A DNA stretch of 64,000 nt from Nocardioides iriomotensis (GTDB lineage: Bacteria > Actinomycetota > Actinomycetes > Propionibacteriales > Nocardioidaceae): positions 1 to 64,000 of the forward strand of contig NZ_SDPU01000037.1 in NCBI RefSeq assembly GCF_004168035.1, read 5' to 3'. Shown in pieces: positions 1-64,000 of this stretch. The notes under the pieces are model-generated. The model was not told the origin of the DNA, did not search any database, and saw nothing but the letters and a program-made list of their open reading frames with translations. Each line of letters opens with the position of its first letter. Positions within the stretch are counted from its first letter, which is position 1. The position numbers were made by a program, and so were the translations under genes.

Positions 1-49
1 GGGCGGCGCGCAGCAGGCCAACTGAATTGAGAGACGCGCCCTTGTAGCG

Positions 50-1543
50 CTACTCCTCGAGCCAGTGCGCGAGGCGGCCCCGCAACGAGACCGCGCGCAG
101 CCGCTGCTCGGTCTCCTCGCGCACCTTGCGCGGCGTGACCACCAGCAGGTCGTCGTCGGCGCGCAGCACGGTGCGCTGGTCGGGCACCAGGGTCTGCCCG
201 TCGCGCACCACGAGGGACACCGACGAGCCCGGCGGCAGCCGCAGCTCGCCGACCTCCACGCCCTGGAGCCGGGAGTGCCGGGTGATCGTGATCTGCAGCA
301 GGTCGGCGGCCACCCGCTCGAGCGGCGCCGCCTCGACCTCGAGGTCGCGCAGCTCGCCCTGCCGCGAGACCCCGAGCCGCTTGGCGACCCACGGCAGGGT
401 CGGTCCGGTGAGCAGGGTGTAGATGACCACCATCACGAAGACGATGTCGAACAGCTCCTCCGCCCGGGGCACGTTCGCGGCGAGCGGGATCGTGGTGAGG
501 ACGATGGGTACGGCGCCGCGCAGGCCGGCCCACGAGAGGAACAGCAGCTCGTTCCAGCGCATGCGCTCGGCCAGCGAGCACGCGAACACCGACAGCGGGC
601 GTGCCACCAGCGTCAGCAGCAGGCCGAGCGTGATCGCCGTACCGACGTGGACCCAGCCGATCCGGTCCGGGGACAGCAGCAGGCCGAGCATGACGAACAG
701 CCCGATCTGGGCCAGCCACGCGACGCCCTCGGAGAACGACCGGGTGACCTGCCGGTGCGGGAGCTCGCTGTTGCCGAGGACCAGCGCCGCGGTGTAGACG
801 GCGGCGAACCCCGAGGCGTGCAGGGCGGCCGTGCCGGCGTATGCGAGCACGGTCAGGGCGAGCACGGCGATCGGGTAGAGGCCGGACGACGGCAGCGCGA
901 CGCGGCGCATCACCCAGGCCCCGCCGAACCCGACGGCCAGCCCGCCCACCACACCGAGGAAGAGCTCGTAGGCGACGATGCCGACGAAGCCGGCGACCCC
1001 GTAGTCGAGTGCGTGGCCCGAGCTGACCAGCACCACCAGCAGCACGGTCGGGGCGTCGTTGAGACCCGACTCCGCCTCGAGGGCACCGGTGAGCCGGCGC
1101 GGCAGGGGCACCCGCCGCAGCACCGAGAACACCGCCGCGGCGTCGGTCGGCGACGTGACCGCACCGAGCAGGATCGCGAGCTGCCAGTCCATCCCGAAGA
1201 TCACGTGCGCCCCGACGGCGACGACGGTGACGCTGACCGCGACCCCGAGCGTCGCGAGCGCGACACCCATCCGCATCGCGGGCCTGATGTCGGGCCAGTG
1301 GGTGGTGAGACCACCCTCGGCGAGGATCAGCACCAGGGCGGCGAAGCCCAGCGCGTGCGCGACGTTGGCGTCGTCGAAGCGGATGCCGAGCCCGGACTCG
1401 CCGAGCACGACCCCCATCAGCAGGTAGATCAGCAGGCTGGGGAGTCCGGCGCGCACCGAGACGCGCACGGCCAGGATCGCGACCAGCATGACCACGGCGC
1501 CGACCAGGAGGACCGAGTCCAGCTGCTGGGCGTCGAAGGTCAC
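50..1543 (-). CDS. Cation/proton antiporter, NhaP/CPA1 type with C-terminal TrkA-C-like domain
   Basis: A 497-residue membrane antiporter expected to exchange K+ or Na+ for H+ across the cytoplasmic membrane. Residues 1-390 are a run of hydrophobic helices with the family motifs SPTDAAAVF (131-139) and ESGLND (158-163), which carry the ion-binding acidic residues. Residues about 400-485 form a soluble tail with the pattern of a TrkA-C domain (GVEVGELRLPPGSSV), as in NhaP2-like K+/H+ antiporters. The start is GTG with GAGGTG about 7 bases upstream. A TAGGAT hexamer (1576-1581, complement) could be its -10. Ion specificity cannot be read from the sequence. Confidence 0.9.
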   Translation of the reverse strand: MTFDAQQLDSVLLVGAVVMLVAILAVRVSVRAGLPSLLIYLLMGVVLGESGLGIRFDDANVAHALGFAALVLILAEGGLTTHWPDIRPAMRMGVALATLGVAVSVTVVAVGAHVIFGMDWQLAILLGAVTSPTDAAAVFSVLRRVPLPRRLTGALEAESGLNDAPTVLLVVLVSSGHALDYGVAGFVGIVAYELFLGVVGGLAVGFGGAWVMRRVALPSSGLYPIAVLALTVLAYAGTAALHASGFAAVYTAALVLGNSELPHRQVTRSFSEGVAWLAQIGLFVMLGLLLSPDRIGWVHVGTAITLGLLLTLVARPLSVFACSLAERMRWNELLFLSWAGLRGAVPIVLTTIPLAANVPRAEELFDIVFVMVVIYTLLTGPTLPWVAKRLGVSRQGELRDLEVEAAPLERVAADLLQITITRHSRLQGVEVGELRLPPGSSVSLVVRDGQTLVPDQRTVLRADDDLLVVTPRKVREETEQRLRAVSLRGRLAHWLEE

Positions 1544-1859
1544 GTATCACCTCGGCGTGGGGGGCGGCGGGGTCTCATCCTAGTGGTGAGGACGGCACGC
1601 CGACGCGCGTCGCAGTGGGACGTGGACGGTCCGGGGCGGTCGCCCCCGCCGGGGGATGGACGAGGACGACCGCGAACCGTGTGAGAGCGGGATATCGCAC
1701 CCAGGGCGGCCGCGATATCGGGTCGCCACGAGGCCAGCCGACCCGTGGCGACCCGCTCTCTTGGGTCACCAGGCTTCCGCCCGACCCCGGTTGCGGGCCA
1801 TAGCACGATCGGGCGATACGTCCCGCTAACAGGGTCTGGTCGCGCTTGGTCGAATCGCG
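1544..1859. other. Gene-free stretch between antiporter and serine hydrolase genes
   Basis: A 316-base gap between two leftward genes. I see no credible coding frame. It holds the three-way-junction-like inverted repeat (1683-1760), a short G+C hairpin near 1649-1661 (CCCCC-GCC-GGGGG), and a likely antiporter promoter near 1570-1610. Confidence 0.6.
1683..1760. repeat. Nested inverted repeats able to fold as a three-way junction
   Basis: Three perfect paired segments tile this 78-base stretch: GAGAGCGG (1683-1690) with CCGCTCTC (1753-1760); GATATCGC (1691-1698) with GCGATATC (1712-1719); GGGTCGCCACG (1720-1730) with CGTGGCGACCC (1744-1754). The outer stem and the third stem share two bases. 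The layout is a closing stem with two arms. It could be a terminator for the serine hydrolase gene, a structured RNA, or a small mobile palindromic element. Confidence 0.6.
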
Positions 1860-2954
1860 TCAGACCGGCGCGAGACCGAGCACCCCGCGCGCGGCGTTCT
1901 CCAGGCGCGTCCCCGGGTCCTCGTCGTCCGGGCGCGCGCCGATCGTGCCGGTGACGAAGCCGACGGCGTAGCCGCCGGCCCGGCTCCACCAGCCGAAGCT
2001 GCCGCCGAGCCCGCCCATCCCCCAGCCGTCGGTCGGCTCGATACCGACACCGAGCCCCCACCGCGCCTCCGCACCGACGACCCGGTCGGCACCGACGGCC
2101 TGCTCCCGCGTCATCTCCGCCAGCAGCTCCTCGGACAGGATGCGACCGTCGGCCAGGGCGGCGTGCAGGCCGGCGACCGCTCGCGCGGTGCCGTGCCCGT
2201 TGACGGCGGGGACCTCCGCGCGCCGCCAGCGGTCGCCGTTGACGACGTCGGGGTCCAGCGCACCGGGCGGGTTCGACAGCGCGGGCACCATCAGGCCCTC
2301 GCGCTGCTCGAGGTACGCGCGCAGCGCGGCGTCGTACCCGGTCAGGTCGGCGACCCGCGGCAGGTCCGCCTCGAGAACGCCGACGTGGAAGTCGAGGCCG
2401 TGCGGGACGCAGACCTCCTCGCACAGGAAGGTGCCGAGCGTGCGGCCGTCGACGGCCCGGACGACCTGCCCGAGCAGGTGGCCGTAGAACAGCGCGGACT
2501 CCCCGATGGCGGTGCCGGGCTGCCAGGCCGGCTGCTGGCGCTCGAGGGCGTCGCACAGCAGGTCCCAGTCGTACAAGGCCTCCTCGGGCTGCGGCTCGTC
2601 GAGGAGCACGTGCCCGGAGGTGTGGCTGAGCACCTGCCGGACGGTGGCGCCGCCAGGGAGCCGGGGCCAGTACGTCGTCATCGGGGCGTCGAGGTCGACC
2701 AGCCCGCGGTCGACCAGGACCAGCACGGTCACCGCGGCGAAGGCCTTGGTGACGGAGTACGGCATCACCAGCGTGTCGGGCTGCCAGGGACGGGTGCGCG
2801 CGGCGTCGGCGTACCCACCGACGAGGTCGACGACCCAGCGCCCGTCGTGCCAGACGGCGAAGCCGCCACCGGTGCCGGCCGACGCCTCGACCCAGTCCGT
2901 GAACACCTCGCGCACCGGCTCGAACCCGTCGGCCACCGACCCCTGGACGCTCAT
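1860..2954 (-). CDS. Serine hydrolase, class C beta-lactamase / esterase family
   Basis: A 364-residue protein of the beta-lactamase-related serine hydrolases (EstB-like esterases, D-aminopeptidases). The nucleophile motif S-V-T-K is at 67-70 (MPYSVTKAF) and HTSGH at 111-115 is the usual family landmark. A YGH triplet stands where YxN is expected. The C-terminal part is rich in Gly/Trp (GGLGGSFGWW), as in this family. No signal peptide is visible, so it is probably cytoplasmic and not a true antibiotic beta-lactamase. The ATG at 2954 is chosen because longer versions would overlap the divergent aminotransferase. Substrate unknown. Confidence 0.85.
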   Translation of the reverse strand: MSVQGSVADGFEPVREVFTDWVEASAGTGGGFAVWHDGRWVVDLVGGYADAARTRPWQPDTLVMPYSVTKAFAAVTVLVLVDRGLVDLDAPMTTYWPRLPGGATVRQVLSHTSGHVLLDEPQPEEALYDWDLLCDALERQQPAWQPGTAIGESALFYGHLLGQVVRAVDGRTLGTFLCEEVCVPHGLDFHVGVLEADLPRVADLTGYDAALRAYLEQREGLMVPALSNPPGALDPDVVNGDRWRRAEVPAVNGHGTARAVAGLHAALADGRILSEELLAEMTREQAVGADRVVGAEARWGLGVGIEPTDGWGMGGLGGSFGWWSRAGGYAVGFVTGTIGARPDDEDPGTRLENAARGVLGLAPV

Positions 2955-2977
2955 GAGCCACATGCTTCCACGGCGGC

Positions 2978-2983
2978 TACCGT
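2978..2983 (+). promoter_or_regulatory. -10-like TACCGT, leaderless promoter for the aminotransferase
   Basis: TACCGT ends 6 bases before the ATG at 2990, the spacing expected when the transcript begins at the start codon. No Shine-Dalgarno sequence is present. Confidence 0.55.
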
Positions 2984-2989
2984 GACCCG

Positions 2990-4177
2990 ATGCAGCAGCG
3001 CCTCGCCGTGGCACGCCGCGCCAACGTCCCGCCGTTCCACGTGATGGACCTGCTCGCGGCGGCCGGCGAGCGCCGGCGCACCCACGGCGACCTGCTCAAC
3101 CTCGTGGCGGGCCAGCCCTCCACCCCGGCGCCGGTCGCGGTGCGCGAGGCGGCGAAGGCGGCGCTGGACGCCGACGTGCTCGGCTACACCGAGGCGATCG
3201 GCACGCCCGAGCTGCGTGCCGCCATCGCCGAGCACCACCGCCGGTTCCACGGCCTCGACGTCTCCGCCGACGAGGTGGTGGTGACGACCGGGTCGTCCGG
3301 AGGCTTCCTGCTGGCGTTCCTCGCCGCCTTCGAGCCCGGTGACCGCGTCGCCATCGCGCGGCCCGGCTACCCGTGCTACCGCAACGTGCTGACCGCGCTC
3401 GGCTGCGAGGTGGTCGAGCTCCCGGCCGGACCGGAGAGTCGGTTCCAGCCGACCGTGGCGATGCTGGAGGAGCTGGACCGCCCTGTGCAGGGTCTGGTCG
3501 TGGCCAGCCCGGCCAACCCGACCGGCACGATGCTGCGGCCCGAGGAGCTGGCCGGTCTCGCCCGCTGGTGCGAGGAGCACGGCGTGCAGCTGGTGAGCGA
3601 CGAGATCTACCACGGCATCGAGTACGCCGGCACCGGCTCCGGCCCGGGCGCCCGGCACGCGAGCGCGTGGGCGACGTCGCGCGAGGCCGTGGTGTTCAGC
3701 TCGTTCTCGAAGTACTTCTCGATGACCGGGTGGCGGATCGGCTGGATGCTCGTCCCCGACCGGCTTCGGCGCCCGGTGGACGTGCTCACCGGCAACTTCA
3801 CGATCTGTCCGCCCGCCCTCGCGCAGCGCGCCGCCGTCGCGGCGTTCACGCCGGCGTCGTACGCGGAGTGCGACGGTCACGTCGCCCGGTACGCCACCAA
3901 CCGCGCGCTGCTGCTCGAGGGCCTGCCGCGGCTCGGCATCGACCGGCTCGCGCCCGCCGACGGCGCGTTCTACGTGTACGCCGACGTCGGTCACCTCACC
4001 GACGACTCGATGGCGTTCTGCCACCGCCTGCTGGCCGAGACCGGGGTCGCCACCGCGCCGGGGATCGACTTCGACACGGCCGTCGGCAACCGGTTCGTGC
4101 GGCTGTCGTTCGCGAGCTCGCCCGACGAGATCCGCGCCGCGCTGGATCGGCTGGAGGCCTGGCTGCCCCGGGCGTGA
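2990..4177 (+). CDS. Class I/II PLP-dependent aminotransferase
   Basis: A 395-residue fold-type I aminotransferase, AAT-like. The cofactor lysine is K241 in SFSKYFSMTGWRIG; NPTG (176-179) and DEIYHG (204-209) are the other PLP-site signatures; the C-terminal RLSFASS supplies the carboxylate-binding arginine. It transfers an amino group between an amino acid and a 2-oxo acid in the cytoplasm; the exact amino acid is not evident. It stands alone, divergent from the serine hydrolase gene, with a leaderless-type promoter. The symporter gene follows about 90 bases downstream behind its own palindrome, so it is probably a separate unit. Confidence 0.92.
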   Translation: MQQRLAVARRANVPPFHVMDLLAAAGERRRTHGDLLNLVAGQPSTPAPVAVREAAKAALDADVLGYTEAIGTPELRAAIAEHHRRFHGLDVSADEVVVTTGSSGGFLLAFLAAFEPGDRVAIARPGYPCYRNVLTALGCEVVELPAGPESRFQPTVAMLEELDRPVQGLVVASPANPTGTMLRPEELAGLARWCEEHGVQLVSDEIYHGIEYAGTGSGPGARHASAWATSREAVVFSSFSKYFSMTGWRIGWMLVPDRLRRPVDVLTGNFTICPPALAQRAAVAAFTPASYAECDGHVARYATNRALLLEGLPRLGIDRLAPADGAFYVYADVGHLTDDSMAFCHRLLAETGVATAPGIDFDTAVGNRFVRLSFASSPDEIRAALDRLEAWLPRA

Positions 4178-4208
4178 GCGGACTCACGCCCGCACCCGGG
4201 CATGAATC

Positions 4209-4220
4209 AAAGTGCACTTT
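4209..4220. promoter_or_regulatory. AT-rich palindrome AAAGTGCACTTT upstream of the symporter gene
   Basis: A perfect 12-base palindrome in an unusually AT-rich island (4205-4235). It is followed at once by TTATAG (4223-4228), a plausible -10. It lies about 50 bases before the symporter start, so it is a good candidate operator or promoter. Confidence 0.5.
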
Positions 4221-4270
4221 TGTTATAGACATTTGCCTGACGCACCTCCCTCTCGGAAAGGCTTCTCGCC

Positions 4271-5611
4271 ATGTCTGCGCTCCGCCGGATCCCCTTCTGG
4301 GTCCAGATCGTCGCCGGTCTCGTGCTCGGCGTCCTGCTCGGGCTCGTCGCCCGGGTCTACTCCGTCGAGTGGCTCGCCACCGGTCTCGAGACCATCGGCG
4401 GCGTCTTCGTCGGCCTGCTGAAGGCCGCCGTGCCGCCGCTCGTGTTCGTCGCGATCGTCGTGAGCATCGCGAACCTCCGCCAGGTCGCCAACGCCGCGCG
4501 CCTGGCCGTCCAGACGCTGCTCTGGTTCATGATCACCTCGCTGATCGCGGTCGCGATCGGCATCACCCTCGGCCTGCTCACGAACCCCGGCGCCTCCGCC
4601 GACGTCACCGCCTCGCAGGGCGCGGCCTACGAGGGCACGACCGGCTCGTGGCTCGACTTCCTCACCGGGCTCGTGCCGGTGAACTTCCTCGGCCTCTCCG
4701 CCAGTGCCGACGGCGCCTCGTTCAGCGTGCTGCAGATCGTGGTGATCGCGCTGGCCATCGGGGCCGCGACGCTCAAGGCCGGCGAGAAGGCCGAGCCGTT
4801 CCTGGCCTTCATGCGCTCCGCGCTCGCCGTGATCCAGCAGGTGCTCTGGTGGATCATCAGGCTCGCCCCGGTCGGCACCCTCGGCCTGATCGGCTCCGCC
4901 GTGGCGACCTACGGCTGGGACCTCGTGGCGCCGCTCGCGATCTTCACCGTCGACGTGTACGTCGGCTGCGCGATCGTGCTCTTCGTCGCCTACCCGGTGA
5001 TCGCGAGGCTGCACGGGCTGTCGCCGGCGAAGTACTTCTCCGGCGCGTGGCCGGCCATCCAGCTCGCCTTCGTGTCGCGCTCGTCGGTCGGCACCATGCC
5101 GCTCACCCAGCGCGTGACGACGCGCAACCTCGGCGTGCCGCTCGACTACGCGTCGTTCGCCGTACCGTTCGGCGCGACCACCAAGATGGACGGCTGCGCG
5201 GCGATCTACCCCGCGCTCGCGGCGATCACCGTCGCCCAGGTGTTCGGCGTGCCGCTCGGCATCCAGGACTACCTGCTGATCGCGTTCGTGTCGGTGATCG
5301 GCTCCGCCGCGACCGCCGGCCTCACCGGCGCGACCGTCATGCTGACCCTGACCCTGTCCACGCTCGGCCTTCCGCTCGAGGGCGTCGCGCTGCTGCTCGC
5401 CATCGACCCGATCCTCGACATGATGCGCACCGCCACCAACGTGGCCGGCCAGGCGCTGGTGCCGACGATCGTGGCCAAGCGCGAGGGCATCCTCGACGTC
5501 GAGGCGTACCACGCTCCGCGCGGCCGGGACGTGCTCGGCGACGACGCGCTCGACACCACCGCCCACGACGAGGCGGCCGACGAACGGGAGCTGGTCAGCG
5601 CAGGGCGATGA
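4271..5611 (+). CDS. Dicarboxylate/amino acid:cation symporter (DAACS family)
   Basis: A 446-residue member of the glutamate/aspartate/C4-dicarboxylate symporters (GltP/DctA family). Features are multiple hydrophobic helices, the HP1 serine-rich loop (SRSSVGTMPLT), and the HP2 region (GSAATAGLTGATVMLTLTLSTLGLP). The TM7 motif is unusual: TKMDGCA with K305 where the family has Asn of NMDGT, and Cys in place of Thr. The C-terminus is long and acidic. RBS GGAAAGG precedes the ATG. The stop overlaps the end of the convergent DUF202 gene by 17 bases. Substrate and coupling ion are uncertain. Confidence 0.9.
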   Translation: MSALRRIPFWVQIVAGLVLGVLLGLVARVYSVEWLATGLETIGGVFVGLLKAAVPPLVFVAIVVSIANLRQVANAARLAVQTLLWFMITSLIAVAIGITLGLLTNPGASADVTASQGAAYEGTTGSWLDFLTGLVPVNFLGLSASADGASFSVLQIVVIALAIGAATLKAGEKAEPFLAFMRSALAVIQQVLWWIIRLAPVGTLGLIGSAVATYGWDLVAPLAIFTVDVYVGCAIVLFVAYPVIARLHGLSPAKYFSGAWPAIQLAFVSRSSVGTMPLTQRVTTRNLGVPLDYASFAVPFGATTKMDGCAAIYPALAAITVAQVFGVPLGIQDYLLIAFVSVIGSAATAGLTGATVMLTLTLSTLGLPLEGVALLLAIDPILDMMRTATNVAGQALVPTIVAKREGILDVEAYHAPRGRDVLGDDALDTTAHDEAADERELVSAGR

Positions 5612-5933
5612 GCAGCCCGACGAGCAGCGGGGCCACCACGACCACGATGGTCGTGGTGGCCCTGGCGTGCGGGGGCGACAGCTCGCGTCCGGCCCGGATG
5701 TCTTCCTCCGCCTGGCGGGTGCGCCGGTAGCCGGACGCCCCGACGTACGACCCGACGCCGATCAGCGCGAGGCCGAGCACGAGGCGCAGCGCGTCGTGCC
5801 CCTGGGTCAGGAACTGCAGGACGCCGAGACCGGCGACCTGGAGCGCGAGCCCGGTGCGGACGTAGGCGAGGTAGGTGCGCTCGTTGGCGAGAAGGAAGCG
5901 GTAGTCGGTCGGCGGCTGCTGCTGTCCCTCCAC
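5595..5933 (-). CDS. DUF202 (YidH-type) small membrane protein
   Basis: A 112-residue protein with the DUF202 signature: a short N-terminal stretch, then FLLANERTYLAYVRTGLAL leading into the first of three predicted membrane helices, a basic loop (RRTRQAEEDIRAG), and a last helix. Function of the family is unknown. The GTG at 5933 is preferred because upstream in-frame starts lie inside the preceding gene, which ends at 5944. The 10-base spacing suggests one transcript with the secreted protein gene. Confidence 0.8.
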   Translation of the reverse strand: MEGQQQPPTDYRFLLANERTYLAYVRTGLALQVAGLGVLQFLTQGHDALRLVLGLALIGVGSYVGASGYRRTRQAEEDIRAGRELSPPHARATTTIVVVVAPLLVGLLIALR

Positions 5934-5943
5934 GCCGGAGAGG

Positions 5944-6423
5944 CTAGCCCTCGACGGGCTCGTCCGCCTCGTCATCGGCAGGAGCGGCCGCCTCGAACGC
6001 GGCAACAACGGCCCGGACGTCCGCCTTGCTGCTGGTGGCGGTCACCGTCACCGCCTGCGTCACGACGTCGGTCAGCCCGAGCTTCTCGGCCTTGCGCAGC
6101 ACGTTGACGACGAGGACGTAGTTGACCGTGCGGAAGCCCTTCAGCTCCTTGCGCGTGGTGTACGTCGCGAGCAGCTCCTTGTCGTCCTCCGCGTTGGCCT
6201 GGAGCGCCGCGACCGTCTCGGCCGAGAGGCTCTTGGTGCGCTGGGTCTTGAGCGCGCGGTCCAGCGCACGCTCCGCCTTCGCGACCTGCTTGGCCAGCTG
6301 CTTCGTGCCGTGGTCGGCCGGCGGTGCGGCGTCCGCGGTCTTCACGCCGACGGTGACGACGGCGAGGGTGGCGAGCAGCGCGGCGACGACCACGCGGACC
6401 GGCAGGGGCAGGGCAAGGCGCAT
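5944..6423 (-). CDS. Secreted protein of unknown function
   Basis: A 159-residue protein. Residues 1-33 are a Sec-type signal peptide (basic MRLALPLPVR, hydrophobic VVVAALLATLAVVTVGV, then an Ala-rich cleavage region). The mature part is Lys/Ala-rich and helical (KQVAKAERALDRALK), followed by an alternating hydrophobic region and an acidic tail (DDEADEPVEG). I do not recognise the family. It is first in a probable operon with the DUF202 membrane protein, suggesting a joint envelope role. Confidence 0.75.
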   Translation of the reverse strand: MRLALPLPVRVVVAALLATLAVVTVGVKTADAAPPADHGTKQLAKQVAKAERALDRALKTQRTKSLSAETVAALQANAEDDKELLATYTTRKELKGFRTVNYVLVVNVLRKAEKLGLTDVVTQAVTVTATSSKADVRAVVAAFEAAAPADDEADEPVEG

Positions 6424-6568
6424 CGGGACTCCAAGGACGCTACGACGGGGCGTCTGGAGTATCGGGAGCGGGACCGTCCGGGTTGAGCCCCTCGCCGCCT
6501 GTTCTCGACGTGCCGCGAGGCCGGCGCCGCTGGCGGCGGCGTCAGCCTCGGTGGAACGTCCTCGGGCG

Positions 6569-6919
6569 CTACCGGCGCTCGGCGGGGCTGGACACCGGCG
6601 GGTGGTAGCTGCGGCCTACCTCTTCCGCACGCCGCATCGCCGCGATGCCCTGGTCGACGCTCAGCAGCGGCGTCGTCTTGATCGACTTCAGCGATCCGCC
6701 GGCCGTTGCTGCCAGCGAGAAGGCGGCGGCGTCCTCGGAGCTCGGGAAGTCCGCGAGCAGGACGAGGTCGTAGTCGCCGAAGGCGTAGAAGCAGCCGGTG
6801 ATGCTGGCGCCGCAGCCGTCGATCAACGGCTGGATCCGCTCGAGCACGTTGCCGTGCTGGCGGACCTGGGTGCTCCAGGATTCGCTGGTGTAGGCGACCT
6901 GGAACAGGAACTGTGCCAT
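6569..6919 (-). CDS. GYD-domain protein
   Basis: A 116-residue small cytoplasmic protein with the dimeric alpha/beta-barrel-like GYD pattern: MAQFLFQVAYTSESW at the N-terminus and the diagnostic YAFGDYDLVLLADFPS in the middle. Members are usually annotated as uncharacterised, sometimes as stress or monooxygenase-like proteins. It lies 188 bases downstream of the YciI gene on the same strand; nothing else is visible in that gap. Confidence 0.8.
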   Translation of the reverse strand: MAQFLFQVAYTSESWSTQVRQHGNVLERIQPLIDGCGASITGCFYAFGDYDLVLLADFPSSEDAAAFSLAATAGGSLKSIKTTPLLSVDQGIAAMRRAEEVGRSYHPPVSSPAERR

Positions 6920-7107
6920 GGGGGCCTCCTTCGGTCCTCGGGGGTTCGGTCGCGGGTGCGGGCACGACCCGGACCTCGCACTCTGCGCCGGTGGCCATGG
7001 CCCGGCAACGACCGGGCTAGACCCAGCGCACCGCTATGTCGCGATGGCGCAGAAGGTGGGCCCGGACGGGTCAGCACACCCTGGTCCGAGGGGGTCAGGA
7101 CCCGCGC

Positions 7108-7464
7108 TCACTCCTCCAGCCGGCGGAGCTCGATGTGCTCGCCGCGCGCCGCGAAGCGCTCGCACGCCGCCCGGAGGTCGGGCTCGTCGTCGCTCTCGAT
7201 GAGGTAGAAGCCGACGATCTGCTCCACCGACTCGGTGAAAGGTCCGTCGGTCACGATGGCGCCTCCGGTGCCGTCCGGGCGCATCGACGTGGCCTTCGCG
7301 GACGGCTCCAGCGGGCTCACGGCGATCAGCGTGTGCCCGCCGGCGGCGAGGTCCTCGTGGAACTGTCCGTGCGACCGCATGCCCTTCTCGTGCTCGGACG
7401 CGGGCAGCTCGGCCCACTCGGCCTCAGGGGCGGGAAGCAGCATCAGGTACTTGCTCATCGGCAC
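7108..7464 (-). CDS. YciI-family (DGPF-domain) protein
   Basis: A 118-residue protein with the YciI/DGPF signature: MSKYLMLLPAPEAEW, central SPLEPSAKATSMRPDG, and VTDGPFTESVEQIVGFYLIE. The DGPF motif gives this branch its name. Such proteins often sit beside ECF sigma factors; none is seen here. A dimeric enzyme-like fold is known for the family but the reaction is not established. The ATG at 7464 may be preceded by three more codons. Confidence 0.85.
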   Translation of the reverse strand: MPMSKYLMLLPAPEAEWAELPASEHEKGMRSHGQFHEDLAAGGHTLIAVSPLEPSAKATSMRPDGTGGAIVTDGPFTESVEQIVGFYLIESDDEPDLRAACERFAARGEHIELRRLEE

Positions 7465-7597
7465 ATCCTCCTACGGGTGCGGACGGAGCCGCGTCCGCGA
7501 CTCCACCCCGATGACGATCGAGCCGGTGGCGAATCGACAAGACGTCCGGGCCGGGTTCTCGCGAGGTGGCGTGACGACGCGCCAGGCCGTGACATGT

Positions 7598-7644
7598 GAA
7601 GCGCCGCCGCTGCGCCCCTCTCGGGGCCGCAGCGACGGCGCTTC
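7598..7644 (-). terminator. Strong hairpin downstream of tRNA-Ser
   Basis: A 17-base stem (7598-7614 with 7628-7644, one mismatched pair) closing a loop of about 13 bases, located 20 bases past the 3' end of the tRNA in its direction of transcription. There is no long T-run, as is common in high-G+C actinobacteria. Confidence 0.75.
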
Positions 7645-7663
7645 GTCCCTTGGGACGGGCTGG

Positions 7664-7750
7664 CGGTGGCGGAGGGATTTGAACCCTCGGTGGACTTGCG
7701 CCCACAAACGCTTTCGAGGCGTTCTCCTTAGGCCGCTCGGACACGCCACC
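7664..7750 (-). tRNA. tRNA-Ser (anticodon CGA)
   Basis: 87 bases with a class II cloverleaf. The acceptor stem GGTGGCG (7744-7750, complement) pairs with CGCCACC, followed by discriminator G at 7664. The anticodon stem AACGC/GCGTT encloses loop CTCGAAA, giving anticodon CGA. A long variable arm follows and the T-arm reads GGTTCAAATCC. No CCA is encoded. It lies downstream of tadA on the same strand. Confidence 0.96.
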
Positions 7751-7814
7751 GCGGAGCAATGTACCGGAACGCCAGGCGCGGCCCGAAATCGGTGCCACCC
7801 TGCCGGACAGCGCC

Positions 7815-8282
7815 TCAAGGGGTCCGGTGGCCCTCGAAGAACTCCCGGAGCAGCGCCTCCGCCTCGTCGGCGAGCACGCCGCTGACGACCTCGGGTCGGT
7901 GGTTGAGCCGACGGTCGCGCACGACGTCCCAGAGCGAGCCGACGGCACCCGCCTTCGGGTCGAACGCCCCGAACACCACCCGCTCGACGCGGGCCAGCAC
8001 GCTCGCGCCGGCGCACATCGTGCACGGCTCCAGGGTCACCACCAGCGTGCACCCCTCGAGGCGCCACTCGCCGCGCGCCGAGGCCGCCTGACGGAGCGCG
8101 ACCACCTCGGCGTGCGCGGTGGGGTCGGCGTACGCCTCGCGCTCGTTGCGGCCGCGGCCCAGCACGGTGCCGTCGGCGTCGAGCACCACGGCGCCGATGG
8201 GTACGTCGGACGTGGCGAGTGCCGCGCGCGCCTCGTCGAGGGCCGCCCGCATCGGGACGGCCCACCGGTCGGCGGGGATCAC
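7815..8282 (-). CDS. tadA: tRNA-specific adenosine deaminase
   Basis: A 155-residue zinc deaminase that converts A34 to inosine in the tRNA-Arg anticodon. The zinc ligand and catalytic pair are H57-A-E59 in TAHAEV, and the other zinc cysteines are in PCTMC (86-90). The C-terminal helix contains LLREFFEGHR, typical of TadA. GTG start. It lies 7 bases downstream of its actinobacterial partner gene on the same strand, so the two are almost certainly co-transcribed, and upstream of tRNA-Ser. Confidence 0.95.
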   Translation of the reverse strand: MIPADRWAVPMRAALDEARAALATSDVPIGAVVLDADGTVLGRGRNEREAYADPTAHAEVVALRQAASARGEWRLEGCTLVVTLEPCTMCAGASVLARVERVVFGAFDPKAGAVGSLWDVVRDRRLNHRPEVVSGVLADEAEALLREFFEGHRTP

Positions 8283-8289
8283 CAGGCGC

Positions 8290-8787
8290 TCACGGGGTGG
8301 GGACCCCGAGCACCTGGTCGTAGAGCGAGCCGAACCCGAGGCGGCTGGCGATGTCGCCGAGCATCTCGTCGGGGTACAGGTCGACGTCGTCGAGCAGCGC
8401 CCCCATGTCCATCGCGCCCATGCCGAGGTCGGCGACGATCGAGAGGTCGCCGGCCGGCACCTGGTCGTCCTCGTCGTCGGGCTGCGGCAGCTCGAGCTCC
8501 TCGACGGCCTCCTTGGCGATCGGCCAGTCGGTGGCGGCGGTGATGTCGGAGAGCAGGATCTTGGTGCGCTCGCCGCGCACCCGCAGCATCAGGAAGAAGT
8601 CCTCGTCGACCGAGACGAAGCCCAGCGACCCACCGTCGCCGGGGTAGCGGCGCAGCTCGTGCGCGAACCCGTCGAGGTCGCCCGCGGTCTCGGGGGCCAG
8701 CTCCTGGAGCTGCCACACGCCTTCCTCGCGGTACGCCACCAGCGCGAAGTCCACGCCCTCGGCGTTCGCGTCGAACTCGTCGGACAT
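8290..8787 (-). CDS. tRNA adenosine deaminase-associated protein
   Basis: A 165-residue acidic protein matching the actinobacterial family found next to tadA: N-terminal VDFALVAYREEGVWQL, central GGSLGFVSVDEDFFLMLRVRG, and the acidic helical C-terminus DVDLYPDEMLGDIASRLGFG. Biochemical function is not established; association with TadA is inferred from constant gene pairing. The ATG at 8787 has a clear GGAGGCGGGG ribosome site, so the longer in-frame version is rejected. Confidence 0.9.
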   Translation of the reverse strand: MSDEFDANAEGVDFALVAYREEGVWQLQELAPETAGDLDGFAHELRRYPGDGGSLGFVSVDEDFFLMLRVRGERTKILLSDITAATDWPIAKEAVEELELPQPDDEDDQVPAGDLSIVADLGMGAMDMGALLDDVDLYPDEMLGDIASRLGFGSLYDQVLGVPTP

Positions 8788-8885
8788 CCCCGCCTCCTCG
8801 TCGCCTCGCGCGCACCGCGACCGGTCCGCGTACGTGTTCGATGGTGGCAGAGCGACCGGCCTCGCACCAGGGACGAATCCCCTAC

Positions 8886-8891
8886 TAGATT
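8886..8891 (+). promoter_or_regulatory. -10-like TAGATT, leaderless promoter for upp
   Basis: TAGATT ends 6 bases before the upp ATG at 8898. TACTAG overlaps it at 8883-8888. No ribosome-binding site is present, consistent with a leaderless transcript. Confidence 0.55.
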
Positions 8892-8897
8892 CCACCC

Positions 8898-9539
8898 ATG
8901 CGCATCCACGTCGCCGACCACCCGCTCATCGCCCACAAGCTCACCGCGCTGCGCGACGAGACGACGGACTCCCCGACGTTCCGCAGGCTGGCCGACGAGC
9001 TGGTCACCCTCCTCGCCTACGAGGCCACCCGCGACGTGCGCGTCGACGAGGTCACCGTCACCACCCCCGTCGCCGAGGCCAAGGGCACCAAGCTCGCCTC
9101 GCCCAAGCCGCTGGTCGTGCCGATCCTGCGCGCCGGGCTCGGCATGCTCGACGGGATGATGCGGCTGCTGCCGACGGCCGAGGTCGGCTTCCTCGGCATG
9201 GTGCGCAACGAGGACACGCTGGAGGCGTCGACGTACGCCGAGCGACTGCCCGACGACCTGAGCGGCCGGCAGTGCTACGTGCTCGACCCGATGCTCGCGA
9301 CCGGCGGCACGCTGGCCGCGGCGATCCGGTTCCTGGTCGACCGCGGCGCCGACCACATCACCGCGATCTGCCTGCTCTCGGCGCCCGAGGGCTGCGACCG
9401 GCTGGAGAAGGAGCTGGACGGCCTCGACATCCCGGTCACCGTCGTGACCGCCGCGATGGACGAGAAGCTCAACGAGAAGGGCTACATCGTGCCGGGTCTC
9501 GGCGACGCCGGCGACCGCCTGTACGGCGTCGTCGGCTGA
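8898..9539 (+). CDS. upp: Uracil phosphoribosyltransferase
   Basis: A 213-residue cytoplasmic enzyme making UMP from uracil and PRPP in pyrimidine salvage. The PRPP loop is DPMLATGGT (130-138); the uracil-binding C-terminal segment is [16 protein letters not shown]. Length and N-terminus ([16 protein letters not shown]) are typical. It is a single gene, divergent from the tadA pair, with a leaderless-type promoter and a perfect inverted repeat directly after its stop. Confidence 0.97.
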
Positions 9540-9546
9540 CGCCGCA

Positions 9547-9606
9547 CCCCGATTCGTCCGCGACGACCACGCCTGGGACGGACGCAATTCTGCGGACGAA
9601 TCGGGG
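9547..9606. terminator. Perfect 15-base inverted repeat between convergent genes
   Basis: CCCCGATTCGTCCGC (9547-9561) and its exact complement GCGGACGAATCGGGG (9592-9606) flank 30 bases. It lies between the upp stop and the stop of the convergent small membrane gene, so it could serve as a bidirectional terminator. The long loop is unusual for that role. Confidence 0.6.
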
Positions 9607-9810
9607 TCAGAAGTCGAAGATCGGGACGGTGCCGGTCGCGACCAGCACCAGCATGACGACGACGAGGATGCCGAGGACGGCGTAGTCCCAGCTCTTCGAG
9701 CGGGTGTCGTCGGCCGACTCGGGCCTCTCGTAGCGGTGGCCGTCGGGTCGGGCCATCGGCTCGTCGACGGTCTCGTCGACGGTGTCGTCATCGCGGTCGT
9801 GTGCAGCCAT
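9607..9810 (-). CDS. Small single-pass membrane protein
   Basis: A 67-residue protein with a charged Asp/Arg-rich N-terminal half (AAHDRDDDTVDETVDE) and one membrane helix (YAVLGILVVVMLVLVATGTVPIF) at the C-terminus. Not recognised. The ATG at 9810 is chosen for its GGAGGT ribosome site; a longer in-frame start exists at 9885 but runs through a less protein-like region. A palindrome lies 73 bases upstream. Confidence 0.65.
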   Translation of the reverse strand: MAAHDRDDDTVDETVDEPMARPDGHRYERPESADDTRSKSWDYAVLGILVVVMLVLVATGTVPIFDF

Positions 9811-9882
9811 GATCAGGACCTCCAGCGGCTGTCCGTGCTCGGGTCCCCTCCCGGCTGCGAGCGTACCCAGATCCCGCCGTTC

Positions 9883-9903
9883 CATGTAACTCGCTGTTAC
9901 ATG
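9883..9903. promoter_or_regulatory. Operator-like palindrome CATGTAAC-N5-GTTACATG
   Basis: Perfect 8-base arms around TCGCT, AT-rich relative to its surroundings. It is upstream of the small membrane protein gene and just past the end of the pnt operon. The length and symmetry are those of a dimeric repressor site; no cognate regulator is nearby. Confidence 0.5.
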
Positions 9904-9919
9904 AGCGTGGTCACACGTC

Positions 9920-10006
9920 TCAGCCGCGGAACAGCGGGTAGAGGTTGGCGCTCACCTCGACACGGCTCCAGACCTTGACCCGCCCCGCGTCCTCGTCGGG
10001 GATCAC
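9920..10006 (-). CDS. 28-residue ORF coupled to the end of pntB
   Basis: The GTG start overlaps the pntB stop as GTGA. The frame encodes a short charged peptide (begins VIPDEDAGRVKVWSRV, ends LYPLFRG). All but one of its 28 codons end in G or C, as expected of a translated frame here. pntB itself is full length without it, so it is not needed as a pntB C-terminus. No known family recognised. It may be a functional microprotein or a remnant. Confidence 0.45.
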   Translation of the reverse strand: MIPDEDAGRVKVWSRVEVSANLYPLFRG

Positions 10007-11379
10007 AGCGACTTCACGGCGCTGAGCAGCTTGCCGAGCGAGTCCTTGGCGTCGCCGAAGAGCAGCGTGGTGCGCGGGTCGAAGAGCAGCTCGTTCTCGA
10101 TCCCGGCGAAGCCGGGGCGCATCGAGCGCTTCATGAAGATGACCTGCTGCGCCTCGTCGGCGTTGAGGATCGGCATGCCGTAGATCGGGGCGCCGGGCGT
10201 GGTCTTGGCGGCCGGGTTCACGACGTCGTTCGCGCCGACGACGAGGACGACGTCGGTCTGCTTGAACTCGCCGTTGATGTCGTCCATCTCCTTGAGCTGC
10301 TCGTAGGGCACCTGGGCCTCGGCGAGCAGCACGTTCATGTGACCGGGCATCCGGCCGGCGACCGGGTGGATCGCGTAGTCGACGTGGATGCCGCGCTCGC
10401 CGAGCACGTCGACGAGCTCGCGCAGCGTGTGCTGCGCCTGGGCGACGGCGAGGCCGTAGCCGGGGACGATGATCACCTTGGACGCGTAGCCGAGCAGGAT
10501 CGCGACGTCCTCCGCCCCGGCGGACTTCACCGGCCGGTCCGAGATCTCGCCGGCACCCAGCGTCGAACCACCCTTCAGCGCCCCGAACAGGATGTTGGCG
10601 ACCGAGCGGCCCATCGCCGCGGCCATCAGCTTGGTGAGGAACGTTCCGGACGCGCCGACGAGCGTGCCCGCGACGAGCAGCAGCGTGTTGCCGAGGACGT
10701 AACCGCCGGCCGCGACGGTCAGGCCCGTGAAGGCGTTGAGCAGCGAGATGACGATCGGTACGTCGGCGCCGCCGACGGGCAGCACCAGCAGCACGCCGAT
10801 CAGCAGGCCGAGCAACGTGAGGATCACGCCGACGCCGACGGCGGGCGCGGTCACGGTGACCACCGACAGCGCGACCGCGGCGAGCAGCGCGCCGCCGAAC
10901 ACGACCGGGAGACCCGGGAAGATCACCGGCCGCGACGTCATCAGCTCCTGCAGCTTGAGGAACGTGATCACCGAGCCGGAGAACGAGATCGAGCCGACCA
11001 CGATCGTGAACGCCGTCGCCGCGAGCTCGAACCAGCCCGCGTCGTCGCCGAGGTGCTGCAGCTCGAGCAGCGCGACGAGGGCGGCCGCGCCGCCGCCGAC
11101 GCCGTTGAACAGCGCGACCATCTGCGGCATCTGGGTCATCTGCACGCGCCGGGCACCGACGAGACCGCCGGCGGTGCCGATCGCGATCGCGCCGAGGATC
11201 AGCGCCACGTGGTCGAGGTCGAGGTAGAAGAACGGGACCGTGCAGCCGACGACGGCCGCGGCGGCACCGATCAGGTTGCCCGACCGCGCGGTGCGCGGGC
11301 CGGAGAGCCCCTTCAGGGCGAGGATGAAGCAGACGGCGCAGAGCAGGTAGACCAGCTGCACCCAGACCGGTGTCGTCAC
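10003..11379 (-). CDS. pntB: NAD(P) transhydrogenase subunit beta
   Basis: 458 residues. N-terminal two thirds is membrane domain (nine or so helices forming the proton channel). The C-terminal 190 residues are the NADP-binding dIII domain: GYGLAVAQAQHTL, HPVAGRMPGHMNVLLAEA, VGANDVVNPAA and KRSMRPGFAGIENELLF. It couples proton entry to hydride transfer from NADH to NADP+. The GTG start overlaps the pntAB stop (GTGA). Last large gene of a three-gene operon. Confidence 0.97.
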   Translation of the reverse strand: MTTPVWVQLVYLLCAVCFILALKGLSGPRTARSGNLIGAAAAVVGCTVPFFYLDLDHVALILGAIAIGTAGGLVGARRVQMTQMPQMVALFNGVGGGAAALVALLELQHLGDDAGWFELAATAFTIVVGSISFSGSVITFLKLQELMTSRPVIFPGLPVVFGGALLAAVALSVVTVTAPAVGVGVILTLLGLLIGVLLVLPVGGADVPIVISLLNAFTGLTVAAGGYVLGNTLLLVAGTLVGASGTFLTKLMAAAMGRSVANILFGALKGGSTLGAGEISDRPVKSAGAEDVAILLGYASKVIIVPGYGLAVAQAQHTLRELVDVLGERGIHVDYAIHPVAGRMPGHMNVLLAEAQVPYEQLKEMDDINGEFKQTDVVLVVGANDVVNPAAKTTPGAPIYGMPILNADEAQQVIFMKRSMRPGFAGIENELLFDPRTTLLFGDAKDSLGKLLSAVKSL

Positions 11380-11696
11380 TGGCCGGCCCCCTCACCCGAC
11401 GCGGCCGCCACGGGCTTCTTCTTGCGGGTGAACATCTGCAGCATCCGGTCGGTCACCACGAAGCCGCCGACCATGTTGACCGTCGCGAGCACCACGGCGA
11501 CCAGCCCGACGACGAGCGGCAGGGTCGAGTCCGCCGCGCCCGTCACGATGATCGCGCCGAGCAGGATGATGCCGTGGATGGCGTTCGCTCCGGACATCAG
11601 CGGCGTGTGCAGCGTCGAGGAGACCTTGGAGATCACCTCGATGCCCACGAACACGCTGAGCACGAAGACGGTCAGCCAGACGATCGGCTCGCTCAT
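11376..11696 (-). CDS. pntAB: NAD(P) transhydrogenase subunit alpha, membrane part
   Basis: 106 residues corresponding to the C-terminal membrane segment of E. coli PntA, encoded separately as in many actinobacteria. Three to four helices; typical sequence VFVGIEVISKVSSTLHTPLMSGANAIHGI. The ATG at 11696 overlaps the pntAA stop (ATGA), which fixes the start against a longer in-frame version. The product assembles with PntAA and PntB in the membrane. Confidence 0.95.
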   Translation of the reverse strand: MSEPIVWLTVFVLSVFVGIEVISKVSSTLHTPLMSGANAIHGIILLGAIIVTGAADSTLPLVVGLVAVVLATVNMVGGFVVTDRMLQMFTRKKKPVAAASGEGAGQ

Positions 11697-12841
11697 GCGG
11701 GGGTCCCTTCCAGGGCCTGGCGGGTGGGTTCGTGGCGGACCTCGCCGCCGTGCGTGACGCACGAGCCGGCGACGATCTCGTCGTCGAAGTCGGGGGCGAA
11801 CGCCGCTTCGTCGTCGCCGTCACCGCCGGCGCGGGTCATCAGGGTGACCAGGTTGACGACGTTCTGCGCGTACAGGCGGGACGCCGGGCCGGGCATCTGC
11901 GCGGGCACGTTGAGACCGCCCCACACCTGCGCGTGACCGACACGGACGATCTCGCCGGCCACGGAGCCCTCGACGTTGCCGCCGCTCTCGGCCGCGAGGT
12001 CGACCACGACCGAGCCGGGACCCATCTGCTCGACCATGGCGGCGGTGACGAGCATCGGCGCCTGCCGCCCGGGTACGGCGGCCGTGGTGATGAGGGCATC
12101 GGCGGCGGCGATGTACGGCGTGAGCAGCTCGCGCTGGCGGGCGGCGCGCTCCTCGGTCATCTCTCGCGCGTAGCCGCCCGCGCCCTCGAGCGTCTCGAGC
12201 TCGAGGTCGATCGACACCGCGCCCATCGACCGGATCTCCTCGGCCGCGGCGGCGCGCACGTCGTACGCCTTGACGACCGCGCCGAGCCGCTTGGCGGTCG
12301 CGATCGCCTGCAGGCCCGCGACACCGGCGCCGAGCACCACGACCTGGGCGGGCGGCACGGTGCCGGCGGCGGTCATGTTGAGCGGGAAGAACGAGCGGAG
12401 CATCCCGGCCGCGACGATCGCGCAGCGGTAGCCGGCCACGAGTGCCTGCGACGACAGCGCGTCCATCGACTGCGCCCGCGAGATGCGCGGCACCAGCTCC
12501 ATCGCGAACGACGTGATCCCGCAGTCGCGGAGGTCGGCCACCAGGTCGAGGTTCTGGCCCGTCGGCAGGAACGACACCGTGGCGGTGCCGGCCGGTAGCG
12601 AGCGGACCGTACCGACGTCGAGCGGCCCGACCGACACGACGAGGGCGGCGTCGGCGAGGGCGTCCTCGGACACCTCCGCGCCGGCGGCCACGTACTCCTC
12701 GTCGTCGTGCAACGCTCCGGCTCCCGCCCCGGGCTGGACGGCGACGCGCCAGCCGAGCGTGGTCAGCTTGCTCACCAGCTCCGGCACCAACGCGACACGG
12801 GCCTCGCCCTCACGGGTCTCCCTGGCGACTGCGATCTTCAC
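11693..12841 (-). CDS. pntAA: NAD(P) transhydrogenase subunit alpha, NAD-binding part
   Basis: 382 residues, related to alanine dehydrogenase. N-terminus KIAVARETREGEARVALVPELV and the NAD-binding fold VVLGAGVAGLQAIATAKRLGA followed by KAYDVR are diagnostic. It binds NAD(H) as the peripheral dI domain. I choose GTG at 12841 (V-K-I-A-V) because a TAGGTT hexamer stands 7 bases upstream, rather than the TTG three codons earlier. First gene of pntAA-pntAB-pntB. Confidence 0.95.
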   Translation of the reverse strand: MKIAVARETREGEARVALVPELVSKLTTLGWRVAVQPGAGAGALHDDEEYVAAGAEVSEDALADAALVVSVGPLDVGTVRSLPAGTATVSFLPTGQNLDLVADLRDCGITSFAMELVPRISRAQSMDALSSQALVAGYRCAIVAAGMLRSFFPLNMTAAGTVPPAQVVVLGAGVAGLQAIATAKRLGAVVKAYDVRAAAAEEIRSMGAVSIDLELETLEGAGGYAREMTEERAARQRELLTPYIAAADALITTAAVPGRQAPMLVTAAMVEQMGPGSVVVDLAAESGGNVEGSVAGEIVRVGHAQVWGGLNVPAQMPGPASRLYAQNVVNLVTLMTRAGGDGDDEAAFAPDFDDEIVAGSCVTHGGEVRHEPTRQALEGTPA

Positions 12842-12848
12842 CCTGGGC

Positions 12849-12854
12849 AACCTA
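12849..12854 (-). promoter_or_regulatory. -10-like TAGGTT, leaderless promoter of the pnt operon
   Basis: On the complement TAGGTT ends 7 bases before the GTG at 12841. No Shine-Dalgarno sequence lies between. Confidence 0.5.
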
Positions 12855-12978
12855 GGGCACCCGCCACGACGCGGCCACGAACTATGAGCCGTGTCTCACC
12901 CCTTCGACCCAGGGCCCGGCCGCACCTGCCCACCCGGAGAGCCTGGACGGCCGACGGTCGTCGGGCCACGCTGTGCAC

Positions 12979-13959
12979 ATGCGGGTCCGGTTCATCGACG
13001 CCGACGGGGCGCACGACCGGCCGAGCGACGACGTGGTCGTCCTGCTCGGCCGCGACGACGGCTTCCTCTGGGTCGACGTGCCGCACTGGGACGACGAGAC
13101 CGAAGGCTTCCTGCACGGGCTCGGCTGCCACCCCAAGGTGATCGAGGCCTGCACGGTGCGCAACCACGTGCCGACGGTGCACAGCTACCCCGACCACTGG
13201 TTCCTCACGATGCACACGCCGCTGCTCGGCGAGGCCGGCCACGTGCACCTGCTGGAGCTCGACCTGATCGTCGGCGAGCACTACCTCGTGACCGTGCACG
13301 GACCGCTCAACCCGATCGTCGACCCGGCCCACGCCCTCGTCGAGACCGACGGCGTGCTGCACCGCATCGAGGAGGGCCGGTTCCGGCCGACGAGCCCCGC
13401 CGACGTGGCGTACGCCGTGGCGTCCGGGGTCGCGCGCAGCCAGCGCGACCTCGTCCGCGACGTCGCGGAACGGCTGCCCGGCCTCGAGCAGCAGGTGATG
13501 CAGTCGCAGCTGACCGAGCCGGAAGCGCTGCTGGAGAAGATGTTCCTGATCCGGCACGAGCTGATCACCGCGCGCACGATGGCCGCCCAGACCCACGACG
13601 TGTGTGCCCGGATCGGCGCACTCGACCGGTGGGTGCCCGAGGCCAGCCGCGCGCTGGCCCGCGACCTGGCCGACCAGTTCGACCGGGTGCGGTCGGTGGC
13701 CGACGGCGAGTCGCACTTCCTGTTCGGCGTGATCGAGCTCTACCAGACCAAGGTCAACACCAAGATGACGGTGGCCATGGAGCGGCTGGCCGTGATCGCC
13801 GCGGTGACCCTGCCCGTCACCGCGATCGCGTCCGTCTACGGCATGAACGTGATCGTCAACGAGCACACGCACGTGACCCAGCTGCTCCTGGTGCTGGTCA
13901 CGATGGTCACCATCTCGGGCCTGCTGCTGATCTGGGCGAAGCGTCAGGGGTGGTGGTAG
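12979..13959 (+). CDS. CorA-family magnesium/divalent cation transporter
   Basis: 326 residues. The large N-terminal domain is soluble and charged. Two C-terminal helices follow, with the family signature YGMN (about 287-290) at the end of TM1 and a short extracellular loop VIVNEHTHV. The C-terminus is basic (AKRQGWW). These are the defining parts of CorA pentameric Mg2+ channels. GTG at 12973, two codons earlier, is an alternative start. It ends one base before the convergent flavodoxin-fold gene. Confidence 0.9.
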   Translation: MRVRFIDADGAHDRPSDDVVVLLGRDDGFLWVDVPHWDDETEGFLHGLGCHPKVIEACTVRNHVPTVHSYPDHWFLTMHTPLLGEAGHVHLLELDLIVGEHYLVTVHGPLNPIVDPAHALVETDGVLHRIEEGRFRPTSPADVAYAVASGVARSQRDLVRDVAERLPGLEQQVMQSQLTEPEALLEKMFLIRHELITARTMAAQTHDVCARIGALDRWVPEASRALARDLADQFDRVRSVADGESHFLFGVIELYQTKVNTKMTVAMERLAVIAAVTLPVTAIASVYGMNVIVNEHTHVTQLLLVLVTMVTISGLLLIWAKRQGWW

Positions 13960-13960
13960 G

Positions 13961-14677
13961 TCACCGGTACTCCGGGTTCACGAAGTCGAACCGTGCACCC
14001 GCGTCCCACTCCGCGCGCTGGTTGCCGTACGCCGGTATGCCGCCCGCGTTCTTCAGCATCCGGGCCAGGTGCATCAGGTTCCAGGTCATGAACGTGGTGT
14101 TGCGGTTGGTGAACTCGTTCTCGGGTCCCCCGCTGCCGGGGTCGAGGTACGACGGACCCGGGCCGGCCTCGCCGATCCAGCCGGCGTCGGCCTGGGGCGG
14201 GATCGTGTAGCCGACGTGCTGGAGCGAGTACAGGACGTCCATCGCGCAGTGCTTGATGCCGTCCTCGTTGCCGGTGATGAGACAGCCCCCGACCCGTCCG
14301 TAGTAAGCCCACTGGCCGGCGTCGTTGAGGTCGCCCGACGCGCCGTACAGCCGCTCGATGACGCGCTTGGTGACGCTCGAGTTGTCGCCGAGCCAGATCG
14401 GGCCCGCGATCACCAGGATGTTGCTGGCCATGACCTTCTCGTGGATCGCCGGCCACTCGTCGCTGGCCCAGCCGTGCTCGGTCATGTCGGTGTAGACGCC
14501 GGTGGCGATGTCGTGGTCCACGACGCGCAGGACCTCGACGTCGACGCCGTGCTTGCGCATGATCGCGGTGCTGATGTCCACGAGGCCCTGCGTGTGGCTG
14601 AGCTCGGGTGAGCGCTTGAGCGTGCAGTTGAGGTAGAGCGCCCGCAGGTCGCTGAAGTCCAGGTCGACGTCCGTCAT
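13961..14677 (-). CDS. Flavodoxin-fold NADPH-dependent FMN reductase-like protein
   Basis: 238 residues. The N-terminus ALYLNCTLKRSPELSHTQGL matches the phosphate-binding loop of the flavodoxin/FMN reductase fold. ILVIAGPIWLGDNSSVTKRVIERL is the second flavin contact, and GGCLITGNEDG a later strand. It probably binds FMN and reduces a quinone, dye or metal using NAD(P)H. The C-terminal third (TFMTWNLMHLARMLKNAGG) is typical of the larger subgroup. It is the last gene of a leftward run, 48 bases after the methyltransferase. Confidence 0.85.
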   Translation of the reverse strand: MTDVDLDFSDLRALYLNCTLKRSPELSHTQGLVDISTAIMRKHGVDVEVLRVVDHDIATGVYTDMTEHGWASDEWPAIHEKVMASNILVIAGPIWLGDNSSVTKRVIERLYGASGDLNDAGQWAYYGRVGGCLITGNEDGIKHCAMDVLYSLQHVGYTIPPQADAGWIGEAGPGPSYLDPGSGGPENEFTNRNTTFMTWNLMHLARMLKNAGGIPAYGNQRAEWDAGARFDFVNPEYR

Positions 14678-14725
14678 GGCGCGACGATGCGCCGCCACGG
14701 CGACCTCCCACAAGACCCGGACGGG

Positions 14726-15334
14726 TCAGGCTCGATAGACCACCACGACGTAGCCCTGGGCTACGTCGAACGGCGCGGCCTGCCAGGTCGAGAACCGGTC
14801 GACCGGGGTGAGCCCGGCGTCCTCGGCGGCCGCGTCGTAGTCGGCCAGGGGCGTCACCGGGCATCCGGGCGGCAGGTGCGCGTCGTCCAGCCCGAACCCG
14901 GCGACGAGCAGCCCGCCCGGACGCAGCAGCCGGGCGAGGCCGGGGAGCACCGCGGGCAGGGTGTCCTCGGCGAGCAGCGGCACGACGTTGCCCGCCAGCA
15001 CCACGGCGTCGTACGGCGCGTCGGCGGCGACGGGCTCCGGCAGGTGCGCGAGGTCGCCCTCGTGCCAGGCGAGCAAGGGCGCCTCCCGGCGCGCGACGGC
15101 GAGCATGGAGGCGTCGACGTCGACACCGACGACGGTGTGACCCAGCTCTGCCAGCCGGATCCCGACGCGGCCGGTGCCGCAGCCGGCGTCGAGGATCCGC
15201 GAGCCGGGCTCGACGAGCCCGTCGACGAACGCCGCCTCGCCGTGGACGTCCTCACCGCGGGCGGCGAGGGCGGCGAAGCGGGCGGCGTACTGCTCGCCGC
15301 CCACCTTTCCGCTGAGCCGGCTCCAGCGCGTCAC
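14726..15334 (-). CDS. Class I SAM-dependent methyltransferase
   Basis: 202 residues. Motif I is ILDAGCGTGRVGIRLAELG (about 47-65), motif II VVGVDVDASML, and the post-I acidic and DAVVLAGNVVPLL strands follow. A Rossmann-fold methyltransferase with no target-specific domain; substrate unknown. Its ATG overlaps the DUF4386 stop (ATGA), so the two are translationally coupled. Confidence 0.88.
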   Translation of the reverse strand: MTRWSRLSGKVGGEQYAARFAALAARGEDVHGEAAFVDGLVEPGSRILDAGCGTGRVGIRLAELGHTVVGVDVDASMLAVARREAPLLAWHEGDLAHLPEPVAADAPYDAVVLAGNVVPLLAEDTLPAVLPGLARLLRPGGLLVAGFGLDDAHLPPGCPVTPLADYDAAAEDAGLTPVDRFSTWQAAPFDVAQGYVVVVYRA

Positions 15335-16080
15335 GCCCCGATGGTGTCACGGCGTCGCCACACCGCGACGCCGAGCGCCGCGACCCACAGCCCCCACGTC
15401 GTGCTGCCGAGCAGCCCGGCCAGGTCCCACACGGGGAAGTCCGGGAGCGCGGTCGCCATCACGTCGCCCTGGTTGAGCAGGTACAGCAGGCTCGTCACCA
15501 GACCGGTCCAGCCGACCCAGCGCGGCAGCACGCCGCTGCGCAGCACGACCACCGCGACCGTCACCGACCAGGCGATCGCGAGGATCTCGCCGAGGTGCTC
15601 GCCGAGCAGCGCACCGCCGAACTGGTGCTGCGCGGTCCAGGCGGCGTCGACCGCGGCCTTCGTGGTCGCGTCGCCCTCGACGTACGACGCCGCGAGCGGG
15701 GGCACCACGAACACCCAGCGCAGGAAGCCGGCCACCGACAGCACCACCGAGGCGAAGCCGATCGTCGTGGCGGTCCGGAGCGCGACGTCGCCGCGCCGGC
15801 CGAGCGCCGCGGGGAGCAGCAGGATCGGCACGGCGATGATGGCGTAGGTCCACGCGACGGCGAACCACGTCCACACCAGCGTGCTGCCGCCGTCGACGAA
15901 CGCCGGCAGCACCACCGAGGCCGGCTCGCGCAGGATGTCGGGCCACTCGAAGGTCGAGGACAGCACGGTGGCGGCCCCGCCGAAGGCGAGCGCGCCGACG
16001 ACGAAGAGGCCCCCGGTGACGCGGCGCAGGCCGCGGTCGGAGGTCTGGTCGACGGTGCGGACGGTGGTGGTCGTGGTCAT
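15331..16080 (-). CDS. DUF4386-like membrane protein
   Basis: 249 residues with six or seven hydrophobic helices, matching the pattern of the DUF4386 family (GGLFVVGALAFGGAATVL at the N-terminus, LLYLLNQGDVMATALPDFPVWDLAGLLGSTTWGLWVAALG at the C-terminus). Function unknown. The start at 16080 follows a Thr-rich N-terminus (MTTTTTVRTV). It is divergent from the TetR gene across a 91-base region with two palindromes, so it is the likely TetR target. Confidence 0.8.
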   Translation of the reverse strand: MTTTTTVRTVDQTSDRGLRRVTGGLFVVGALAFGGAATVLSSTFEWPDILREPASVVLPAFVDGGSTLVWTWFAVAWTYAIIAVPILLLPAALGRRGDVALRTATTIGFASVVLSVAGFLRWVFVVPPLAASYVEGDATTKAAVDAAWTAQHQFGGALLGEHLGEILAIAWSVTVAVVVLRSGVLPRWVGWTGLVTSLLYLLNQGDVMATALPDFPVWDLAGLLGSTTWGLWVAALGVAVWRRRDTIGA

Positions 16081-16097
16081 GGCCCCTCCCCAGTTTT

Positions 16098-16110
16098 TGT
16101 ACGGCGTACA
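16098..16110. promoter_or_regulatory. TetR operator candidate 1, TGTACGGCGTACA
   Basis: A perfect palindrome (TGTAC-GGC-GTACA) between the DUF4386 and TetR genes, 17 bases upstream of the DUF4386 start. Confidence 0.65.
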
Positions 16111-16130
16111 GTTTGTCGATACCAGAATGC

Positions 16131-16143
16131 TGTACGGTGTCCA
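16131..16143. promoter_or_regulatory. TetR operator candidate 2, TGTACGGTGTCCA
   Basis: Same 13-base frame as the site at 16098, with one arm mismatch and 33 bases away centre to centre. A TTGACA hexamer on the complement (16152-16157) is next to it and could be the -35 of the leftward promoter, so repressor binding would block polymerase. Confidence 0.6.
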
Positions 16144-16171
16144 ATAACTTGTCAAGGGAGGACTGGACCGG

Positions 16172-16882
16172 ATGCCGCAGGAGAGCACCGCCCGGCCGAA
16201 GCGGGGCCGGCGCGGACCCCAGCGGGCGCTGTCGGAGGAGCAGATCGTCGACGCCGCGCTGGCGCTCCTCGAGGAGGGCGGGACCGCGGCGATGTCGGTG
16301 CGCGGGATCGCCGGCCGGGTGGGCGTCGCGCCCAACGCGGTCTACACGTACTTCCCCGACAAGGCCGCGGTCGAGAAGGGCGTGGTCGAGCGGCTGCTCG
16401 GCGAGGTCCGCGCCGCCGCTCCGCCCCGCGCGGGCGAGTCGTGGCGCGGCGGCGTCGAGGTGCTGGCGGTCGCGCTGCACGACGTGCTCGCCCGGCACCC
16501 GGGCGCGGTGCCGCTGACCATCGGCGGCCCGATCGACGGCCCGCACGCGCTGGCGCTGGGCGAGCGGCTGCTCGAGCTCCTCGACGCGGCCGGGCTGTCG
16601 CCGCAGGACGCCGCCCGGTCGTCGTACCTGCTCATCACCTACGCCTTCGGCTCGATGGCGCTCGACGTCGCCGACCCGAGCGCCGGCGGCCCGGGGCCGC
16701 TCCCACCGGAGCGCGAGCGGGTCGCCGCGCGGCGCGAGGCCTTCGCGCAGACGCCGGCCGACGTCTACCCCCGGTCGGCGGCGGTGACCGACGTGATGGC
16801 GGCGTACGTTTCGCGCGAGCAGTACCTGTTCGGCCTGCACCGCATCCTCGACGGGATCGCCGCTACCGCGCCATCGCGGTAG
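16172..16882 (+). CDS. TetR/AcrR-family transcriptional regulator
   Basis: 236 residues. The helix-turn-helix is in residues about 17-64: LSEEQIVDAALALLEEGGTAAMSVRGIAGRVGVAPNAVYTYF, ending with the typical YTYFPDKAAVEKGVVERL. The C-terminal ligand domain is unlike any I know (TetR C-terminal, all-helical). It probably represses itself and the DUF4386-methyltransferase-flavodoxin unit through the two TGTACGG palindromes just upstream. Confidence 0.9.
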   Translation: MPQESTARPKRGRRGPQRALSEEQIVDAALALLEEGGTAAMSVRGIAGRVGVAPNAVYTYFPDKAAVEKGVVERLLGEVRAAAPPRAGESWRGGVEVLAVALHDVLARHPGAVPLTIGGPIDGPHALALGERLLELLDAAGLSPQDAARSSYLLITYAFGSMALDVADPSAGGPGPLPPERERVAARREAFAQTPADVYPRSAAVTDVMAAYVSREQYLFGLHRILDGIAATAPSR

Positions 16883-16903
16883 CCGAGCGCGACCGCCGGT
16901 CGC
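16862..16903. terminator. Two consecutive hairpins between convergent genes
   Basis: GCTACCGCG-CCAT-CGCGGTAGC (16862-16883) overlaps the TetR stop codon. It is followed by GCGACC-GCC-GGTCGC (16889-16903). They lie at the junction of the convergent TetR and APH-like genes and may terminate both. Confidence 0.55.
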
Positions 16904-17719
16904 TCACGCGCCCTCCAGGAGCCCGCGGGTCCACGCCGCCTGGTCCTCCAGCGTGCCGGGCGGGTTGCGGTGGTGGGCGCGACCGCCGGGCAGCAGCATG
17001 AACAGCCAGAACACCCCGAACATCCGCCGGAAGCCGGCCACGCGCTCCGCGCGCTCGCCGGTCCAGCCCAGCCGGCGCACGACGTCGTCGGGGTCGAGCA
17101 GACCCGGCAGCCGGACGGAGATGTGCTCCAGCAGGTCGGCGACCTCGTAGGCCGGGTCACTGACGCCGGCGTCCTCGAAGTCGACCCAGCGGCAGGTCGC
17201 GCCGTCCCACAGCGCGTTGGCCAGGTTGCCGTCGGCCAACCCGAAGCTGCGCTCGGCCAAGGGGCCGCCCAGCCGCGCCGCCTCGTCGGACTCCACCCAC
17301 GTGCGCGCGAGATCGACGGTCTCGGCCACCGGTCCGGCGTACGTCGCCGGGTCGCCGAGGTCCCAGGTGCCGAACCAGCCCCGCAGCTCGGCGGGCCCGG
17401 CCAGCCGCTCGGGCTGCCCGGCGAGCGCCGCCTCGGGAACGGCGGCGTGCAGCCGGTCGAGCGCGGCGGCCAGCCCGTCGGCCTCGCCCTCCGACAACGG
17501 CCCGTCACCGAGGGCGTGGCCCGGAAGCCGGGTCATCACCACCTCGGGGACCCCGTCGACCTCGCGCCGCGCCAGCGGCTCGGGCGCGAGACCGGGCGCG
17601 TGCTCGTGCAGCAGCACCAGGCCGGCCCACTCGCGGTCCGGCTCGCCCCGGTCCCAGGACCGGTAGCGCTTGACGACCTCGCGGTCGCCGATCGTCAGGT
17701 CGTGCGTCGTCGCCCCCAC
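16904..17719 (-). CDS. Aminoglycoside phosphotransferase-like kinase homologue
   Basis: 271 residues of the APH/choline-kinase fold. The catalytic loop reads GLADGNLANALW: Asp and the downstream Asn are kept, but the usual His two residues before the Asp is Leu. The metal-binding motif is WVDFEDAG. The N-lobe has VVKRYRSWDRGEP. A small-molecule kinase is likely; antibiotic resistance is not implied. GTG start. It follows menB by 10 bases on the same strand and may be co-transcribed. Confidence 0.8.
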   Translation of the reverse strand: MGATTHDLTIGDREVVKRYRSWDRGEPDREWAGLVLLHEHAPGLAPEPLARREVDGVPEVVMTRLPGHALGDGPLSEGEADGLAAALDRLHAAVPEAALAGQPERLAGPAELRGWFGTWDLGDPATYAGPVAETVDLARTWVESDEAARLGGPLAERSFGLADGNLANALWDGATCRWVDFEDAGVSDPAYEVADLLEHISVRLPGLLDPDDVVRRLGWTGERAERVAGFRRMFGVFWLFMLLPGGRAHHRNPPGTLEDQAAWTRGLLEGA

Positions 17720-17729
17720 CTGCGGCCGC

Positions 17730-18650
17730 TCAGTAGTACCAGGGGAAGGCGGACCAGTCGGGCTCGCGCTTCTCGAGGAAGGAGTCGCGGCCCTCGACGG
17801 CCTCGTCGGTCATGTACGCGAGTCGGGTGGTCTCACCCGCGAACAGCTGCTGGCCGACCAGCCCGTCGTCGATGAGGTTGAAGGAGTACTTCAGCATCCG
17901 CTGCGCGGTCGGCGACTTGCCGTTGATCTTCCGCCCCCACTCGAGCGCCTCGCGCTCGAGGTCCGCGTGGTCGACGACCTTGTTGACCATGCCCATGCGG
18001 TGGGCGTCCTCGGCGGTGTAGTCGTCGCCCAGGAAGAAGATCTCGCGGGCGAACTTCTGGCCGACCTGGCGGGCGAGGTACGCCGACCCGAAGCCGCCGT
18101 CGAACGACCCGACGTCGGCGTCGGTCTGCTTGAACCGCGCGTGCTCGCGCGAGGCGAGCGTCAGGTCGGACACCACGTGCAGCGAGTGGCCGCCCCCGGC
18201 CGCCCAGCCCGGCACCACGCAGATCACGACCTTGGGCATGAACCGGATCAGGCGCTGGCACTCCAGGATGTGCAGCCGGCCGAGCTTCGCCTTGTCGACC
18301 GACTCCGCGGTCTCGCCGTCGGCGTACTGGTACCCCGCTCGCCCGCGGATCCGCTGGTCGCCGCCGGAGCAGAACGCCCAACCGCCGTCCTTCGGCGACG
18401 GCCCGTTGCCGGTGAGGAGCACGCAGCCCACGTCACTGGAGGTGCGGGCGTGCTCGAGCACCCGGAGCAGCTCGTCGACGGTGTGCGGGCGGAACGCGTT
18501 GCGCACCTCGGGCCGGTCGAACGCGATCCGCACCGTGCCGTGGTCGACGGCGCGGTGGTAGGTCAGGTCGGTGAGGTCGTCGAAGCCGGGGACCGCGCGC
18601 CACGCGGTCGGGTCGAAGATCTCGGACACCTGCTCGGGCTGCTCGGGCAT
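17730..18650 (-). CDS. menB: 1,4-dihydroxy-2-naphthoyl-CoA synthase
   Basis: 306 residues of the crotonase superfamily. It cyclises o-succinylbenzoyl-CoA in menaquinone synthesis. Diagnostic sequence: DRPEVRNAFRPHTVDEL, the oxyanion loop WAFCSGGDQRIRG, VPGWAAGGGHSLHVVSDLT, TDADVGSFDGGFGSAYLAR, and the aromatic C-terminus WSAFPWYY. No other men gene is in the window. TAGCCT lies 6 bases before the ATG, so the transcript is probably leaderless. Confidence 0.97.
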   Translation of the reverse strand: MPEQPEQVSEIFDPTAWRAVPGFDDLTDLTYHRAVDHGTVRIAFDRPEVRNAFRPHTVDELLRVLEHARTSSDVGCVLLTGNGPSPKDGGWAFCSGGDQRIRGRAGYQYADGETAESVDKAKLGRLHILECQRLIRFMPKVVICVVPGWAAGGGHSLHVVSDLTLASREHARFKQTDADVGSFDGGFGSAYLARQVGQKFAREIFFLGDDYTAEDAHRMGMVNKVVDHADLEREALEWGRKINGKSPTAQRMLKYSFNLIDDGLVGQQLFAGETTRLAYMTDEAVEGRDSFLEKREPDWSAFPWYY

Positions 18651-18656
18651 GCGCGC

Positions 18657-18662
18657 AGGCTA
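18657..18662 (-). promoter_or_regulatory. -10-like TAGCCT, leaderless promoter of menB
   Basis: On the complement TAGCCT ends exactly 6 bases before the menB ATG at 18650. Confidence 0.55.
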
Positions 18663-18687
18663 TCCGGGGCGCCGCGACGTCCCGGCG

Positions 18688-19323
18688 TCAGACCTTCCAG
18701 GCCGGGGCCACCTCGCGGTAGTAACGGCGGCCGAACACCTTGCTCAGCACGAGGACGACCGGCCCCGGCACGTAGGACTTGAGCGACGACTCCACGTGCG
18801 GCTCCATCCCGTCGGTGAGCCAGGCGAAGAAGACGCCGGACTGCGTGACCGGCCCCTTGCGCAGGTCCTTCTCGGCCTGCTTGAAGGTCGGGTCCTCGAG
18901 GTACGGCTCCATCAGCGGCTCGAGCTCGGCCTCCTCGTGCGCGAGGTGCCGCTCGACCACCTGTGTGGTCGAGCGGACGCTCGCCAGCGCGGAGCCGGCA
19001 TCGGCGGCGGAGGCACTCGCGGCGTAGCGGCGCATCACCGTCGCGGTCTCGTCGAGCGCCTCGGCCATCTTGTGGTGCTCGCTGTCCATCTCGGCGACCA
19101 GCGTGGGGTCGAGGCCGAGCCGCTCCAGCGTCGGGAAGATGTAGGTGTCCTCCTGCCGGTGGTGGTGCGAGAGCTGCTCGTGCAGCGCGGCGTACGCCCG
19201 TTGGAGCTGCTGCGCCCGCGCGGTGTCGCCGTCGGCCACCGCGCCGAGGGCGGCGTCGAGCCGGGTCAGGTCCCGGCGCACGGCGGCATGGATCACTCGG
19301 TTCATCGTCAGCTGCTCGGCCAT
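18688..19323 (-). CDS. Hemerythrin-domain protein
   Basis: 211 residues, helical. Iron-ligand histidines and acids are visible in VIHAAVRRD, LSHHHRQEDTYIFP, DSEHHKMAE and VERHLAHEEAELEPLM, giving the H...HxxxE...H...HxxxE order of a di-iron four-helix bundle. It probably binds O2, NO or iron. The start at 19323 (MAEQLTMNR) leaves 10 bases to the NmrA-like gene upstream on the same strand, so it is likely the last gene of the purine salvage operon. Confidence 0.85.
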   Translation of the reverse strand: MAEQLTMNRVIHAAVRRDLTRLDAALGAVADGDTARAQQLQRAYAALHEQLSHHHRQEDTYIFPTLERLGLDPTLVAEMDSEHHKMAEALDETATVMRRYAASASAADAGSALASVRSTTQVVERHLAHEEAELEPLMEPYLEDPTFKQAEKDLRKGPVTQSGVFFAWLTDGMEPHVESSLKSYVPGPVVLVLSKVFGRRYYREVAPAWKV

Positions 19324-19333
19324 GAACGTGACG

Positions 19334-20194
19334 CTAGCGCTGAGCGGCATCCCCGCGCATCAGCCTCGCCAGCGAGAGCGGCGGACGGCCGGCCAGCCGT
19401 TCCACGTGGTCGGTCACGCCGGCCATCTCGCCGGCGGCGATGGCGGTGTAGGTGCTGACCCACGCCTCGACCTGCCAGTCGGGCGCGCCGTAGGCCGCAC
19501 GGGAGGCGTAGGCCTCGTCGCGCGTCTCGTCGACGAAGCGGTACTCCTGGCCGGTCGCGCGGCTCATCACCGCGGCCGCCTCGGCGAGGGTGAGCGCCTC
19601 GGGCCCGGTGAGGGAGTACGTCGCGCCGGCGTGAGCGTCCGGGTCGGACAGCACCGCGTGCAGCGCCGCCGCGATGTCGTCGAACGAGACCGCCGCGACG
19701 CGCCCGTCGCCCGCCGGGCCGCGCAGCACCCGCTCGTCACCGGCGAAGAACGGCAGGAAGTCGAGGTACAGGTTGTCGCGCAGCATCGTCCAGGTCAGGC
19801 CCGACGCCTTGAGGTGCTCCTCGGTGTGGAAGTGGTCGCGCGCGAGGGTGAAGGTCGCGTCGGGCGAGGCGCCGTAGAAGGAGGTGTAGACGACGTGACG
19901 GACACCCGCGGCGACGGCGGCGTCGACGAACGACCGGTGCTCCGCGAGCCGGTGCTCGTCCTCGGAGGCGGACACCATCCACACCACGTCGAGCCCCCGG
20001 CAGGCTGCCTCGACCGACGGTCCGTCGGCGTAGGACATCACCGCCGTCGTGGCGCCGGGCAGGTCGGGCGCTCGCGCCGCGTCGCGCACGAGGAGCCGCT
20101 GCTCGACGCCCGAACCGGCGAGCAGCCGCGCGACGCGGCCGCCGAGCCGCCCGGTCGAGCCGGTGACGCCGAGACGTGTCACCGGGGCGGTCAC
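19334..20194 (-). CDS. NmrA-like NAD(P)-binding SDR-family protein
   Basis: 286 residues. The N-terminal Rossmann motif GVTGSTGRLGGRVARLL (9-25) and HVVYTSFYGASPDATFTLARDHFHTEEHLKASG follow the atypical short-chain reductase / NmrA pattern, where the catalytic YxxxK is absent. It could be an oxidoreductase or a redox sensor. The GTG start overlaps the stop of the NCS1 permease (GTGA), so it is translationally coupled to it. Confidence 0.85.
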   Translation of the reverse strand: MTAPVTRLGVTGSTGRLGGRVARLLAGSGVEQRLLVRDAARAPDLPGATTAVMSYADGPSVEAACRGLDVVWMVSASEDEHRLAEHRSFVDAAVAAGVRHVVYTSFYGASPDATFTLARDHFHTEEHLKASGLTWTMLRDNLYLDFLPFFAGDERVLRGPAGDGRVAAVSFDDIAAALHAVLSDPDAHAGATYSLTGPEALTLAEAAAVMSRATGQEYRFVDETRDEAYASRAAYGAPDWQVEAWVSTYTAIAAGEMAGVTDHVERLAGRPPLSLARLMRGDAAQR

Positions 20195-21654
20195 CGGTCC
20201 TCCTGCCGGCGCACCCGGCCGGCGCAGAGCAGCAGGTAGCCGAGGAAGCCGACCGCGAGGGCCACCGCGACACCCACGTTGGCGAAGGCCCAGTCGCCCT
20301 CCTTGCCGCCGAGACCGAAGGGGCCGAGCAGGTAGCCCTGCCAGGACAGCCAGGCGGCGTAGGTGTTGGTGACCAGGCCCCAGCCGAGCAGGCTGCCGAC
20401 GACCAGCAGCGCCAGCGCGGCGCCGTTGACCGACCCGTAGCGGCCGCCCGCGTCGAACAGCGCCTCGGCGTCGTAGTCCCGCTTCCGCAGCAGCAGGTCG
20501 GCCAGGAAGATGCCGCACCACGCGGCGAGCGGCACGCCGAGGGTGATCAGGAAGCCCTGGAACGGGCCGAGGAAGTCGGCGGCGAACCAGATGACGTAGA
20601 TCGAGCCGAGGATCATCAGCACGCCGTCGAGACCGGCGGCCACCCAGCGCGGCACGCGCAGGCCGATCGCGAGCAGGCTCAGGCCGGACGAGTAGATGTC
20701 GAGCACGGCGCCGGAGACCAGGCCCGCCACCGCCACGAGGAAGAACGGCACCAGGAACCAGTCGGGCACCAGCGTGGTGAGCGCGCCGACCGGGTCGGTG
20801 AACATCTTGTCGGTGAGCTGCGGGTCGGACGCGCACAGCAGCAGGCCGTAGACGATGAGCACGCAGACCGGGAGCGCCGCGCCGACCGTGGTCCAGGTCG
20901 CGATGCCGGTGCTGGACGCCGAGCGCGGCAGGTAGCGCGAGTAGTCGGCGGCGCAGTTGGTCCAGCCGATCCCGAAGCCGGTGAACACCAGGAGCATCGC
21001 ACCGATCCACGCGGTCCCGCCGCCGGGCGCGGCGTCGGCCGCGGCGCCGAGGTCGATGTGGTCGAGCGTCAGCGCCATGAACACGACGGTCGCGACGATG
21101 GTGGCGATGGTCAGCCACTTCTGCAGCTTCATGATCGCGGCGAAGCCCAGGATGCCCGCGCCGACGATCACCGCGACGACGCAGAGGAACGCCACCACCT
21201 TGGTGGCGTTGCCGCCGCCCCAGCCGAGCCGGGTGAACACCGTGTCCGAGGCGAACGTCGCGATCGCGACGAGGGCGATCTCCCAGCCGACGAGCAGCAG
21301 GTAGGACACGATGCCGGGCACGACGTTGCCGCGGACGCCGTACGGCGCACGGGAGAGCGTCAGCGTCGGGGCGGAGCCGCGCTTGCCCGCGATCGCGGCC
21401 AGCCCGACGAGGAGGAACGAGCCGATCGCGCCGACCAGGCCGGCGACGACCCCCTGCCACAGGGAGATGCCGAAGCTGAGGACGTAGGCGCCCCAGGACA
21501 TGCCGAGGATCGAGATGTTGCTGGCCGCCCAGGGCCAGAACAGGTCAAACGGGCGGCCGTGGCGCTCCGACTCGTCGATGACGTTGATGCCGTTGGCCTC
21601 GACGCCGAGGGTCGACCCCGAGCCCGGCTTCTCGACCTGCGTGCTGCTGCTCAT
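20191..21654 (-). CDS. NCS1-family purine/cytosine-type permease
   Basis: 487 residues with about 12 membrane helices. NCS1 landmarks are the N-terminal GRPFDLFWPWAASNISILGMSWGAYVL, the TM3 region APYGVRGNVVPGIVSYLLLVGWE, and FGIGWTNCAADYSRYLP, the substrate/sodium region of TM6-8. It probably imports a purine or pyrimidine base or a related heterocycle. Its ATG overlaps the stop of the phosphorylase gene (ATGA), tying the two together and favouring a purine substrate. Confidence 0.9.
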   Translation of the reverse strand: MSSSTQVEKPGSGSTLGVEANGINVIDESERHGRPFDLFWPWAASNISILGMSWGAYVLSFGISLWQGVVAGLVGAIGSFLLVGLAAIAGKRGSAPTLTLSRAPYGVRGNVVPGIVSYLLLVGWEIALVAIATFASDTVFTRLGWGGGNATKVVAFLCVVAVIVGAGILGFAAIMKLQKWLTIATIVATVVFMALTLDHIDLGAAADAAPGGGTAWIGAMLLVFTGFGIGWTNCAADYSRYLPRSASSTGIATWTTVGAALPVCVLIVYGLLLCASDPQLTDKMFTDPVGALTTLVPDWFLVPFFLVAVAGLVSGAVLDIYSSGLSLLAIGLRVPRWVAAGLDGVLMILGSIYVIWFAADFLGPFQGFLITLGVPLAAWCGIFLADLLLRKRDYDAEALFDAGGRYGSVNGAALALLVVGSLLGWGLVTNTYAAWLSWQGYLLGPFGLGGKEGDWAFANVGVAVALAVGFLGYLLLCAGRVRRQEDR

Positions 21655-22457
21655 GTGCGTGCACCCTTCCTGACCAGATCCACCAGCAGCGGTCCGAGCC
21701 GGGCGGCGGTGCGCTCGGCGACCGCCACCACCTCGCTCGGGTCGATGCCCTGCGTACCCTCGGCGCCCGGTCCCTCGATCGCGGTCACGGTCGACAGCCC
21801 GAGCACCTCCATCCCCCACTCTCGCGCGGCGATGGCCTCCGGGACCGTCGACATGCCCAGCATGTCGGCCCCGACGCGTCGCAGCCACTCCGCCTCGGCC
21901 CAGGTCTCGTAGTGCGGCCCGCGCAGCCAGGCGTAGACGCCCTCGTCGAGGGTCGGGTCGAGCGTGCGGGCCAGCGCGCGCAGCCGCGGAGACCAGGCGT
22001 CGGTGAGGTCGACGTGTCGAGAGCGGGCGGCGCCCTCCAGCGGCGACGTGCCGGTCTGGTTCAGGTGGTCGCTGACCAGCACGGCCCGGCCGACCGCCCA
22101 GTCGTCGCGCAGCGAGCCGTTGGCGTTGGTCAGCAGCGCGAGCCGCGCACCCGCGCCGCCCGCCGCGCGCACCGCCGCGACCACCGGTCGCAGGCCGTGG
22201 CCCTCGTAGAGGTGGGTGCGCCCCAGGAGCACGAGCGTCGCGACGCCGTCGACGTCGTGGACGCGGGCCTCGGCGCCGTGCCCCTCCGCCGTGGGCGCGA
22301 GCACGCCGGGGATGTCGACCATCGGGAAGGATCTCTCCGGGGTGCCGAACGCGTCCGCCGCGGGACCCCAGCCGCTGCCCAGCACCACCAGGGCGTCGAG
22401 CCGGTCCCGGCCGGTCAGGGCGGCCAGCGCGGTCTGCGCGGCGACGACCTCGTGCAC
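21651..22457 (-). CDS. Purine-nucleoside phosphorylase (trimeric class)
   Basis: 268 residues. Phosphate-binding VVLGSGWG near residue 25, GRTHLYEGH, NANGSLRDDW, and the C-terminal MLGMSTVPEAIAAREWGMEVLGLSTVTAIEGP match the low-molecular-mass PNP/MTAP family that splits inosine, guanosine or their deoxy forms into base and (deoxy)ribose-1-phosphate. GTG start. First gene of a four-gene unit with the NCS1 permease, an NmrA-like protein and a hemerythrin protein. Confidence 0.93.
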   Translation of the reverse strand: MHEVVAAQTALAALTGRDRLDALVVLGSGWGPAADAFGTPERSFPMVDIPGVLAPTAEGHGAEARVHDVDGVATLVLLGRTHLYEGHGLRPVVAAVRAAGGAGARLALLTNANGSLRDDWAVGRAVLVSDHLNQTGTSPLEGAARSRHVDLTDAWSPRLRALARTLDPTLDEGVYAWLRGPHYETWAEAEWLRRVGADMLGMSTVPEAIAAREWGMEVLGLSTVTAIEGPGAEGTQGIDPSEVVAVAERTAARLGPLLVDLVRKGART

Positions 22458-22463
22458 AGCCGC

Positions 22464-22469
22464 AGCCTA
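22464..22469 (-). promoter_or_regulatory. -10-like TAGGCT, leaderless promoter of the purine salvage operon
   Basis: On the complement TAGGCT ends 6 bases before the GTG at 22457. Confidence 0.55.
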
Positions 22470-22504
22470 CGATCGAACACGGGTGAAAGGGGTACGGACC
22501 GACG

Positions 22505-23878
22505 GTGATCGCGAACAGGTACACGCTCGAGCGTGAGGTCGGGCGCGGCGGCATGGGTGCCGTCTGGCTCGCCGAGGACGAGGTGCTCGGACGTCCGGTG
22601 GCTCTCAAGCGCGTCGGCCACCTGCCGGGAGGCGCCGGCAGTGACACCGCCCGGGCCGAGCGCGAGGCCCAGATGGCCGCCCGGCTCTACCACCCGCACA
22701 TCGTCGCGGTCTACGACTTCGTCGAGGAGGACGACGGCGAGCGCTGGCTCGTCATGGAGTACGTCGACGGCGAGACGCTCTCGTCCTACGTCCGGCGGCG
22801 CGGCCGGCTGACGCCCGAGCAGGCGGCGCCCCTGCTGCGGCAGTGCGCCGACGCCCTGGCCGCGGCGCACGCCGCGGGCATCGTGCACCGCGACGTGAAG
22901 CCGTCGAACGTCATGGTCGACCGGCGCGGCGAGGTGAAGCTGACCGACTTCGGCATCGCCAAGCTCGGCGCCGACCCGTCGATCACCCAGACCGGCCTGC
23001 TCAGCGGCTCACCGGCCTACCTCGCGCCGGAGGTCGCCGCAGGTCACGGCGCGACCGCCGCCTCCGACGTGTGGTCGCTCGGCGCGACGGCGTTCCACCT
23101 GCTCTCCGGGCGGCCGCCGTACGACATCGGTGAGAACGTCCTCGGCGGCCTCTACCGGATCGTCAACGAGGAGCCGCCACGGCTGGACGACGCCGGCGTG
23201 CTCGCGCCGATGCTGGCCGCGACGATGACGAAGGAGCCGTCGCACCGGTGGTCGATGGCGCAGGTGCGCGACTTCCTGGCCGACCCGCAGGCCGCCCCGG
23301 TCGTGCTCGCGCCCACCCCGGCCGACGACCGGAACGCCGGGGGCCCGGCTGCCGGGCGACGCGGCCTGGTCGCCGCGCTGGTGGCGGCCGCGCTGGTCGT
23401 GGTCGCCGCCCTGGTGGCGTTCACGGTGTGGCCGTCCGGGGACGACGAGCCGCCCGCGGCCGCGCCCGAGCCGTCGCCCTCGCCGACGCAGGCCAGCACG
23501 GAGCCGAGCCCGAGCGAGTCGCCGTCACCCTCCCCGAGCGCCGCGCCGACCGCTCCGACCGCGGAGGGGATCGACCAGTTCATCCGCGGGTACGTCGCCG
23601 CGGTGTCCAGCGACCCGAGCCGCTCGTGGACGATGCTGACGCCGAAGTTCCAGCGCGAGAGCGGTGGCTGGGAGAACTACCGGGCGTTCTGGTCCGGCAA
23701 GACCAACGGCCAGGTCCTCGAGGTGCAGCCGGACCCGGAGAACCTCACGGTGACCTACTACGTGAAGTTCGACAACTTCGGCGACGGCAGCAGTCCCACC
23801 GTGCTCGACCTCGCCTACGAGAACGGGACGTACCTCATCGACGGCGAGCACTCACCGGGGTTCGAGCCCGCGGACTGA
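22505..23878 (+). CDS. Membrane Ser/Thr protein kinase (PknB type, no PASTA repeats)
   Basis: 457 residues. Kinase domain about 8-265: glycine loop GRGGMGAVW, VALKRVG with the ATP lysine, HRDVKPSNVM catalytic loop, DFGIAKLG, and SPAYLAPE. One membrane helix follows (LVAALVAAALVVVAALVAFTVW). Next comes a Ser/Pro/Glu-rich linker and a small extracellular domain of about 100 residues (YVAAVSSDPSRSWTMLTPKFQRESGGWENYRAFW) that resembles NTF2-like sensor folds. The outer domain presumably senses a ligand or cell-wall state. GTG start; the adjacent leftward ACT gene converges on it. Confidence 0.92.
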   Translation: MIANRYTLEREVGRGGMGAVWLAEDEVLGRPVALKRVGHLPGGAGSDTARAEREAQMAARLYHPHIVAVYDFVEEDDGERWLVMEYVDGETLSSYVRRRGRLTPEQAAPLLRQCADALAAAHAAGIVHRDVKPSNVMVDRRGEVKLTDFGIAKLGADPSITQTGLLSGSPAYLAPEVAAGHGATAASDVWSLGATAFHLLSGRPPYDIGENVLGGLYRIVNEEPPRLDDAGVLAPMLAATMTKEPSHRWSMAQVRDFLADPQAAPVVLAPTPADDRNAGGPAAGRRGLVAALVAAALVVVAALVAFTVWPSGDDEPPAAAPEPSPSPTQASTEPSPSESPSPSPSAAPTAPTAEGIDQFIRGYVAAVSSDPSRSWTMLTPKFQRESGGWENYRAFWSGKTNGQVLEVQPDPENLTVTYYVKFDNFGDGSSPTVLDLAYENGTYLIDGEHSPGFEPAD

Positions 23879-23880
23879 GG

Positions 23881-24528
23881 TCACCCGGCGTTGGTGATCG
23901 ACACCGCGAGCGCGGCGAGGTGCTCCAGGCGCGCGAGCTCGGAGTCGAGCACGTCCGGACCGCCGCGGCGGCCGAACAGCACCATCTCGTCGACGTCGTT
24001 GAGCGGCGCGCCCGCGACCAGCACCGACTCCAGGTGCTTCCACTCCTCGGGCAGCGCGAGCCGGGCCGCGTGCGGACGGGGGAACCAGCTCGCGTCGCCG
24101 ACCAGCAGGTCGGGCGCCGCGGAGGTGCGGTGCAGCACCTTGGGGCCGCCGTCGGTGCTGCGCACCCGCATCCCCCAGTCGGCCCTGAACGTGATGGGCA
24201 GCAGGTCGACCAGCTCGTCGCACGCGGTGGCGGGCGTCTGGGTCAGCGTCTCCACGGCCTCGAGGTCGAGGAACAGGTTGCCGCCGGCGGCGTACCGCGA
24301 GATCCACAGCACCTGCACGCCGTCGAGCTGGTTGCAGGCGGACACGATCGAGTCGGGCATGACGCCGTGCGCGGTCTCGAGCAGCACGTCGTCGACCGCG
24401 GTCCCGTCGGGGCTGTGCTCGACGATCTCGATCGCCTCGATGTCGCCGCCGGCCTCACCGATGGCGGTCGCGACCCGGCCCAGAGAGCCCGGCACGTCGG
24501 GCAGCTCGACGCGCAGCAGGAACGGCAC
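23881..24528 (-). CDS. ACT-domain protein
   Basis: 215 residues. The N-terminal 70 residues are an ACT domain: FLLRVELPDVPGSLGRVATAIGEAGGDIEAIEIVE, with the Gly-containing ligand turn DVPGSLG. The remaining part has alternating strands and helices (VLVAGAPLNDVDEMVLFGRRGG) that could bind an amino acid or CoA-type ligand; I do not recognise it. GTG start, 4 bases after the MOSC gene on the same strand, so the pair is an operon. Confidence 0.82.
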   Translation of the reverse strand: MPFLLRVELPDVPGSLGRVATAIGEAGGDIEAIEIVEHSPDGTAVDDVLLETAHGVMPDSIVSACNQLDGVQVLWISRYAAGGNLFLDLEAVETLTQTPATACDELVDLLPITFRADWGMRVRSTDGGPKVLHRTSAAPDLLVGDASWFPRPHAARLALPEEWKHLESVLVAGAPLNDVDEMVLFGRRGGPDVLDSELARLEHLAALAVSITNAG

Positions 24529-24532
24529 GGCG

Positions 24533-25291
24533 TCAGCTCCTTCCCAGCACGAGGGCGTCCCCCGTGGTCACGCGGCCGGGGCGGACGACGTCGGCGTCGA
24601 CCCCGAAGCACGGCTCTCCCTGGCCCTGACGATAACCCGCGAGGGCGCGGAGGACCGGAAGGTCCGATACGCCTGAGACGGGGTCGAGGTCGATCACCGC
24701 GCAGCGTGGTACGGCGCCGCGCACCCGCAGCACGGCGGAGCCGACCGTCACCTCACGGCCGGCCCAGGACGTCTCGGCGCCGGGCGCGAGGGAGCCGGTG
24801 TCGACCACCAGGGTCGGCCGGAAGCGCTCGCCCGCGACCCGCTGCCCGACCCGCGCGGAGAGCGCGTGCAGGGAGCCGGACGTGACGAGGCTGACCCCAC
24901 CCCCGTAGACGACGTCGCCGGCCCGGACCACCCGAGCGAGCGCGACGTCGACCCCGGTGAGGCGTGCGTAGAGGGCGTTCCAGGGACCGTCGAGCAGCTC
25001 CACCTCGGCGAGCCGGCCCCAGTAGTCGACCTTCCGCACCTCCCCGCCCGGCGCCAGGGGCCCCGACACGACGGCGCCGTCGAGCTCGACGTCGAGCCGG
25101 TCACCGGCCAGCGTCGGGACCGTGCGCAGCAGTGCCGGGTGCTGAACCGTCCGGAGCACGCGGTCGCGGGCGGGGTCGAGCAGGCACAGCACCCGGTCGC
25201 CCTCCGGCCCGGCAGGACCGATCTCGGCGCGCGGGTGCGCGACGTGGCGACCGCCCTTGACGGGGGTGAAGCCGATCCGCGTGACGTGCAC
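24533..25291 (-). CDS. MOSC-domain protein
   Basis: 252 residues. A short beta-barrel N-terminal domain (RIGFTPVKGGRHVAHPRAEIGPAGPEGDR) precedes the MOSC domain with FRPTLVVDT, the conserved cysteine in VPRCAVIDLDPVSGVSDLPVLRAL, and the C-terminal CFGVDADVVRPGRVTTGDAL. This is the layout of YcbX/YiiM-like molybdenum-cofactor sulfide carriers or reductases. A link with the molybdenum hydroxylase at 44-47 kb is conceivable but they are far apart. Confidence 0.88.
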   Translation of the reverse strand: MHVTRIGFTPVKGGRHVAHPRAEIGPAGPEGDRVLCLLDPARDRVLRTVQHPALLRTVPTLAGDRLDVELDGAVVSGPLAPGGEVRKVDYWGRLAEVELLDGPWNALYARLTGVDVALARVVRAGDVVYGGGVSLVTSGSLHALSARVGQRVAGERFRPTLVVDTGSLAPGAETSWAGREVTVGSAVLRVRGAVPRCAVIDLDPVSGVSDLPVLRALAGYRQGQGEPCFGVDADVVRPGRVTTGDALVLGRS

Positions 25292-25314
25292 GCGGTGACC
25301 TTCTCACGGTGGGG

Positions 25315-25914
25315 TTACGCGGGGGTTTCCGTCCGTGCCGCGCGGCCGACCGGGAAGGTCTCGACCACCTCGTAGCGCGGCCGCCGCCGCGGACCCTCCC
25401 CCAGGTGCGACTCGACGAGCGTCCAGGTGTCGGCGGGCCACACCGGGCCGTTGTAGTGGTCGAGCACCCGCAGCCAGCGAGTCGCCTCGATCGGGCGACC
25501 GACGCGGGCGAGTGTGACGTGCGGGTGGAACCGGCCGCCGTCCTCGCCGGCCCCGGACTTGGCGCCGGCGGCGCGCGCGCCGGTCGCCATCCGCCGTACC
25601 TCCTCCTCGGCGGTGGGGTCGCCGCCGGCGTCGACGCCGGTCCACAGCACCTTCGCGCGGGCCGGGTTCGGGAACGCGCCCGCCCCGGCGAGCGCCAAGT
25701 CCACGGGGGTACGGCGGGCGGCGGCGCGGCCAAGCCGCTCCACGAGGTCGTCGAGGTGCCGGTCGTGCACGTCGCCGAGGAACGCGAGCGTCACGTGCCA
25801 CTGCTCGGGCACGGTCCAGCGCAGCCCGCCGCCGGCCTCCTGGCGGGGGCCGAGGAACTCGGCGAGGTCCTCGACCGCGTCGTCGGGCGGGACCAGGGCG
25901 ACGAACATCCGCAC
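25315..25914 (-). CDS. thpR: RNA 2',3'-cyclic phosphodiesterase
   Basis: 199 residues of the 2H phosphoesterase family. The two catalytic HxT/S motifs are HVTLAFLG (residues about 40-47) and HVTLARVG in FHPHVTLARVG. N-terminus MRMFVALVPPDDAVEDLAEFL is typical. It hydrolyses 2',3'-cyclic phosphate ends or ligates RNA in vitro. GTG start; TACCCT 6 bases upstream predicts a leaderless message. Confidence 0.92.
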   Translation of the reverse strand: MRMFVALVPPDDAVEDLAEFLGPRQEAGGGLRWTVPEQWHVTLAFLGDVHDRHLDDLVERLGRAAARRTPVDLALAGAGAFPNPARAKVLWTGVDAGGDPTAEEEVRRMATGARAAGAKSGAGEDGGRFHPHVTLARVGRPIEATRWLRVLDHYNGPVWPADTWTLVESHLGEGPRRRPRYEVVETFPVGRAARTETPA

Positions 25915-25920
25915 GCGGCC

Positions 25921-25926
25921 AGGGTA
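25921..25926 (-). promoter_or_regulatory. -10-like TACCCT, leaderless promoter of thpR
   Basis: On the complement TACCCT ends 6 bases before the GTG at 25914. Confidence 0.5.
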
Positions 25927-25953
25927 GGGCGGGCGGCCGGCGTGGAGGCAGGC

Positions 25954-27579
25954 TCAGACCAGCCGGTGCTCGAACGCGTAGGCGGCCGCGGCCGTGCGCG
26001 AGGGCACGGCCAGCTTGCCGAAGATGTTGGAGAGGTGCCGCGCCACGGTCTTCTCGCTCAGCACGAGGGTGAGCGCGATCTCGGCGTTGCTGCGACCGGC
26101 GGCGACGAGCCGCAGCACCTCGACCTCGCGCGCGGTCAGCCCCGCGGGCAGGTCGGCCGGGACCGCGGCGCCGGTGTCCGGCGCATCGGCCGGGACGCCC
26201 AGCGCGTCGAAGGCCTCCCGGGCGGCGGTCAGCGCCAGCTCGGCCGAGCCCTCGTCGCCGAGCGCGAGGTAGGCCCGGCCGGTGAGGACGCGGCAGCGGG
26301 CGGCCTCGTAGGGCGCACCCAACCCAGCCCACACGCCCTGGCTCCGGCGCAGCCGGGGCAGCGCCGACGCGGCGTCGCCCGTGGCGATCGCGACGGCCGC
26401 GACGGCGTGGCCCGCCCAGCCGACCAGGCCCGGGCAGCCGAAGCGGTCGGCCAGGTCGGCGAGCTCGCCGGCGTGGGTCGCGGCTTCGTCGACCGCACCC
26501 GCCGCGAGCAGCACCTCGACCGCCGCGGGAAGCAGCTGCGAGCGGTGCACGTCGTCGCGTGGCTCGGCGAGCAGGCGCCGGGCCGTGCTCACGGCCTCCT
26601 CCACGCGACCCTGCGCGAGCCGGAGCAGGGCGCGACCCGGCTGCGGCTCGTGGCCGTAGCGGTCGGCGGCGGCGTAGGACAGCTCGGCCCCGTAGAGGTC
26701 GCCGACGATGCGGAGCACGTCGCCGCGCTCGGCCATCGCCAGCCCGGCGGGCGCCGGCGAGCCGGCCGCGAGATAGCGCCGCTCGGCGCGGTCGAGCTCG
26801 TCGACGGCGTCGGCGAACGCGCCCCGCAGCCGCATGATCTGGGCCCGGTGCACCGCGCACTGCCCGGTGAACAGCACCAGGTCCGGCTGGGCCTCGCACC
26901 AGGCGTGCAGCGCCTCGGTCCACTCGGCGACCCGGCCGAAGTCCGAGACCTCCTGGCAGCCCTCGATCATCGTGCAGTAGACCTCGCCGGCGAAGATCGC
27001 GGCGAGCTCGCCCGTCGCGACGGCGACCATCGCCTCGTCCAGCAGCCGCAGCCCGGCCGGGACGTCCCCGGCGTACAGGAGCATCCGGCCCTGGGCGACG
27101 AGGCCGAGCGCGACGAGGTCCGGGTCGCCGAACCGGCGGCCGTAGTCCGCGACCGCCACGGCGTCCGCGAGGGCGTCGGGGAAGCGGCCCTCCTCGATGG
27201 CCTCGAACATGTGCCGCGCCCGCAGGTAGCCGCGCTCCACGACGTCGCCGTCGACGTCCGCGAGGAGCCGGTCGGCCCGGGCGGTCCAGCCACCGGCGAC
27301 GGCGCCCTCGCCGGCCGACGAGAGCACCATCGAGAGCCAGAAGCCGCATCGCACCGCGGCCAGGACCTCGCCCGCCCCCAGGTGGGCCTGGTACGCCCGC
27401 TGCATCGCGAGGACCGCGTCGTTGCGCCGGCCGAGCAGGTGGGCGGTGGTGGCCAGCCGGGCGAAGTCGTCGGCGCCCAGGTCCTCCGGCTCGACGTCGG
27501 AGAGCACGTCGTACGCCGCCAGCCAGTCCCGCCGCTCGTAGGCCTCCCGAGCCGCCCTGAGTCCGTCCACCACGCCCAT
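25954..27579 (-). CDS. LuxR-family transcriptional regulator with TPR-like sensory part
   Basis: 541 residues. The C-terminal 65 residues are a LuxR helix-turn-helix ([25 protein letters not shown], then [16 protein letters not shown]). The rest is all-helical with repeated Ala/Leu/Arg helical pairs of TPR type ([18 protein letters not shown]). There is no ATPase (MalT-type) domain. ATG at 27579 is preferred to the GTG three codons earlier because GAAGAGG is well spaced. It lies 57 bases past the flavin monooxygenase gene on the same strand, its possible target. Confidence 0.88.
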
Positions 27580-27636
27580 CGCGAACACCTCTTCTCGGAG
27601 GATAGGCCCGCGGGGGCGTCCCGCACCCCCGGTCGC

Positions 27637-28740
27637 TCAGGCGGCGACCGGCGTCGCCCGGCGGGCCCCCTCGGCGATCCGCCGGGCGACGTGCTCGGCG
27701 TCGCGGCCGATCCCCATCACCAGCATCGAGCTGAAGGCGAACTGGTAGCTCAGGCCGCAGAAGTACAGACCGGGGGCGGCCTCGACCACGCCGCGGTACT
27801 CCTGCGGCCAGCCGTCCGGGTCGATGACCGGCAGGTCGATCCAGCTGAAGCGCTGCCGGAAGCCGGTGCACCAGATCACGGTGCTCGCGTCGACGACGGT
27901 GCCGTCGTCGAGCAGCGGAAGCCCGCCGCGCGTGCCCACCACGCGCACGGTGCGGCGCTCGACGCCGTCCCGTGCGAGGTCGTCGGGCATCACCCGCAGG
28001 CTCGGCCCGCCGTGCGCGCGGACCTCCGGCATCTCCTTGCGCCCCATCGGCGTGCGCCGGGTGAGCACGTGCCGGAAGACGAAGAACACGATCGGCACCA
28101 TCAGGTGCGAGACGTGTGGAGAGTCGATGCGGAACGGCAGCTTGCCGCAGTCTCGGCCGACCAGCACGGTCTCGTGGGTGGGCGCCAGCTCGTGGGCGAT
28201 CTCCGTGCCGGAGTGCGACGCGCCTACGACGAGGACCCGACCGTCGGGCAGGTCCCCGGGCCGCCGGTACTCGCTGGAGTGCAGCTGGCGCACGGACGGG
28301 TCGAGGTCGGCGGCGAAGGCCGGGACGTACGGCGTCCGGCCGAACGTCCCGGTCGCCACCACGACGTTGTCGCAGGTGATCGTGTCAGGCCCCACCGAGG
28401 CGACGAAGCCGCCGCCCGGCCGGGCCGCGAGCCGGTCGACCCGCGTGGACATCCGCACCGGCAGCTGGTGGTGCAGCGCGTACTGCTCCAGGTAGTCGGC
28501 GACCTCGTCCTTGCCGGGGCAGTGCCAGGCCGGGCCCGGGAACGGCAGTCCGGGGAGCCCGTCGTACCGCGCCGGCGAGTAGAGCCGCAGCGAGTCCCAG
28601 TGGCAGCGCCAGTTGTCGCCGACGCGCTCGTTGCCGTCGACCACCAGGACGGGGCGGCCGCGGCGTTGCAGGTGGTAGGCCGTCGCCAGGCCGGCCTGGC
28701 CGGCTCCGACGACGAGAGTCTCGATGTGCTGACTGGTCAT
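27637..28740 (-). CDS. Flavin-containing monooxygenase-like NAD(P)/FAD oxidoreductase
   Basis: 367 residues. FAD-binding GAGQAGLATAYHL (12-24), then GDNWRCHWDSLRLYSP, a landmark of this group, and a second Rossmann motif VVGASHSGTEIAHEL for NADPH. WCTGFRQRFSWIDLP is the FMO-like ATG/CTGF region. It may hydroxylate an organic substrate or act as a putative potassium/indole-type flavoprotein. TAGGTT stands 6 bases before the ATG, giving a leaderless promoter. Confidence 0.9.
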   Translation of the reverse strand: MTSQHIETLVVGAGQAGLATAYHLQRRGRPVLVVDGNERVGDNWRCHWDSLRLYSPARYDGLPGLPFPGPAWHCPGKDEVADYLEQYALHHQLPVRMSTRVDRLAARPGGGFVASVGPDTITCDNVVVATGTFGRTPYVPAFAADLDPSVRQLHSSEYRRPGDLPDGRVLVVGASHSGTEIAHELAPTHETVLVGRDCGKLPFRIDSPHVSHLMVPIVFFVFRHVLTRRTPMGRKEMPEVRAHGGPSLRVMPDDLARDGVERRTVRVVGTRGGLPLLDDGTVVDASTVIWCTGFRQRFSWIDLPVIDPDGWPQEYRGVVEAAPGLYFCGLSYQFAFSSMLVMGIGRDAEHVARRIAEGARRATPVAA

Positions 28741-28746
28741 GCGTCG

Positions 28747-28752
28747 AACCTA
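28747..28752 (-). promoter_or_regulatory. -10-like TAGGTT, leaderless promoter of the flavin monooxygenase gene
   Basis: On the complement TAGGTT ends 6 bases before the ATG at 28740. Confidence 0.55.
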
Positions 28753-28861
28753 GGAACGACGGGCCCGCCCCCGCATCGGACGGGATACCCATCTGTCTCG
28801 CCGCGGCGTGGGTGTTCCTGCCCAGGTTTCCGCCGGGCGGGGCCCGGGGAGGAGGACGCGC

Positions 28862-29083
28862 ATGAGCAGCGAGCAGGTGCCGCCCGGCGTGCGGGCGTAC
28901 TCCCGGGCCTTCGTCGCCGTCCTCGTGCTCGGCGTCGTGGTCCTGGTGGTGCTCGCGGCGACCGGGCCGCAGGCGCACCGTGACGCCTTCCTCGGCCTGG
29001 CCGTGCTGTGGGGTGCCATCGGCGCCGGCGCGGTCTGGCTCCTCGTCGCCGTCGAACGTCGCCTGCGCAACCATGGCCACTGA
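28862..29083 (+). CDS. Small two-helix membrane protein
   Basis: 73 residues, with two hydrophobic helices (AFVAVLVLGVVVLVVLAATG and FLGLAVLWGAIGAGAVWLLVAVE) and a basic C-terminus. Not recognised. The ATG at 28862 has a strong GGGAGGAGGA ribosome site, so the longer in-frame version is unlikely. Confidence 0.6.
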   Translation: MSSEQVPPGVRAYSRAFVAVLVLGVVVLVVLAATGPQAHRDAFLGLAVLWGAIGAGAVWLLVAVERRLRNHGH

Positions 29084-29132
29084 CGCCTCCGACACCGACA
29101 CCCGGAAGCCCTGAGTCGGCATACTGCTCGCC

Positions 29133-29825
29133 ATGCGCACCCTCGCGGCCGTCGTGCTCGCCCTGCTGCTGGCCACGGTCCCCTCGGCGGCGCAGGCCTC
29201 CGGCGACGGTGCCCGCGAGGCGCGGCGGCAGCTCGACCGGCTCGGCTGCGACGCCGGCCGGCCGACCACGCGGGACCCGCACACCCGGGCCGCGGTGGTC
29301 CGGTTCCAGGCGGCCAACGGTCTGCACCAGAGCGGTCGCCTCACCGCCCGCACCCGGCACCTCCTCGTGGCCGACCGGGCGGACCGGGCCGTGCGGTGCG
29401 ACCGGCGCCCGGTCCCGGCCTCGGGCGACGGCCGCCGCGTCGTGGTCAGCCAGGGCCAGAACTACGTGTGGCTCGTCCGGGCCGACGGGTCCGTCCGCGG
29501 CCAGGGCGGGATGGTCGACGACCCCCGCGAGCTCCGGGCCGGCAGCTACACCGTCGGGTCGCTGTGCGGTCGGCGCGCGAAGATCCGGATGAACACCGAC
29601 TACAGCGGCCGGCTGTGGCTGCCCTACTTCACGCGTTTCGCCAACTGTGGCGTGGGATTCCACCGGATCCCGCTGGCTCGCTCCACGGGCGCACCGATCC
29701 ACCCGGAGTGGCTGCTCGGCACCGACGCGCGCACCTCGTCGGGCTGCCTGCGGCTCAGCCAACGACTGGCGCGGCAGCTGTGGCGGTTCGCCGGCGTCGG
29801 CACGCGCGTCGTCGTGCGGCGCTGA
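29133..29825 (+). CDS. L,D-transpeptidase with N-terminal peptidoglycan-binding domain
   Basis: 230 residues. Signal peptide 1-23 (RTLAAVVLALLLATVPSAAQA). A peptidoglycan-binding-like segment follows (ARRQLDRLGCDAG, HTRAAVVRFQAANGLHQSGRLTARTRHLL). The YkuD catalytic domain has the paired motif HRIPLARSTGAPIH and S-S-G-C205-L-R-L with the nucleophile cysteine. It would form 3-3 crosslinks or anchor proteins in the cell wall. CATACT about 7 bases upstream is a weak leaderless -10. Confidence 0.9.
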   Translation: MRTLAAVVLALLLATVPSAAQASGDGAREARRQLDRLGCDAGRPTTRDPHTRAAVVRFQAANGLHQSGRLTARTRHLLVADRADRAVRCDRRPVPASGDGRRVVVSQGQNYVWLVRADGSVRGQGGMVDDPRELRAGSYTVGSLCGRRAKIRMNTDYSGRLWLPYFTRFANCGVGFHRIPLARSTGAPIHPEWLLGTDARTSSGCLRLSQRLARQLWRFAGVGTRVVVRR

Positions 29826-29834
29826 CCGCCCGGC

Positions 29835-30491
29835 TCAGGTGAGACGCGCGACGAGCTCGTCGAGCCCGCGGACCGTGGCGTCGGGTGTCGCGAAGGACGC
29901 CGGGTAGGGCGCGCCCGCGCGGTCGACGTACACCGTGCGCAGGCCGGCGCGGTGGGCACCGTCGACGTCCCAGGCGTGCGCGGCGACCATCGTCGCCTCT
30001 GCTGCCGGTACGTCGCACGTGGTGAGCGCGTGCCGGTAGGCCGCCTCGGCGGGCTTCCAGACGCCCACGTCCTCGACGGTCAGGAACGCCTCGACGAGGT
30101 CGGCGATCCCGGCCCGCGACAGCAGCGACTCGGCCACCGCGGCCGACCCGTTGCTGAGCGTCGCGACGCGGACCCCGGCGTCGCGCAGCGCGGCGAGGCC
30201 GGGCGCGACGTCGGGGTGCAGCGGCAGCGTGCGGAACGCCTCGAGCACGCGGTCCGCGGCCGCGTCGGCGTCGTCGGGCCGGTCGGCGAGCATCGTGCGC
30301 AGCCCATCGCGGCCCAGGTCGGCGAACGGCGCCGTCGCGCCGACCGCCGTGAGCGCGAACCCGTCCCGCAGCACGCCCGCGAACCACGCCGCGGCGGCGG
30401 CCTCGCCGAGACCCACCTCGGCGAAGACCGGCCGCAGCGCGGAGACGTCGGACAGCGTCTCGTTGACGTCGAGGACGACGAGCCGGGTCAT
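29835..30491 (-). CDS. HAD-superfamily haloacid dehalogenase type II-like hydrolase
   Basis: 218 residues. Motif I LVVLDVNETLSDV: the nucleophile Asp is followed by V-N-E-T, as in type II haloacid dehalogenases. Motif II is ATLSNGSAAV, Lys is in EDVGVWKPAEAAY, and motif IV is VAAHAWDVDGAHRAGLRTVYVDR. It may dehalogenate 2-haloacids or hydrolyse a phosphate ester. It ends 7 bases after the aldo/keto reductase gene begins its downstream neighbour, so the two are co-transcribed. Confidence 0.88.
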   Translation of the reverse strand: MTRLVVLDVNETLSDVSALRPVFAEVGLGEAAAAAWFAGVLRDGFALTAVGATAPFADLGRDGLRTMLADRPDDADAAADRVLEAFRTLPLHPDVAPGLAALRDAGVRVATLSNGSAAVAESLLSRAGIADLVEAFLTVEDVGVWKPAEAAYRHALTTCDVPAAEATMVAAHAWDVDGAHRAGLRTVYVDRAGAPYPASFATPDATVRGLDELVARLT

Positions 30492-30498
30492 CGCGGGC

Positions 30499-31353
30499 TC
30501 AGCTCGGGATCCAGGCCATGGTGTCCGGGTCCGCGCCCGTGCGCTCGTCCTTGTTCAGCGCGGTCAGGTCGGTCATGTCGGTGTCGCTGAGCTCGAAGTC
30601 GAACAGCGCGAAGTTCTCCTCGACCCGGCTGCGCGTCACCGACTTCGGGAACACGATGTCGCCGCGCTGCAGGTGCCACCGCAGCGTCACCTGCGCGGGT
30701 GTGCGCTCGAGCCGCTCGGCGATCCGCACGATCGTCGGGTCGTCGAGCACGTTGCCCTGCGCGATCGGCGACCAGGCCTCGGTGGCGATGCCGTGCTCGG
30801 CGCCGTACGCCCGGACCTCGTCGTTGGTGAGGTAGGGGTTCACCTCGATCTGGTTGACCGCCGGCGTCACCGTGGTCTCCTGCGCGAGCCGGCGCAGGTG
30901 CGGCACCTGGAAGTTGGAGACGCCGATCGCGCGGGCGCGGCCGGAGGCGTAGATCTCCTCCATGGCCTGCCAGGCGACGACGAAGTCGCGCACGGTCGGC
31001 AGCGGCCAGTGCACGAGCACGAGGTCGAGCTGGTCGAAGCCGAGCTCGTCGAGCGACCCGTCGAACGACGCGAGGATGTCGTCGCGGGTGTGGTGCTTGT
31101 TGCTGATCTTGCTCGTCACGAACACGTCCTCGCGGTCCAGGCCCGAGTCGCGCACGGCCTCGCCGACGCCCTTCTCGTTCTGGTACATCTGCGCGGTGTC
31201 GACGTGGCGGTAGCCGACCTCCAGCGCCGCCAGCGTGGCGTCGCGGGTGTCCTCCGGCGGGACCTGGAAGACGCCGAAGCCGAGCTGCGGGATCTCCACG
31301 CCGTTGTTGAGGGTGACGGTCGGGACAGTGGTGCCGGTGGTGCCGGTGGGCAT
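30499..31353 (-). CDS. Aldo/keto reductase
   Basis: 284 residues, AKR5-like. NADPH-dependent reductase of carbonyls, with YRHVDTAQMYQNEKGVGEAV (the Asp and Tyr of the catalytic tetrad), DLVLVHWPLP (Lys region before it, SKISNKHH) and the family C-terminus. DxxD/GVSNFQVPHLRRL is also present. ATG at 31353 has GAGGAG upstream. It is first in a two-gene unit with the HAD hydrolase. Confidence 0.92.
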   Translation of the reverse strand: MPTGTTGTTVPTVTLNNGVEIPQLGFGVFQVPPEDTRDATLAALEVGYRHVDTAQMYQNEKGVGEAVRDSGLDREDVFVTSKISNKHHTRDDILASFDGSLDELGFDQLDLVLVHWPLPTVRDFVVAWQAMEEIYASGRARAIGVSNFQVPHLRRLAQETTVTPAVNQIEVNPYLTNDEVRAYGAEHGIATEAWSPIAQGNVLDDPTIVRIAERLERTPAQVTLRWHLQRGDIVFPKSVTRSRVEENFALFDFELSDTDMTDLTALNKDERTGADPDTMAWIPS

Positions 31354-31478
31354 GTCGCTCCTCTGGCTGGGGTGCGGGTACTCCTCGCACAACCCCTACC
31401 CCCGGCCCCGTTGTTCCAGACGTGTCCACGGGGTGTCCGAGACGTGTCGAGGATCGCGTTCACGGGTACGCCGCTTGC

Positions 31479-31868
31479 ATGTCGATGACCTGGAGCCGCC
31501 TCATGTCCGCCGCGACGATGGTCTACGGCGGGTACGCCCTCGCCGAGCCGCGCCACCTCGGCCGTTTCGTGACGAGCAACAAGCCGGAGCAGGCCGGCTA
31601 CGACGTCCTCGCCACGACGTACGGCGCCCGCGACCTGGCCGTCGGCAGCATCGCCCTGCTCGGACGCTCCGAGCGCACCGTCTCCGCCGCGATGCTGGCC
31701 CGGATCGCGTTCGACGTCTCCGACGGGCTGATCCTGGCCCGGCGCGCCGAGGACGACGAGACCCGGCAGCAGGTGCTCGCGGTGACGTTCGGCTGGGCGA
31801 GCCTCAACGCCCTCGCGCTCCTCCGCGACCGCCGCGTCGCCAGGAAGCGCGAGCGCGCCTCCCACTGA
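31479..31868 (+). CDS. Conserved hypothetical membrane-associated protein
   Basis: 129 residues with weakly hydrophobic helices (SRLMSAATMVYGGYALAEP, ARDLAVGSIALLG, AMLARIAFDVSDGLILARR, VTFGWASLNALALL) and a basic tail. The overall layout resembles DUF4267-type four-helix membrane proteins, but I am not sure. The ATG at 31479 is chosen because upstream in-frame codons look non-coding. Confidence 0.6.
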   Translation: MSMTWSRLMSAATMVYGGYALAEPRHLGRFVTSNKPEQAGYDVLATTYGARDLAVGSIALLGRSERTVSAAMLARIAFDVSDGLILARRAEDDETRQQVLAVTFGWASLNALALLRDRRVARKRERASH

Positions 31869-31871
31869 CCG

Positions 31872-32630
31872 CTACGGGGTCACGGGGGCCTCGGGGGTGA
31901 CGCTGCCGGGGGTGGGCGTGACCGTGCCGCCGAAGTACATCTGCGCGATGTCCTCGTCGTCGAGGATCGCCTGGGCGGCGCGCTGGGTGACCACCCGACC
32001 GGACTCCATGACGATGCCGTCGGTGGCCATCCGCATGCCGAAGCGGACGTTCTGCTCGACGATCAGGATGGTCTTGCCGCTCTCCTTCATCAGCATCACC
32101 GACTCGTAGAGCGTCTGCAGCGCCTTGGGGTCGAGGCCGAGGGACGGCTCGTCGAGGAGCAGCAGCACCGGGTCGAGCATCAGCGACCGGGCGAACTCCA
32201 CCATGCGGCGCTGGCCGCCCGACAGGTTGCCGGCGCTGTCGTGGCTGCGGTCGGCGACGATCGGGAACAGCTCGGCCACCTGGTCGTAGCGCTTGCGCAC
32301 CAGCGAGCGGTCGCGGCGGATGATGTAGGCGCCCATGAGCACGTTCTCGCGCACCGTCATGTTGGGGAACAGCGCGTTGGACTGCGGCACCTGGGAGACG
32401 CCCTTCTGCAGGATCTGCGCGGCGTCGAGCCGGTCGATCCGGTCGCCGAGCAGGTGCACCTCACCCAGCCGTGGGGTGAGCAGCCCGCTGACGGTGCGCA
32501 GCACCGTCGACTTCCCGGCGCCGTTGGGCCCGACGATGCAGGCGACCGCGCCCTTCTCGACGCTGATGTCGACGCCCTGGAGGACGTCACCGCCGCCGTA
32601 CCCGGCGACCACTCCCTGGAGGGTCAGCAT
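31872..32630 (-). CDS. livF: Branched-chain-type ABC transporter ATP-binding protein LivF
   Basis: 252 residues. Walker [10 protein letters not shown], signature [12 protein letters not shown], Walker [13 protein letters not shown], plus the LivF-typical [25 protein letters not shown]. One of two ATPases driving the importer. Its ATG shares one base with the stop of the livMG fusion (TGATG). The C-terminal tail is Thr/Pro-rich. Last gene of the liv operon. Confidence 0.95.
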
Positions 32631-34507
32631 CAGGACACCGCCTTCCTGGGCTTGGCCGGCTCGACCCGGAAGTCGTCGCCGAGGTAGGCGTCGATGACCG
32701 CCGGATCGCGCTGGATCTCGTCGGGCGTGCCGGTCGCCATCGTCCGGCCGCGGGCGAGCACGTTGATCGGGTCGCACAGGCCGAGCACGAACGGCATGTT
32801 GTGCTCGACGATGAGGAACGTCTTCCCGTAGGAGTTGAGCTCCCGGATCATCTCGCCCATCCGCTCGATCAGCACCGGGTTGATGCCGCCCGCGGGCTCG
32901 TCGAGCAGCACCAGCTTGGGGTCGAGCATGAGGATCTGCGCGAGCTCGACGAGCTTCTGCTGGCCGTAGGAGAGCGCGTGCGCCCGCTGGTCGCGGAAGG
33001 CCCGCATGCCGACGAACTCCAGCAGCTCCTCGGCCGCGGCGGCCTCCTTGCCGCTGACCGCGATCCGGCCGAGCTGGCCGACCGAGAACGACCGCTGCAC
33101 CGCGACGACGTTCTCCAGCACGGTCATCTCGCCGAACAGCCGGGTGATCTGGAAGGTGCGGCCGAGACCGGCGTGCGCGCGCTTCCACGGCGGCGTGCCG
33201 TCGAGGCGCTTGCCGTCGAAGACGATCGTGCCGCTGTCGGCCCGGATGGTGTCGGTGAGCAGGTTGAACACCGTGGTCTTGCCGGAGCCGTTGGGACCGA
33301 TGAGGCCGGTGATCGACCCCTCGGGCACGGTGAACGAGCAGTCGTCGACGGCCTTGAGCCCGCCGAAGTGCTTGGTGAGGCCGGTCACCTCGAGCAGCGG
33401 CCGGTCGGGGATCTGCGACCGGTCGACGACCTGCACGCGGTCGGTGAGCGAGGCGAGGCTGCCGCCGGTGCCGATGCGCTGGCCGACGAGCCCGGCCTTG
33501 CCGCGGGTACGGCGCCGCTCCAGGAACGACTCGATGGCGGGCAGCAGGCCCCTGGGCAGGAAGATCACGACCAGCACGAGCAGGCCGCCGAAGAGGAACA
33601 GCCGGGTGTTGCCGCCGCCGAGGTTGTTGTTGGCGATCTCGTTCAGCGGCTCGATCAGGAACGCGCCGACGACCGGTCCCCACAGCGTCGCCTTGCCGCC
33701 GATCAGCAGCGACAGCACGATCTGCACGCTGATCAGGATCGAGAACATGCCGCGCGGGTCGATGAACGTCAGGTAGTAGCCGTAGACCGCGCCGGCCATG
33801 CCGACGAAGACCGTGCTCGCCACGAACGCGAGGATCTTCTCGGTCGGCAGCGCGATGCCGATGGTCGCGGCCTTCGTCTCGTCCTCGCGGATCGCGATCA
33901 GGCCCATGCCGAACTTGGTGCGCCGGATCCACCAGGTCATCAGCAGCTGCAGCGCCAGGATCACGACCAGCGCGTAGTAGAAGGGCCAGTTGATGATCTC
34001 GCGGTCCCAGGTGGGCAGCGGCAGGGTCAGCCCGGCCGTGCCGTTGGTGAGCGAGACCCAGTTGACCGCCACCACCTGCACGAGGAAAAGGAACGCGACG
34101 GTGATGATCACGAACGACGGGCCGCGCGAGCGCAGCGACACGAAGCCGAGCACCAGCGCGACCAGCGCCGCGACGACGCCGGCGACCGGCACCCACAGCC
34201 AGGGGTTGGTGTCGGGGAACCGGGTGGCGAGCACGCCGATGGTGTAGCCGCCGAGCCCGATGAACGCGCCCTGCCCCAGCGAGACGTAGCCGGCGAAGCC
34301 GGTGATCACGTTGAGCCCGCTGGCGCCGACGGCGAACACCAGCGAGAGGATCACCATGTTCTGGTAGTAGGCGTCGTCGCTGAGCACCGGGTACAGCAGG
34401 AGCAGCGCCGCCCCGAGAGCGGCGACGGCGCGGCCGATCCACAGGGGCGACGTCCACCGCGAGGACGCGGCGGCGGGCGCGGGAGCGGCGGAAGCGGCGG
34501 CGTTCAC
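32630..34507 (-). CDS. Fused LivM permease / LivG ATPase
   Basis: 625 residues. Residues about 1-320 are the LivM permease (about eight helices; [24 protein letters not shown] and [15 protein letters not shown]). Residues about 350-610 are LivG (Walker [22 protein letters not shown], signature [12 protein letters not shown], Walker [11 protein letters not shown]). These are normally separate genes, so this is a permease-ATPase fusion. I choose GTG at 34507, which overlaps the stop of an 18-codon ORF; a GTG at 34579 inside livH is the alternative and would put repeat-derived sequence at the N-terminus. Confidence 0.92.
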
Positions 34508-34560
34508 TCGGGGTCCCCGCGGAGGTGCGAGCGCAGCGAGCAGCTTCGTGGGGTGATCAT
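34504..34560 (-). CDS. 18-codon linking ORF between livH and livMG
   Basis: The ATG overlaps the livH stop as ATGA. The frame runs through a repeat-like stretch (GCTGCTCGCTGCGCTCGCAC) and its TGA overlaps the livMG GTG start as GTGA. The peptide ([18 protein letters not shown]) has no recognisable function. Its likely role, if any, is to pass ribosomes from livH to livMG. Confidence 0.4.
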
Positions 34561-35441
34561 GCTGGAACGGCGTCCTCACGGAGTCGGGAGCCCAGGAGGC
34601 CCTGCGGACGGATGAGCAGCACGGCGAACACGATGGCGTAGGGCACCGCCGTCGCCCACGAGGGCGACACGTAGGCGGCGGTCATCGTCTCCGCGACGCC
34701 GAACAGGACGGCGCCGAGGACTGCTCCGTTGAGGCTGCCCATGCCGCCGAGCACGACGATCGCGAGCAGCCGGGCGATCCACTGGTAGTGGGCGCCGGGG
34801 ACGAACGGGTAGAGGATGCCGGTGATCGCGCCGCCGGCGCCCGCGGCGGCGATGCCGATCGCGAACACGAGCGCCGCCACCGAGCCGATCTTGATGCCGA
34901 CCAGCTCGGCCCCGGCCGGGTTCACCGCGCTCGCACGGATCGCCCGGCCGAGCCAGGTCTTCGTCAGCACCACCCACAGCACAGCCAGCACCAGGACCGC
35001 GACCAGACCGCCGTACACCTGCGCCTTGGGCAGGAACAGGTCGCCGACGATGAACGACTCGTTGCCGTACGCCGGACGGATGGCGGTCGAGTTGTTCCCC
35101 CAGATCGTGCCCATCACGGCCTCCAGCACGAGCGCCAGGCCGAAGGTCAGCAGGACCGTCGACGCCATCGGCGCGGTGCGGATGGGGGCCACGAAGAGCT
35201 TGTAGGTCACCCAGCCGACCACGAAGATGACCGGCGTCGTGATGACGATCGCGAGCAGGGGGTCGATCCCCAGCCCGCTCCACAGCGAGTAGGTGATGAA
35301 GGCCGCGAGGATCAGGAACGCGCCGTGCGCGATGTTGATCACCCGCATGACCCCGAAGATCAGGGTCAGGCCTCCGGCCGCGAGGGCGTACACACCGCCG
35401 AGGAGCAGGCCGAGGACGAGGTTCTGGACCAGCTGTTCCAT
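34557..35441 (-). CDS. livH: Branched-chain-type ABC transporter permease LivH
   Basis: 294 residues, all membrane helices. The N-terminus MEQLVQNLVLGLLLGGVYALAAGGLTLIFGVMRVINIAHG is typical of LivH, as is GGMGSLNGAVLGAVLFG near the C-terminus. It forms the inner-membrane channel with the LivM half of the fusion. Its ATG shares a base with the stop of the binding-protein gene (TGATG), which fixes the start. Confidence 0.95.
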   Translation of the reverse strand: MEQLVQNLVLGLLLGGVYALAAGGLTLIFGVMRVINIAHGAFLILAAFITYSLWSGLGIDPLLAIVITTPVIFVVGWVTYKLFVAPIRTAPMASTVLLTFGLALVLEAVMGTIWGNNSTAIRPAYGNESFIVGDLFLPKAQVYGGLVAVLVLAVLWVVLTKTWLGRAIRASAVNPAGAELVGIKIGSVAALVFAIGIAAAGAGGAITGILYPFVPGAHYQWIARLLAIVVLGGMGSLNGAVLGAVLFGVAETMTAAYVSPSWATAVPYAIVFAVLLIRPQGLLGSRLREDAVPA

Positions 35442-36688
35442 CAGCCGGCGCCTCCCGGGCTCCAGCCGGCCTCGATCTCGGCCGTGGCGGCGTCCTCGGG
35501 GAGCACGATCTCGGCCTTGCCGTCCTGCCACTGGCCGATCAGGAACTCACCCTGCGGAGCGCCGGTCTCGTCCCACGAGAGCGGACCGAGGATGGTCTCG
35601 ACCTCGTTCGCGTGCAGCCAGTCGGCGAGCGCCTGCTGGTCGTCGATGCTGCCCACGGCCTCGACGGCCGCCTGCAACACCTGGGCCGCGGCGAACGCGT
35701 CGGCGGCGTCCTCCGGGACGGCGCTCGTGCCGAACATCTCCTCGTACTTCTTGACGAACTCGGCGTTGCCGGGGGTGTCCGCCTCGGGCGAGTGGCTCAC
35801 GGCGTAGATGATGCCCTCGGTGTTCTCCTCGCCGATGCCCTCGGTGAACTGGTCGCCGAACGACGGGGCGTTGGTCTGGAAGAACATGTCCGGGGTGAAG
35901 CCGGCCTTGAGCATCGAGCGGGTCATGCCGATGCCGTCCTCGAACTGCGCACCGTTCACCACCAGGTCGGGGTCGGCGTTCTTCATCGCGTTGACGATCG
36001 TGTCGAAGTTCTTGGTGTCGATCGCGTAGGTCTCCTGGTAGACCGTCTCGACGCCGGCCGGCTCGAGCATCGCGCGGATCCCGTCGACGACGGGGCCGGC
36101 GAACGGGTCGTCCAGCGTCGGGTACGCCGCGGTCTTGGGCCGCTGGTCCTCGGGCAGGCTCGCCACCCACTCGGCGAAGACCTTGCCCTGCTTGTCGGCC
36201 GTGGCCTGCTGGGCGAAGAAGAGGTACTGGTAGCCGCGACTGAAGATCTCGGGCGAGCCGCCGGCCGGCTCGACGTAAAGCATCTGGTTGCGCTCGGCCA
36301 CGGAGGACGCGGGCAGGTTCAGCAGCGACGAGAACGTCCCGAGAAGGAGGTCGACCTTGTCCTGGCTGATCAGCGCGTTGTAGTCGGCGACGATGGTGTT
36401 CTGGTTGGAGGCGTCGTCCTTGACGACCAGCTCCACCTGGCGGCCGAGGAGGCCGCCCTCGTCGTTGATCATCTTCTGCCAGACCTCGTAGCCCTCCTTG
36501 GCGGCCTGGCCCGGCTGGGAGAACTCACCGGTCAGCGGCAGCGACGTGCCGATCTTGATCGGCTCCGACGACTGCTCGCCACCGTCGCCGTCGCCGCTGG
36601 AGCCACCGCCACAGGCGGCGAGGGCGAGCACGAGCGCACCGCCCAGGGCAGCGGCTTTCCACCCGCGCCGGGTCGAGAGTTGCGACAT
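35441..36688 (-). CDS. Branched-chain-type ABC transporter substrate-binding lipoprotein
   Basis: 415 residues. Lipoprotein signal: basic MSQLSTRRGWK, hydrophobic stretch, lipobox LAAC with Cys26, then a Gly/Ser/Asp linker. The mature part is a type I periplasmic-binding fold of the LivJ/AmiC kind (IKIGTSLPLTGEFSQPGQAAKEGYEVW, LLLGTFSSLLNLPASSVAERN). It captures the imported compound on the outer face. Ligand unknown; similar proteins bind amino acids, amides, urea or aromatic acids. First gene of livK-livH-livMG-livF. Confidence 0.92.
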   Translation of the reverse strand: MSQLSTRRGWKAAALGGALVLALAACGGGSSGDGDGGEQSSEPIKIGTSLPLTGEFSQPGQAAKEGYEVWQKMINDEGGLLGRQVELVVKDDASNQNTIVADYNALISQDKVDLLLGTFSSLLNLPASSVAERNQMLYVEPAGGSPEIFSRGYQYLFFAQQATADKQGKVFAEWVASLPEDQRPKTAAYPTLDDPFAGPVVDGIRAMLEPAGVETVYQETYAIDTKNFDTIVNAMKNADPDLVVNGAQFEDGIGMTRSMLKAGFTPDMFFQTNAPSFGDQFTEGIGEENTEGIIYAVSHSPEADTPGNAEFVKKYEEMFGTSAVPEDAADAFAAAQVLQAAVEAVGSIDDQQALADWLHANEVETILGPLSWDETGAPQGEFLIGQWQDGKAEIVLPEDAATAEIEAGWSPGGAG

Positions 36689-36705
36689 CTTTCCTCCTCG
36701 GGGAT

Positions 36706-36721
36706 CCGCAATCGATTGCGG
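36706..36721. promoter_or_regulatory. LacI-type box A, CCGCAATCGATTGCGG
   Basis: A perfect 16-base palindrome 18 bases upstream of the binding-protein ATG. It shares the GCAATCG core with four other sites in the window (36808, 55367, 56539, 56608). The even-length palindrome with a central CG is typical of LacI-family operators. Confidence 0.7.
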
Positions 36722-36807
36722 TTAGCCGCAGTCTTGTGAGTGGCGCCACACTCTGTCAAGCACCCAGCGACAACGAATTGAGCAACCCATCGGGTCCCGT
36801 CGGGCTA

Positions 36808-36823
36808 TTGCAAACGAGTGCAG
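36808..36823. promoter_or_regulatory. LacI-type box B, TTGCAAACGAGTGCAG
   Basis: A degenerate copy of the same palindrome (5 of 8 half-site pairs). It lies 20 bases before the FAD oxidoreductase ATG and 102 bases from box A centre to centre, in the divergent region. Confidence 0.55.
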
Positions 36824-36843
36824 GACTGGTGCAGATTACGGCC

Positions 36844-38424
36844 ATGCCCGACCAGCCCGTCGCCGACCCGCCACCGCTCCCCGACGAGGTCGAGGTCGTC
36901 GTGATCGGCGCCGGCCACAACTCGCTCGTCTGCGCCGGCTACCTCGCCCGCGCCGGCCTGGAGGTGCTCGTGCTCGAGGCGTCCCCGACGTACGGCGGGA
37001 ACACCCGGACCGAGCCGCTGACCCTGCCCGGCTTCGCCCACGACTCGTGCTCGAGCGCGCACGTCCTGATCCAGAACAACCCGCTGATCCGCGACGACGA
37101 GCTCGACCTCGTGGCGCGCTACGGGCTCACCTACCTGACGACCGACCCGGCGGTCGTGATGCCGCTGCCCGACGGCGACACCCTCGTGATGCGGCCCGAC
37201 CTGGAGGCGACCGCCGACGAGCTGGCGCGCTTCTCGCCCGCCGACGCCCGGCAGCTCACCGCCATGATCGGCGAGTGGCAGGACGGCCTGGCTGCCGCGC
37301 ACGGTCGCTGGAGCTCGAACCTCCCTCCCGGTGACGACGACGTGGCCCGGCGCTACTCCGCCCTGCGCTCGCGCAGCGCGTGGGACGTCGTGCACGAGCG
37401 GTTCGAGCACCCGGTGGTCCGGGACTTCGTGCTGTGGCTGGCGATGGCGACGATCCAGGACCCGCGCCGCCCCGGCACGGGCTTCCTGCCGTCGTCGCTG
37501 ACCGCGGGACGGCTGTCGTTCGGGTGGACCACGCCGGTCGGCGGCAGCCAGGCGCTCCCCGACGCGCTGGTCCGGCTGCTCGAGGACCACGGCGGCCGGG
37601 TCGCCTGCTCCTCCCCCGTCGCCGCGATCGAGGTCGGCAGCGACGGCGTGCGCCGGGTGCGGACGGCGGACGGCCGCTCGGTGGCGGTCACCGGCGCGGT
37701 CGTCGCGGGCGGCCACCTCCAGCAGCTCGCCGGCATGCTCGAGGGCGTCGACGTCCCCGCCGACCTCGCGCGTGCCCGCGACGCCTGGCGGCCCGGGTTG
37801 TCGGTGTTCGCCGTGCACGCGGCCCTGAGGGACGACCTGACCTTCGGCTCGGCGGGCATCCGCAGCACGGCGGCCGGCTTCGGCACCGCCGCCGGGTACG
37901 CCGCCCAGGTGGACGCCCACGAGCGCGGGGAGTGGTCCGTCGACGACCCGTGGCTGCTGGTCGTCGACCAGACCGTGGTCGACCGGTCGCGGGCGCCGGC
38001 GTCGGGTGGCGCGACGTTCAAGATCCTCACCATCGCGCCGTACACGCTGGCCGACGGGCGCGACTGGGCCGACGCCAAGCACGAGCTCGGCGAGCGGCTG
38101 ATCGGGATCGTCGCCTCTCGCGCGGGCGGCCTCGGCGACGGCGACGTGCTGACGTGGCGCGCGGAGTCCCCGGTCGACGTGGCCGCGCACAACCCGCACA
38201 ACCTCGGCGGCTCCTGCCACGGCGGCGAGTTCCACTGGCCGGGCGCCGACGTCGACGTCGTCGCGGGCTGGCCGAGGTACACGACCGACCTGCCGGGGCT
38301 CTACCTGACCGGCGCGACGACGCACCCCGGCGGCTCGGTGTCCGGCCGGCCCGGCCGCAACGCCGCGCGCGCCGTGCTGTCCGGGCTCGGCCTCGACCCG
38401 GCGAAGGTGATGGGCCCGACCTAG
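36844..38424 (+). CDS. CrtI-like NAD(P)/FAD-dependent oxidoreductase
   Basis: 526 residues of the phytoene-desaturase/amine-oxidase superfamily. FAD motif VVVIGAGHNSLVCAGYLARAGLEVLVLE (about 15-42), then GGNTRTEPLTLPGF. The C-terminal flavin signature is LYLTGATTHPGGSVSGRPGRNAAR. It may oxidise a substrate of the divergent liv transporter; nothing in the context suggests carotenoid synthesis (no crtE or crtB). ATG at 36844 is chosen over a longer version that would run through the operator region. The stop shares CTAG with the stop of the convergent membrane gene. Confidence 0.87.
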   Translation: MPDQPVADPPPLPDEVEVVVIGAGHNSLVCAGYLARAGLEVLVLEASPTYGGNTRTEPLTLPGFAHDSCSSAHVLIQNNPLIRDDELDLVARYGLTYLTTDPAVVMPLPDGDTLVMRPDLEATADELARFSPADARQLTAMIGEWQDGLAAAHGRWSSNLPPGDDDVARRYSALRSRSAWDVVHERFEHPVVRDFVLWLAMATIQDPRRPGTGFLPSSLTAGRLSFGWTTPVGGSQALPDALVRLLEDHGGRVACSSPVAAIEVGSDGVRRVRTADGRSVAVTGAVVAGGHLQQLAGMLEGVDVPADLARARDAWRPGLSVFAVHAALRDDLTFGSAGIRSTAAGFGTAAGYAAQVDAHERGEWSVDDPWLLVVDQTVVDRSRAPASGGATFKILTIAPYTLADGRDWADAKHELGERLIGIVASRAGGLGDGDVLTWRAESPVDVAAHNPHNLGGSCHGGEFHWPGADVDVVAGWPRYTTDLPGLYLTGATTHPGGSVSGRPGRNAARAVLSGLGLDPAKVMGPT

Positions 38425-38831
38425 ACCAGCCGCGGCCGGATCGTCCCGCCGGCGAGGACGGCCCCTACGACCGGCCCCGCGACGAGGGTCAGGACCGGGT
38501 GGTCGGTCGTCACGGACAGGACCGTCCACGTGAGCAGGCAGGCGGCGACCCCGACGACCGGCCCGAGCACGCGGTGCCCGCCGCCGAAGTGCCGCACCAC
38601 GAGCGCGGCGGGCAGCAGGCTCAGCGCCACGGCCGCGACGGCACCGCCCAGCCAGAGGCCCACGAGGGTGGAGAGCGACACGGTGTCGTCGGTCGCCATC
38701 GCGACGGCGTACACCACCGCGGCGGACAGCACGGCGAGCGCGCTACCGACCACCGTCGCGAACAGCGCGCCGACCGCGACCGCGGTCGTGCCCACACCGC
38801 GCCAGCGCCAGCTGGTGTCGGTGTCCCTCAT
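38421..38831 (-). CDS. Membrane protein of unknown function (tandem pair, second copy)
   Basis: 136 residues with four predicted helices. Loop sequence RHFGGGHRVLGPVVGVAACLLTW resembles RSFRGAHPVLGPFAAVCAGLP in the gene just upstream, so the two are diverged duplicates. The ATG at 38831 overlaps the upstream stop (ATGA). Function unknown. Confidence 0.65.
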   Translation of the reverse strand: MRDTDTSWRWRGVGTTAVAVGALFATVVGSALAVLSAAVVYAVAMATDDTVSLSTLVGLWLGGAVAAVALSLLPAALVVRHFGGGHRVLGPVVGVAACLLTWTVLSVTTDHPVLTLVAGPVVGAVLAGGTIRPRLV

Positions 38832-39259
38832 GCGACCGGCTCCGGCGCCGGCGCGGGTACGCCGACCGGCCGACGGATCAGCAGGCCGAGCACGAGGACC
38901 TCGACGACGGCAGCCACGAGCGTCCCGGCCGTGAACGTGCCGGTGACGCCGCCGACGAACCCGGCCACCGGCAGCCCGGCGCAGACGGCGGCGAACGGCC
39001 CGAGCACCGGGTGCGCGCCGCGGAACGACCGCACCACGACCATCGCGGGGACGGACGTGAGCGCGGCGGTCAACGGGATCGCCGCGCCGAGCAGGAGGAA
39101 AGGCCCGGCGTGGCCGAGGTCGAGCCCGGTGGCGCCCACCAGCTCGCCCAGCAGGAGCAGGACACCGAGACCGCCGAAGCCGCCCAGCAGGTAGCCGGCG
39201 ACGAGGCTCGCGGCGACGGCGAGCGTCGCGACCAGCCACCATCTCCGCGTAGTGCCCAT
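38828..39259 (-). CDS. Membrane protein of unknown function (tandem pair, first copy)
   Basis: 143 residues with four predicted helices (LVATLAVAASLVAGYLLGGFGG at the N-terminus) and a Pro/Ala-rich tail. It is translationally coupled to its diverged duplicate downstream. I do not recognise the family. Confidence 0.65.
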   Translation of the reverse strand: MGTTRRWWLVATLAVAASLVAGYLLGGFGGLGVLLLLGELVGATGLDLGHAGPFLLLGAAIPLTAALTSVPAMVVVRSFRGAHPVLGPFAAVCAGLPVAGFVGGVTGTFTAGTLVAAVVEVLVLGLLIRRPVGVPAPAPEPVA

Positions 39260-39316
39260 CGGACCCCCTTGCGAGGACGGTAGTCCGCCTGGGGCCGTCC
39301 GCGCACCGGTTCGGGG

Positions 39317-40591
39317 TCAGGCGAGGATGCGGACCGGGTGCTCCAGCAGGTCGACGAGCGCCCTCATCCACTGCGCGGCGACGACGCCGTCGACGGGGCG
39401 GTGGTCGACCGACAGGGTCAGCCGGAGGACCTTCCCGACCGCGAGCGCGCCGTTGACGACGACCGGCTCCTCGGTGACGGCGCCGACGGCGAGGATCGCG
39501 GCGTGCGGCGGGTTGATGATCGCGGCGAACTCCTCGGTGCCGTACATCCCGAGGTTGGTCACGCTCATCGAGCCGCCCTCGAGGTCGTCCTGGCGGAGCT
39601 TGCCCGTGCGGGCGCGGGCGACGAGGTCCCGGACCTGGGCGGCCAGCGCGGTCACGGTGAGGCTGCCGACGTCGCGGACCACCGGGGTGAGCAGGCCACG
39701 CTCGGTCGCGACGGCGACCGCGAGGTCGACGGTCGAGAACCTCCGGATCGCGTCGTCGGTCCAGATGACGTTCATGTCGGGCACGGCGACATGGGCCGCG
39801 GCGGCGGCCTTCACGACGAGGTCGTTGAGCGACACCTTCTGCTCGCGGCCCTCGTTGACCTCCGCGCGCAGCGCGACCAGCGCGTCGGCCCGGACGGTCG
39901 CGCGCAGGTAGAAGTGCGGCGCGGTCGTCTTGCTCTGCGTCAGCCGGGCAGCGGTGGCGCGGCGGATCCGGGAGTGCGGCACGTCGTCGTACGGCGCGCC
40001 CGCGGGCGGTGCGGCGGCGGGGGCGAGCGGTGGGGCGGGCGTCGCGGCGCGCGCGGCGACGGCCTTCTCGACGTCGCGGCGCAGGATCCGCCGGCGCGGG
40101 CCGGTGCCGTCGATCTCCTCGACCGGGATCCCGGCGTCCTTCGCGAGCCGGCGGGCGAGCGGGCTGGCGAAGACCCGGCCATTGGTCTCGACAGGCTCGA
40201 CCCGCCGGGACTGCTCGACCAGCCGGGACGGCTCGACCACCCGGGGAGCGGGGTCGGGCACGTCCCGCCGCTCCGGCACGACCGCGTCGGCCGGCGACGT
40301 CTCGGCGACGCCGAGCTCGGCCAGCAGCGCGGCCAGGTCGGCGACCTGCTCCCCCGGGTCGCCGAGCACCGCGATCGGGGCGCCGACCTCGACCTGGGCG
40401 CCCGGCGGGACGAGCACCTTGAGCACGACGCCGGGCTCCTCCGCCTCGACGTCGACGACGGCCTTCTCGGTCTCGACGGTGGCGATCGTGTCCTCGGCGG
40501 CGAACGACGCGTTCTCGGCGACGGTCCAGTCCGACAGCACCGCCTCGGTGGCGTTGGCCGCGACCTCGGGCATCCGCAGCAGGCGGGCCAC
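39317..40591 (-). CDS. 2-oxoacid dehydrogenase E2 (dihydrolipoamide acyltransferase)
   Basis: 424 residues. One lipoyl domain with lipoyl Lys43 in ETEKAVVDV; an E3/E1-binding peripheral domain (PLARRLAKDAGIPVEEIDGTG, about 142-178); a catalytic domain with the active-site motif SVDHRPVDG (His397). It transfers the acyl group from E1 to CoA. Residues about 115-136 (VVEPSRLVEQSRRVEPVE) come from a dispersed DNA repeat lying in the first interdomain linker. GTG start one base after the E1 stop. No E3 gene is nearby. Confidence 0.93.
   Translation of the reverse strand: MARLLRMPEVAANATEAVLSDWTVAENASFAAEDTIATVETEKAVVDVEAEEPGVVLKVLVPPGAQVEVGAPIAVLGDPGEQVADLAALLAELGVAETSPADAVVPERRDVPDPAPRVVEPSRLVEQSRRVEPVETNGRVFASPLARRLAKDAGIPVEEIDGTGPRRRILRRDVEKAVAARAATPAPPLAPAAAPPAGAPYDDVPHSRIRRATAARLTQSKTTAPHFYLRATVRADALVALRAEVNEGREQKVSLNDLVVKAAAAAHVAVPDMNVIWTDDAIRRFSTVDLAVAVATERGLLTPVVRDVGSLTVTALAAQVRDLVARARTGKLRQDDLEGGSMSVTNLGMYGTEEFAAIINPPHAAILAVGAVTEEPVVVNGALAVGKVLRLTLSVDHRPVDGVVAAQWMRALVDLLEHPVRILA
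40184..40248. repeat. Dispersed 19-base repeat plus an 18-base tandem repeat inside the E2 gene
   Basis: GGTCTCGACAGGCTCGACC (40184-40202) is the exact reverse complement of 42804-42822. It runs into about three 18-base units beginning GCTCGACC (40195-40248). Together they encode part of the E2 linker in frame. Confidence 0.75.
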
Positions 40592-40592
40592 G

Positions 40593-42773
40593 TCAGTACC
40601 TCGCGATCTCGTCGAGCGCCGCGACGACCTCGTCGGCCTGGGCGATCGCGGCCCGTTCGAGCACCTTGCTGATGCTCGGCGACGCCTCGCCGCCCGTGAC
40701 CCGCCAGACCGGCGCGTCGAGGAGGTCGAAGAACCGCCGGGTGATCTCGTCGGCGAGCCAGCCGCCGTACGACGTGCCGACGGCGCCCTGCTCGGCGATC
40801 AGCACGCGGTTGGTCTTCTCGATGCTGGCCTCGATCGTGTCCCAGTCGATGCTCGCCCGGTCGAGCCAGCGCAGGTCGATCACCTCGGCGTCGAGCTCGC
40901 CGTAGCGCTCCACGGCCTCGAGGACGTACGGCACCATCGCGAGGTAGCTGATCACCGTCACGTCGGAGCCCTCGCGCCGGACCGCGGCCTTGCCGACCGG
41001 CAGGCAGTAGTCGAGGTCGTCGACAGGGCCGGGCCCGGTGGCGTTGTAGAGGTCGACGTGCTCCAGCACGACGACCGGGTCGTCGAGACGGAGCGCGGTG
41101 TTCATCAGGCCGACGTAGTCGTACGGCGTGGTGGGCGCGACGATCCGCCAGCCGGCCGAGGTCGCGAAGACGCCGGCCGGGTCCATCGAGTGCTGGGAGC
41201 CGTAGCCGGTGCCCATCGCGACCTTGCTGCGCAGCACGAGCGGCACCGCGCCGTCGCCGCCGAACATGTGCCGGGCCTTGGCGATCTGGTTGAACAGCTG
41301 GTCGGCCGCGACCCACATGAAGTCGGCGTACATGAACTCCACGACCGGCCGGAACCGCCCGTCGATCGCGATGCCGCCGGCCAGGCCGGCGAAGGCGTTC
41401 TCGGCGATCGGGGTGCCGAGGACGCGGCCGGGGAACCGGTCGGGCAGCCCGCGGGTCGCGCCGTTGGTGCCGCCGTTGAGCCGGTGCACGTCCTCGCCCA
41501 TCACGACGATGCGGTCGTCAGTCTCCATGCGGCGACCCATGACCGCGGCGACGGACTCGATGAGCTTCGTGTCCTGCACGGCGACGGCGTGCCCGGCCGG
41601 GTCGACGGTCGGAGCGTCGTCGAGCTCGGAGAGGTCGCCGCGCACGCCGACGTCGACGTACGACGGGTCGGGCCACTCCTCGGCGCGGATCTGGCGCTCA
41701 CCGGGCTTCCCGCCGGGCTTGGGCTCGAGCAGCACGTCACCGATGGACGCCATCGTGGCCTTGGCGATCTCGACGCTGCGCGCGAGCTCGTCGCTGGTGA
41801 GCAGCCCACGTCGCTCGAGGTGCGCGGCCGTCAGCGCGAGCGGGTCGCGCTCGCGCCACTGCTTCTCCTCGTCCTTGCCGCGGTAGCCGAACGCGCTGCC
41901 GGGGAAGCCGCCGTTCTGGTGGAAGAAGCGGTAGGTGTCGGCCTCGACGAGCGTCGCGCCCTTGCCCGACCGCATATGCGCAACGGCCTCGCTCGTCGCG
42001 AGGTACGTCGCGAGCGGGTCCATGCCGTCGACCTTCCAGCTGGCCAGGCCGAACCCGGCGCCGCGCGCGGACAGCCGCGGCTCGCCGGTGGCCTCCTCCA
42101 CGTTGGTGGAGACGGCGTAGCGGTTGTTCTCGACGAAGAAGCAGACCGGCAGCTTCCACGCGGCCGCGAGGTTGAACGACTCCAGGGTCGAGCCGATGTT
42201 GATCGCGCCGTCACCGAAGTACGTCACCGACACCGCGTCGGTGCCGGCCTGCCGGTGCGACCACGCGAAGCCCGCCGCCTGCGGGACGCCTCCGCCGACG
42301 ATGGCGTTGGTGCCCATCGCGCCGGCGTCCTTCCACTGCAGGTGCATCGAGCCGCCCCGGCCGTGGCTCCAGCCGCGGTCGAGCCCGCAGATCTCGGCGA
42401 GCGTGCGCAGCAGCACCTCGCGGACCTCGTCGGTCGGCTCGGCGAGTGGGTCGAGCAGCTTGGGCTCGACGTGGTGCAGCGCCTTGGCGAGGAACTGGTG
42501 GTGCCCGCGGTGCGAGCCGTTGACCGAGTCCGCGCTGGTCAGCGCGAGCACGGACCCGACCGCGCCGCCCTCCTGCCCGATCGAGGAGTGCGCCGGCCCG
42601 TGGATCAGGCCGGCACCGGCGAGCTCGAGGACGTACTCCTCGAACGTCCGCACCCACACCAGCTGGGCGTGCATCGTGCGCAGCAGGTCGGGGTCGGCGG
42701 CGTCCCAGTCCTCCTGGGTGGCGACGACCTCGACCCAGGGGGCGTCGGGGACGAGCCGGCGGTGCTCGGGCAT
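40593..42773 (-). CDS. 2-oxoacid dehydrogenase E1, fused alpha and beta subunits
   Basis: 726 residues. The N-terminal half is E1-alpha with the thiamine-diphosphate motif GDGAINIGSTLESFNLAAAWKLPVCFFVENN. The C-terminal half (from about 385) is E1-beta (VVMGEDVHRLNGGTNGATRGL, PIAENAFAGLAGGIAIDG, SVTVISYLAM-like VTVISYLAM). The complex decarboxylates a 2-oxo acid and passes the acyl group to E2. The substrate (pyruvate, acetoin or branched-chain type) cannot be read. ATG at 42773 has GAGGGAG upstream. Divergent from the VOC-GntR operon across a region with two GntR-type palindromes. Confidence 0.93.
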   Translation of the reverse strand: MPEHRRLVPDAPWVEVVATQEDWDAADPDLLRTMHAQLVWVRTFEEYVLELAGAGLIHGPAHSSIGQEGGAVGSVLALTSADSVNGSHRGHHQFLAKALHHVEPKLLDPLAEPTDEVREVLLRTLAEICGLDRGWSHGRGGSMHLQWKDAGAMGTNAIVGGGVPQAAGFAWSHRQAGTDAVSVTYFGDGAINIGSTLESFNLAAAWKLPVCFFVENNRYAVSTNVEEATGEPRLSARGAGFGLASWKVDGMDPLATYLATSEAVAHMRSGKGATLVEADTYRFFHQNGGFPGSAFGYRGKDEEKQWRERDPLALTAAHLERRGLLTSDELARSVEIAKATMASIGDVLLEPKPGGKPGERQIRAEEWPDPSYVDVGVRGDLSELDDAPTVDPAGHAVAVQDTKLIESVAAVMGRRMETDDRIVVMGEDVHRLNGGTNGATRGLPDRFPGRVLGTPIAENAFAGLAGGIAIDGRFRPVVEFMYADFMWVAADQLFNQIAKARHMFGGDGAVPLVLRSKVAMGTGYGSQHSMDPAGVFATSAGWRIVAPTTPYDYVGLMNTALRLDDPVVVLEHVDLYNATGPGPVDDLDYCLPVGKAAVRREGSDVTVISYLAMVPYVLEAVERYGELDAEVIDLRWLDRASIDWDTIEASIEKTNRVLIAEQGAVGTSYGGWLADEITRRFFDLLDAPVWRVTGGEASPSISKVLERAAIAQADEVVAALDEIARY

Positions 42774-42803
42774 GGGACTCCCTCGGGTGGTCGGCTTCCG
42801 GGT

Positions 42804-42822
42804 GGTCGAGCCTGTCGAGACC
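42804..42822. repeat. Dispersed repeat GGTCGAGCCTGTCGAGACC
   Basis: 19 bases, exact reverse complement of the copy inside the E2 gene at 40184-40202. TGTCGAGACC is shared with 43501-43510. It lies in the E1 5' region. Confidence 0.7.
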
Positions 42823-42837
42823 TCCACGATGGCACAC

Positions 42838-42851
42838 CATTGGATCCAATG
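42838..42851. promoter_or_regulatory. GntR operator candidate 1, CATTGGATCCAATG
   Basis: A perfect 14-base palindrome in the 185-base divergent region between E1 and VOC, 65 bases upstream of the E1 ATG. The GntR-type gene is the second gene of the rightward operon. Confidence 0.68.
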
Positions 42852-42903
42852 TCGAGAGATCGGCCCGGGCCGTCGACACAAGCACGGCGATGTGCTTCAG
42901 TGG

Positions 42904-42913
42904 TTGGATCCAG
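42904..42913. promoter_or_regulatory. GntR operator candidate 2, TTGGATCCAG
   Basis: Shares the TTGGATCCA core with the site at 42838. Centres are 64 bases apart, about six helical turns, so the two dimers would face the same side of the DNA. Confidence 0.62.
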
Positions 42914-42958
42914 TACGCCGTACCGACGAGGTACCCAGCGACGACCAGGAGGACGTGC

Positions 42959-43531
42959 ATGGGGCTGCCCGGGATGCGCCGGATTGACCACGTCGGGTTC
43001 ACCGTGCCGGACCTCGACGCCGCCCACGCCTGGCTCGTCGACGTGCTCGGCGCGGAGTACCTCTACGCGCTCGGGCCGTTCGCCCACCCCGACGAGGACG
43101 ACGACTGGATGGCCACCCACCTGCGCGTGCACCCGCGCGCGACGATGCGCAACCAGTGGTACCGCGTCGGCGGCGAGACGATGTTCGAGGTCTTCGAGTA
43201 CTCCTCCCCCGACCAGCGCGACGCGATCCCCCGCAACAGCGATGTCGGCGGCCACCACGTGGCGCTGTACGTCGACGACATCGACGCCGCGCTCGAGCAC
43301 CTGCGGGCGCACGACGTCGAGGTGTTCGACGGTCCGACGGCCAGCAAGGGGCCGGCCGAGGGCAACCGGTGGATCTACTTCCGCGCGCCGTGGGGGCTGC
43401 AGATGGAGCTGGTCTCCTACCCGGGCGGCAAGGCGTTCGACCGGCACGGGGCGGTGGAGACCTTCGAGACGGCTCGTTCCTCGCCTCCTCAGGAACCCCT
43501 TGTCGAGACCACTGGAGGATCGGGCACGTGA
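42959..43531 (+). CDS. VOC-family (glyoxalase/dioxygenase fold) protein
   Basis: 190 residues. N-terminal IDHVGFTVPDLDAAHAWLVDVLGAEYLY and the second module GGHHVALYVDDIDAALEHLRAHDVEVF are the paired beta-alpha-beta-beta-beta units; metal ligands are probably His11-type, the HH of the second unit and Glu in MELV. The last 21 residues are encoded by repeat-like DNA (43470-43515) and are probably non-essential. The ATG has AGGAGG upstream. Role: isomerase, dioxygenase or epimerase in the local pathway. Confidence 0.87.
   Translation: MGLPGMRRIDHVGFTVPDLDAAHAWLVDVLGAEYLYALGPFAHPDEDDDWMATHLRVHPRATMRNQWYRVGGETMFEVFEYSSPDQRDAIPRNSDVGGHHVALYVDDIDAALEHLRAHDVEVFDGPTASKGPAEGNRWIYFRAPWGLQMELVSYPGGKAFDRHGAVETFETARSSPPQEPLVETTGGSGT
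43470..43515. repeat. Repeat-like tail of the VOC gene
   Basis: This stretch (GGCTCGTTCCTCGCCTCC, then TGTCGAGACC at 43501-43510) contains the right half of the dispersed repeat seen at 42804. It encodes the low-complexity VOC C-terminus just before the GntR start. Confidence 0.5.
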
Positions 43532-44199
43532 CGCAGACGATCGAGGTCCCCACGGGTGCGGCCAGCGCCCGCATCGCCGGCCGGCTGCGCGACGAGATCC
43601 TCCGCGGCGACCTGCGCCCCGGCGACCGGATCCGGCAGGAGGAGGTCGCCGAGCGGTTCGGCGCGAGCCGGCTGCCGGTGCGCGAGGCGCTGCGCATCCT
43701 CGAGGCCGAGGGCCTGACCGAGCACGAGACCCACAAGGGCGCGCGGGTGCCGCGGCTGTCGCAGCACGAGGTCGAGGTCATCTACCAGATGCGCGAGCGG
43801 CTCGAGCCCCTCGCGCTCGCCGAGAGCATCGCCGCGCTCACCGACGGCGACGTCGCCCGCATCGAGGAGGTGCAGCAGCACATCGAGGCCGACGGTGACG
43901 GCATCGACGTCGCGCGCTTCCTCGAGCTCGACCGGGAGTTCCACATGGCGACCTACTCCGCCTGCGCGATCGACCCGCTGATGTCGAACGTCCGGCGGCT
44001 GTGGAACTCCACGCAGCACTACCGCCGCGCCTTCGTCGCCCTCTCCGGTCCCGGCCGCATGTGGGTGGTCAACGCCGAGCACCGGCTGATCCTCGACGCC
44101 GTCGAGCGCCGCGACCCGGTCGACGCCGAGCGGTACCTGTCCGGCCACATCCGGCGCACCCGCATCGAGCTGGCCAAGCACCCCGAGGTCTTCGGATGA
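43528..44199 (+). CDS. GntR-family regulator, FCD (FadR) subgroup
   Basis: 223 residues. Winged helix 12-75: RIAGRLRDEILRGDLRPGDRIRQEEVAERFGASRLPVREALRILEAEGL. The C-terminal FCD ligand domain has the metal-site pattern DREFHMATYSA and AEHRLILDAV. Ligands are usually small carboxylates. The GTG overlaps the VOC stop (GTGA). It likely controls both sides of the divergent region through the TTGGATCCA palindromes, and so itself. Confidence 0.92.
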   Translation: MTQTIEVPTGAASARIAGRLRDEILRGDLRPGDRIRQEEVAERFGASRLPVREALRILEAEGLTEHETHKGARVPRLSQHEVEVIYQMRERLEPLALAESIAALTDGDVARIEEVQQHIEADGDGIDVARFLELDREFHMATYSACAIDPLMSNVRRLWNSTQHYRRAFVALSGPGRMWVVNAEHRLILDAVERRDPVDAERYLSGHIRRTRIELAKHPEVFG

Positions 44200-44663
44200 C
44201 GACACCCTTCACGGTCAACGGCCGCGACGTCACCGTCGACGCCCAGCCCGACACGCCGCTGCTCACCGTCCTGCGCGAGGACCTCGGCCTGCTCGGCAGC
44301 CGGTTCGGCTGCGGCCTCGGCCTGTGCGGCGCGTGCTTCGTGCGGCTCGACGGGCACGTCGTACCGGCGTGCGACACCCCGCTGTGGCAGGCCGAGGGCA
44401 AGGACGTCGTCACGGTCGAGGGACTCAGCGAGCCGGGACACGCGCACCCTGTCCAGCAGGCGATCCTCGACCGGCAGGCCGCGCAGTGCGGCTTCTGCAT
44501 CAGCGGCATCGTCGTCAACGCCGCCACCCTGCTCGACGAGCAGCCCGACGCCGACGAGGAGGACGTCGTCGCGGCCCTCGACCGCAACCTCTGCCGCTGC
44601 GGCGTCCAGCGGCGCATCGTCGACGCCGTGCTCGCGGCGCGGTCCGGAGCGGCCTCGTCGTGA
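44196..44663 (+). CDS. [2Fe-2S] small subunit of a molybdenum hydroxylase
   Basis: 155 residues. The plant-type cluster is bound by GCGLGLCGACFV plus a later Cys; the second cluster by QCGFCISGIV and NLCRCGVQRRI. This is the XdhC/IorA/CoxS-type electron-transfer subunit. ATG overlaps the GntR stop (ATGA). It pairs with the large subunit next to it. Confidence 0.95.
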   Translation: MTTPFTVNGRDVTVDAQPDTPLLTVLREDLGLLGSRFGCGLGLCGACFVRLDGHVVPACDTPLWQAEGKDVVTVEGLSEPGHAHPVQQAILDRQAAQCGFCISGIVVNAATLLDEQPDADEEDVVAALDRNLCRCGVQRRIVDAVLAARSGAASS

Positions 44664-46732
44664 CCACCACCGAGCCCCTCCGCACGGTCGACGTACCTCC
44701 GCACGTCGCGGACAACCCCCGCCTCGGCCAGTGGATCTCCTTCCCCGACGACCTCTCGCCCGACGCCGTCGGCGTCCGCATCGGCAAGGTCGAGCTGGGC
44801 CAGGGCATCGTCACCGCCCTCGCCCAGGTCGCCGCCGACGCCCTCGCCCTTCCGGTCGCGCAGGTGCGGATGCTCAACGCACACACGGGTCTCGGCCCCG
44901 ACGAGGGACTCACCGCGGGCAGCCTGTCGATGGTGCAGGCGGGTCCGGCACTGCGGTACGTCGGAGCCGTCGTCCGGGACCTCGTCGCCCGGGTCGCCGA
45001 CGACCACCCCGGCGCGTCCTTCGTCGACGTCGCACGCACGCTCGACCCGGCAACCGACCTCGCGACGTGGGAGCCGCGCACCGACCAGCCGCCCGTACGG
45101 CGCGTCGTCGGCACCGACCTGCCGCGGCTCGACCTGCCCGACAAGGTGCTCGGCCGGCCGCGCTACCTCGCCGACCTGCGCCCGGCCGGGCTGCGCTACG
45201 GCCGCGCCCTCCGCCCACCGTCCTTCGGCGCAACCCTCGTGGACGTCGACGCGGCGAAGGTCGAGGGGCTGCAGCTCGTGCGCGACGGGTCGTTCGTCGG
45301 CGTCGTCGCCGCCACCGAGGCGGAGGCCGACGCGGCTCTGGTCCGGCTGCGCGAGGCGACGACCTGGGACGAGCGGGACCTGCTGCCCGACGAGCACGAC
45401 CTGACCACGTTCCTCAAGGCTGGTCCCCACGACGACATCCCGGTCCTCGACGAACCCGACGCCCCCGCACCGACCCACACCGCGACGTACACCCGCCCCT
45501 TCCTCGCGCACGCGTCGATCGCGCCGAGCTGCGGCCTCGCCCGGTGGAGCGACGACGGAACGACCGTGCACGTGTGGAGCCACAGCCAGGGCATCCACAA
45601 CCTGCGCGCCGCGATCGCGACCTCGCTCGGCCTCGACGCGGCGGCCGTGACCGTCGAGCACGTCGAGAACGCCGGCTGCTACGGCCACAACGCCGCCGAC
45701 GACGCCGCCTTCGACGCCGTCCTGCTCGCCCGCAGCGTGCCCGGCACCGCTGTCCAGGTCCGCTGGAGCCGGCGCGACGAGCTCGCGTGGGGTCCGCTGG
45801 CGTCCGCGATGGTCGCCGACCTCTCTGCGACGCTGGCCGGAGGCCGGGTCACCGGCTGGCGGCACGACGTGTGGAGCCAGGGGCACAGCAGCCGCCCCGG
45901 CTACGGCGGGGGAACACCCGGCCTGCTCGCCGGGCAGCACCGCGCCGACCCGGACCCGTCCCCCGCGGCCGGCGACCCGCCGCCCGACCGGGGTGGCGGC
46001 ACGACCCGCAACGCCGTCCCGATCTACGACGTCGGCCCCCGCAGCATCGCCGGCCACCGCCTCAGCGCGTCGCCGCTGCGCACCTCGGCGATGCGTGCGC
46101 TGGGCGCGTACCTCAACGTCTTCGCGATCGAGTGCTTCATGGACGAGCTGGCCGAGCAGGCCGGCACCGACCCGGTCGACTTCCGGCTCGCCCACCTCGC
46201 CGACGAGCGGGCCCGGGCCGTGATCGAGCGCGCCCGCGACGGGTCCGGCTGGGGCACGCCCCTGCCCGACGAGACCGGTCGCGGCATCGGCTTCGCCCGC
46301 TACAAGGACCGCGGGGCCTGGTGCGCGGTCGTCGCCGAGGTCACCGTCGACCATGAGGTCCGCGTGCGCCGGCTGACGATCGCCGTCGACGTCGGCCTCG
46401 CCGTCAGCCCCGACGGTGTCCGCAACCAGATCGAGGGCGGCGCCACCCAGGCGACGAGCTGGACCACCAGGGAGCGGGTCCGCTTCGACCGGCGCCGGGT
46501 CACCAGCGACGACTGGGAGACCTACCCGATCCTGCGGTTCAGCGAGGCCCCGCTGGTCGACGTGCACGTCATCGACCGGCCCGACCAGCCGTCGCTCGGC
46601 GCCGGCGAGGCCGCCCAGGGCCCGACCGCCGCCGCCATCGCCAACGCCGTGCACGCGGCCCTCGGGGTCCGCGTCCGTGACCTGCCCCTGACCGCCGACG
46701 CGGTCGTCCGAGCCATCGAGCAAGCCGAGTAG
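44660..46732 (+). CDS. Molybdopterin-binding large subunit of a molybdenum hydroxylase (two-subunit type)
   Basis: 690 residues, xanthine dehydrogenase/aldehyde oxidase superfamily, nearer the isoquinoline-oxidoreductase/nicotinate-hydroxylase branch. Motifs: IGKVELGQGIVTAL near the N-terminus, YTRPFLAHASIAPSC, WSHSQGIHNLRAA, RTSAMRALGAYLNVFAIE, and the catalytic-Glu motif LGAGEAAQGPTAAAIANAV. With the Fe-S subunit it probably hydroxylates an N-heterocycle or oxidises an aldehyde. No FAD subunit gene and no maturation gene is adjacent. GTG overlaps the small-subunit stop. Confidence 0.9.
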   Translation: MTTTEPLRTVDVPPHVADNPRLGQWISFPDDLSPDAVGVRIGKVELGQGIVTALAQVAADALALPVAQVRMLNAHTGLGPDEGLTAGSLSMVQAGPALRYVGAVVRDLVARVADDHPGASFVDVARTLDPATDLATWEPRTDQPPVRRVVGTDLPRLDLPDKVLGRPRYLADLRPAGLRYGRALRPPSFGATLVDVDAAKVEGLQLVRDGSFVGVVAATEAEADAALVRLREATTWDERDLLPDEHDLTTFLKAGPHDDIPVLDEPDAPAPTHTATYTRPFLAHASIAPSCGLARWSDDGTTVHVWSHSQGIHNLRAAIATSLGLDAAAVTVEHVENAGCYGHNAADDAAFDAVLLARSVPGTAVQVRWSRRDELAWGPLASAMVADLSATLAGGRVTGWRHDVWSQGHSSRPGYGGGTPGLLAGQHRADPDPSPAAGDPPPDRGGGTTRNAVPIYDVGPRSIAGHRLSASPLRTSAMRALGAYLNVFAIECFMDELAEQAGTDPVDFRLAHLADERARAVIERARDGSGWGTPLPDETGRGIGFARYKDRGAWCAVVAEVTVDHEVRVRRLTIAVDVGLAVSPDGVRNQIEGGATQATSWTTRERVRFDRRRVTSDDWETYPILRFSEAPLVDVHVIDRPDQPSLGAGEAAQGPTAAAIANAVHAALGVRVRDLPLTADAVVRAIEQAE

Positions 46733-46744
46733 AGGAGCCCCGCC

Positions 46745-47398
46745 ATGTCCACACCGACCAGTCCCCGCAAGCCCCGCATCTCCTACGTCCCCTACGAGGA
46801 CATGGACGAGCGCATGCAGGCCGAGATGGACCGCGCCGCCGCGCACGGCACCCCGCGCCCGGAGACCAACGCGGTCCGCGCGCACGTGCCCGCGGCGTTC
46901 TGGGCGTTCGCCGGGCCGTGGGAGCAGATGTTCCGCAACGGTGTCGTCGACCACTCGATCAAGGAGCTGTGCCGCGTCTACATCTCGCGCACGGTCACGT
47001 GCGAGTTCTGCGGCAACCAGCGCTCCGAGCGTGGCGCGAACGAGGGTCTCGTCGAGGGCCAGTACGACGAGCTGCTCAACTTCGAGTCGTCCGACAGGTT
47101 CGACGACCGACAGAAGGCGGCACTCGCCTACGCCCAGGCGATCGCGTGGAACGAGGACGACCGCGACGGGCTGTGGGACCGGCTGCACGCGCACTTCTCC
47201 GAGCCGGAGCTGGTCGAGCTCGGCTGCGTGATCGCCCTGACCTTCGGCCAGCAGAGCTGGATCCGGCTGCTCGACGTCGACCACCACCAGTACATGGCCG
47301 GCACGTCGGCGTCGATGGCGCCGGGCTTCGAGGACGCCGACGCGCTGGCCGCGTCGAAGGCGAAGACCGACTACTGGGCGGCCGGTGCGCCGCGCTGA
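46745..47398 (+). CDS. Carboxymuconolactone-decarboxylase/AhpD-like protein
   Basis: 217 residues, all helical. The family helix FRNGVVDHSIKELCRVYISRTVTCEFCGNQRS carries the CxxC pair; the His usually three residues later is Gln. It may be a peroxidase-type or decarboxylase-type enzyme; the pathway context favours a catabolic or detoxifying role. RBS GAGGAG about 6 bases upstream. Last gene of the VOC-GntR-Mo hydroxylase operon, and its end overlaps the convergent methyltransferase by 28 bases. Confidence 0.82.
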   Translation: MSTPTSPRKPRISYVPYEDMDERMQAEMDRAAAHGTPRPETNAVRAHVPAAFWAFAGPWEQMFRNGVVDHSIKELCRVYISRTVTCEFCGNQRSERGANEGLVEGQYDELLNFESSDRFDDRQKAALAYAQAIAWNEDDRDGLWDRLHAHFSEPELVELGCVIALTFGQQSWIRLLDVDHHQYMAGTSASMAPGFEDADALAASKAKTDYWAAGAPR

Positions 47399-48156
47399 GG
47401 GACCACACCCCGCACGCACCAGGCGGTCCCGGGCAGCTCGAACGGCGGCGCCGGCAGCTGCTCTCGCAGGTGGTCGGCGAACGCCGCGCGGTGGGTCTCG
47501 TCGAGGCCGCTGACCGTGTCCCCGGCGGGGCCGACGCCGAACGTGTAGGGCTCCCACCACTCCTCGAACGACTCGTAGCGCACCGAGACCGTGAGCGTGA
47601 ACGGCCAGACCTCGACGAGCCCGGCCTCGGTCGCGACCCGATCCAGGTCGCCCTCGACCTCGCCGGTGCGCCGGTCGGGCGGCGGCGGGTCGGCCAGGAA
47701 CGACTGCGCGGCACGCCCGAACAATGACAGCGGCCCGCGTCCGCCGCCGTGGTCCCAGCTCGAGATGAGGACGTGCCCCCCGGGCTTCGTCACCCGCGCC
47801 ATCTCCCGCACCCCCGCCACCGGGTCCTGCATGAAGTGCACGACGAGCTGGGCCAGCGCCGCGTCGAACACCCCGTCGTCGTAAGGCAGCTGCTCGGCCG
47901 ACCCCTGCCGTACGTCGACGTCGGGAAAGCGCTCGCGGGCGGCCGCGACGAACGGCTCGGACGGGTCGATCGCGGCCACGTGGTCGGCGCCGAGCAGCTC
48001 GACGAGCGGACCGGTCAGCACACCGGGACCGCAGCCGACGTCCAGCGCGCGGTCGCCCGGCGACAGGCCGGACCGCTCGACGAACGGTCCCGCGAGCTGC
48101 GCGGAGTAGCGACCCATGAAGCGGTCGTAGGCCTCCGCGGCGACGTCGAAGCTCAT
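47371..48156 (-). CDS. SAM-dependent methyltransferase (UbiE/methyltransf_11 type)
   Basis: 261 residues. Motif I ALDVGCGPGVLTGPLVELLG, acidic VAAIDPSEPFVAAARERFP, and the post-motif region FDAALAQLVVHFMQDPVAGVREMARVTKPGGHVLISSWD. Substrate unknown. The ATG at 48156 is preferred. It is divergent from the XRE-cupin gene by 36 bases. Confidence 0.88.
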   Translation of the reverse strand: MSFDVAAEAYDRFMGRYSAQLAGPFVERSGLSPGDRALDVGCGPGVLTGPLVELLGADHVAAIDPSEPFVAAARERFPDVDVRQGSAEQLPYDDGVFDAALAQLVVHFMQDPVAGVREMARVTKPGGHVLISSWDHGGGRGPLSLFGRAAQSFLADPPPPDRRTGEVEGDLDRVATEAGLVEVWPFTLTVSVRYESFEEWWEPYTFGVGPAGDTVSGLDETHRAAFADHLREQLPAPPFELPGTAWCVRGVVPQRGAPAAQ

Positions 48157-48180
48157 GTCCCGGAAGGTACGCCGCGCCCG

Positions 48181-48186
48181 TACCAT
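48181..48186 (+). promoter_or_regulatory. -10-like TACCAT, leaderless promoter of the XRE-cupin gene
   Basis: TACCAT ends 6 bases before the ATG at 48193. Confidence 0.5.
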
Positions 48187-48192
48187 CGCGCC

Positions 48193-48777
48193 ATGGCCGA
48201 CGACGCGCTCTCGCTGACCGTCGGCGCCCGACTCCGCGAGGCCCGCGAGGCCCGGCAGCTGTCGCTGCGCAGCCTCGCCCGCGCGGTGGACCTCTCCCCC
48301 GGCATGCTGTCGCAGATCGAGAACGGTCGCGCCCGCCCGTCGGTGGGCACGCTCTGGGCGCTGGTCAGCGAGCTCGGGCTGTCACTCGACGCCGTGTTCC
48401 CGAGCGCCGAGGAGACGGCGACCTCCGCGCCGGCGGGACCGGTCGTGCAGCGCGCGGGTCGGCGCCAGGTGCTCGAGCTCTCCGGCGACGTCAGCTGGGA
48501 GCAGCTCAACGCACCCGACGACACCGATGTCGTGTTCGCCTACGTCACCTACCGTCCGGGCGGGGCGGGCCAGGAGCACGAGGGCCTGCCGCTCGCGCGG
48601 CACACCGGCCAGGAGTACGGCTACGTCGTGAGCGGGCGCCTCGTGGTCGAGGTCGGCGACGACGAGCTCGAGCTCGGGCCGGGCGACGCGATCACGTTCG
48701 GCTCGGACACGCCGCACCGGTTCCGCGCGGCCGGCGAGAAACCCGCCTGCGCGGTCTGGTTCAACCGCGCGCGCTGA
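48193..48777 (+). CDS. XRE-family regulator with C-terminal cupin sensor
   Basis: 194 residues. HTH about 8-65 (VGARLREAREARQLSLRSLARAVDLSPGMLSQIENGRARPSVGTLW) and a cupin barrel 100-190 (HTGQEYGYVVSGRLVVEVGDDELELGPGDAITFGSDTPHRF). Such proteins sense small metabolites, as PuuR-type or SutR-type regulators do. It precedes, on the same strand, three catabolic genes and probably controls them. Confidence 0.92.
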   Translation: MADDALSLTVGARLREAREARQLSLRSLARAVDLSPGMLSQIENGRARPSVGTLWALVSELGLSLDAVFPSAEETATSAPAGPVVQRAGRRQVLELSGDVSWEQLNAPDDTDVVFAYVTYRPGGAGQEHEGLPLARHTGQEYGYVVSGRLVVEVGDDELELGPGDAITFGSDTPHRFRAAGEKPACAVWFNRAR

Positions 48778-48779
48778 GA

Positions 48780-48785
48780 TAGCCT
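48780..48785 (+). promoter_or_regulatory. -10-like TAGCCT, leaderless promoter of the beta-hydroxyacid dehydrogenase gene
   Basis: TAGCCT begins 3 bases after the XRE stop and ends 6 bases before the GTG at 48792. The catabolic genes therefore have a promoter separate from the regulator. Confidence 0.5.
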
Positions 48786-48791
48786 CCGTCT

Positions 48792-49685
48792 GTGTTTAAC
48801 CAAATTGAACAGGTCGGCTTCGTCGGCCTCGGTGCGATGGGCGCGGGCATCGCGCAACGGGTGACGGACGCTGGCCACCCGCTCGTCGTCTGGAACCGCA
48901 CCCGGAGCAAGGCCGAGGGCCTCCTCGACGCCGGCGCGACCTGGGGCGGCACGCCCCGCGAGACCGCCGCGCGGTCGGACGTCCTCTTCACGATGCTGAC
49001 CAACACCGCCGCGGTGGAGGCGACCGCGGACGGCGCGGACGGCGTCCTCGCCGGGCTGCGGCCCGGCACGGTCTGGTGCGACCTGAGCACCATCTCGCCC
49101 GAGGCCAGCATCGCCCTGTCCGCGCGGGTCGCCGAGACCGGCGCGCACTTCCTCGACACCCCGGTCTCCGGCAGCCCCGCGACCCTCGCGGCCGGCCAGA
49201 TGTCGGTGATGGTCGGCGGCGAGCGCGCGGCGTTCGACCACGTCGAGACGGTGCTGCACGCGATCGGTCCCAAGGTCACCTACATCGGACCGGCCGGGCA
49301 CGCGATCCTCAGCAAGGTCGCGATCAACCTCGCGCTGGTCGTCTCGGTCACGGCGTTCGCCGAGGCCGTCACGCTCGTCGAGAAGGCCGGCGTCAACCGG
49401 GCCGCCGTCGTCGACGCGGCGCTGAAGAGCGTGATCGCCTCGCCGGTCATCGGCTACCGCGCACCGCTGCTCGTCGACGACACGGACGTGTTCGCCGACG
49501 TCGAGCTGCAGCAGAAGGACCTCGTGCTCGCCCAGGAGCTGGGCCGCAGGCTCGGCGCCGCCGTACCCACCTGCTCGGCGGCCAGCGAGATGCTCAGCGC
49601 GGCACGCAGCTCCGACCTCTCCGACCGCGACTTCCTGGTGAGCGTCGCGGACACCTACCGACGGATGGCGGGGATCCCCACATGA
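48792..49685 (+). CDS. Beta-hydroxyacid dehydrogenase (3-hydroxyisobutyrate dehydrogenase family)
   Basis: 297 residues. NAD(P) motif VGFVGLGAMGAGIAQRV; substrate loop FLDTPVSGSPATLAAGQMSVMVGG; catalytic Lys in AILSKVAINLALVVSV. It oxidises a 3-hydroxy acid or reduces the semialdehyde. The GTG start lies in an AT-rich near-palindrome (48794-48810, GTTTAACCAAATTGAAC), a possible XRE operator. First of three catabolic genes. Confidence 0.9.
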   Translation: MFNQIEQVGFVGLGAMGAGIAQRVTDAGHPLVVWNRTRSKAEGLLDAGATWGGTPRETAARSDVLFTMLTNTAAVEATADGADGVLAGLRPGTVWCDLSTISPEASIALSARVAETGAHFLDTPVSGSPATLAAGQMSVMVGGERAAFDHVETVLHAIGPKVTYIGPAGHAILSKVAINLALVVSVTAFAEAVTLVEKAGVNRAAVVDAALKSVIASPVIGYRAPLLVDDTDVFADVELQQKDLVLAQELGRRLGAAVPTCSAASEMLSAARSSDLSDRDFLVSVADTYRRMAGIPT

Positions 49686-50116
49686 CCGAGGCCCGGAAGC
49701 CCTACCGCACCACGATCCACGACGTGCCGCTCGAGCAGGACCTCCGCGAGGACGAGGGCTGGGTCGACATGCAGGTGCAGTACCTCATCGACCAGCGCAC
49801 CGCCGGCTCGTCCGACCTCGTCGTCGGCCGCACCGTGCTGCCGCCCGGTGCCCGGCACGACCGGCACCTGCACACCGACGCCGACGAGTTCCTCGTCGTG
49901 ATGTCCGGCGAGGGCGAGATCCACACCAACACCGGCCGGGAGCCGTCGAGGGCCGGTGACGTGATCTGGACCCCGCGCGGCAACTACCACGGCTTCGTCA
50001 ACACCGGCGACGAGGACGTGCTGCTGATCTGGGGCTGGAGCGGCGCCGGCGGGCTCGACGCTGCGGGCTACGGTCTGCCCGGACCCGACGAGACGTTCGA
50101 CGATCCCGAGGACTGA
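49682..50116 (+). CDS. Cupin-domain protein
   Basis: 144 residues, one cupin: metal ligands in PPGARHDRHLHTDADEFLVVMSGEGEIH and the second motif GDVIWTPRGNYHGFVNTG. Probably an isomerase, dioxygenase or lyase of the pathway. ATG overlaps the dehydrogenase stop (ATGA). Confidence 0.85.
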   Translation: MTEARKPYRTTIHDVPLEQDLREDEGWVDMQVQYLIDQRTAGSSDLVVGRTVLPPGARHDRHLHTDADEFLVVMSGEGEIHTNTGREPSRAGDVIWTPRGNYHGFVNTGDEDVLLIWGWSGAGGLDAAGYGLPGPDETFDDPED

Positions 50117-50120
50117 ACGC

Positions 50121-50807
50121 ATGACCCGGCTGGACCCCCGCATCGCCGCCGGTACGACGCGGATGCTCGAGCGGCGACGTGGCGAGCTCGACGACGGCGC
50201 GACCCACCTGGGCTGGAAGGCCGGCTTCGGGGCGCCGGCCGCGCTGGAGCGGCTCGGCACCGACCGGCCGCTGGTCGGCTACCTGACCCGCGAGCGGCTG
50301 CTCGACGACGGGGCGACCGTCTCGCTCGCCGGCATGACCCAGCCGGTGCTCGAGGCCGAGGTCGCCCTGCACCTCGCCCACGAGGTGCCGGCGGGGGCCG
50401 ATGCCGCCGAGGCGCAGGCGGCGGTCGGCACGGTGAGCGTCGCGATCGAGATCGCCGACCTCGACGTGCCTCCCAGCGACGTCGAGGAGATTGTCGGCGG
50501 CAACATCTACCACCGCCACGTGGTGCTCGGTCCCGAGGTCGAGGTGCGGACCACCAGCACCCTCACGGCCGTGGTCCGGCGCGACGGCGACGAGGTCGCG
50601 CGCACCGACGACCCCGAGGCACTGACCGGCGACGTCGCCGGGGTGCTGGCGTCGATGGCGGACACGCTCGCGGCAACGGGCGGGACGACGGCCGCCGGTG
50701 ATGTGGTGATCACCGGGTCCGTCGTCCCGCCCGTTCCGTTGGTGCCGGGTGAGTGGGCGGTCACCTTCGCCGGTCTCGGCGAGGTGACCGTCCGCGTCAC
50801 ACCGTGA
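50121..50807 (+). CDS. 2-keto-4-pentenoate hydratase-like / FAH-fold protein
   Basis: 228 residues of the MhpD branch (FAH superfamily): GWKAGFGAPAALERLG, the acidic metal-ligand region MTQPVLEAEVALHLAHEV, and IEIADLDVPPSDVEEIVGGNIYHRHVVLG. MhpD-like enzymes hydrate 2-hydroxypentadienoate; relatives are decarboxylases of 4-oxalocrotonate. No partner aldolase (mhpE/F) is present. It is 4 bases after the cupin gene. The end overlaps the convergent membrane gene by 11 bases. Confidence 0.85.
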   Translation: MTRLDPRIAAGTTRMLERRRGELDDGATHLGWKAGFGAPAALERLGTDRPLVGYLTRERLLDDGATVSLAGMTQPVLEAEVALHLAHEVPAGADAAEAQAAVGTVSVAIEIADLDVPPSDVEEIVGGNIYHRHVVLGPEVEVRTTSTLTAVVRRDGDEVARTDDPEALTGDVAGVLASMADTLAATGGTTAAGDVVITGSVVPPVPLVPGEWAVTFAGLGEVTVRVTP

Positions 50808-51384
50808 CCGGCTGTGCGATCGGCGCCTGGACCGTGGTGACCTGACGCGCGTGGCGCAGGCCGAGCAGGGCCAGGAAGAGCAGCGCTGCTGCCGCCACGA
50901 ACGCGGTCACCGCGGCGATGCCGGCGATGGTGCCGACGGTCGCGAAGGCGAAGCCGTAGAGCAGCAGGCCGCGGAGGGTGTTGCCCATGAACAGGGTCTG
51001 GCGCAGCTGACCGAGCGCCTGGCCCTCCTCGCTGGCCTTCTCCTCGTCGCTCAGCGAGAGGAACTCACCGCTGACCTCCGAGTAGGTGCGGCCCTCCGAG
51101 GCGGCGTTCATGTGGGCGAGGATGTAGTGGTCGGCGTAGGCGCGGGCCTCCGGGCCGCTGTCGAGCGGGCTGCCGGCGTACTCCTCGAGCGCGGCGGCGT
51201 CCTCCTCGGGCAGGCTGCTCAGCGCCTCGCCCTCGGGCATCACGATGTCCTGGGCGGACAGCTGCTGCTGGACCTGGTCGCCGATGAAGACGCTGGCCCA
51301 GGTCAGGAGTCCGCCGGCGACGAGGAGGACGAGGGCGAGGGCAAGACCCGTCCAGGAGACGAGTCGGTCAAGGGCGGAACGCAT
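50797..51384 (-). CDS. Two-helix membrane protein with an extracytoplasmic domain
   Basis: 195 residues. One helix near the N-terminus (WTGLALALVLLVAGGLLTWASVFIG), a polar Glu/Ser-rich domain of about 100 residues (SLSDEEKASEEGQALGQLRQTL), then two helices at the C-terminus. Not recognised. The start at 51384 is used; an in-frame ATG-like start at 51459 would add a charged N-terminus. Confidence 0.7.
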   Translation of the reverse strand: MRSALDRLVSWTGLALALVLLVAGGLLTWASVFIGDQVQQQLSAQDIVMPEGEALSSLPEEDAAALEEYAGSPLDSGPEARAYADHYILAHMNAASEGRTYSEVSGEFLSLSDEEKASEEGQALGQLRQTLFMGNTLRGLLLYGFAFATVGTIAGIAAVTAFVAAAALLFLALLGLRHARQVTTVQAPIAQPVTV

Positions 51385-51577
51385 GGCATGTCCTTCGGGT
51401 TGGGGGACGGCGGCATCTCCGTCCAGATCGATGTCCACGCGATGGGATCGGGTGGACACTTACATTCGATCGGAACCCGAACCGCCCATGAAGGGACTTT
51501 CAGCCCGTTCCGGCGGGCCCTCCGAACCGACTCCGACTGGACCCTCCGGCCCCCTGCCGCCCCCGACCGGGTCCGCG

Positions 51578-53038
51578 TCACCAGGTGACGGCGACGTACT
51601 TCGACTCGAGGTAGTCGAGCATCCCCTCGTGGCCGCCCTCGCGGCCGATACCGCTCTGCTTGGTGCCGCCGAAGGGGGCGGCCGGGTCGCTGACGAGCCC
51701 CCGGTTGAGGCCGACCATGCCGGAGTCCAGCGCCTCGCTGAGCCGCAGCCCGCGGGCGAGGTCACCGGTGTAGACGTAGGACACCAGCCCGAACTCCGTG
51801 TCGTTGGCCATCCGCACCGCCTCGGCCTCGTCGGTGAAGGTGACGATCGGCGCGACCGGCCCGAAGATCTCCTCGCCGAGGATCGGCGCCCCCATGGGTA
51901 CGTCGGCCAGCACGGTCGGCTCGTAGTAGTAACCGTCGCGCGCCGGACGCGTCCCGCCCACGACCACGCGGCCGCCGGCGTCGACCGTGCCGGTCACCAG
52001 CTCGTGCACCTTGGCGGCGGCCTCCTCGTTGACGAGCGGGCCGACCTGGGTGTCGTCGTCGGTACCCGGGCCGACGCGCAGTGCGGACATCCGCTCGGCG
52101 AGGCGGCGGCCGAACTCGTCGGCGACCGACGCCTCGACGTAGAAGCGGTTGGCGGCCGTGCACGCCTCGCCGGCGTTGCGCATCTTGGCGACCATCGCGC
52201 CGTCGAGCGCGGCATCGAGGTCGGCGTCGGCGAAGACCAGGAACGGCGCGTTGCCGCCGAGCTCCATCGAGCAGTTGATCACCTGGTCGGCGGCCTCCTT
52301 GAGCAGGATGCGGCCGACCTCGGTGGAGCCGGTGAACGACAGCTTGCGCACGCGCGGGTCGTGCAGCATCGCCGACACCACGGCGCCCGACCGGCGGGCG
52401 GGCAGCACGTTGACGACCCCGTCGGGCACGCCGGCGTCGGCGAGGATCCGGCCCATCAGCAACGCGGTGAGTGGCGTGTCGCTGGCCGGCTTGAGCACGA
52501 CCGTGCAGCCGGCGGCGAGGGCCGGACCGATCTTGCGGGTGGCCATCGCGGCCGGGAAGTTCCACGGCGTGACGAGCACGCAGACGCCGACCGGCTGGTG
52601 CAGCACGACGATCTTGTTGGCGCCCGACGGCGCGGTCATCACGCTGCCCGCGCCGCGCACCGCCTCCTCGGCGTACCAGCGGAAGAACTCGGCGGCGTAG
52701 GCGACCTCGCCACGCGCGTCGGTCAGAGCCTTGCCGTTCTCCAGCGAGATCAGGTGGGCGAGCTCGTCGGCCCGGCCGGTCATCAGCTCGAACGCGCGGC
52801 GCAGGATCTCCGACCGTTCACGCGGCGACGTCGCGGCCCACGACGCGGCGGCGGCCTCGGCCGCGTCGACGGCACTGATCGCGTCGTCGACGGTGCCGTC
52901 GGCGACGGTCGTCAGCACCTGGCCGGTCGCCGGGTCGAGCACGTCGAAGCGACCGCCGTCGGACGCGGCGGTCCAGGCGCCGCCGACGTACAGCTCGGTG
53001 GAGAGGTCGCTGATCTTGTCGAGGCTGAAGTCGCCCAC
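51578..53038 (-). CDS. NAD(P)-dependent aldehyde dehydrogenase, succinate-semialdehyde type
   Basis: 486 residues of the ALDH superfamily. Catalytic Glu in MELGGNAPFLVF, nucleophile Cys in NAGEACTAANRFYVE, and the C-terminal GREGGHEGMLDYLESKYVAV, typical of GabD-type enzymes. It oxidises a (semi)aldehyde to an acid. GTG start with GGAGGA. It is third in the operon after the M24 gene and the beta-hydroxyacid dehydrogenase. Confidence 0.92.
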   Translation of the reverse strand: MGDFSLDKISDLSTELYVGGAWTAASDGGRFDVLDPATGQVLTTVADGTVDDAISAVDAAEAAAASWAATSPRERSEILRRAFELMTGRADELAHLISLENGKALTDARGEVAYAAEFFRWYAEEAVRGAGSVMTAPSGANKIVVLHQPVGVCVLVTPWNFPAAMATRKIGPALAAGCTVVLKPASDTPLTALLMGRILADAGVPDGVVNVLPARRSGAVVSAMLHDPRVRKLSFTGSTEVGRILLKEAADQVINCSMELGGNAPFLVFADADLDAALDGAMVAKMRNAGEACTAANRFYVEASVADEFGRRLAERMSALRVGPGTDDDTQVGPLVNEEAAAKVHELVTGTVDAGGRVVVGGTRPARDGYYYEPTVLADVPMGAPILGEEIFGPVAPIVTFTDEAEAVRMANDTEFGLVSYVYTGDLARGLRLSEALDSGMVGLNRGLVSDPAAPFGGTKQSGIGREGGHEGMLDYLESKYVAVTW

Positions 53039-53062
53039 GGTTCCTCCGGTGGTCAGGGTGCG

Positions 53063-54325
53063 TCAGTAGGGGTTGGCGACGACCAGGTCCTGCGCCGGGA
53101 ACAGCGTGAGGATGCGCGGGCCGTCGTCGGTCACGACGACCTCCTCCTCGATCCGGGCGGCGGAGAAGCCGTCGCTGGCGGGGCAGTAGGTCTCGAGCGC
53201 GAACACCATGCCGGCCTTGAGCTCGACCGGCTCCTTCATGGAGTTGAGCCGCGAGATGATCGGCCGCTCGTGCAGGCCGAGGCCGAGGCCGTGCGCGAAC
53301 TGCAGGCCGAAGGCCTCCATCTCGCTGCCGAACCCGAACTCCTCGGCCTTGGGCAGCAGCGCCGCCACCTCGTCGGTGCCGACGCCGGCCTTGATGCCGT
53401 CGAGGCCGCGGTCCATCCACTCGCGCGCTTTCTTGTAGGCGTCGCGCTGCGGCTGCGTGGACGAGCCGACGGCGAAGGTGCGGTAGTAGCAGGTCCGGTA
53501 GCCGTTGTACGAGTGGATGATGTCGAAGAAGGCCTGGTCGCCCGGACGGATCAGCCGGTCGGTGAAGTTGTGCGGGTGCGGGTTGCACCGCTCCCCGGAG
53601 ATCGCGTTGATCGCCTCGACCTGGTCGGAGCCCATCTCGTAGAGGCGCTGGTTGGCCAGCGCGACGATCTGGTTCTCCCGGACGCCGGGCTTGAGCCGCT
53701 CGACGATGTCCTGGTAGACGCCGTCGACCATCGCGGCCGCCTGGTTGAGCAGCATGATCTCGTCGCTGGACTTGATGCAGCGCGCGTCGAGCATCAGCTG
53801 CTGCGCGTCGACCACGCGCAGGCCCTGGCGCTCCATCTCGAACAGGAACGGCGGCTCGACGATGTCGACGCCGACCGGCAGGTCGGCGACACCGGCCTCG
53901 ACGAGCAGCGACTTGATCTCGGCGACCGCGTCGGCCATCAGGCCGACCGACGGCGCGACCGCGCCGCGGAAGCCGAGGAAGCCGGCGCGGTAGTTCTCGT
54001 CGGGCACCCACTGGGAGTACTTCTTGTGGTGCTTGACCGCCGACCCGAAGTCCCAGAGCACCGGGTCCTTGCCGCGCGCGAGCAGGGCGTAGCGGATCAT
54101 CTTGTCGCCGAGCGCCCCGCCGATCCAGGTCTGCGTGGTGTAGCGGATGTTGTAGAAGTCGAAGAGCAGGAACGCCCCGCACTCGCTGCTCTCCAGCGAC
54201 GCCTTCGCGCGGCCGATGCGGTAGTCGCGCAGCCGGGCGAAGTCGACCCGCTCCTCGTAGTCGACACCCATGTGGCCCGGCGCGGGCAGCGGCGCCTTGC
54301 CGCGCGACTGTCCCCCGTCGGCCAT
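53063..54325 (-). CDS. M24-family hydrolase (creatinase/ectoine-hydrolase-like) with an altered metal site
   Basis: 420 residues of the Xaa-Pro peptidase / creatinase fold. The pita-bread signature is FFDIIHSYNGYRTCYYRTF: the first metal Asp is kept, but the second (normally D in GYxxDxTR) is Cys. His (HGLGLGLHE), Glu (ALETYCP) and Glu (RIEEEVVV) are present. Creatinase and ectoine hydrolase are members of this fold with changed metal use, so a C-N bond hydrolase is plausible. RBS AAGGAGGG overlaps the upstream stop. Substrate unknown. Confidence 0.85.
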   Translation of the reverse strand: MADGGQSRGKAPLPAPGHMGVDYEERVDFARLRDYRIGRAKASLESSECGAFLLFDFYNIRYTTQTWIGGALGDKMIRYALLARGKDPVLWDFGSAVKHHKKYSQWVPDENYRAGFLGFRGAVAPSVGLMADAVAEIKSLLVEAGVADLPVGVDIVEPPFLFEMERQGLRVVDAQQLMLDARCIKSSDEIMLLNQAAAMVDGVYQDIVERLKPGVRENQIVALANQRLYEMGSDQVEAINAISGERCNPHPHNFTDRLIRPGDQAFFDIIHSYNGYRTCYYRTFAVGSSTQPQRDAYKKAREWMDRGLDGIKAGVGTDEVAALLPKAEEFGFGSEMEAFGLQFAHGLGLGLHERPIISRLNSMKEPVELKAGMVFALETYCPASDGFSAARIEEEVVVTDDGPRILTLFPAQDLVVANPY

Positions 54326-54328
54326 GGC

Positions 54329-55354
54329 TCAGCCCTCCTTGCCGGTGTCGGCCGTCTCGCCCGGGTCGGCCGCGTCGGCAGCAGAGAGGCCGTCGTCGAC
54401 GGCGACGTTCTCGGGCTTGAGCTCGAGACCCGAGGCCGCGGCCTGCAGGTCGAGCAGGATCGCGAAGTCCTCGTCGACCCGCCCGCTGCCGACGCTCGCC
54501 TGCACGAGCTGGGCGGTGACGGCGGCGACCGGCATCGGCACGTCGAGCTCGCGCGCGGCGGCCAGGCCCAGGTCGAAGTCCTTGCGGAGCAGGATCGGGG
54601 TGAACGTCGGGGTGTAGTCGAGGTTCACGAACGCCGGCGACTTGTAGCGGGTGAACACCGAGCCCATCACCGAGTCGTTGAGGAACTCCAGGAACGCGTG
54701 GCGGGGCACGCCGCCCTTCTCCGCGAGCACGGTGATCTCCGCGAGCGACTGGGTCACCACGCCGAGCATCAGGTTGTGGCAGATCTTCACCAGCCGCGCG
54801 ACGTCGCCCTCACCGACGTACGTCGCCGACTTGCCGATGTGCGCGAGCAGCGGCGCGAAGCGCTGGTAGGTCTCCTCCGGCCCGGACACCACCAGGGTCA
54901 GGCCACCGGCCCGGACGACCTTGCCGTTGCCGCTCACCGGGGCGGACAGGAAGTCGACGCCGCGGGCCTCGCAGGCCTCGCGCATCGCGGTCGACGACTC
55001 GGTCGAGACCGTCGAGCAGTCGATGACGGCTGCGGGCACGTGGTCGGGGTCGGCGATCAGGCCGCCGTCGCCGAGCAGCACCTGCTCGAGGTCGGCCGGG
55101 GTGGAGACCATCGTGAAGACGACGTCGAGGTCGCGCAGCTCGCTGATCCGGTCGGCGACCGTGCAGCCGAGCTCGGCGAGCGGCTCGGCCTTGGCCCTCG
55201 TGCGGTTCCAGACGGTCAGGTCGGTGCCGGCGCGGGCCAGGCGCGCGGCCATCGCCGCGCCCATCCTCCCCGTGCCGATCCAGCCGACGCGGGGGCCGGC
55301 GCCGGCCGGGCCCGGCTCGGCGACGGGGTCGGCGGAGGGGACGGTCTCAGTCAT
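54329..55354 (-). CDS. Beta-hydroxyacid dehydrogenase (second paralogue)
   Basis: 341 residues. VGWIGTGRMGAAMAARLARAG, FLSAPVSGNGKVVRAGGLTLVV and catalytic Lys in LVKICHNLMLGVV. It differs from the 48792 gene in a C-terminal extension of about 40 residues rich in Ala/Asp. First gene of the M24-ALDH operon. LacI-type box C is 13 bases upstream of the ATG. Confidence 0.88.
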   Translation of the reverse strand: MTETVPSADPVAEPGPAGAGPRVGWIGTGRMGAAMAARLARAGTDLTVWNRTRAKAEPLAELGCTVADRISELRDLDVVFTMVSTPADLEQVLLGDGGLIADPDHVPAAVIDCSTVSTESSTAMREACEARGVDFLSAPVSGNGKVVRAGGLTLVVSGPEETYQRFAPLLAHIGKSATYVGEGDVARLVKICHNLMLGVVTQSLAEITVLAEKGGVPRHAFLEFLNDSVMGSVFTRYKSPAFVNLDYTPTFTPILLRKDFDLGLAAARELDVPMPVAAVTAQLVQASVGSGRVDEDFAILLDLQAAASGLELKPENVAVDDGLSAADAADPGETADTGKEG

Positions 55355-55366
55355 GCGGGACAACCT

Positions 55367-55382
55367 TTGCAATCGTTTGTAC
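55367..55382. promoter_or_regulatory. LacI-type box C, TTGCAATCGTTTGTAC
   Basis: 5 of 8 half-site pairs match. It lies 13 bases upstream of the beta-hydroxyacid dehydrogenase ATG. Confidence 0.55.
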
Positions 55383-55414
55383 TTCGGTCACGGTAGGGGT
55401 CGGTGGCGGGTCGG

Positions 55415-56491
55415 TCAAGCGAGCCGGTGCAGGTGCCGTGCGAGCCAGTCGGCGGTGCGCGGCCGGTGCCACGGGGCGACGTTCGCGCAGCCGTGGTTGC
55501 CGTCCTCGAGCATCAGCACCTCGACCGGGCCGGCGACCGCGGCGCGCAGCTTCTCGGCCTGCTGCCAGGGGATCAGCCGGTCCTCCCGGCCGAACACGAC
55601 GAGCAGCGGCGCGACCAGGTCGGCGGCCGCGTCGGCCATCCCCAGGGTCAGGGCGACGTCACGCGCCGCGTCGTCGTCCGCGGCGCCCGAGCGGACCCGG
55701 AAGGTGTCGCGCGTGAGCTGCGGCAGGCCCGGCCAGCACTCGCCGAAGTTGAACGGCCCGGCGAGCGAGACGCAGGCCCGCACCCGGTCGCCGAGGGCGG
55801 CCGCGACCCGGGCCGCGTAGTAGCCGCCGAGGCTGACGCCCCAGACCCCGAGCCGGTCCCGGTCGACCTCGCTGACACCCTCGAGGAAGTCCCAGACCGC
55901 TTCGGCGACCGGCGACCAGTCGCCGCGGATCGGAAGGTCGTACTCCGCCTCGCCCTGCCCGGGCCCGTCCAGGCTGAGCGTGGCCAGGCCGCGCGCGAGG
56001 AAGGTCTGCTCCGTCGAGCGCAGCTCCTCCTTGGCCGAGTCGAGGCCGGAGAGCAGCAGGACGACCGGGTGCGGACCCTGGCCGGCGGGCAGCCGGAGGA
56101 CACCGGCGAGGTGGGTGCCCTCGAACGGGACCGCCACCCGGCGCCCCGGCGGGTCGAGGTGCGGCAACGCCGCGTCGAGGCACTCCACCGCCTTCGCGTG
56201 CGCGGCCCGCATCTGTGCGGGGTCGACGACGAAGACGAACTTGGCGAAGTGGTGGTAGACCGCCGCCTGGGCGAGGTGCTCGCCGGCGGACCGGGTCCGC
56301 GCCTCGACCAGCGCCTCCCGGCCCAGCGCCTCGTGCTCGGCCGCGACCGCCGACCAGGCGGCGCACCAGTCCTCCCAGCGCGCGAGGCCGGACGTGACCC
56401 GCTCGAAGTCGGCGACGGTGACGCCGTTGACGGTGAACCGGGGGCCCCAGTGCGCCACGGCGGACGCGACCAGCGGGTCGGGCTCGGCCAT
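55415..56491 (-). CDS. Alpha/beta hydrolase, dihydroxypseudooxynicotine-hydrolase-like
   Basis: 358 residues. The N-terminal helical cap is followed by an alpha/beta hydrolase core: oxyanion region LLLSGLDSAKEEL, nucleophile GVSLGGYYAARV, Asp in LVVFGREDRLIP, His in EDGNHGCANV. The cap and Glu-Glu after the oxyanion strand match the C-C bond hydrolases such as 2,6-dihydroxypseudooxynicotine hydrolase and related FrsA-like esterases. It probably splits a C-C or ester bond of the local substrate. ATG with GGAGGTGTCC. Divergent from the binding-protein gene with boxes D and E between. Confidence 0.85.
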   Translation of the reverse strand: MAEPDPLVASAVAHWGPRFTVNGVTVADFERVTSGLARWEDWCAAWSAVAAEHEALGREALVEARTRSAGEHLAQAAVYHHFAKFVFVVDPAQMRAAHAKAVECLDAALPHLDPPGRRVAVPFEGTHLAGVLRLPAGQGPHPVVLLLSGLDSAKEELRSTEQTFLARGLATLSLDGPGQGEAEYDLPIRGDWSPVAEAVWDFLEGVSEVDRDRLGVWGVSLGGYYAARVAAALGDRVRACVSLAGPFNFGECWPGLPQLTRDTFRVRSGAADDDAARDVALTLGMADAAADLVAPLLVVFGREDRLIPWQQAEKLRAAVAGPVEVLMLEDGNHGCANVAPWHRPRTADWLARHLHRLA

Positions 56492-56538
56492 CGGGGACAC
56501 CTCCTCGGCGTGGGGACGCGGCAGCCCGTGATCCATGA

Positions 56539-56554
56539 CTGCAATCGAGTGCAG
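56539..56554. promoter_or_regulatory. LacI-type box D, CTGCAATCGAGTGCAG
   Basis: 7 of 8 half-site pairs match. It lies 47 bases upstream of the hydrolase ATG. Confidence 0.68.
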
Positions 56555-56607
56555 CCTCACGCACGATCGGCGCGCTGTCAAGGCCATCCACATGCGTTGC
56601 AACGCGG

Positions 56608-56623
56608 CTGCAATCGACTGCAC
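56608..56623. promoter_or_regulatory. LacI-type box E, CTGCAATCGACTGCAC
   Basis: 6 of 8 half-site pairs match. It lies 47 bases upstream of the binding-protein ATG and 69 bases from box D centre to centre. An extra 12-base palindrome GCGTTGCAACGC sits just before it (56594-56605). Confidence 0.65.
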
Positions 56624-56670
56624 AAATGCGCTACCGTGACCCCGTCCCGCCACGCCCCGAGGAGCCGCCC

Positions 56671-57585
56671 ATGTCCGACCAGGCCGTCGTCGTCGGCTCG
56701 TTCACGCCGTCCGTGGTGCTCGACCTCGCCGCGTCGACCGGTCGGCTCGACGCGGCCGGGGTGGTGGTCGAGGAGGTCCCGGTGCAGTCGTCGCCGGGCC
56801 AGTTCCGGTCGCTGCTCGACGGCGAGATCCAGGTCGCGCTGACCAGCCCCGACAATGTGCTGGCCTACCGCTACAACCCGGCCAACCCGTTGGGCGAGCT
56901 CGCCGACGTGCGGATGGTCGCGGCGGTCGACCGCGGGATGGGTCTCGGCCTCTACGGCCGGCCCGGGCTCACCATCGACGGCCTGCGCGGGGCGAAGGTC
57001 GGCGTGGACGTGCCGACGTCGGGCTTCGCGCTCGCGCTCTACGCCCTGGCCGACTCGGTCGGCGTCGGTCGCGACGACTACGAGCTGGTCGCGCTCGGCT
57101 CGACACCTCAGCGGCTGCGGGCGCTCCTCGCCGGGGAGTGCGACGCGACGATGCTCAACGCGGGCAACGAGCTCGCGGGTGAGGCCGCCGGCTGCGTCCG
57201 GCTGGTCTCGGCGACCGACGTGTGCACGCCGTACCTCGGCGTCGTCGTGGCCGTCGCCGGCGACACCCACGTCGACGTCGCCCGCCGGATCTCCGGCGCC
57301 CTCGTGGACGTCGCCGCGGAGATCGTCGCGGGCCGGCTGACCGACGAGGCGGCCGAGTCCGCCGCCCGCCGGCTCGGGCTCGACGACGCCACCGCCCTCC
57401 GGTACGTCGACCGCCTGCGCGACCCGGCCGAGGGCCTCGTGCCCGACGGCGTGGTCGACCCCGCGGCGCTGCGCACGCTCGTCGACCTGCGGCGGCGCTA
57501 CCTGCCGGTGCCCGCCGCCGACGGAAGCGGCGACCTGCTCGACCGAGCGGTCGACGACCCCGGCCTCGTCACCGCCGGGGCGTGA
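56671..57585 (+). CDS. NMT1/THI5-like binding protein without signal peptide
   Basis: 304 residues of the type II periplasmic-binding fold: SLLDGEIQVALTSPDNVLAYR, then LRGAKVGVDVPTSGFALALYAL and RLRALLAGECDATMLNAGNE. Family members are usually exported, but here the frame starts straight in the mature fold (MSDQAVVVGSFTPSVVL) with no signal or lipobox. RBS GAGGAG precedes the ATG. It may be a cytoplasmic sensor or an enzyme of the same fold. Its TGA overlaps the MFS ATG (TGATG). Confidence 0.82.
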   Translation: MSDQAVVVGSFTPSVVLDLAASTGRLDAAGVVVEEVPVQSSPGQFRSLLDGEIQVALTSPDNVLAYRYNPANPLGELADVRMVAAVDRGMGLGLYGRPGLTIDGLRGAKVGVDVPTSGFALALYALADSVGVGRDDYELVALGSTPQRLRALLAGECDATMLNAGNELAGEAAGCVRLVSATDVCTPYLGVVVAVAGDTHVDVARRISGALVDVAAEIVAGRLTDEAAESAARRLGLDDATALRYVDRLRDPAEGLVPDGVVDPAALRTLVDLRRRYLPVPAADGSGDLLDRAVDDPGLVTAGA

Positions 57586-58742
57586 TGGCGCGCTCGCCCT
57601 CGACCATCCGGCTGTTACAGCTGGTCGCGGTCGTCAGCACCCTCGACCGCTACGCGATGCCGCCGATGCTGGTGGCGATCGCGCTCGACCTCGACGTGGC
57701 GCTGTCCTCGGTCGTGCACGCCGCGGGCGCGTACTTCCTGACCTACGGCCTGATGCAGCCCGTCTGGGGCACCGTCTCCGACCAGCTCGGGCGGGTGCGC
57801 ACGCTGCGGCTCACGCTGGTGCTGGCCGGGCTGTGCGGGTTCTCGTCCGCCTTCGTGGCGACGCCGGTGATGCTCGGCGTGGCCCGCGGGCTGACCGGCG
57901 CCTTCTTCGGGGCGGCGTACCCGTCGGCGCTGATCTACCTCGGCGACACCGTGCCGGTGCGGTTCCGGCAGCGCGAGATCGCCCGGCTGATGGTGGGCGT
58001 CGCGATCGGCACCGCCGTGGCGTCCATCGGCGCGGGTGTCCTCGCGCAGTGGAGCTCGTGGCGGGTCGCGTTCGTGCTCACCGCGCTGGCCGCGCTCGTG
58101 CTCGCCGTGCTGCTGCGCCGGCTGCCCGAGCCGGAGATCGAGGGCGGCCGGCGCTCGGTGCTCACACCGCTCGTGGCGATCGCGCGGTCGAGGACGACGC
58201 TCTTCGTGCTGCTGCTGGCGTTCACCGAGGGGATGATCCTGCTCGGCGGGCTGACCCTGCTGCCGGCGGCCGTCGAGAGCTCCGGCACGAGCGCGTCGGT
58301 CGCCGGGGCGGTCGCCGCCGTCTACGGCGCGTCCGTCTACTTCTGCGCCCGGCTGGTCGGCCGGCTCTCGCAGCACTGGCACCCCGCCCGGCTGATCGGC
58401 AGCGGCGCGACGGCGGCCGCCGCGGCCTGCGCGGTGGTCGCGATCTCGCCGACGGTGCTGGGCGGCGTCGCGGCGGCACTGCTGCTGGGGCTCGCCTGGA
58501 CCTCGATGCACTCGACGCTGCAGACCTGGGCCACCGAGGTGCTGCCCAACGCCCGGGCCAACGTCGTGTCGCTGTTCGCCGGCGCGCTGTTCGTCGGCAG
58601 CGCGCTCGGTGCGGTGCTCGTCGCGGAGCTGGCCGAGCAGGACCGCTACGCGCTCATCTACCTGGTCGGCGCCGTCCTGTGCGTGCCGCTCGGCCTGGCC
58701 GCCGGATGGGGGAGGTGGCGATGGCGCCGTCCCGTCGTGTGA
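57585..58742 (+). CDS. MFS transporter
   Basis: 385 residues with 12 predicted helices. TM2-3 loop motif GTVSDQLGRVRTLRLTLV is the MFS signature GxxxDrxGrr; SALIYLGDTVPVRFRQREIARL follows TM5. Substrate unknown, perhaps the same compound as the coupled binding-protein gene or its product. Its start is tied to the upstream stop (TGATG). Confidence 0.9.
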   Translation: MARSPSTIRLLQLVAVVSTLDRYAMPPMLVAIALDLDVALSSVVHAAGAYFLTYGLMQPVWGTVSDQLGRVRTLRLTLVLAGLCGFSSAFVATPVMLGVARGLTGAFFGAAYPSALIYLGDTVPVRFRQREIARLMVGVAIGTAVASIGAGVLAQWSSWRVAFVLTALAALVLAVLLRRLPEPEIEGGRRSVLTPLVAIARSRTTLFVLLLAFTEGMILLGGLTLLPAAVESSGTSASVAGAVAAVYGASVYFCARLVGRLSQHWHPARLIGSGATAAAAACAVVAISPTVLGGVAAALLLGLAWTSMHSTLQTWATEVLPNARANVVSLFAGALFVGSALGAVLVAELAEQDRYALIYLVGAVLCVPLGLAAGWGRWRWRRPVV

Positions 58743-58955
58743 CCCCGCGCGGACTCGCCGCCGACGGCCGGTCCGGGTCCAGGGCGCTCGGGCCGGGTTT
58801 CGGCCGGCTGCGCGCCGCCATCCACGCACGCTGGCTTCGTTGTCGTCGGTCGACGGGCCGCCGGCCCGCCTTCCGTCCTCCGCCTTGCCAGCGCACGCGT
58901 CTGACGCCGCTCGCTTTCGGCCGCCCCTCGACCCGAGTGCCCTAGGCTGCCACCC
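58743..58955. other. Intergenic stretch between MFS and LacI genes
   Basis: 213 bases without a credible gene. CATCCACGCACGCTGGCTTC and CTTGCCAGCGCACGCGTCTG look like decayed copies of the same kind of dispersed repeat seen near 34.5 and 43.5 kb. A -10-like TAGGCT lies at its end. Confidence 0.4.
58943..58948 (+). promoter_or_regulatory. -10-like TAGGCT, leaderless promoter of the LacI gene
   Basis: TAGGCT ends 7 bases before the GTG at 58956. Confidence 0.5.
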
Positions 58956-59972
58956 GTGCCAGCACCGACCCTGCGCGACGTGGCCGAGGCCGCCGGCGTC
59001 CATGCCGCCACCGCGTCGCGGGCGCTCAACCCCGCGACGCGCGGGCTGGTCAACGCCGACACCGCGCGCCGGGTGATCAAGGTCGCCGAGCAGCTCGGCT
59101 ACCGGCCCAACCCGATCGCCCGCGGTCTCAAGACCCAGCGCTCCGGCACGGTCGGCCTGGTCATTCCCGACCTCACCAACCCGCTCTTCCCGCCGATCGT
59201 GCGCGGCATCGAGGACGTCCTCGAGCCTGCCGGCTACAGCGGGCTGATCGTCAACACCGACAACGACCCGCAGCGCGAGCGCACCCAGATCGAGCTGCTC
59301 CGCTCGCGCCAGGTCGAGGGCCTGATCGTCGCGACCGCGCTCCTCGACCACCCGCTGGTCGAGCAGCTGCACCGCGAGGGCGTGAAGATGGTGATGGTCA
59401 ACCGCCGCACCGAAGGCGTCGACGTCCCGTCGATCACCCCCGACGACGCGGCCGGCATCCAGATGGCCGTCGAGCACCTCGCCGGGCTCGGCCACACCCG
59501 CATCGCCCACCTCGCGGGGCCGGTGACGACGTCGACCGGTGTCGTCCGGCTGCGGGCGTTCCGCAACGCCGTGCGCGACCTCGACCTCGACGACGACCCG
59601 CGACTCGTGACGGCCTGCCACGAGTGGCGCGAGGAGGCCGGCGCCCGGGCGCTGCGCGAGCTCCTCGACGGCGGCATGGAGTTCACCGCGATCGTGGCGG
59701 GCAACGACCTGATCGCCCTCGGCTGCTACGACGTGTTCACCGAGCGTGGCTTGCGCTGCCCCGAGGACGTCAGCGTCGTCGGCTTCAACGACATGCCGTT
59801 CCTCGACAAGCTGCGGCCGCCGCTGACGTCGGTGGCCATCCCGCACCACCAGATCGGCGTCGAGGCGGCGCGGATGCTCCTGGAGTCGATCGAGGAGCCC
59901 GAACGGCCGACCCGGTCGGTGCTGCTCCCCCTGACCATGACGGTGCGCGGCTCGACGGCGCCGCCCGCCTGA
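58956..59972 (+). CDS. LacI-family transcriptional regulator
   Basis: 338 residues. HTH and hinge in 1-64: TLRDVAEAAGVHAATASRAL then YRPNPIARGLKTQRSGTVGLV. The ligand domain is a ribose-binding fold (LVIPDLTNPLFPPIVRGIEDVLE, MVMVNRRTEGVDVPSI, VVGFNDMPFLDKLRPPLTSVAIP). It is the only LacI protein in the window and the best candidate to bind the five TGCAATCGA-type palindromes. Effector unknown. Confidence 0.95.
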   Translation: MPAPTLRDVAEAAGVHAATASRALNPATRGLVNADTARRVIKVAEQLGYRPNPIARGLKTQRSGTVGLVIPDLTNPLFPPIVRGIEDVLEPAGYSGLIVNTDNDPQRERTQIELLRSRQVEGLIVATALLDHPLVEQLHREGVKMVMVNRRTEGVDVPSITPDDAAGIQMAVEHLAGLGHTRIAHLAGPVTTSTGVVRLRAFRNAVRDLDLDDDPRLVTACHEWREEAGARALRELLDGGMEFTAIVAGNDLIALGCYDVFTERGLRCPEDVSVVGFNDMPFLDKLRPPLTSVAIPHHQIGVEAARMLLESIEEPERPTRSVLLPLTMTVRGSTAPPA

Positions 59973-59985
59973 TCGCGTCGTACCG

Positions 59986-61326
59986 CTACACCCAGCCGGG
60001 GACGACGACGGCGAGCCAGACCAGCAGCGGGCCGAAGGCCACGACGATGGCGCTGTAGGTCAGGATCTGCTTGTAGAAGCCCTCCTCGCTGATGGAGTCC
60101 GGCCGGTTCGCGACCATGAGCGCGCCGTTGGTGGAGAACGGGCTGACGTCGACGATCGTCGACGCGACGGCGAGCGCCGCGACGATCCCGACCGCGCCGA
60201 CGCCACCGTCCTGGATGAGCGGGATCGCGATCGGGATGATGATCGGCAGCAGCGCCGTCGACGACGCGAACGCCGACACGACCCCGCCGACGTAGCAGAG
60301 GATCAGCGCGCCCAGCACGGCCGCGCCGAGCCCGGCGGCCCAGTTGCCGACGTACTCCGGGGCACCCGCGGTCTCGAGGACCGTCGCGAAGGTGCTGACG
60401 CCCGCGACGAGCAGCACGGTCGCCCACGCGACCTGGGAGACGGCATTCTTCTGCTTGGCCGGGAACAGCGCGGTCAGCACGACGGCCGCGGTGATCGCGG
60501 TGAACCCGATGTTGCGGTCGAACACGAGCGAGAGCACCGCGACGACGAGGAACGCGACCAGCGTCGCGACCTGGTCGACGGCGACACCGGTGCCGGTCTC
60601 GGTCTGCGTCTCGGTCACGGTCGTGCCGGAGGCACCCGCGGCGCGGGCGGCGCCGGGGCCGGAGGCGGGCGAGGCGCCGCCGCCGCCGTCGGACGAGAGG
60701 TCGTCGGTGTCGATCCGGCGCGACATCAGGTCGCGGCCGCCGAGCACGACGAACAGCACGATCGCGATGAGCAGGTTGACGAGGAGGCTGGTGAGGAAGA
60801 CCGCGATCTCGCCGCCGGCGATGTCGTTGTCGGCCATGACGGAGTTGGTGATCGTGCCGTAGATGCTGATCGGCGAGAAGCCGCCGGCCTGCGCGCCGTG
60901 CACGACGAGCATGCCCATCAGGAGCGGGTTGATCCGGTAGCGGCCGGCGAAGCCGAGCGCGATCGGGCCGATGATGGCGCAGGCCGCCGGGCTGGCCGCA
61001 CCGATGGCGGTGAGCACGGCGGTCACGAAGAACATCACCCAGGGCATCAGTGCGACGCGTCCCCCGACGGCCTGCACGGCCTTGCGCACGATGAGGTCCA
61101 CGGTGCCGTTGTTCTTGGCGATCGCGAACAGGTAGGTGACGCCGACGAGGGTGAGGACCAGGTCGCCGCTGATGCCGGCGATGATCTCCTTCTCGTCGAG
61201 GCCGAGTGAGTACATCCCGACGAGCCAGGCGGCGACGAACGCGAGGGCGCCCATGTTGATCGGCAGCAGCGTGCCGACGACGAACAGGGCGACGAGGGCC
61301 AGGATGGCGACCCATTCAGGGGACAT
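59986..61326 (-). CDS. MatC-like dicarboxylate carrier (SLC13-type permease)
   Basis: 446 residues with about 12 helices. SPISIYGTITNSVM and SPAACAIIGPIALGFAGRYRINPLLMGMLVVHGAQAGGFSP are typical of carriers with the MatC N-terminal domain. A polar, Gly/Ala/Thr-rich loop (about 205-250) separates the halves. It would import malonate or C4-dicarboxylates. ATG at 61326 with GCAGGA upstream. Divergent from the TauE-like gene; GTGACTGCGGTCAC (61354-61367) lies between. Confidence 0.85.
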   Translation of the reverse strand: MSPEWVAILALVALFVVGTLLPINMGALAFVAAWLVGMYSLGLDEKEIIAGISGDLVLTLVGVTYLFAIAKNNGTVDLIVRKAVQAVGGRVALMPWVMFFVTAVLTAIGAASPAACAIIGPIALGFAGRYRINPLLMGMLVVHGAQAGGFSPISIYGTITNSVMADNDIAGGEIAVFLTSLLVNLLIAIVLFVVLGGRDLMSRRIDTDDLSSDGGGGASPASGPGAARAAGASGTTVTETQTETGTGVAVDQVATLVAFLVVAVLSLVFDRNIGFTAITAAVVLTALFPAKQKNAVSQVAWATVLLVAGVSTFATVLETAGAPEYVGNWAAGLGAAVLGALILCYVGGVVSAFASSTALLPIIIPIAIPLIQDGGVGAVGIVAALAVASTIVDVSPFSTNGALMVANRPDSISEEGFYKQILTYSAIVVAFGPLLVWLAVVVPGWV

Positions 61327-61353
61327 GACAGGGTCCTGCTTTCCCGAGGAGTA

Positions 61354-61367
61354 GTGACTGCGGTCAC
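61354..61367. promoter_or_regulatory. Inverted repeat GTGAC-TGCG-GTCAC between MatC-like and TauE-like genes
   Basis: 5-base perfect arms in the 87-base divergent region. A possible operator shared by both carriers. Confidence 0.4.
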
Positions 61368-61401
61368 ATCGTTCCCGCGACAAGGTACGCGCAACCGCCG
61401 C

Positions 61402-61407
61402 TAGCGT
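61402..61407 (+). promoter_or_regulatory. -10-like TAGCGT, leaderless promoter of the TauE-like gene
   Basis: TAGCGT ends 6 bases before the GTG at 61414. Confidence 0.5.
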
Positions 61408-61413
61408 GCGGAG

Positions 61414-62190
61414 GTGGACTTGCTCGGGATGCTCGCGGTGGTGGGCGCCGGCCTGGGCGCCGGCATCGTGGTCACCGCCATCGGCGCGGGAACGCTGGTC
61501 AGCTTCCCGATCCTGCTCGCCGTCGGGGTCAGCCCGCTCGTCGCCAACGTGAGCAACACCGTGGGGCTCGTGCCCGGTGGCGTCACCGGCACCTGGGGCT
61601 ACCGCAGCGAGATGGCCGGCTACCCGCAGCTGGTCCGCCGGGTCGCCCTCACCAGCATCGTCGGCGCGCTCGTCGGCGCCGTCCTGCTGCTGGCGTTCCC
61701 GCCCGGCGCGTTCGAGGCGGTCGTCCCCTACCTCGTCCTCTTCGCCGCGACGCTCGTCGGGATCCAGCCGTTCGTCTCCGCCGCGCTGCGCCGGCGCGCG
61801 GAGCGCCGCGGCATCGTCGTCGCCGCCGACCGCGAGACGATGGGGCCGGGCCTCACCGCCGTCTCCTCGGTGGTCGGCGTGTACGGCGGGTACTTCGGGG
61901 CCGGCCAGGGCGTCATGCTCGTCGCGTTCCTGGCCCTCGGCCTCGACGTGCCGCTGCAGGCGATCAACGCGCTGAAGAACCTCGCGATCCTCGCCGCCAA
62001 CGTCGCGGCCACGGTCGTCTTCGTGTTCGTGGCGCCGCTGGACTGGACGATCGTCGCGCTGATCGCCGTCGGGTCGCTCGTCGGCGGCTGGATCGGGGCG
62101 CACCTGGGCCGTCGGCTGTCGCCGACGCTGTTCCGGGTGCTCGTCGTGCTGTTCGGGTACGTCGTCGCGATCCGGCTGATCGTCGGCTGA
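61414..62190 (+). CDS. TauE/SafE-family anion permease
   Basis: 258 residues with seven or eight helices. TauE signature GAGLGAGIVVTAIGAGTLVSFPILLAVGVSPLVANVSNTVGLVPG and the second repeat VVGVYGGYFGAGQGVMLVAFLALGLDVPLQAINALKNL. These carriers export sulfite, sulfoacetate or similar organic anions. GTG start. Confidence 0.92.
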   Translation: MDLLGMLAVVGAGLGAGIVVTAIGAGTLVSFPILLAVGVSPLVANVSNTVGLVPGGVTGTWGYRSEMAGYPQLVRRVALTSIVGALVGAVLLLAFPPGAFEAVVPYLVLFAATLVGIQPFVSAALRRRAERRGIVVAADRETMGPGLTAVSSVVGVYGGYFGAGQGVMLVAFLALGLDVPLQAINALKNLAILAANVAATVVFVFVAPLDWTIVALIAVGSLVGGWIGAHLGRRLSPTLFRVLVVLFGYVVAIRLIVG

Positions 62191-62247
62191 CCCGTCTCAC
62201 CCGTCTCACGCGGAGGCCGGTCCCACATCCCGGGAAGCCGTCCCGCG

Positions 62248-62253
62248 TAGGCT
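62248..62253 (+). promoter_or_regulatory. -10-like TAGGCT before the AbrB-like gene
   Basis: TAGGCT ends 8 bases before the ATG at 62262. Confidence 0.45.
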
Positions 62254-62261
62254 GACGCGCG

Positions 62262-63302
62262 ATGAAGCGCTGGAGCCTGCTGGTCGCCTGCGTCGCCGCG
62301 GCGACGGCCGTGCTGTCGCTCGTCGGCGCTCCGGCGGCGTACCTGCTCGGCGCACTGGTCGGCGCCCTCGTCGTCGCCCTCACGGTCGGCGGTCCGCAGG
62401 TGCCGGCGCGGGCGGGCACGGTCGGCCAGGCGGTGATCGGCGCGAGCGTCGGCACGCTGGTGACGGCCGACCTGCTCACCACCCTCGCCCGGCACGGCTG
62501 GGTGATCGGGCTCGCGCTGCTGTTCACGATGGTGTCGAGCCTGGCCTGGGGCCAGGTGCTCCGCTACCAGCCGGGCGTCTCGGCGGTGACCGCGAGCTTC
62601 GCCTCGATCGCCGGCGGCGCGTCCGGCGTGGTCGCGACCGCGCGGGACGTCGGCGCCGACGAGCCGGTCGTGGCGACGATCCAGTACCTCCGCGTGCTGG
62701 TCGTGCTGTTCACGATGCCGGTCGTCGCGAAGCTCTACGACCCCGCGGCGTCGACGGCGGGACCGGGGATGTCCGCCGGCGGAAACACCTGGGCGGCGTA
62801 CGGCTTCTCCCTCGTCGCCCTCGCGATCGGCCTTGCCCTGTTGAGGTTCCTCGACTTCCCGGGCGCCGCGGTGCTGGTGCCGATGCTCGCGACCGCGGCC
62901 CTCGTGGCGACCGGGTGGTTCCCCGACACCGTCGTCCCCGCGCCCGTCCTCAACGCCGGCTACGTCGTCATCGGCGTGCAGGTCGGGCTGAAGTTCACCC
63001 GGACGACGCTGGGCATCCTGGCCCGGTTGCTGCCGCTGGCCTTCGTGCAGGTCGCCGGCACGATCCTCACCTGTGCCGCCGCGGGGTGGCTGATGGCCGA
63101 GCTCACCGACATCGGTCAGCTCGACGCGTACCTCGCCACCACGCCGGGTGGGCTGTACGCCGTCATCGCCGTCGCGATCTCGACGGGGTCGGACACCGGC
63201 CTGGTGTTCAGCCTGCAGGTGCTGCGGCTGTTCGCGTCGCTGCTGCTGGTGCCGCTGCTCGCGCGACTGCACCAGCCGCCGCGGGCACGTCCGACGGACT
63301 GA
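62262..63302 (+). CDS. AbrB-family (membrane AbrB duplication) transporter
   Basis: 346 residues with about ten helices and an internal duplication. Sequence AYLLGALVGALVVALTVGGPQVPARAGTVGQAVIGASVGTLVT and, in the second half, LNAGYVVIGVQVGLKFT are the paired family signatures (GxxxG-rich AbrB repeats). Family members are annotated as ammonia monooxygenase/AbrB-like and are probably carboxylate exporters or importers. Ends 7 bases before the convergent dehydrogenase. Confidence 0.88.
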   Translation: MKRWSLLVACVAAATAVLSLVGAPAAYLLGALVGALVVALTVGGPQVPARAGTVGQAVIGASVGTLVTADLLTTLARHGWVIGLALLFTMVSSLAWGQVLRYQPGVSAVTASFASIAGGASGVVATARDVGADEPVVATIQYLRVLVVLFTMPVVAKLYDPAASTAGPGMSAGGNTWAAYGFSLVALAIGLALLRFLDFPGAAVLVPMLATAALVATGWFPDTVVPAPVLNAGYVVIGVQVGLKFTRTTLGILARLLPLAFVQVAGTILTCAAAGWLMAELTDIGQLDAYLATTPGGLYAVIAVAISTGSDTGLVFSLQVLRLFASLLLVPLLARLHQPPRARPTD

Positions 63303-63309
63303 CGAGTCG

Positions 63310-64000
63310 TCAGGTGAGCACCCGCACGGGCGCGCCGTCGAGGAACGCGACGACGTCCTGCACGGCCTCGGTGTAGCGGTAGGCGTGACCGGCGCTCGTG
63401 ACGTAGCCGATGTGCGGCGTCGCGACGACGTTGGGCTCGGTGCGCAGCGGGTGGTCGGCCGGGAGCGGCTCGACGTCGAACACGTCGAGCGCGGCGCCGG
63501 CGATGACACCGGTGCGCACCGCCTCGAGCAGCGCCTCCTCGTCGCAGAGCGGGCCGCGGCTGGTGTTCACCAGCCAGGCGGTCGGCTTCATCAGCGCGAG
63601 CTCGCGGCGACCGATCGTGCCGCGCGAGCGCCGGCTGAGCACGAGGTGCAGGCTGACGAAGTCGGACTCGGCGAGCAGGTCGTCGAGCGAGCCGGCCCGC
63701 CGTACCCCGACCTCGGCGCAGCGCTCGTCGGTCAGGTTGGTGCTCCAGGCGACGACGTCCATGTCGAAGGCGCGGCCGTACTCCGCGACCTTGCCGCCGA
63801 GCCGGCCGAGCCCCACCACACCGAGGGTGCGGCCCGCGAGCGACGTGCCGATCGTGGTCTGCCAGCGTCCCTCGCGCAGGTTGGCGAGCTCGACGTCGAC
63901 CCGCTTGGCGGCCGCCATCAGCAGCGCCCAGGTCAGCTCGGCGGCGTCGTACGGCGCGCCGAGCTCGGTGCCGCACACCACGACGCCGTGGTCACGGGCG
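63310..64000 (-). CDS. D-2-hydroxyacid dehydrogenase, partial
   Basis: C-terminal 229 residues; the N-terminus lies beyond the window. NAD motif LGVVGLGRLGGKVAEYGRAF; catalytic Arg/Glu/His are in VNTSRGPLCDEEALLEAVRTG, AALDVFDVEPLPADHP and NVVATPHIGY. Reduces 2-oxo acids with NADH (glyoxylate/hydroxypyruvate or phosphoglycerate type not decided). Convergent with the AbrB-like gene. Confidence 0.93.
   Translation of the reverse strand, partial: ARDHGVVVCGTELGAPYDAAELTWALLMAAAKRVDVELANLREGRWQTTIGTSLAGRTLGVVGLGRLGGKVAEYGRAFDMDVVAWSTNLTDERCAEVGVRRAGSLDDLLAESDFVSLHLVLSRRSRGTIGRRELALMKPTAWLVNTSRGPLCDEEALLEAVRTGVIAGAALDVFDVEPLPADHPLRTEPNVVATPHIGYVTSAGHAYRYTEAVQDVVAFLDGAPVRVLT

Follow-up and report, generated by a model that had tools for sequence, protein, structure and literature searches.

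The window, meaning the whole 64,000-nucleotide stretch of the Nocardioides iriomotensis genome analyzed here, contains a divergent gene unit (Table 1). Genes for E1 and E2 of a 2-oxoacid dehydrogenase lie to the left. Genes for a VOC-superfamily protein, a GntR/FCD regulator, and the 2Fe-2S and molybdopterin-binding subunits of a molybdenum hydroxylase lie to the right, with VOC first and the regulator second, the order that the first-pass annotation had given. The real start of the molybdopterin-binding subunit is probably a few codons upstream of 44684. No FAD subunit of a molybdenum hydroxylase was seen among the neighboring genes scanned, and we take a MoCoBD_1/MoCoBD_2 subunit that lacks this partner to look like the two-subunit isoquinoline/nicotinate type. 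A larger block (35441-50807) encodes SBP, an amine-oxidase-like protein, E2, E1, VOC, GntR, MoS, MoL, CMD, HIBDH, and a 2-keto-4-pentenoate-hydratase-like protein; it is syntenic in several loci of relatives (L033, L035, L038, L039, L040). This block is probably a single catabolic island.

Table 1. Genes and predicted regulatory features of the divergent unit (positions in the window)
Feature	Position	Strand	Remarks
2-oxoacid dehydrogenase E2	39317..40591	-	lipoyl, E3-binding, and acyltransferase domains
Fused 2-oxoacid dehydrogenase E1 (alpha-beta)	40593..42773	-	Pfam E1_dh, Transket_pyr, Transketolase_C
E1 start codon	42771-42773	-
Left (E1-side) predicted operator	42838..42851	.	perfect 14-bp palindrome CATTGGATCCAATG
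Inter-operator segment, putatively looped DNA around the divergent promoters	42845..42908	.	64 bp; spacing class 6 turns
CTCGACA, match to the conserved CT.GA element	42850..42856	-	directly adjoins the left operator, toward the loop
Right (VOC-side) predicted operator	42904..42913	.	TTGGATCCAG, core TGGATCCA at 42905-42912
VOC/glyoxalase-superfamily protein	42959..43531 (ATG 42959)	+	gene 1 of the right-hand operon; Pfam Glyoxalase_4 1.4e-14
GntR/FCD regulator, VanR group (from the structure model)	43528..44199	+	GTG start 43528 overlaps the VOC stop
2Fe-2S subunit of molybdenum hydroxylase	44196..44663	+	optional member; ATG overlaps the GntR stop
Molybdopterin-binding subunit	44684..46732	+	Pfam MoCoBD_1 and MoCoBD_2 only
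Carboxymuconolactone-decarboxylase-family protein	46745..47398	+	frequently shares the locus with molybdenum hydroxylase genes

Between the divergent genes are two palindromes whose centers, at 42844.5 and 42908.5, are 64 bp apart, as the first-pass annotation had also noted. The left one contains TTGGATCCAA at 42840-42849 and the core TGGATCCA at 42841-42848. Exact copies of TTGGATCCA occur in the window solely at these two positions. With one mismatch allowed, the window has four matches to it versus 3.24 expected in shuffles, which is no excess, so the argument is carried by pairing and conservation. The 4.71-Mb genome contains one further TTGGATCCA, an unpaired site (G000:C18:4010-4018). 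The core TGGATCCA has 47 sites genome-wide, and the only close pair among them is the one described here; about 0.03 pairs within 64 bp are expected by chance (arithmetic from the genome count).

The regulator belongs to the FCD subfamily of the GntR superfamily, with Pfam GntR (1e-16) and FCD (3.2e-24) domains both above cut-off. None of the 16 NCBIfam equivalog families listed (phnR_burk TIGR03338, for example) scored above cut-off, the best reaching 99.5 versus 271.5 bits. The VanR group of FCD proteins is described as defined by six, not seven, effector-domain helices (PMC7797058). The predicted structure (monomer model, mean pLDDT 91.7) has a winged helix-turn-helix followed by six long FCD helices at residues 77-99, 104-123, 126-140, 147-171, 173-191, and 195-214, and a short C-terminal one at 217-220. 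By this model, with its six effector-domain helices, the regulator is a member of the VanR group. Structural matches include McbR (Z 23.5, rmsd 2.7, 212 residues aligned), AlkR(VanR) (Z 22.8, rmsd 2.6, 208 aligned), PmiR (Z 21.9, rmsd 3.0, 199 aligned), and Atu1419 (Z 18.3, rmsd 4.5, 212 aligned). Residues D133, H137, H183, and H205 are invariant in 21 sequences; an aspartate and three histidines in the FCD domain are presumably the metal-site motif of the VanR group.

We take VanR to be the repressor of the Caulobacter crescentus vanillate promoter. A described fragment of that promoter contains ATTGGATCCAAT and ATTGGATCCAG (PMC6538847), operators that are almost letter for letter those of the window. 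The paired palindromes of the window are close to ATTGGATCCAAT and in this are of VanR type, a comparison with one promoter only. The Caulobacter operators, as given there, differ in being 39 bp apart, a distance that is no integral number of helical turns and is outside the spacing series described below, and the genes, the lineage, and presumably the ligand are different. Among the matches listed in a literature text search for ATTGGATCCAAT, most look unrelated. The palindromes are very probably operators of the regulator at 43528-44199, and linkage and relatives suggest that this protein recognizes both.

We also looked for promoter elements. A CT.GA element is conserved among 50 representative loci (C in 33, T in 42, G in 37, A in 24) and, read on the strand toward E1, is possibly the -10 of the E1 promoter; the left operator would then cover the transcription start. 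A scan of 42700-43050 found no sigma-70 consensus promoter, and no clear -10 was recognized on the VOC side.

Conservation of the unit in relatives

A search of 197 genomes of the family with the GntR protein found matches at E <= 1e-20 in 55, from which 20 loci were taken wider, and the best 80 of 496 relatives in a public genome collection were used. With the window, these make a first set of 101 loci, many of which come from draft assemblies or metagenome-assembled genomes. When the protein search was widened to 396 genomes of the phylum, only the genome of the window was found at E <= 1e-45, with few candidates scored per genome and orthologues possibly missed. Divergent E1 is present in 91 of the 101 loci; the other ten have no full divergent E1 (L037, L069, L092, L094, L096, L102, L105, L123, L126, L128). 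Two loci had an empty search region (L050, L129), which leaves 89, or 81 distinct loci after removal of eight duplicates.

A VOC orthologue is present in 90 of the 91 loci with divergent E1. Among the 52 loci that extend 5 kb or more to both sides of GntR, E2 is present in 50 and molybdenum hydroxylase genes in 32 (duplicates included). The latter follow the identity of the GntR protein: they occur in 19/19 loci at 70-80% identity, 12/17 at 65-70%, 1/8 at 60-65%, and 0/8 at 40-60%, duplicates again included. The common core is E1 and VOC-GntR, nearly always with E2, and the molybdenum hydroxylase genes are confined to part of the family. Paired operators occur both with and without these genes. 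The view of the first-pass annotation that the unit joins a 2-oxoacid dehydrogenase to a molybdenum hydroxylase in a pathway of hydroxylation, ring opening, and decarboxylation is unsupported, the core common to the loci being E1, VOC, and GntR.

Among the neighbors identified at other loci are M24 peptidases, an ABC importer, and an aldehyde dehydrogenase. An M24 metallopeptidase gene is beside or near the unit in loci where molybdenum hydroxylase genes were not found or are elsewhere (6629-8008 in L106, 8247-9485 in L081), and in L106 an ABC importer also adjoins it. We attempted to name the pathway; neither the varied neighbors nor a literature search on the gene set gave an assignment.

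Operator sites were called as 8-mers with at most one mismatch to TGGATCCA, searched from the E1 start to the VOC body (located through its DHxG motif in 75 of 76 loci). A pair is present in all 81 distinct loci, in 70 of them with both sites at one mismatch or better and in 11 with a two-mismatch partner (76 pairs and 13 single sites with duplicates counted, 70 and 11 without). The left-operator position has a TGGATCCA-like site in 81/81, a few with one or two mismatches. Conservation of the palindromes between related genomes had been put forward as a test of the first-pass annotation, and the pair passes it. Its reading of the region as an autoregulated divergent unit stands as far as the architecture goes, with conserved paired operators and a GntR/FCD repressor; autoregulation itself is what we infer from this arrangement.

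A few site calls involved a choice. Four loci have an alternative pairing of sites with at most one mismatch, each time with more mismatches than the pairing used. Three single-site loci (L041, L077, L085, two of them mutual duplicates) have an extra two-mismatch site at 70, and another (L054) has one at -27; in these four the CGGATCCG site at 75 was chosen. Among excluded loci, L123 has a pair at 63, L129 a pair at 74, and L050 one perfect site.

Spacing and base composition between the operators

Whole-turn spacing is the main, informative feature of the operator pair, a point that the first-pass annotation had missed although it gave the 64-bp distance. The spacings of the 70 loci are 47 (1 locus), 52 (14), 53 (1), 62 (9), 63 (13), 64 (19), 73 (1), 74 (6), 75 (5), and 85 bp (1), and the ranges 54-61, 65-72, and 76-84 are empty. 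The 11 two-mismatch loci have their second site at 62, 63, 74, 75, or 76. In total, 80 of the 81 distinct loci are at 52-53, 62-64, 73-76, or 85 bp, which is about 5-8 helical turns, and one is at 47. Phasing at a period of 10.5 bp is strong (R 0.866 for 70 loci; R 0.889 for 25 representatives below 75% GntR identity, a value reached by 0 of 20000 uniform draws). The best-fit period is 11.2 bp for 80 loci (bootstrap 11.05-11.40, with the tree ignored) and 10.9 bp (10.6-11.2) for the 25 representatives. Distances from operator to gene show no phasing, whether measured between the left operator and the E1 start (R 0.20) or between the right operator and the DHxG motif of VOC (R 0.15).

The same spacing classes were reached more than once. 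Parsimony on a maximum-likelihood tree of the 81 GntR proteins, quickly built and weak at many forks, gives 12 changes of spacing class, one of them in the 47-bp locus. The branches with strong support by themselves require 3 changes for the 6-turn class, 3 for the 7-turn class, and 2 for the 5-turn class. The 47-bp locus (L104, NZ_VJYI01000003.1) is half a turn off in a clade that is otherwise at 52-53, and its left operator is degraded (GGGATCCA). It is possibly a natural half-turn mutant. A true exception, it may be a defective switch or may speak against the rule being strict.

These distances bear on a simpler explanation, in which each GntR dimer blocks its own promoter from an independent operator and no loop forms. 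Each site is indeed near its own gene (the left operator is 14-71 bp from the E1 start), and many double-site divergons of the FadR subfamily are described as independent by Suvorova et al. (PMC4494728). Independent operators need no phasing, however, and here the operator pairs are phased in all but one of the distinct loci whereas the distances from operator to gene are not. We consider this explanation quite unlikely, also in view of the base composition reported below.

The spacing rule was also examined in loci outside the first set. A pattern search for TGGATCCA-N38-68-TGGATCCA, not tied to GntR, found matches in 23 of 393 genomes of the class. Twelve are E1/VOC-GntR loci, with spacings of 52, 52, 52, 62, 62, 63, 63, 64, 72, 73, 75, and 75; seven of these were already in the first set (the window, L044, L049, L134, L135, L136, and L147) and five are new. 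The 11 pairs in other contexts scatter (48, 52, 53, 56, 56, 57, 60, 62, 65, 69, 74). Of 85 genomes of another family, the one that holds the five new loci, 25 have a match, giving 26 loci. Divergent E1 is absent from the stretch in four of them (L176, L177, L182, L183) and present in 22, all of which have two sites with one mismatch or none. Twelve of the 22 were dropped for a loop identical to one in the first set, which leaves ten fresh loci, including the five new ones, at 62, 62, 63, 63, 63, 64, 64, 64, 72, and 73. Nine of the ten are within windows preset from the first set (51-53, 62-64, 73-76, 84-86), and the tenth, at 72, is one base below. At least nine of ten would occur by chance with a probability of about 3e-4 if the loci were independent and uniform over 46-76, a figure that is too low because the loci are related; two of them (L179 and L184) are possibly near relatives. 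One locus (L145) has three perfect TGGATCCA sites, at 1501, 1565, and 1627, with gaps of 64 and 62 bp. The E1 match, which ends at 1544, overlaps or borders the first two sites, of which the first may be inside E1; the pair next to VOC was used.

Two loci in which E1 was not detected also retain the pair near GntR. L105 has VOC-GntR, no E1 detected, and a pair at 63; L102 has GntR, neither E1 nor VOC detected, and a pair at 52. L037, with no E1 detected, has a single perfect site. Within 1.1 kb upstream of GntR the pair is absent from two loci in which E1 was not detected, L094 (no site) and L126 (one weak site). L069, L092, L096, and L128 have less than 450 bp upstream of GntR and are uninformative for the pair.

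That the palindromes serve another regulator, or are chance GGATCC-type sequences, could be suspected from the frequency of the core in the genome of the window. We find this hardly credible given a phased pair in 80/81 distinct E1-VOC-GntR loci, its retention near GntR in the two loci just described, and the same palindromes in the Caulobacter van promoter fragment.

The GC content between the operators oscillates about every 10.5 bp, with an amplitude of 0.067 in 50 representatives against a maximum of 0.027 in 2000 shuffles. The fixed-period control, taken downstream of the right operator, was equaled or exceeded by 434 of 2000 shuffles. The oscillation is in register with both operators (mean 0.147, 48/50 positive), also in the smaller sets of representatives (0.158, 25/25 positive; 0.177, 16/16 positive below 70% identity), and none of 2000 shuffles reached the mean of the 50-, 25-, or 16-locus set. 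By class, the in-register values are 0.182 for 5 turns, 0.156 for 6 turns, and 0.082 for 7 turns; the 7-turn class is weak, with 17 of 2000 shuffles as high, and 132 of 2000 in the fixed-period test. The ten fresh loci have a mean of 0.276 (10/10 positive, shuffle maximum 0.108) and the 11 two-mismatch loci a mean of 0.115 (9/11 positive). The controls are flat: pairs in other contexts have a mean of 0.002 (5/11 positive) and the flank beyond the right operator 0.004 (39/75 positive). That the pattern is present between the sites and absent from the flank also argues against independent operators. In the window itself it is weak (0.065). The shuffle nulls take no account of the tree; against this, the low-identity representatives, the ten fresh loci, and the tree itself serve as safeguards.

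The position 21.5 bp from the left center is G or C in 31 of the 32 six-turn representatives, with C in 15 and G in 16. The class of base is kept and the base itself is free, as would be expected from selection on shape, not mere shared ancestry. The GC peaks are whole helical turns away from the operator centers. The minor groove at an operator center is assumed to face the repressor, and minor grooves inside a bend prefer A/T (the nucleosome rule). Peaks at whole turns would therefore put the repressor-bound face outside the bend, unlike the simple picture of DNA wrapped around protein. Possibly the loop bends away from the repressor, or the complex that closes it is shaped differently.

A proposed repression loop

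Atu1419 of Agrobacterium fabrum is described as a VanR-group FCD tetramer with a six-helix effector domain, with structures under PDB 6z74, 6za0, 6za3, 6za7, and 6zab (PMC7797058). It has two 10-bp palindromes upstream of its own gene and atu1418; by electron microscopy the tetramer loops DNA between palindromes 190 bp apart, and its two DNA sites are about 10 nm apart (PMC7797058). The key Arg45 of Atu1419 adjoins Ser44 in the recognition helix (PMC7797058), and this pair corresponds, by motif and not by structure alignment, to the invariant Ser45-Arg46 of the GntR protein described here. Atu1419 differs in its palindrome (ATGTATACAT) and its 190-bp distance, and the text available to us presents no evolutionary series of phased spacings (PMC7797058). 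An arc of 52 bp is about 18 nm long, which by arithmetic is compatible with the 10-nm chord of the Atu1419 tetramer.

Phased looping is described for the lac repressor, whose family is unrelated to GntR/FCD. Its loops in E. coli depend on helical phase at 57.5-155.5 bp and in vivo fit a repeat of 11.6 bp, versus about 10.5 in solution, for which the authors invoke supercoiling (PMC1762422). The period fitted here, 10.9-11.2 bp, is between these values. The lac spacings are engineered, whereas those of this divergon are natural.

A VanR-group tetramer, a phased operator pair, and a repeat between the two lac values lead us to propose that a GntR tetramer holds both promoters in a loop. The GntR protein, made from the right-hand operon, would bind the two ATTGGATCCAAT-like palindromes on either side of the divergent promoters. 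It would bridge the operators, most likely as a tetramer of two dimers, and close a loop of 5-8 turns, or 52-85 bp. Only spacings of the same helical phase would close such a loop well, so that evolution would gain or lose whole turns, and the once-per-turn GC/AT pattern of the loop DNA would ease bending. We think that the GntR protein probably bridges both operators into a short phased loop in this way and switches off both divergent operons. The 47-bp locus, the weak GC wave of the window and of the 7-turn class, the GntR loci with a single site or none, and the 39-bp Caulobacter spacing speak against this reading. A metabolite of the pathway would release the repressor.

Phasing and bendability are explained equally well if no single tetramer closes the loop. 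Dimers on the same face might instead cooperate through bent or protein-coated DNA, the coat being a nucleoid protein or RNA polymerase trapped between the dimers, or through an extra row of weak sites, and the GC wave runs in a direction that a simple wrap would not predict. We estimate that 52-85 bp is too far for contact between dimers on straight DNA, and a looping VanR-group tetramer has a precedent in Atu1419. We therefore regard cooperation of this kind as unlikely and prefer closure of the loop by one tetramer.

A whole-turn rule is known in kind. NrdR boxes (PMC12051234) and tandem IclR sites (PMC8222616) are described with an optimum or over-representation at whole helical turns; those sites are 2-4 turns apart, whereas this divergon spans 5-8 turns and has a GC-phased interval. 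Suvorova et al. (2015) divide the double-site divergons of the FadR subfamily into constant-distance and growing-distance types, and the accessible portion of their text contains no statement on whole-turn steps (PMC4494728). In the literature searched, with partial coverage, no report of whole-turn spacing at such GntR operators was found. Within that literature, a GntR/FCD divergon with a natural series of 5-8 turns and a bending pattern is new.

We are evenly divided on a broader reading, that these loci are a natural series of very short VanR-group repression loops that stepped repeatedly through 5, 6, 7, and 8 turns and have an anisotropic bending pattern, with G/C at whole turns from both operators. 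The period, about 11 bp, may reflect the helical repeat of supercoiled DNA in living actinobacteria. To our knowledge, most evidence for helical phasing of operator pairs comes from engineered spacings. Some 90 natural loci display the phasing rule directly here, together with a natural half-turn exception. With this locus set, one can test whether FCD/GntR repressors generally loop DNA as tetramers, what the lower size limit of a natural repression loop is, and whether selection acts on the bendability of loop DNA itself. Paired phased sites also give a simple route to operator prediction for this GntR family.
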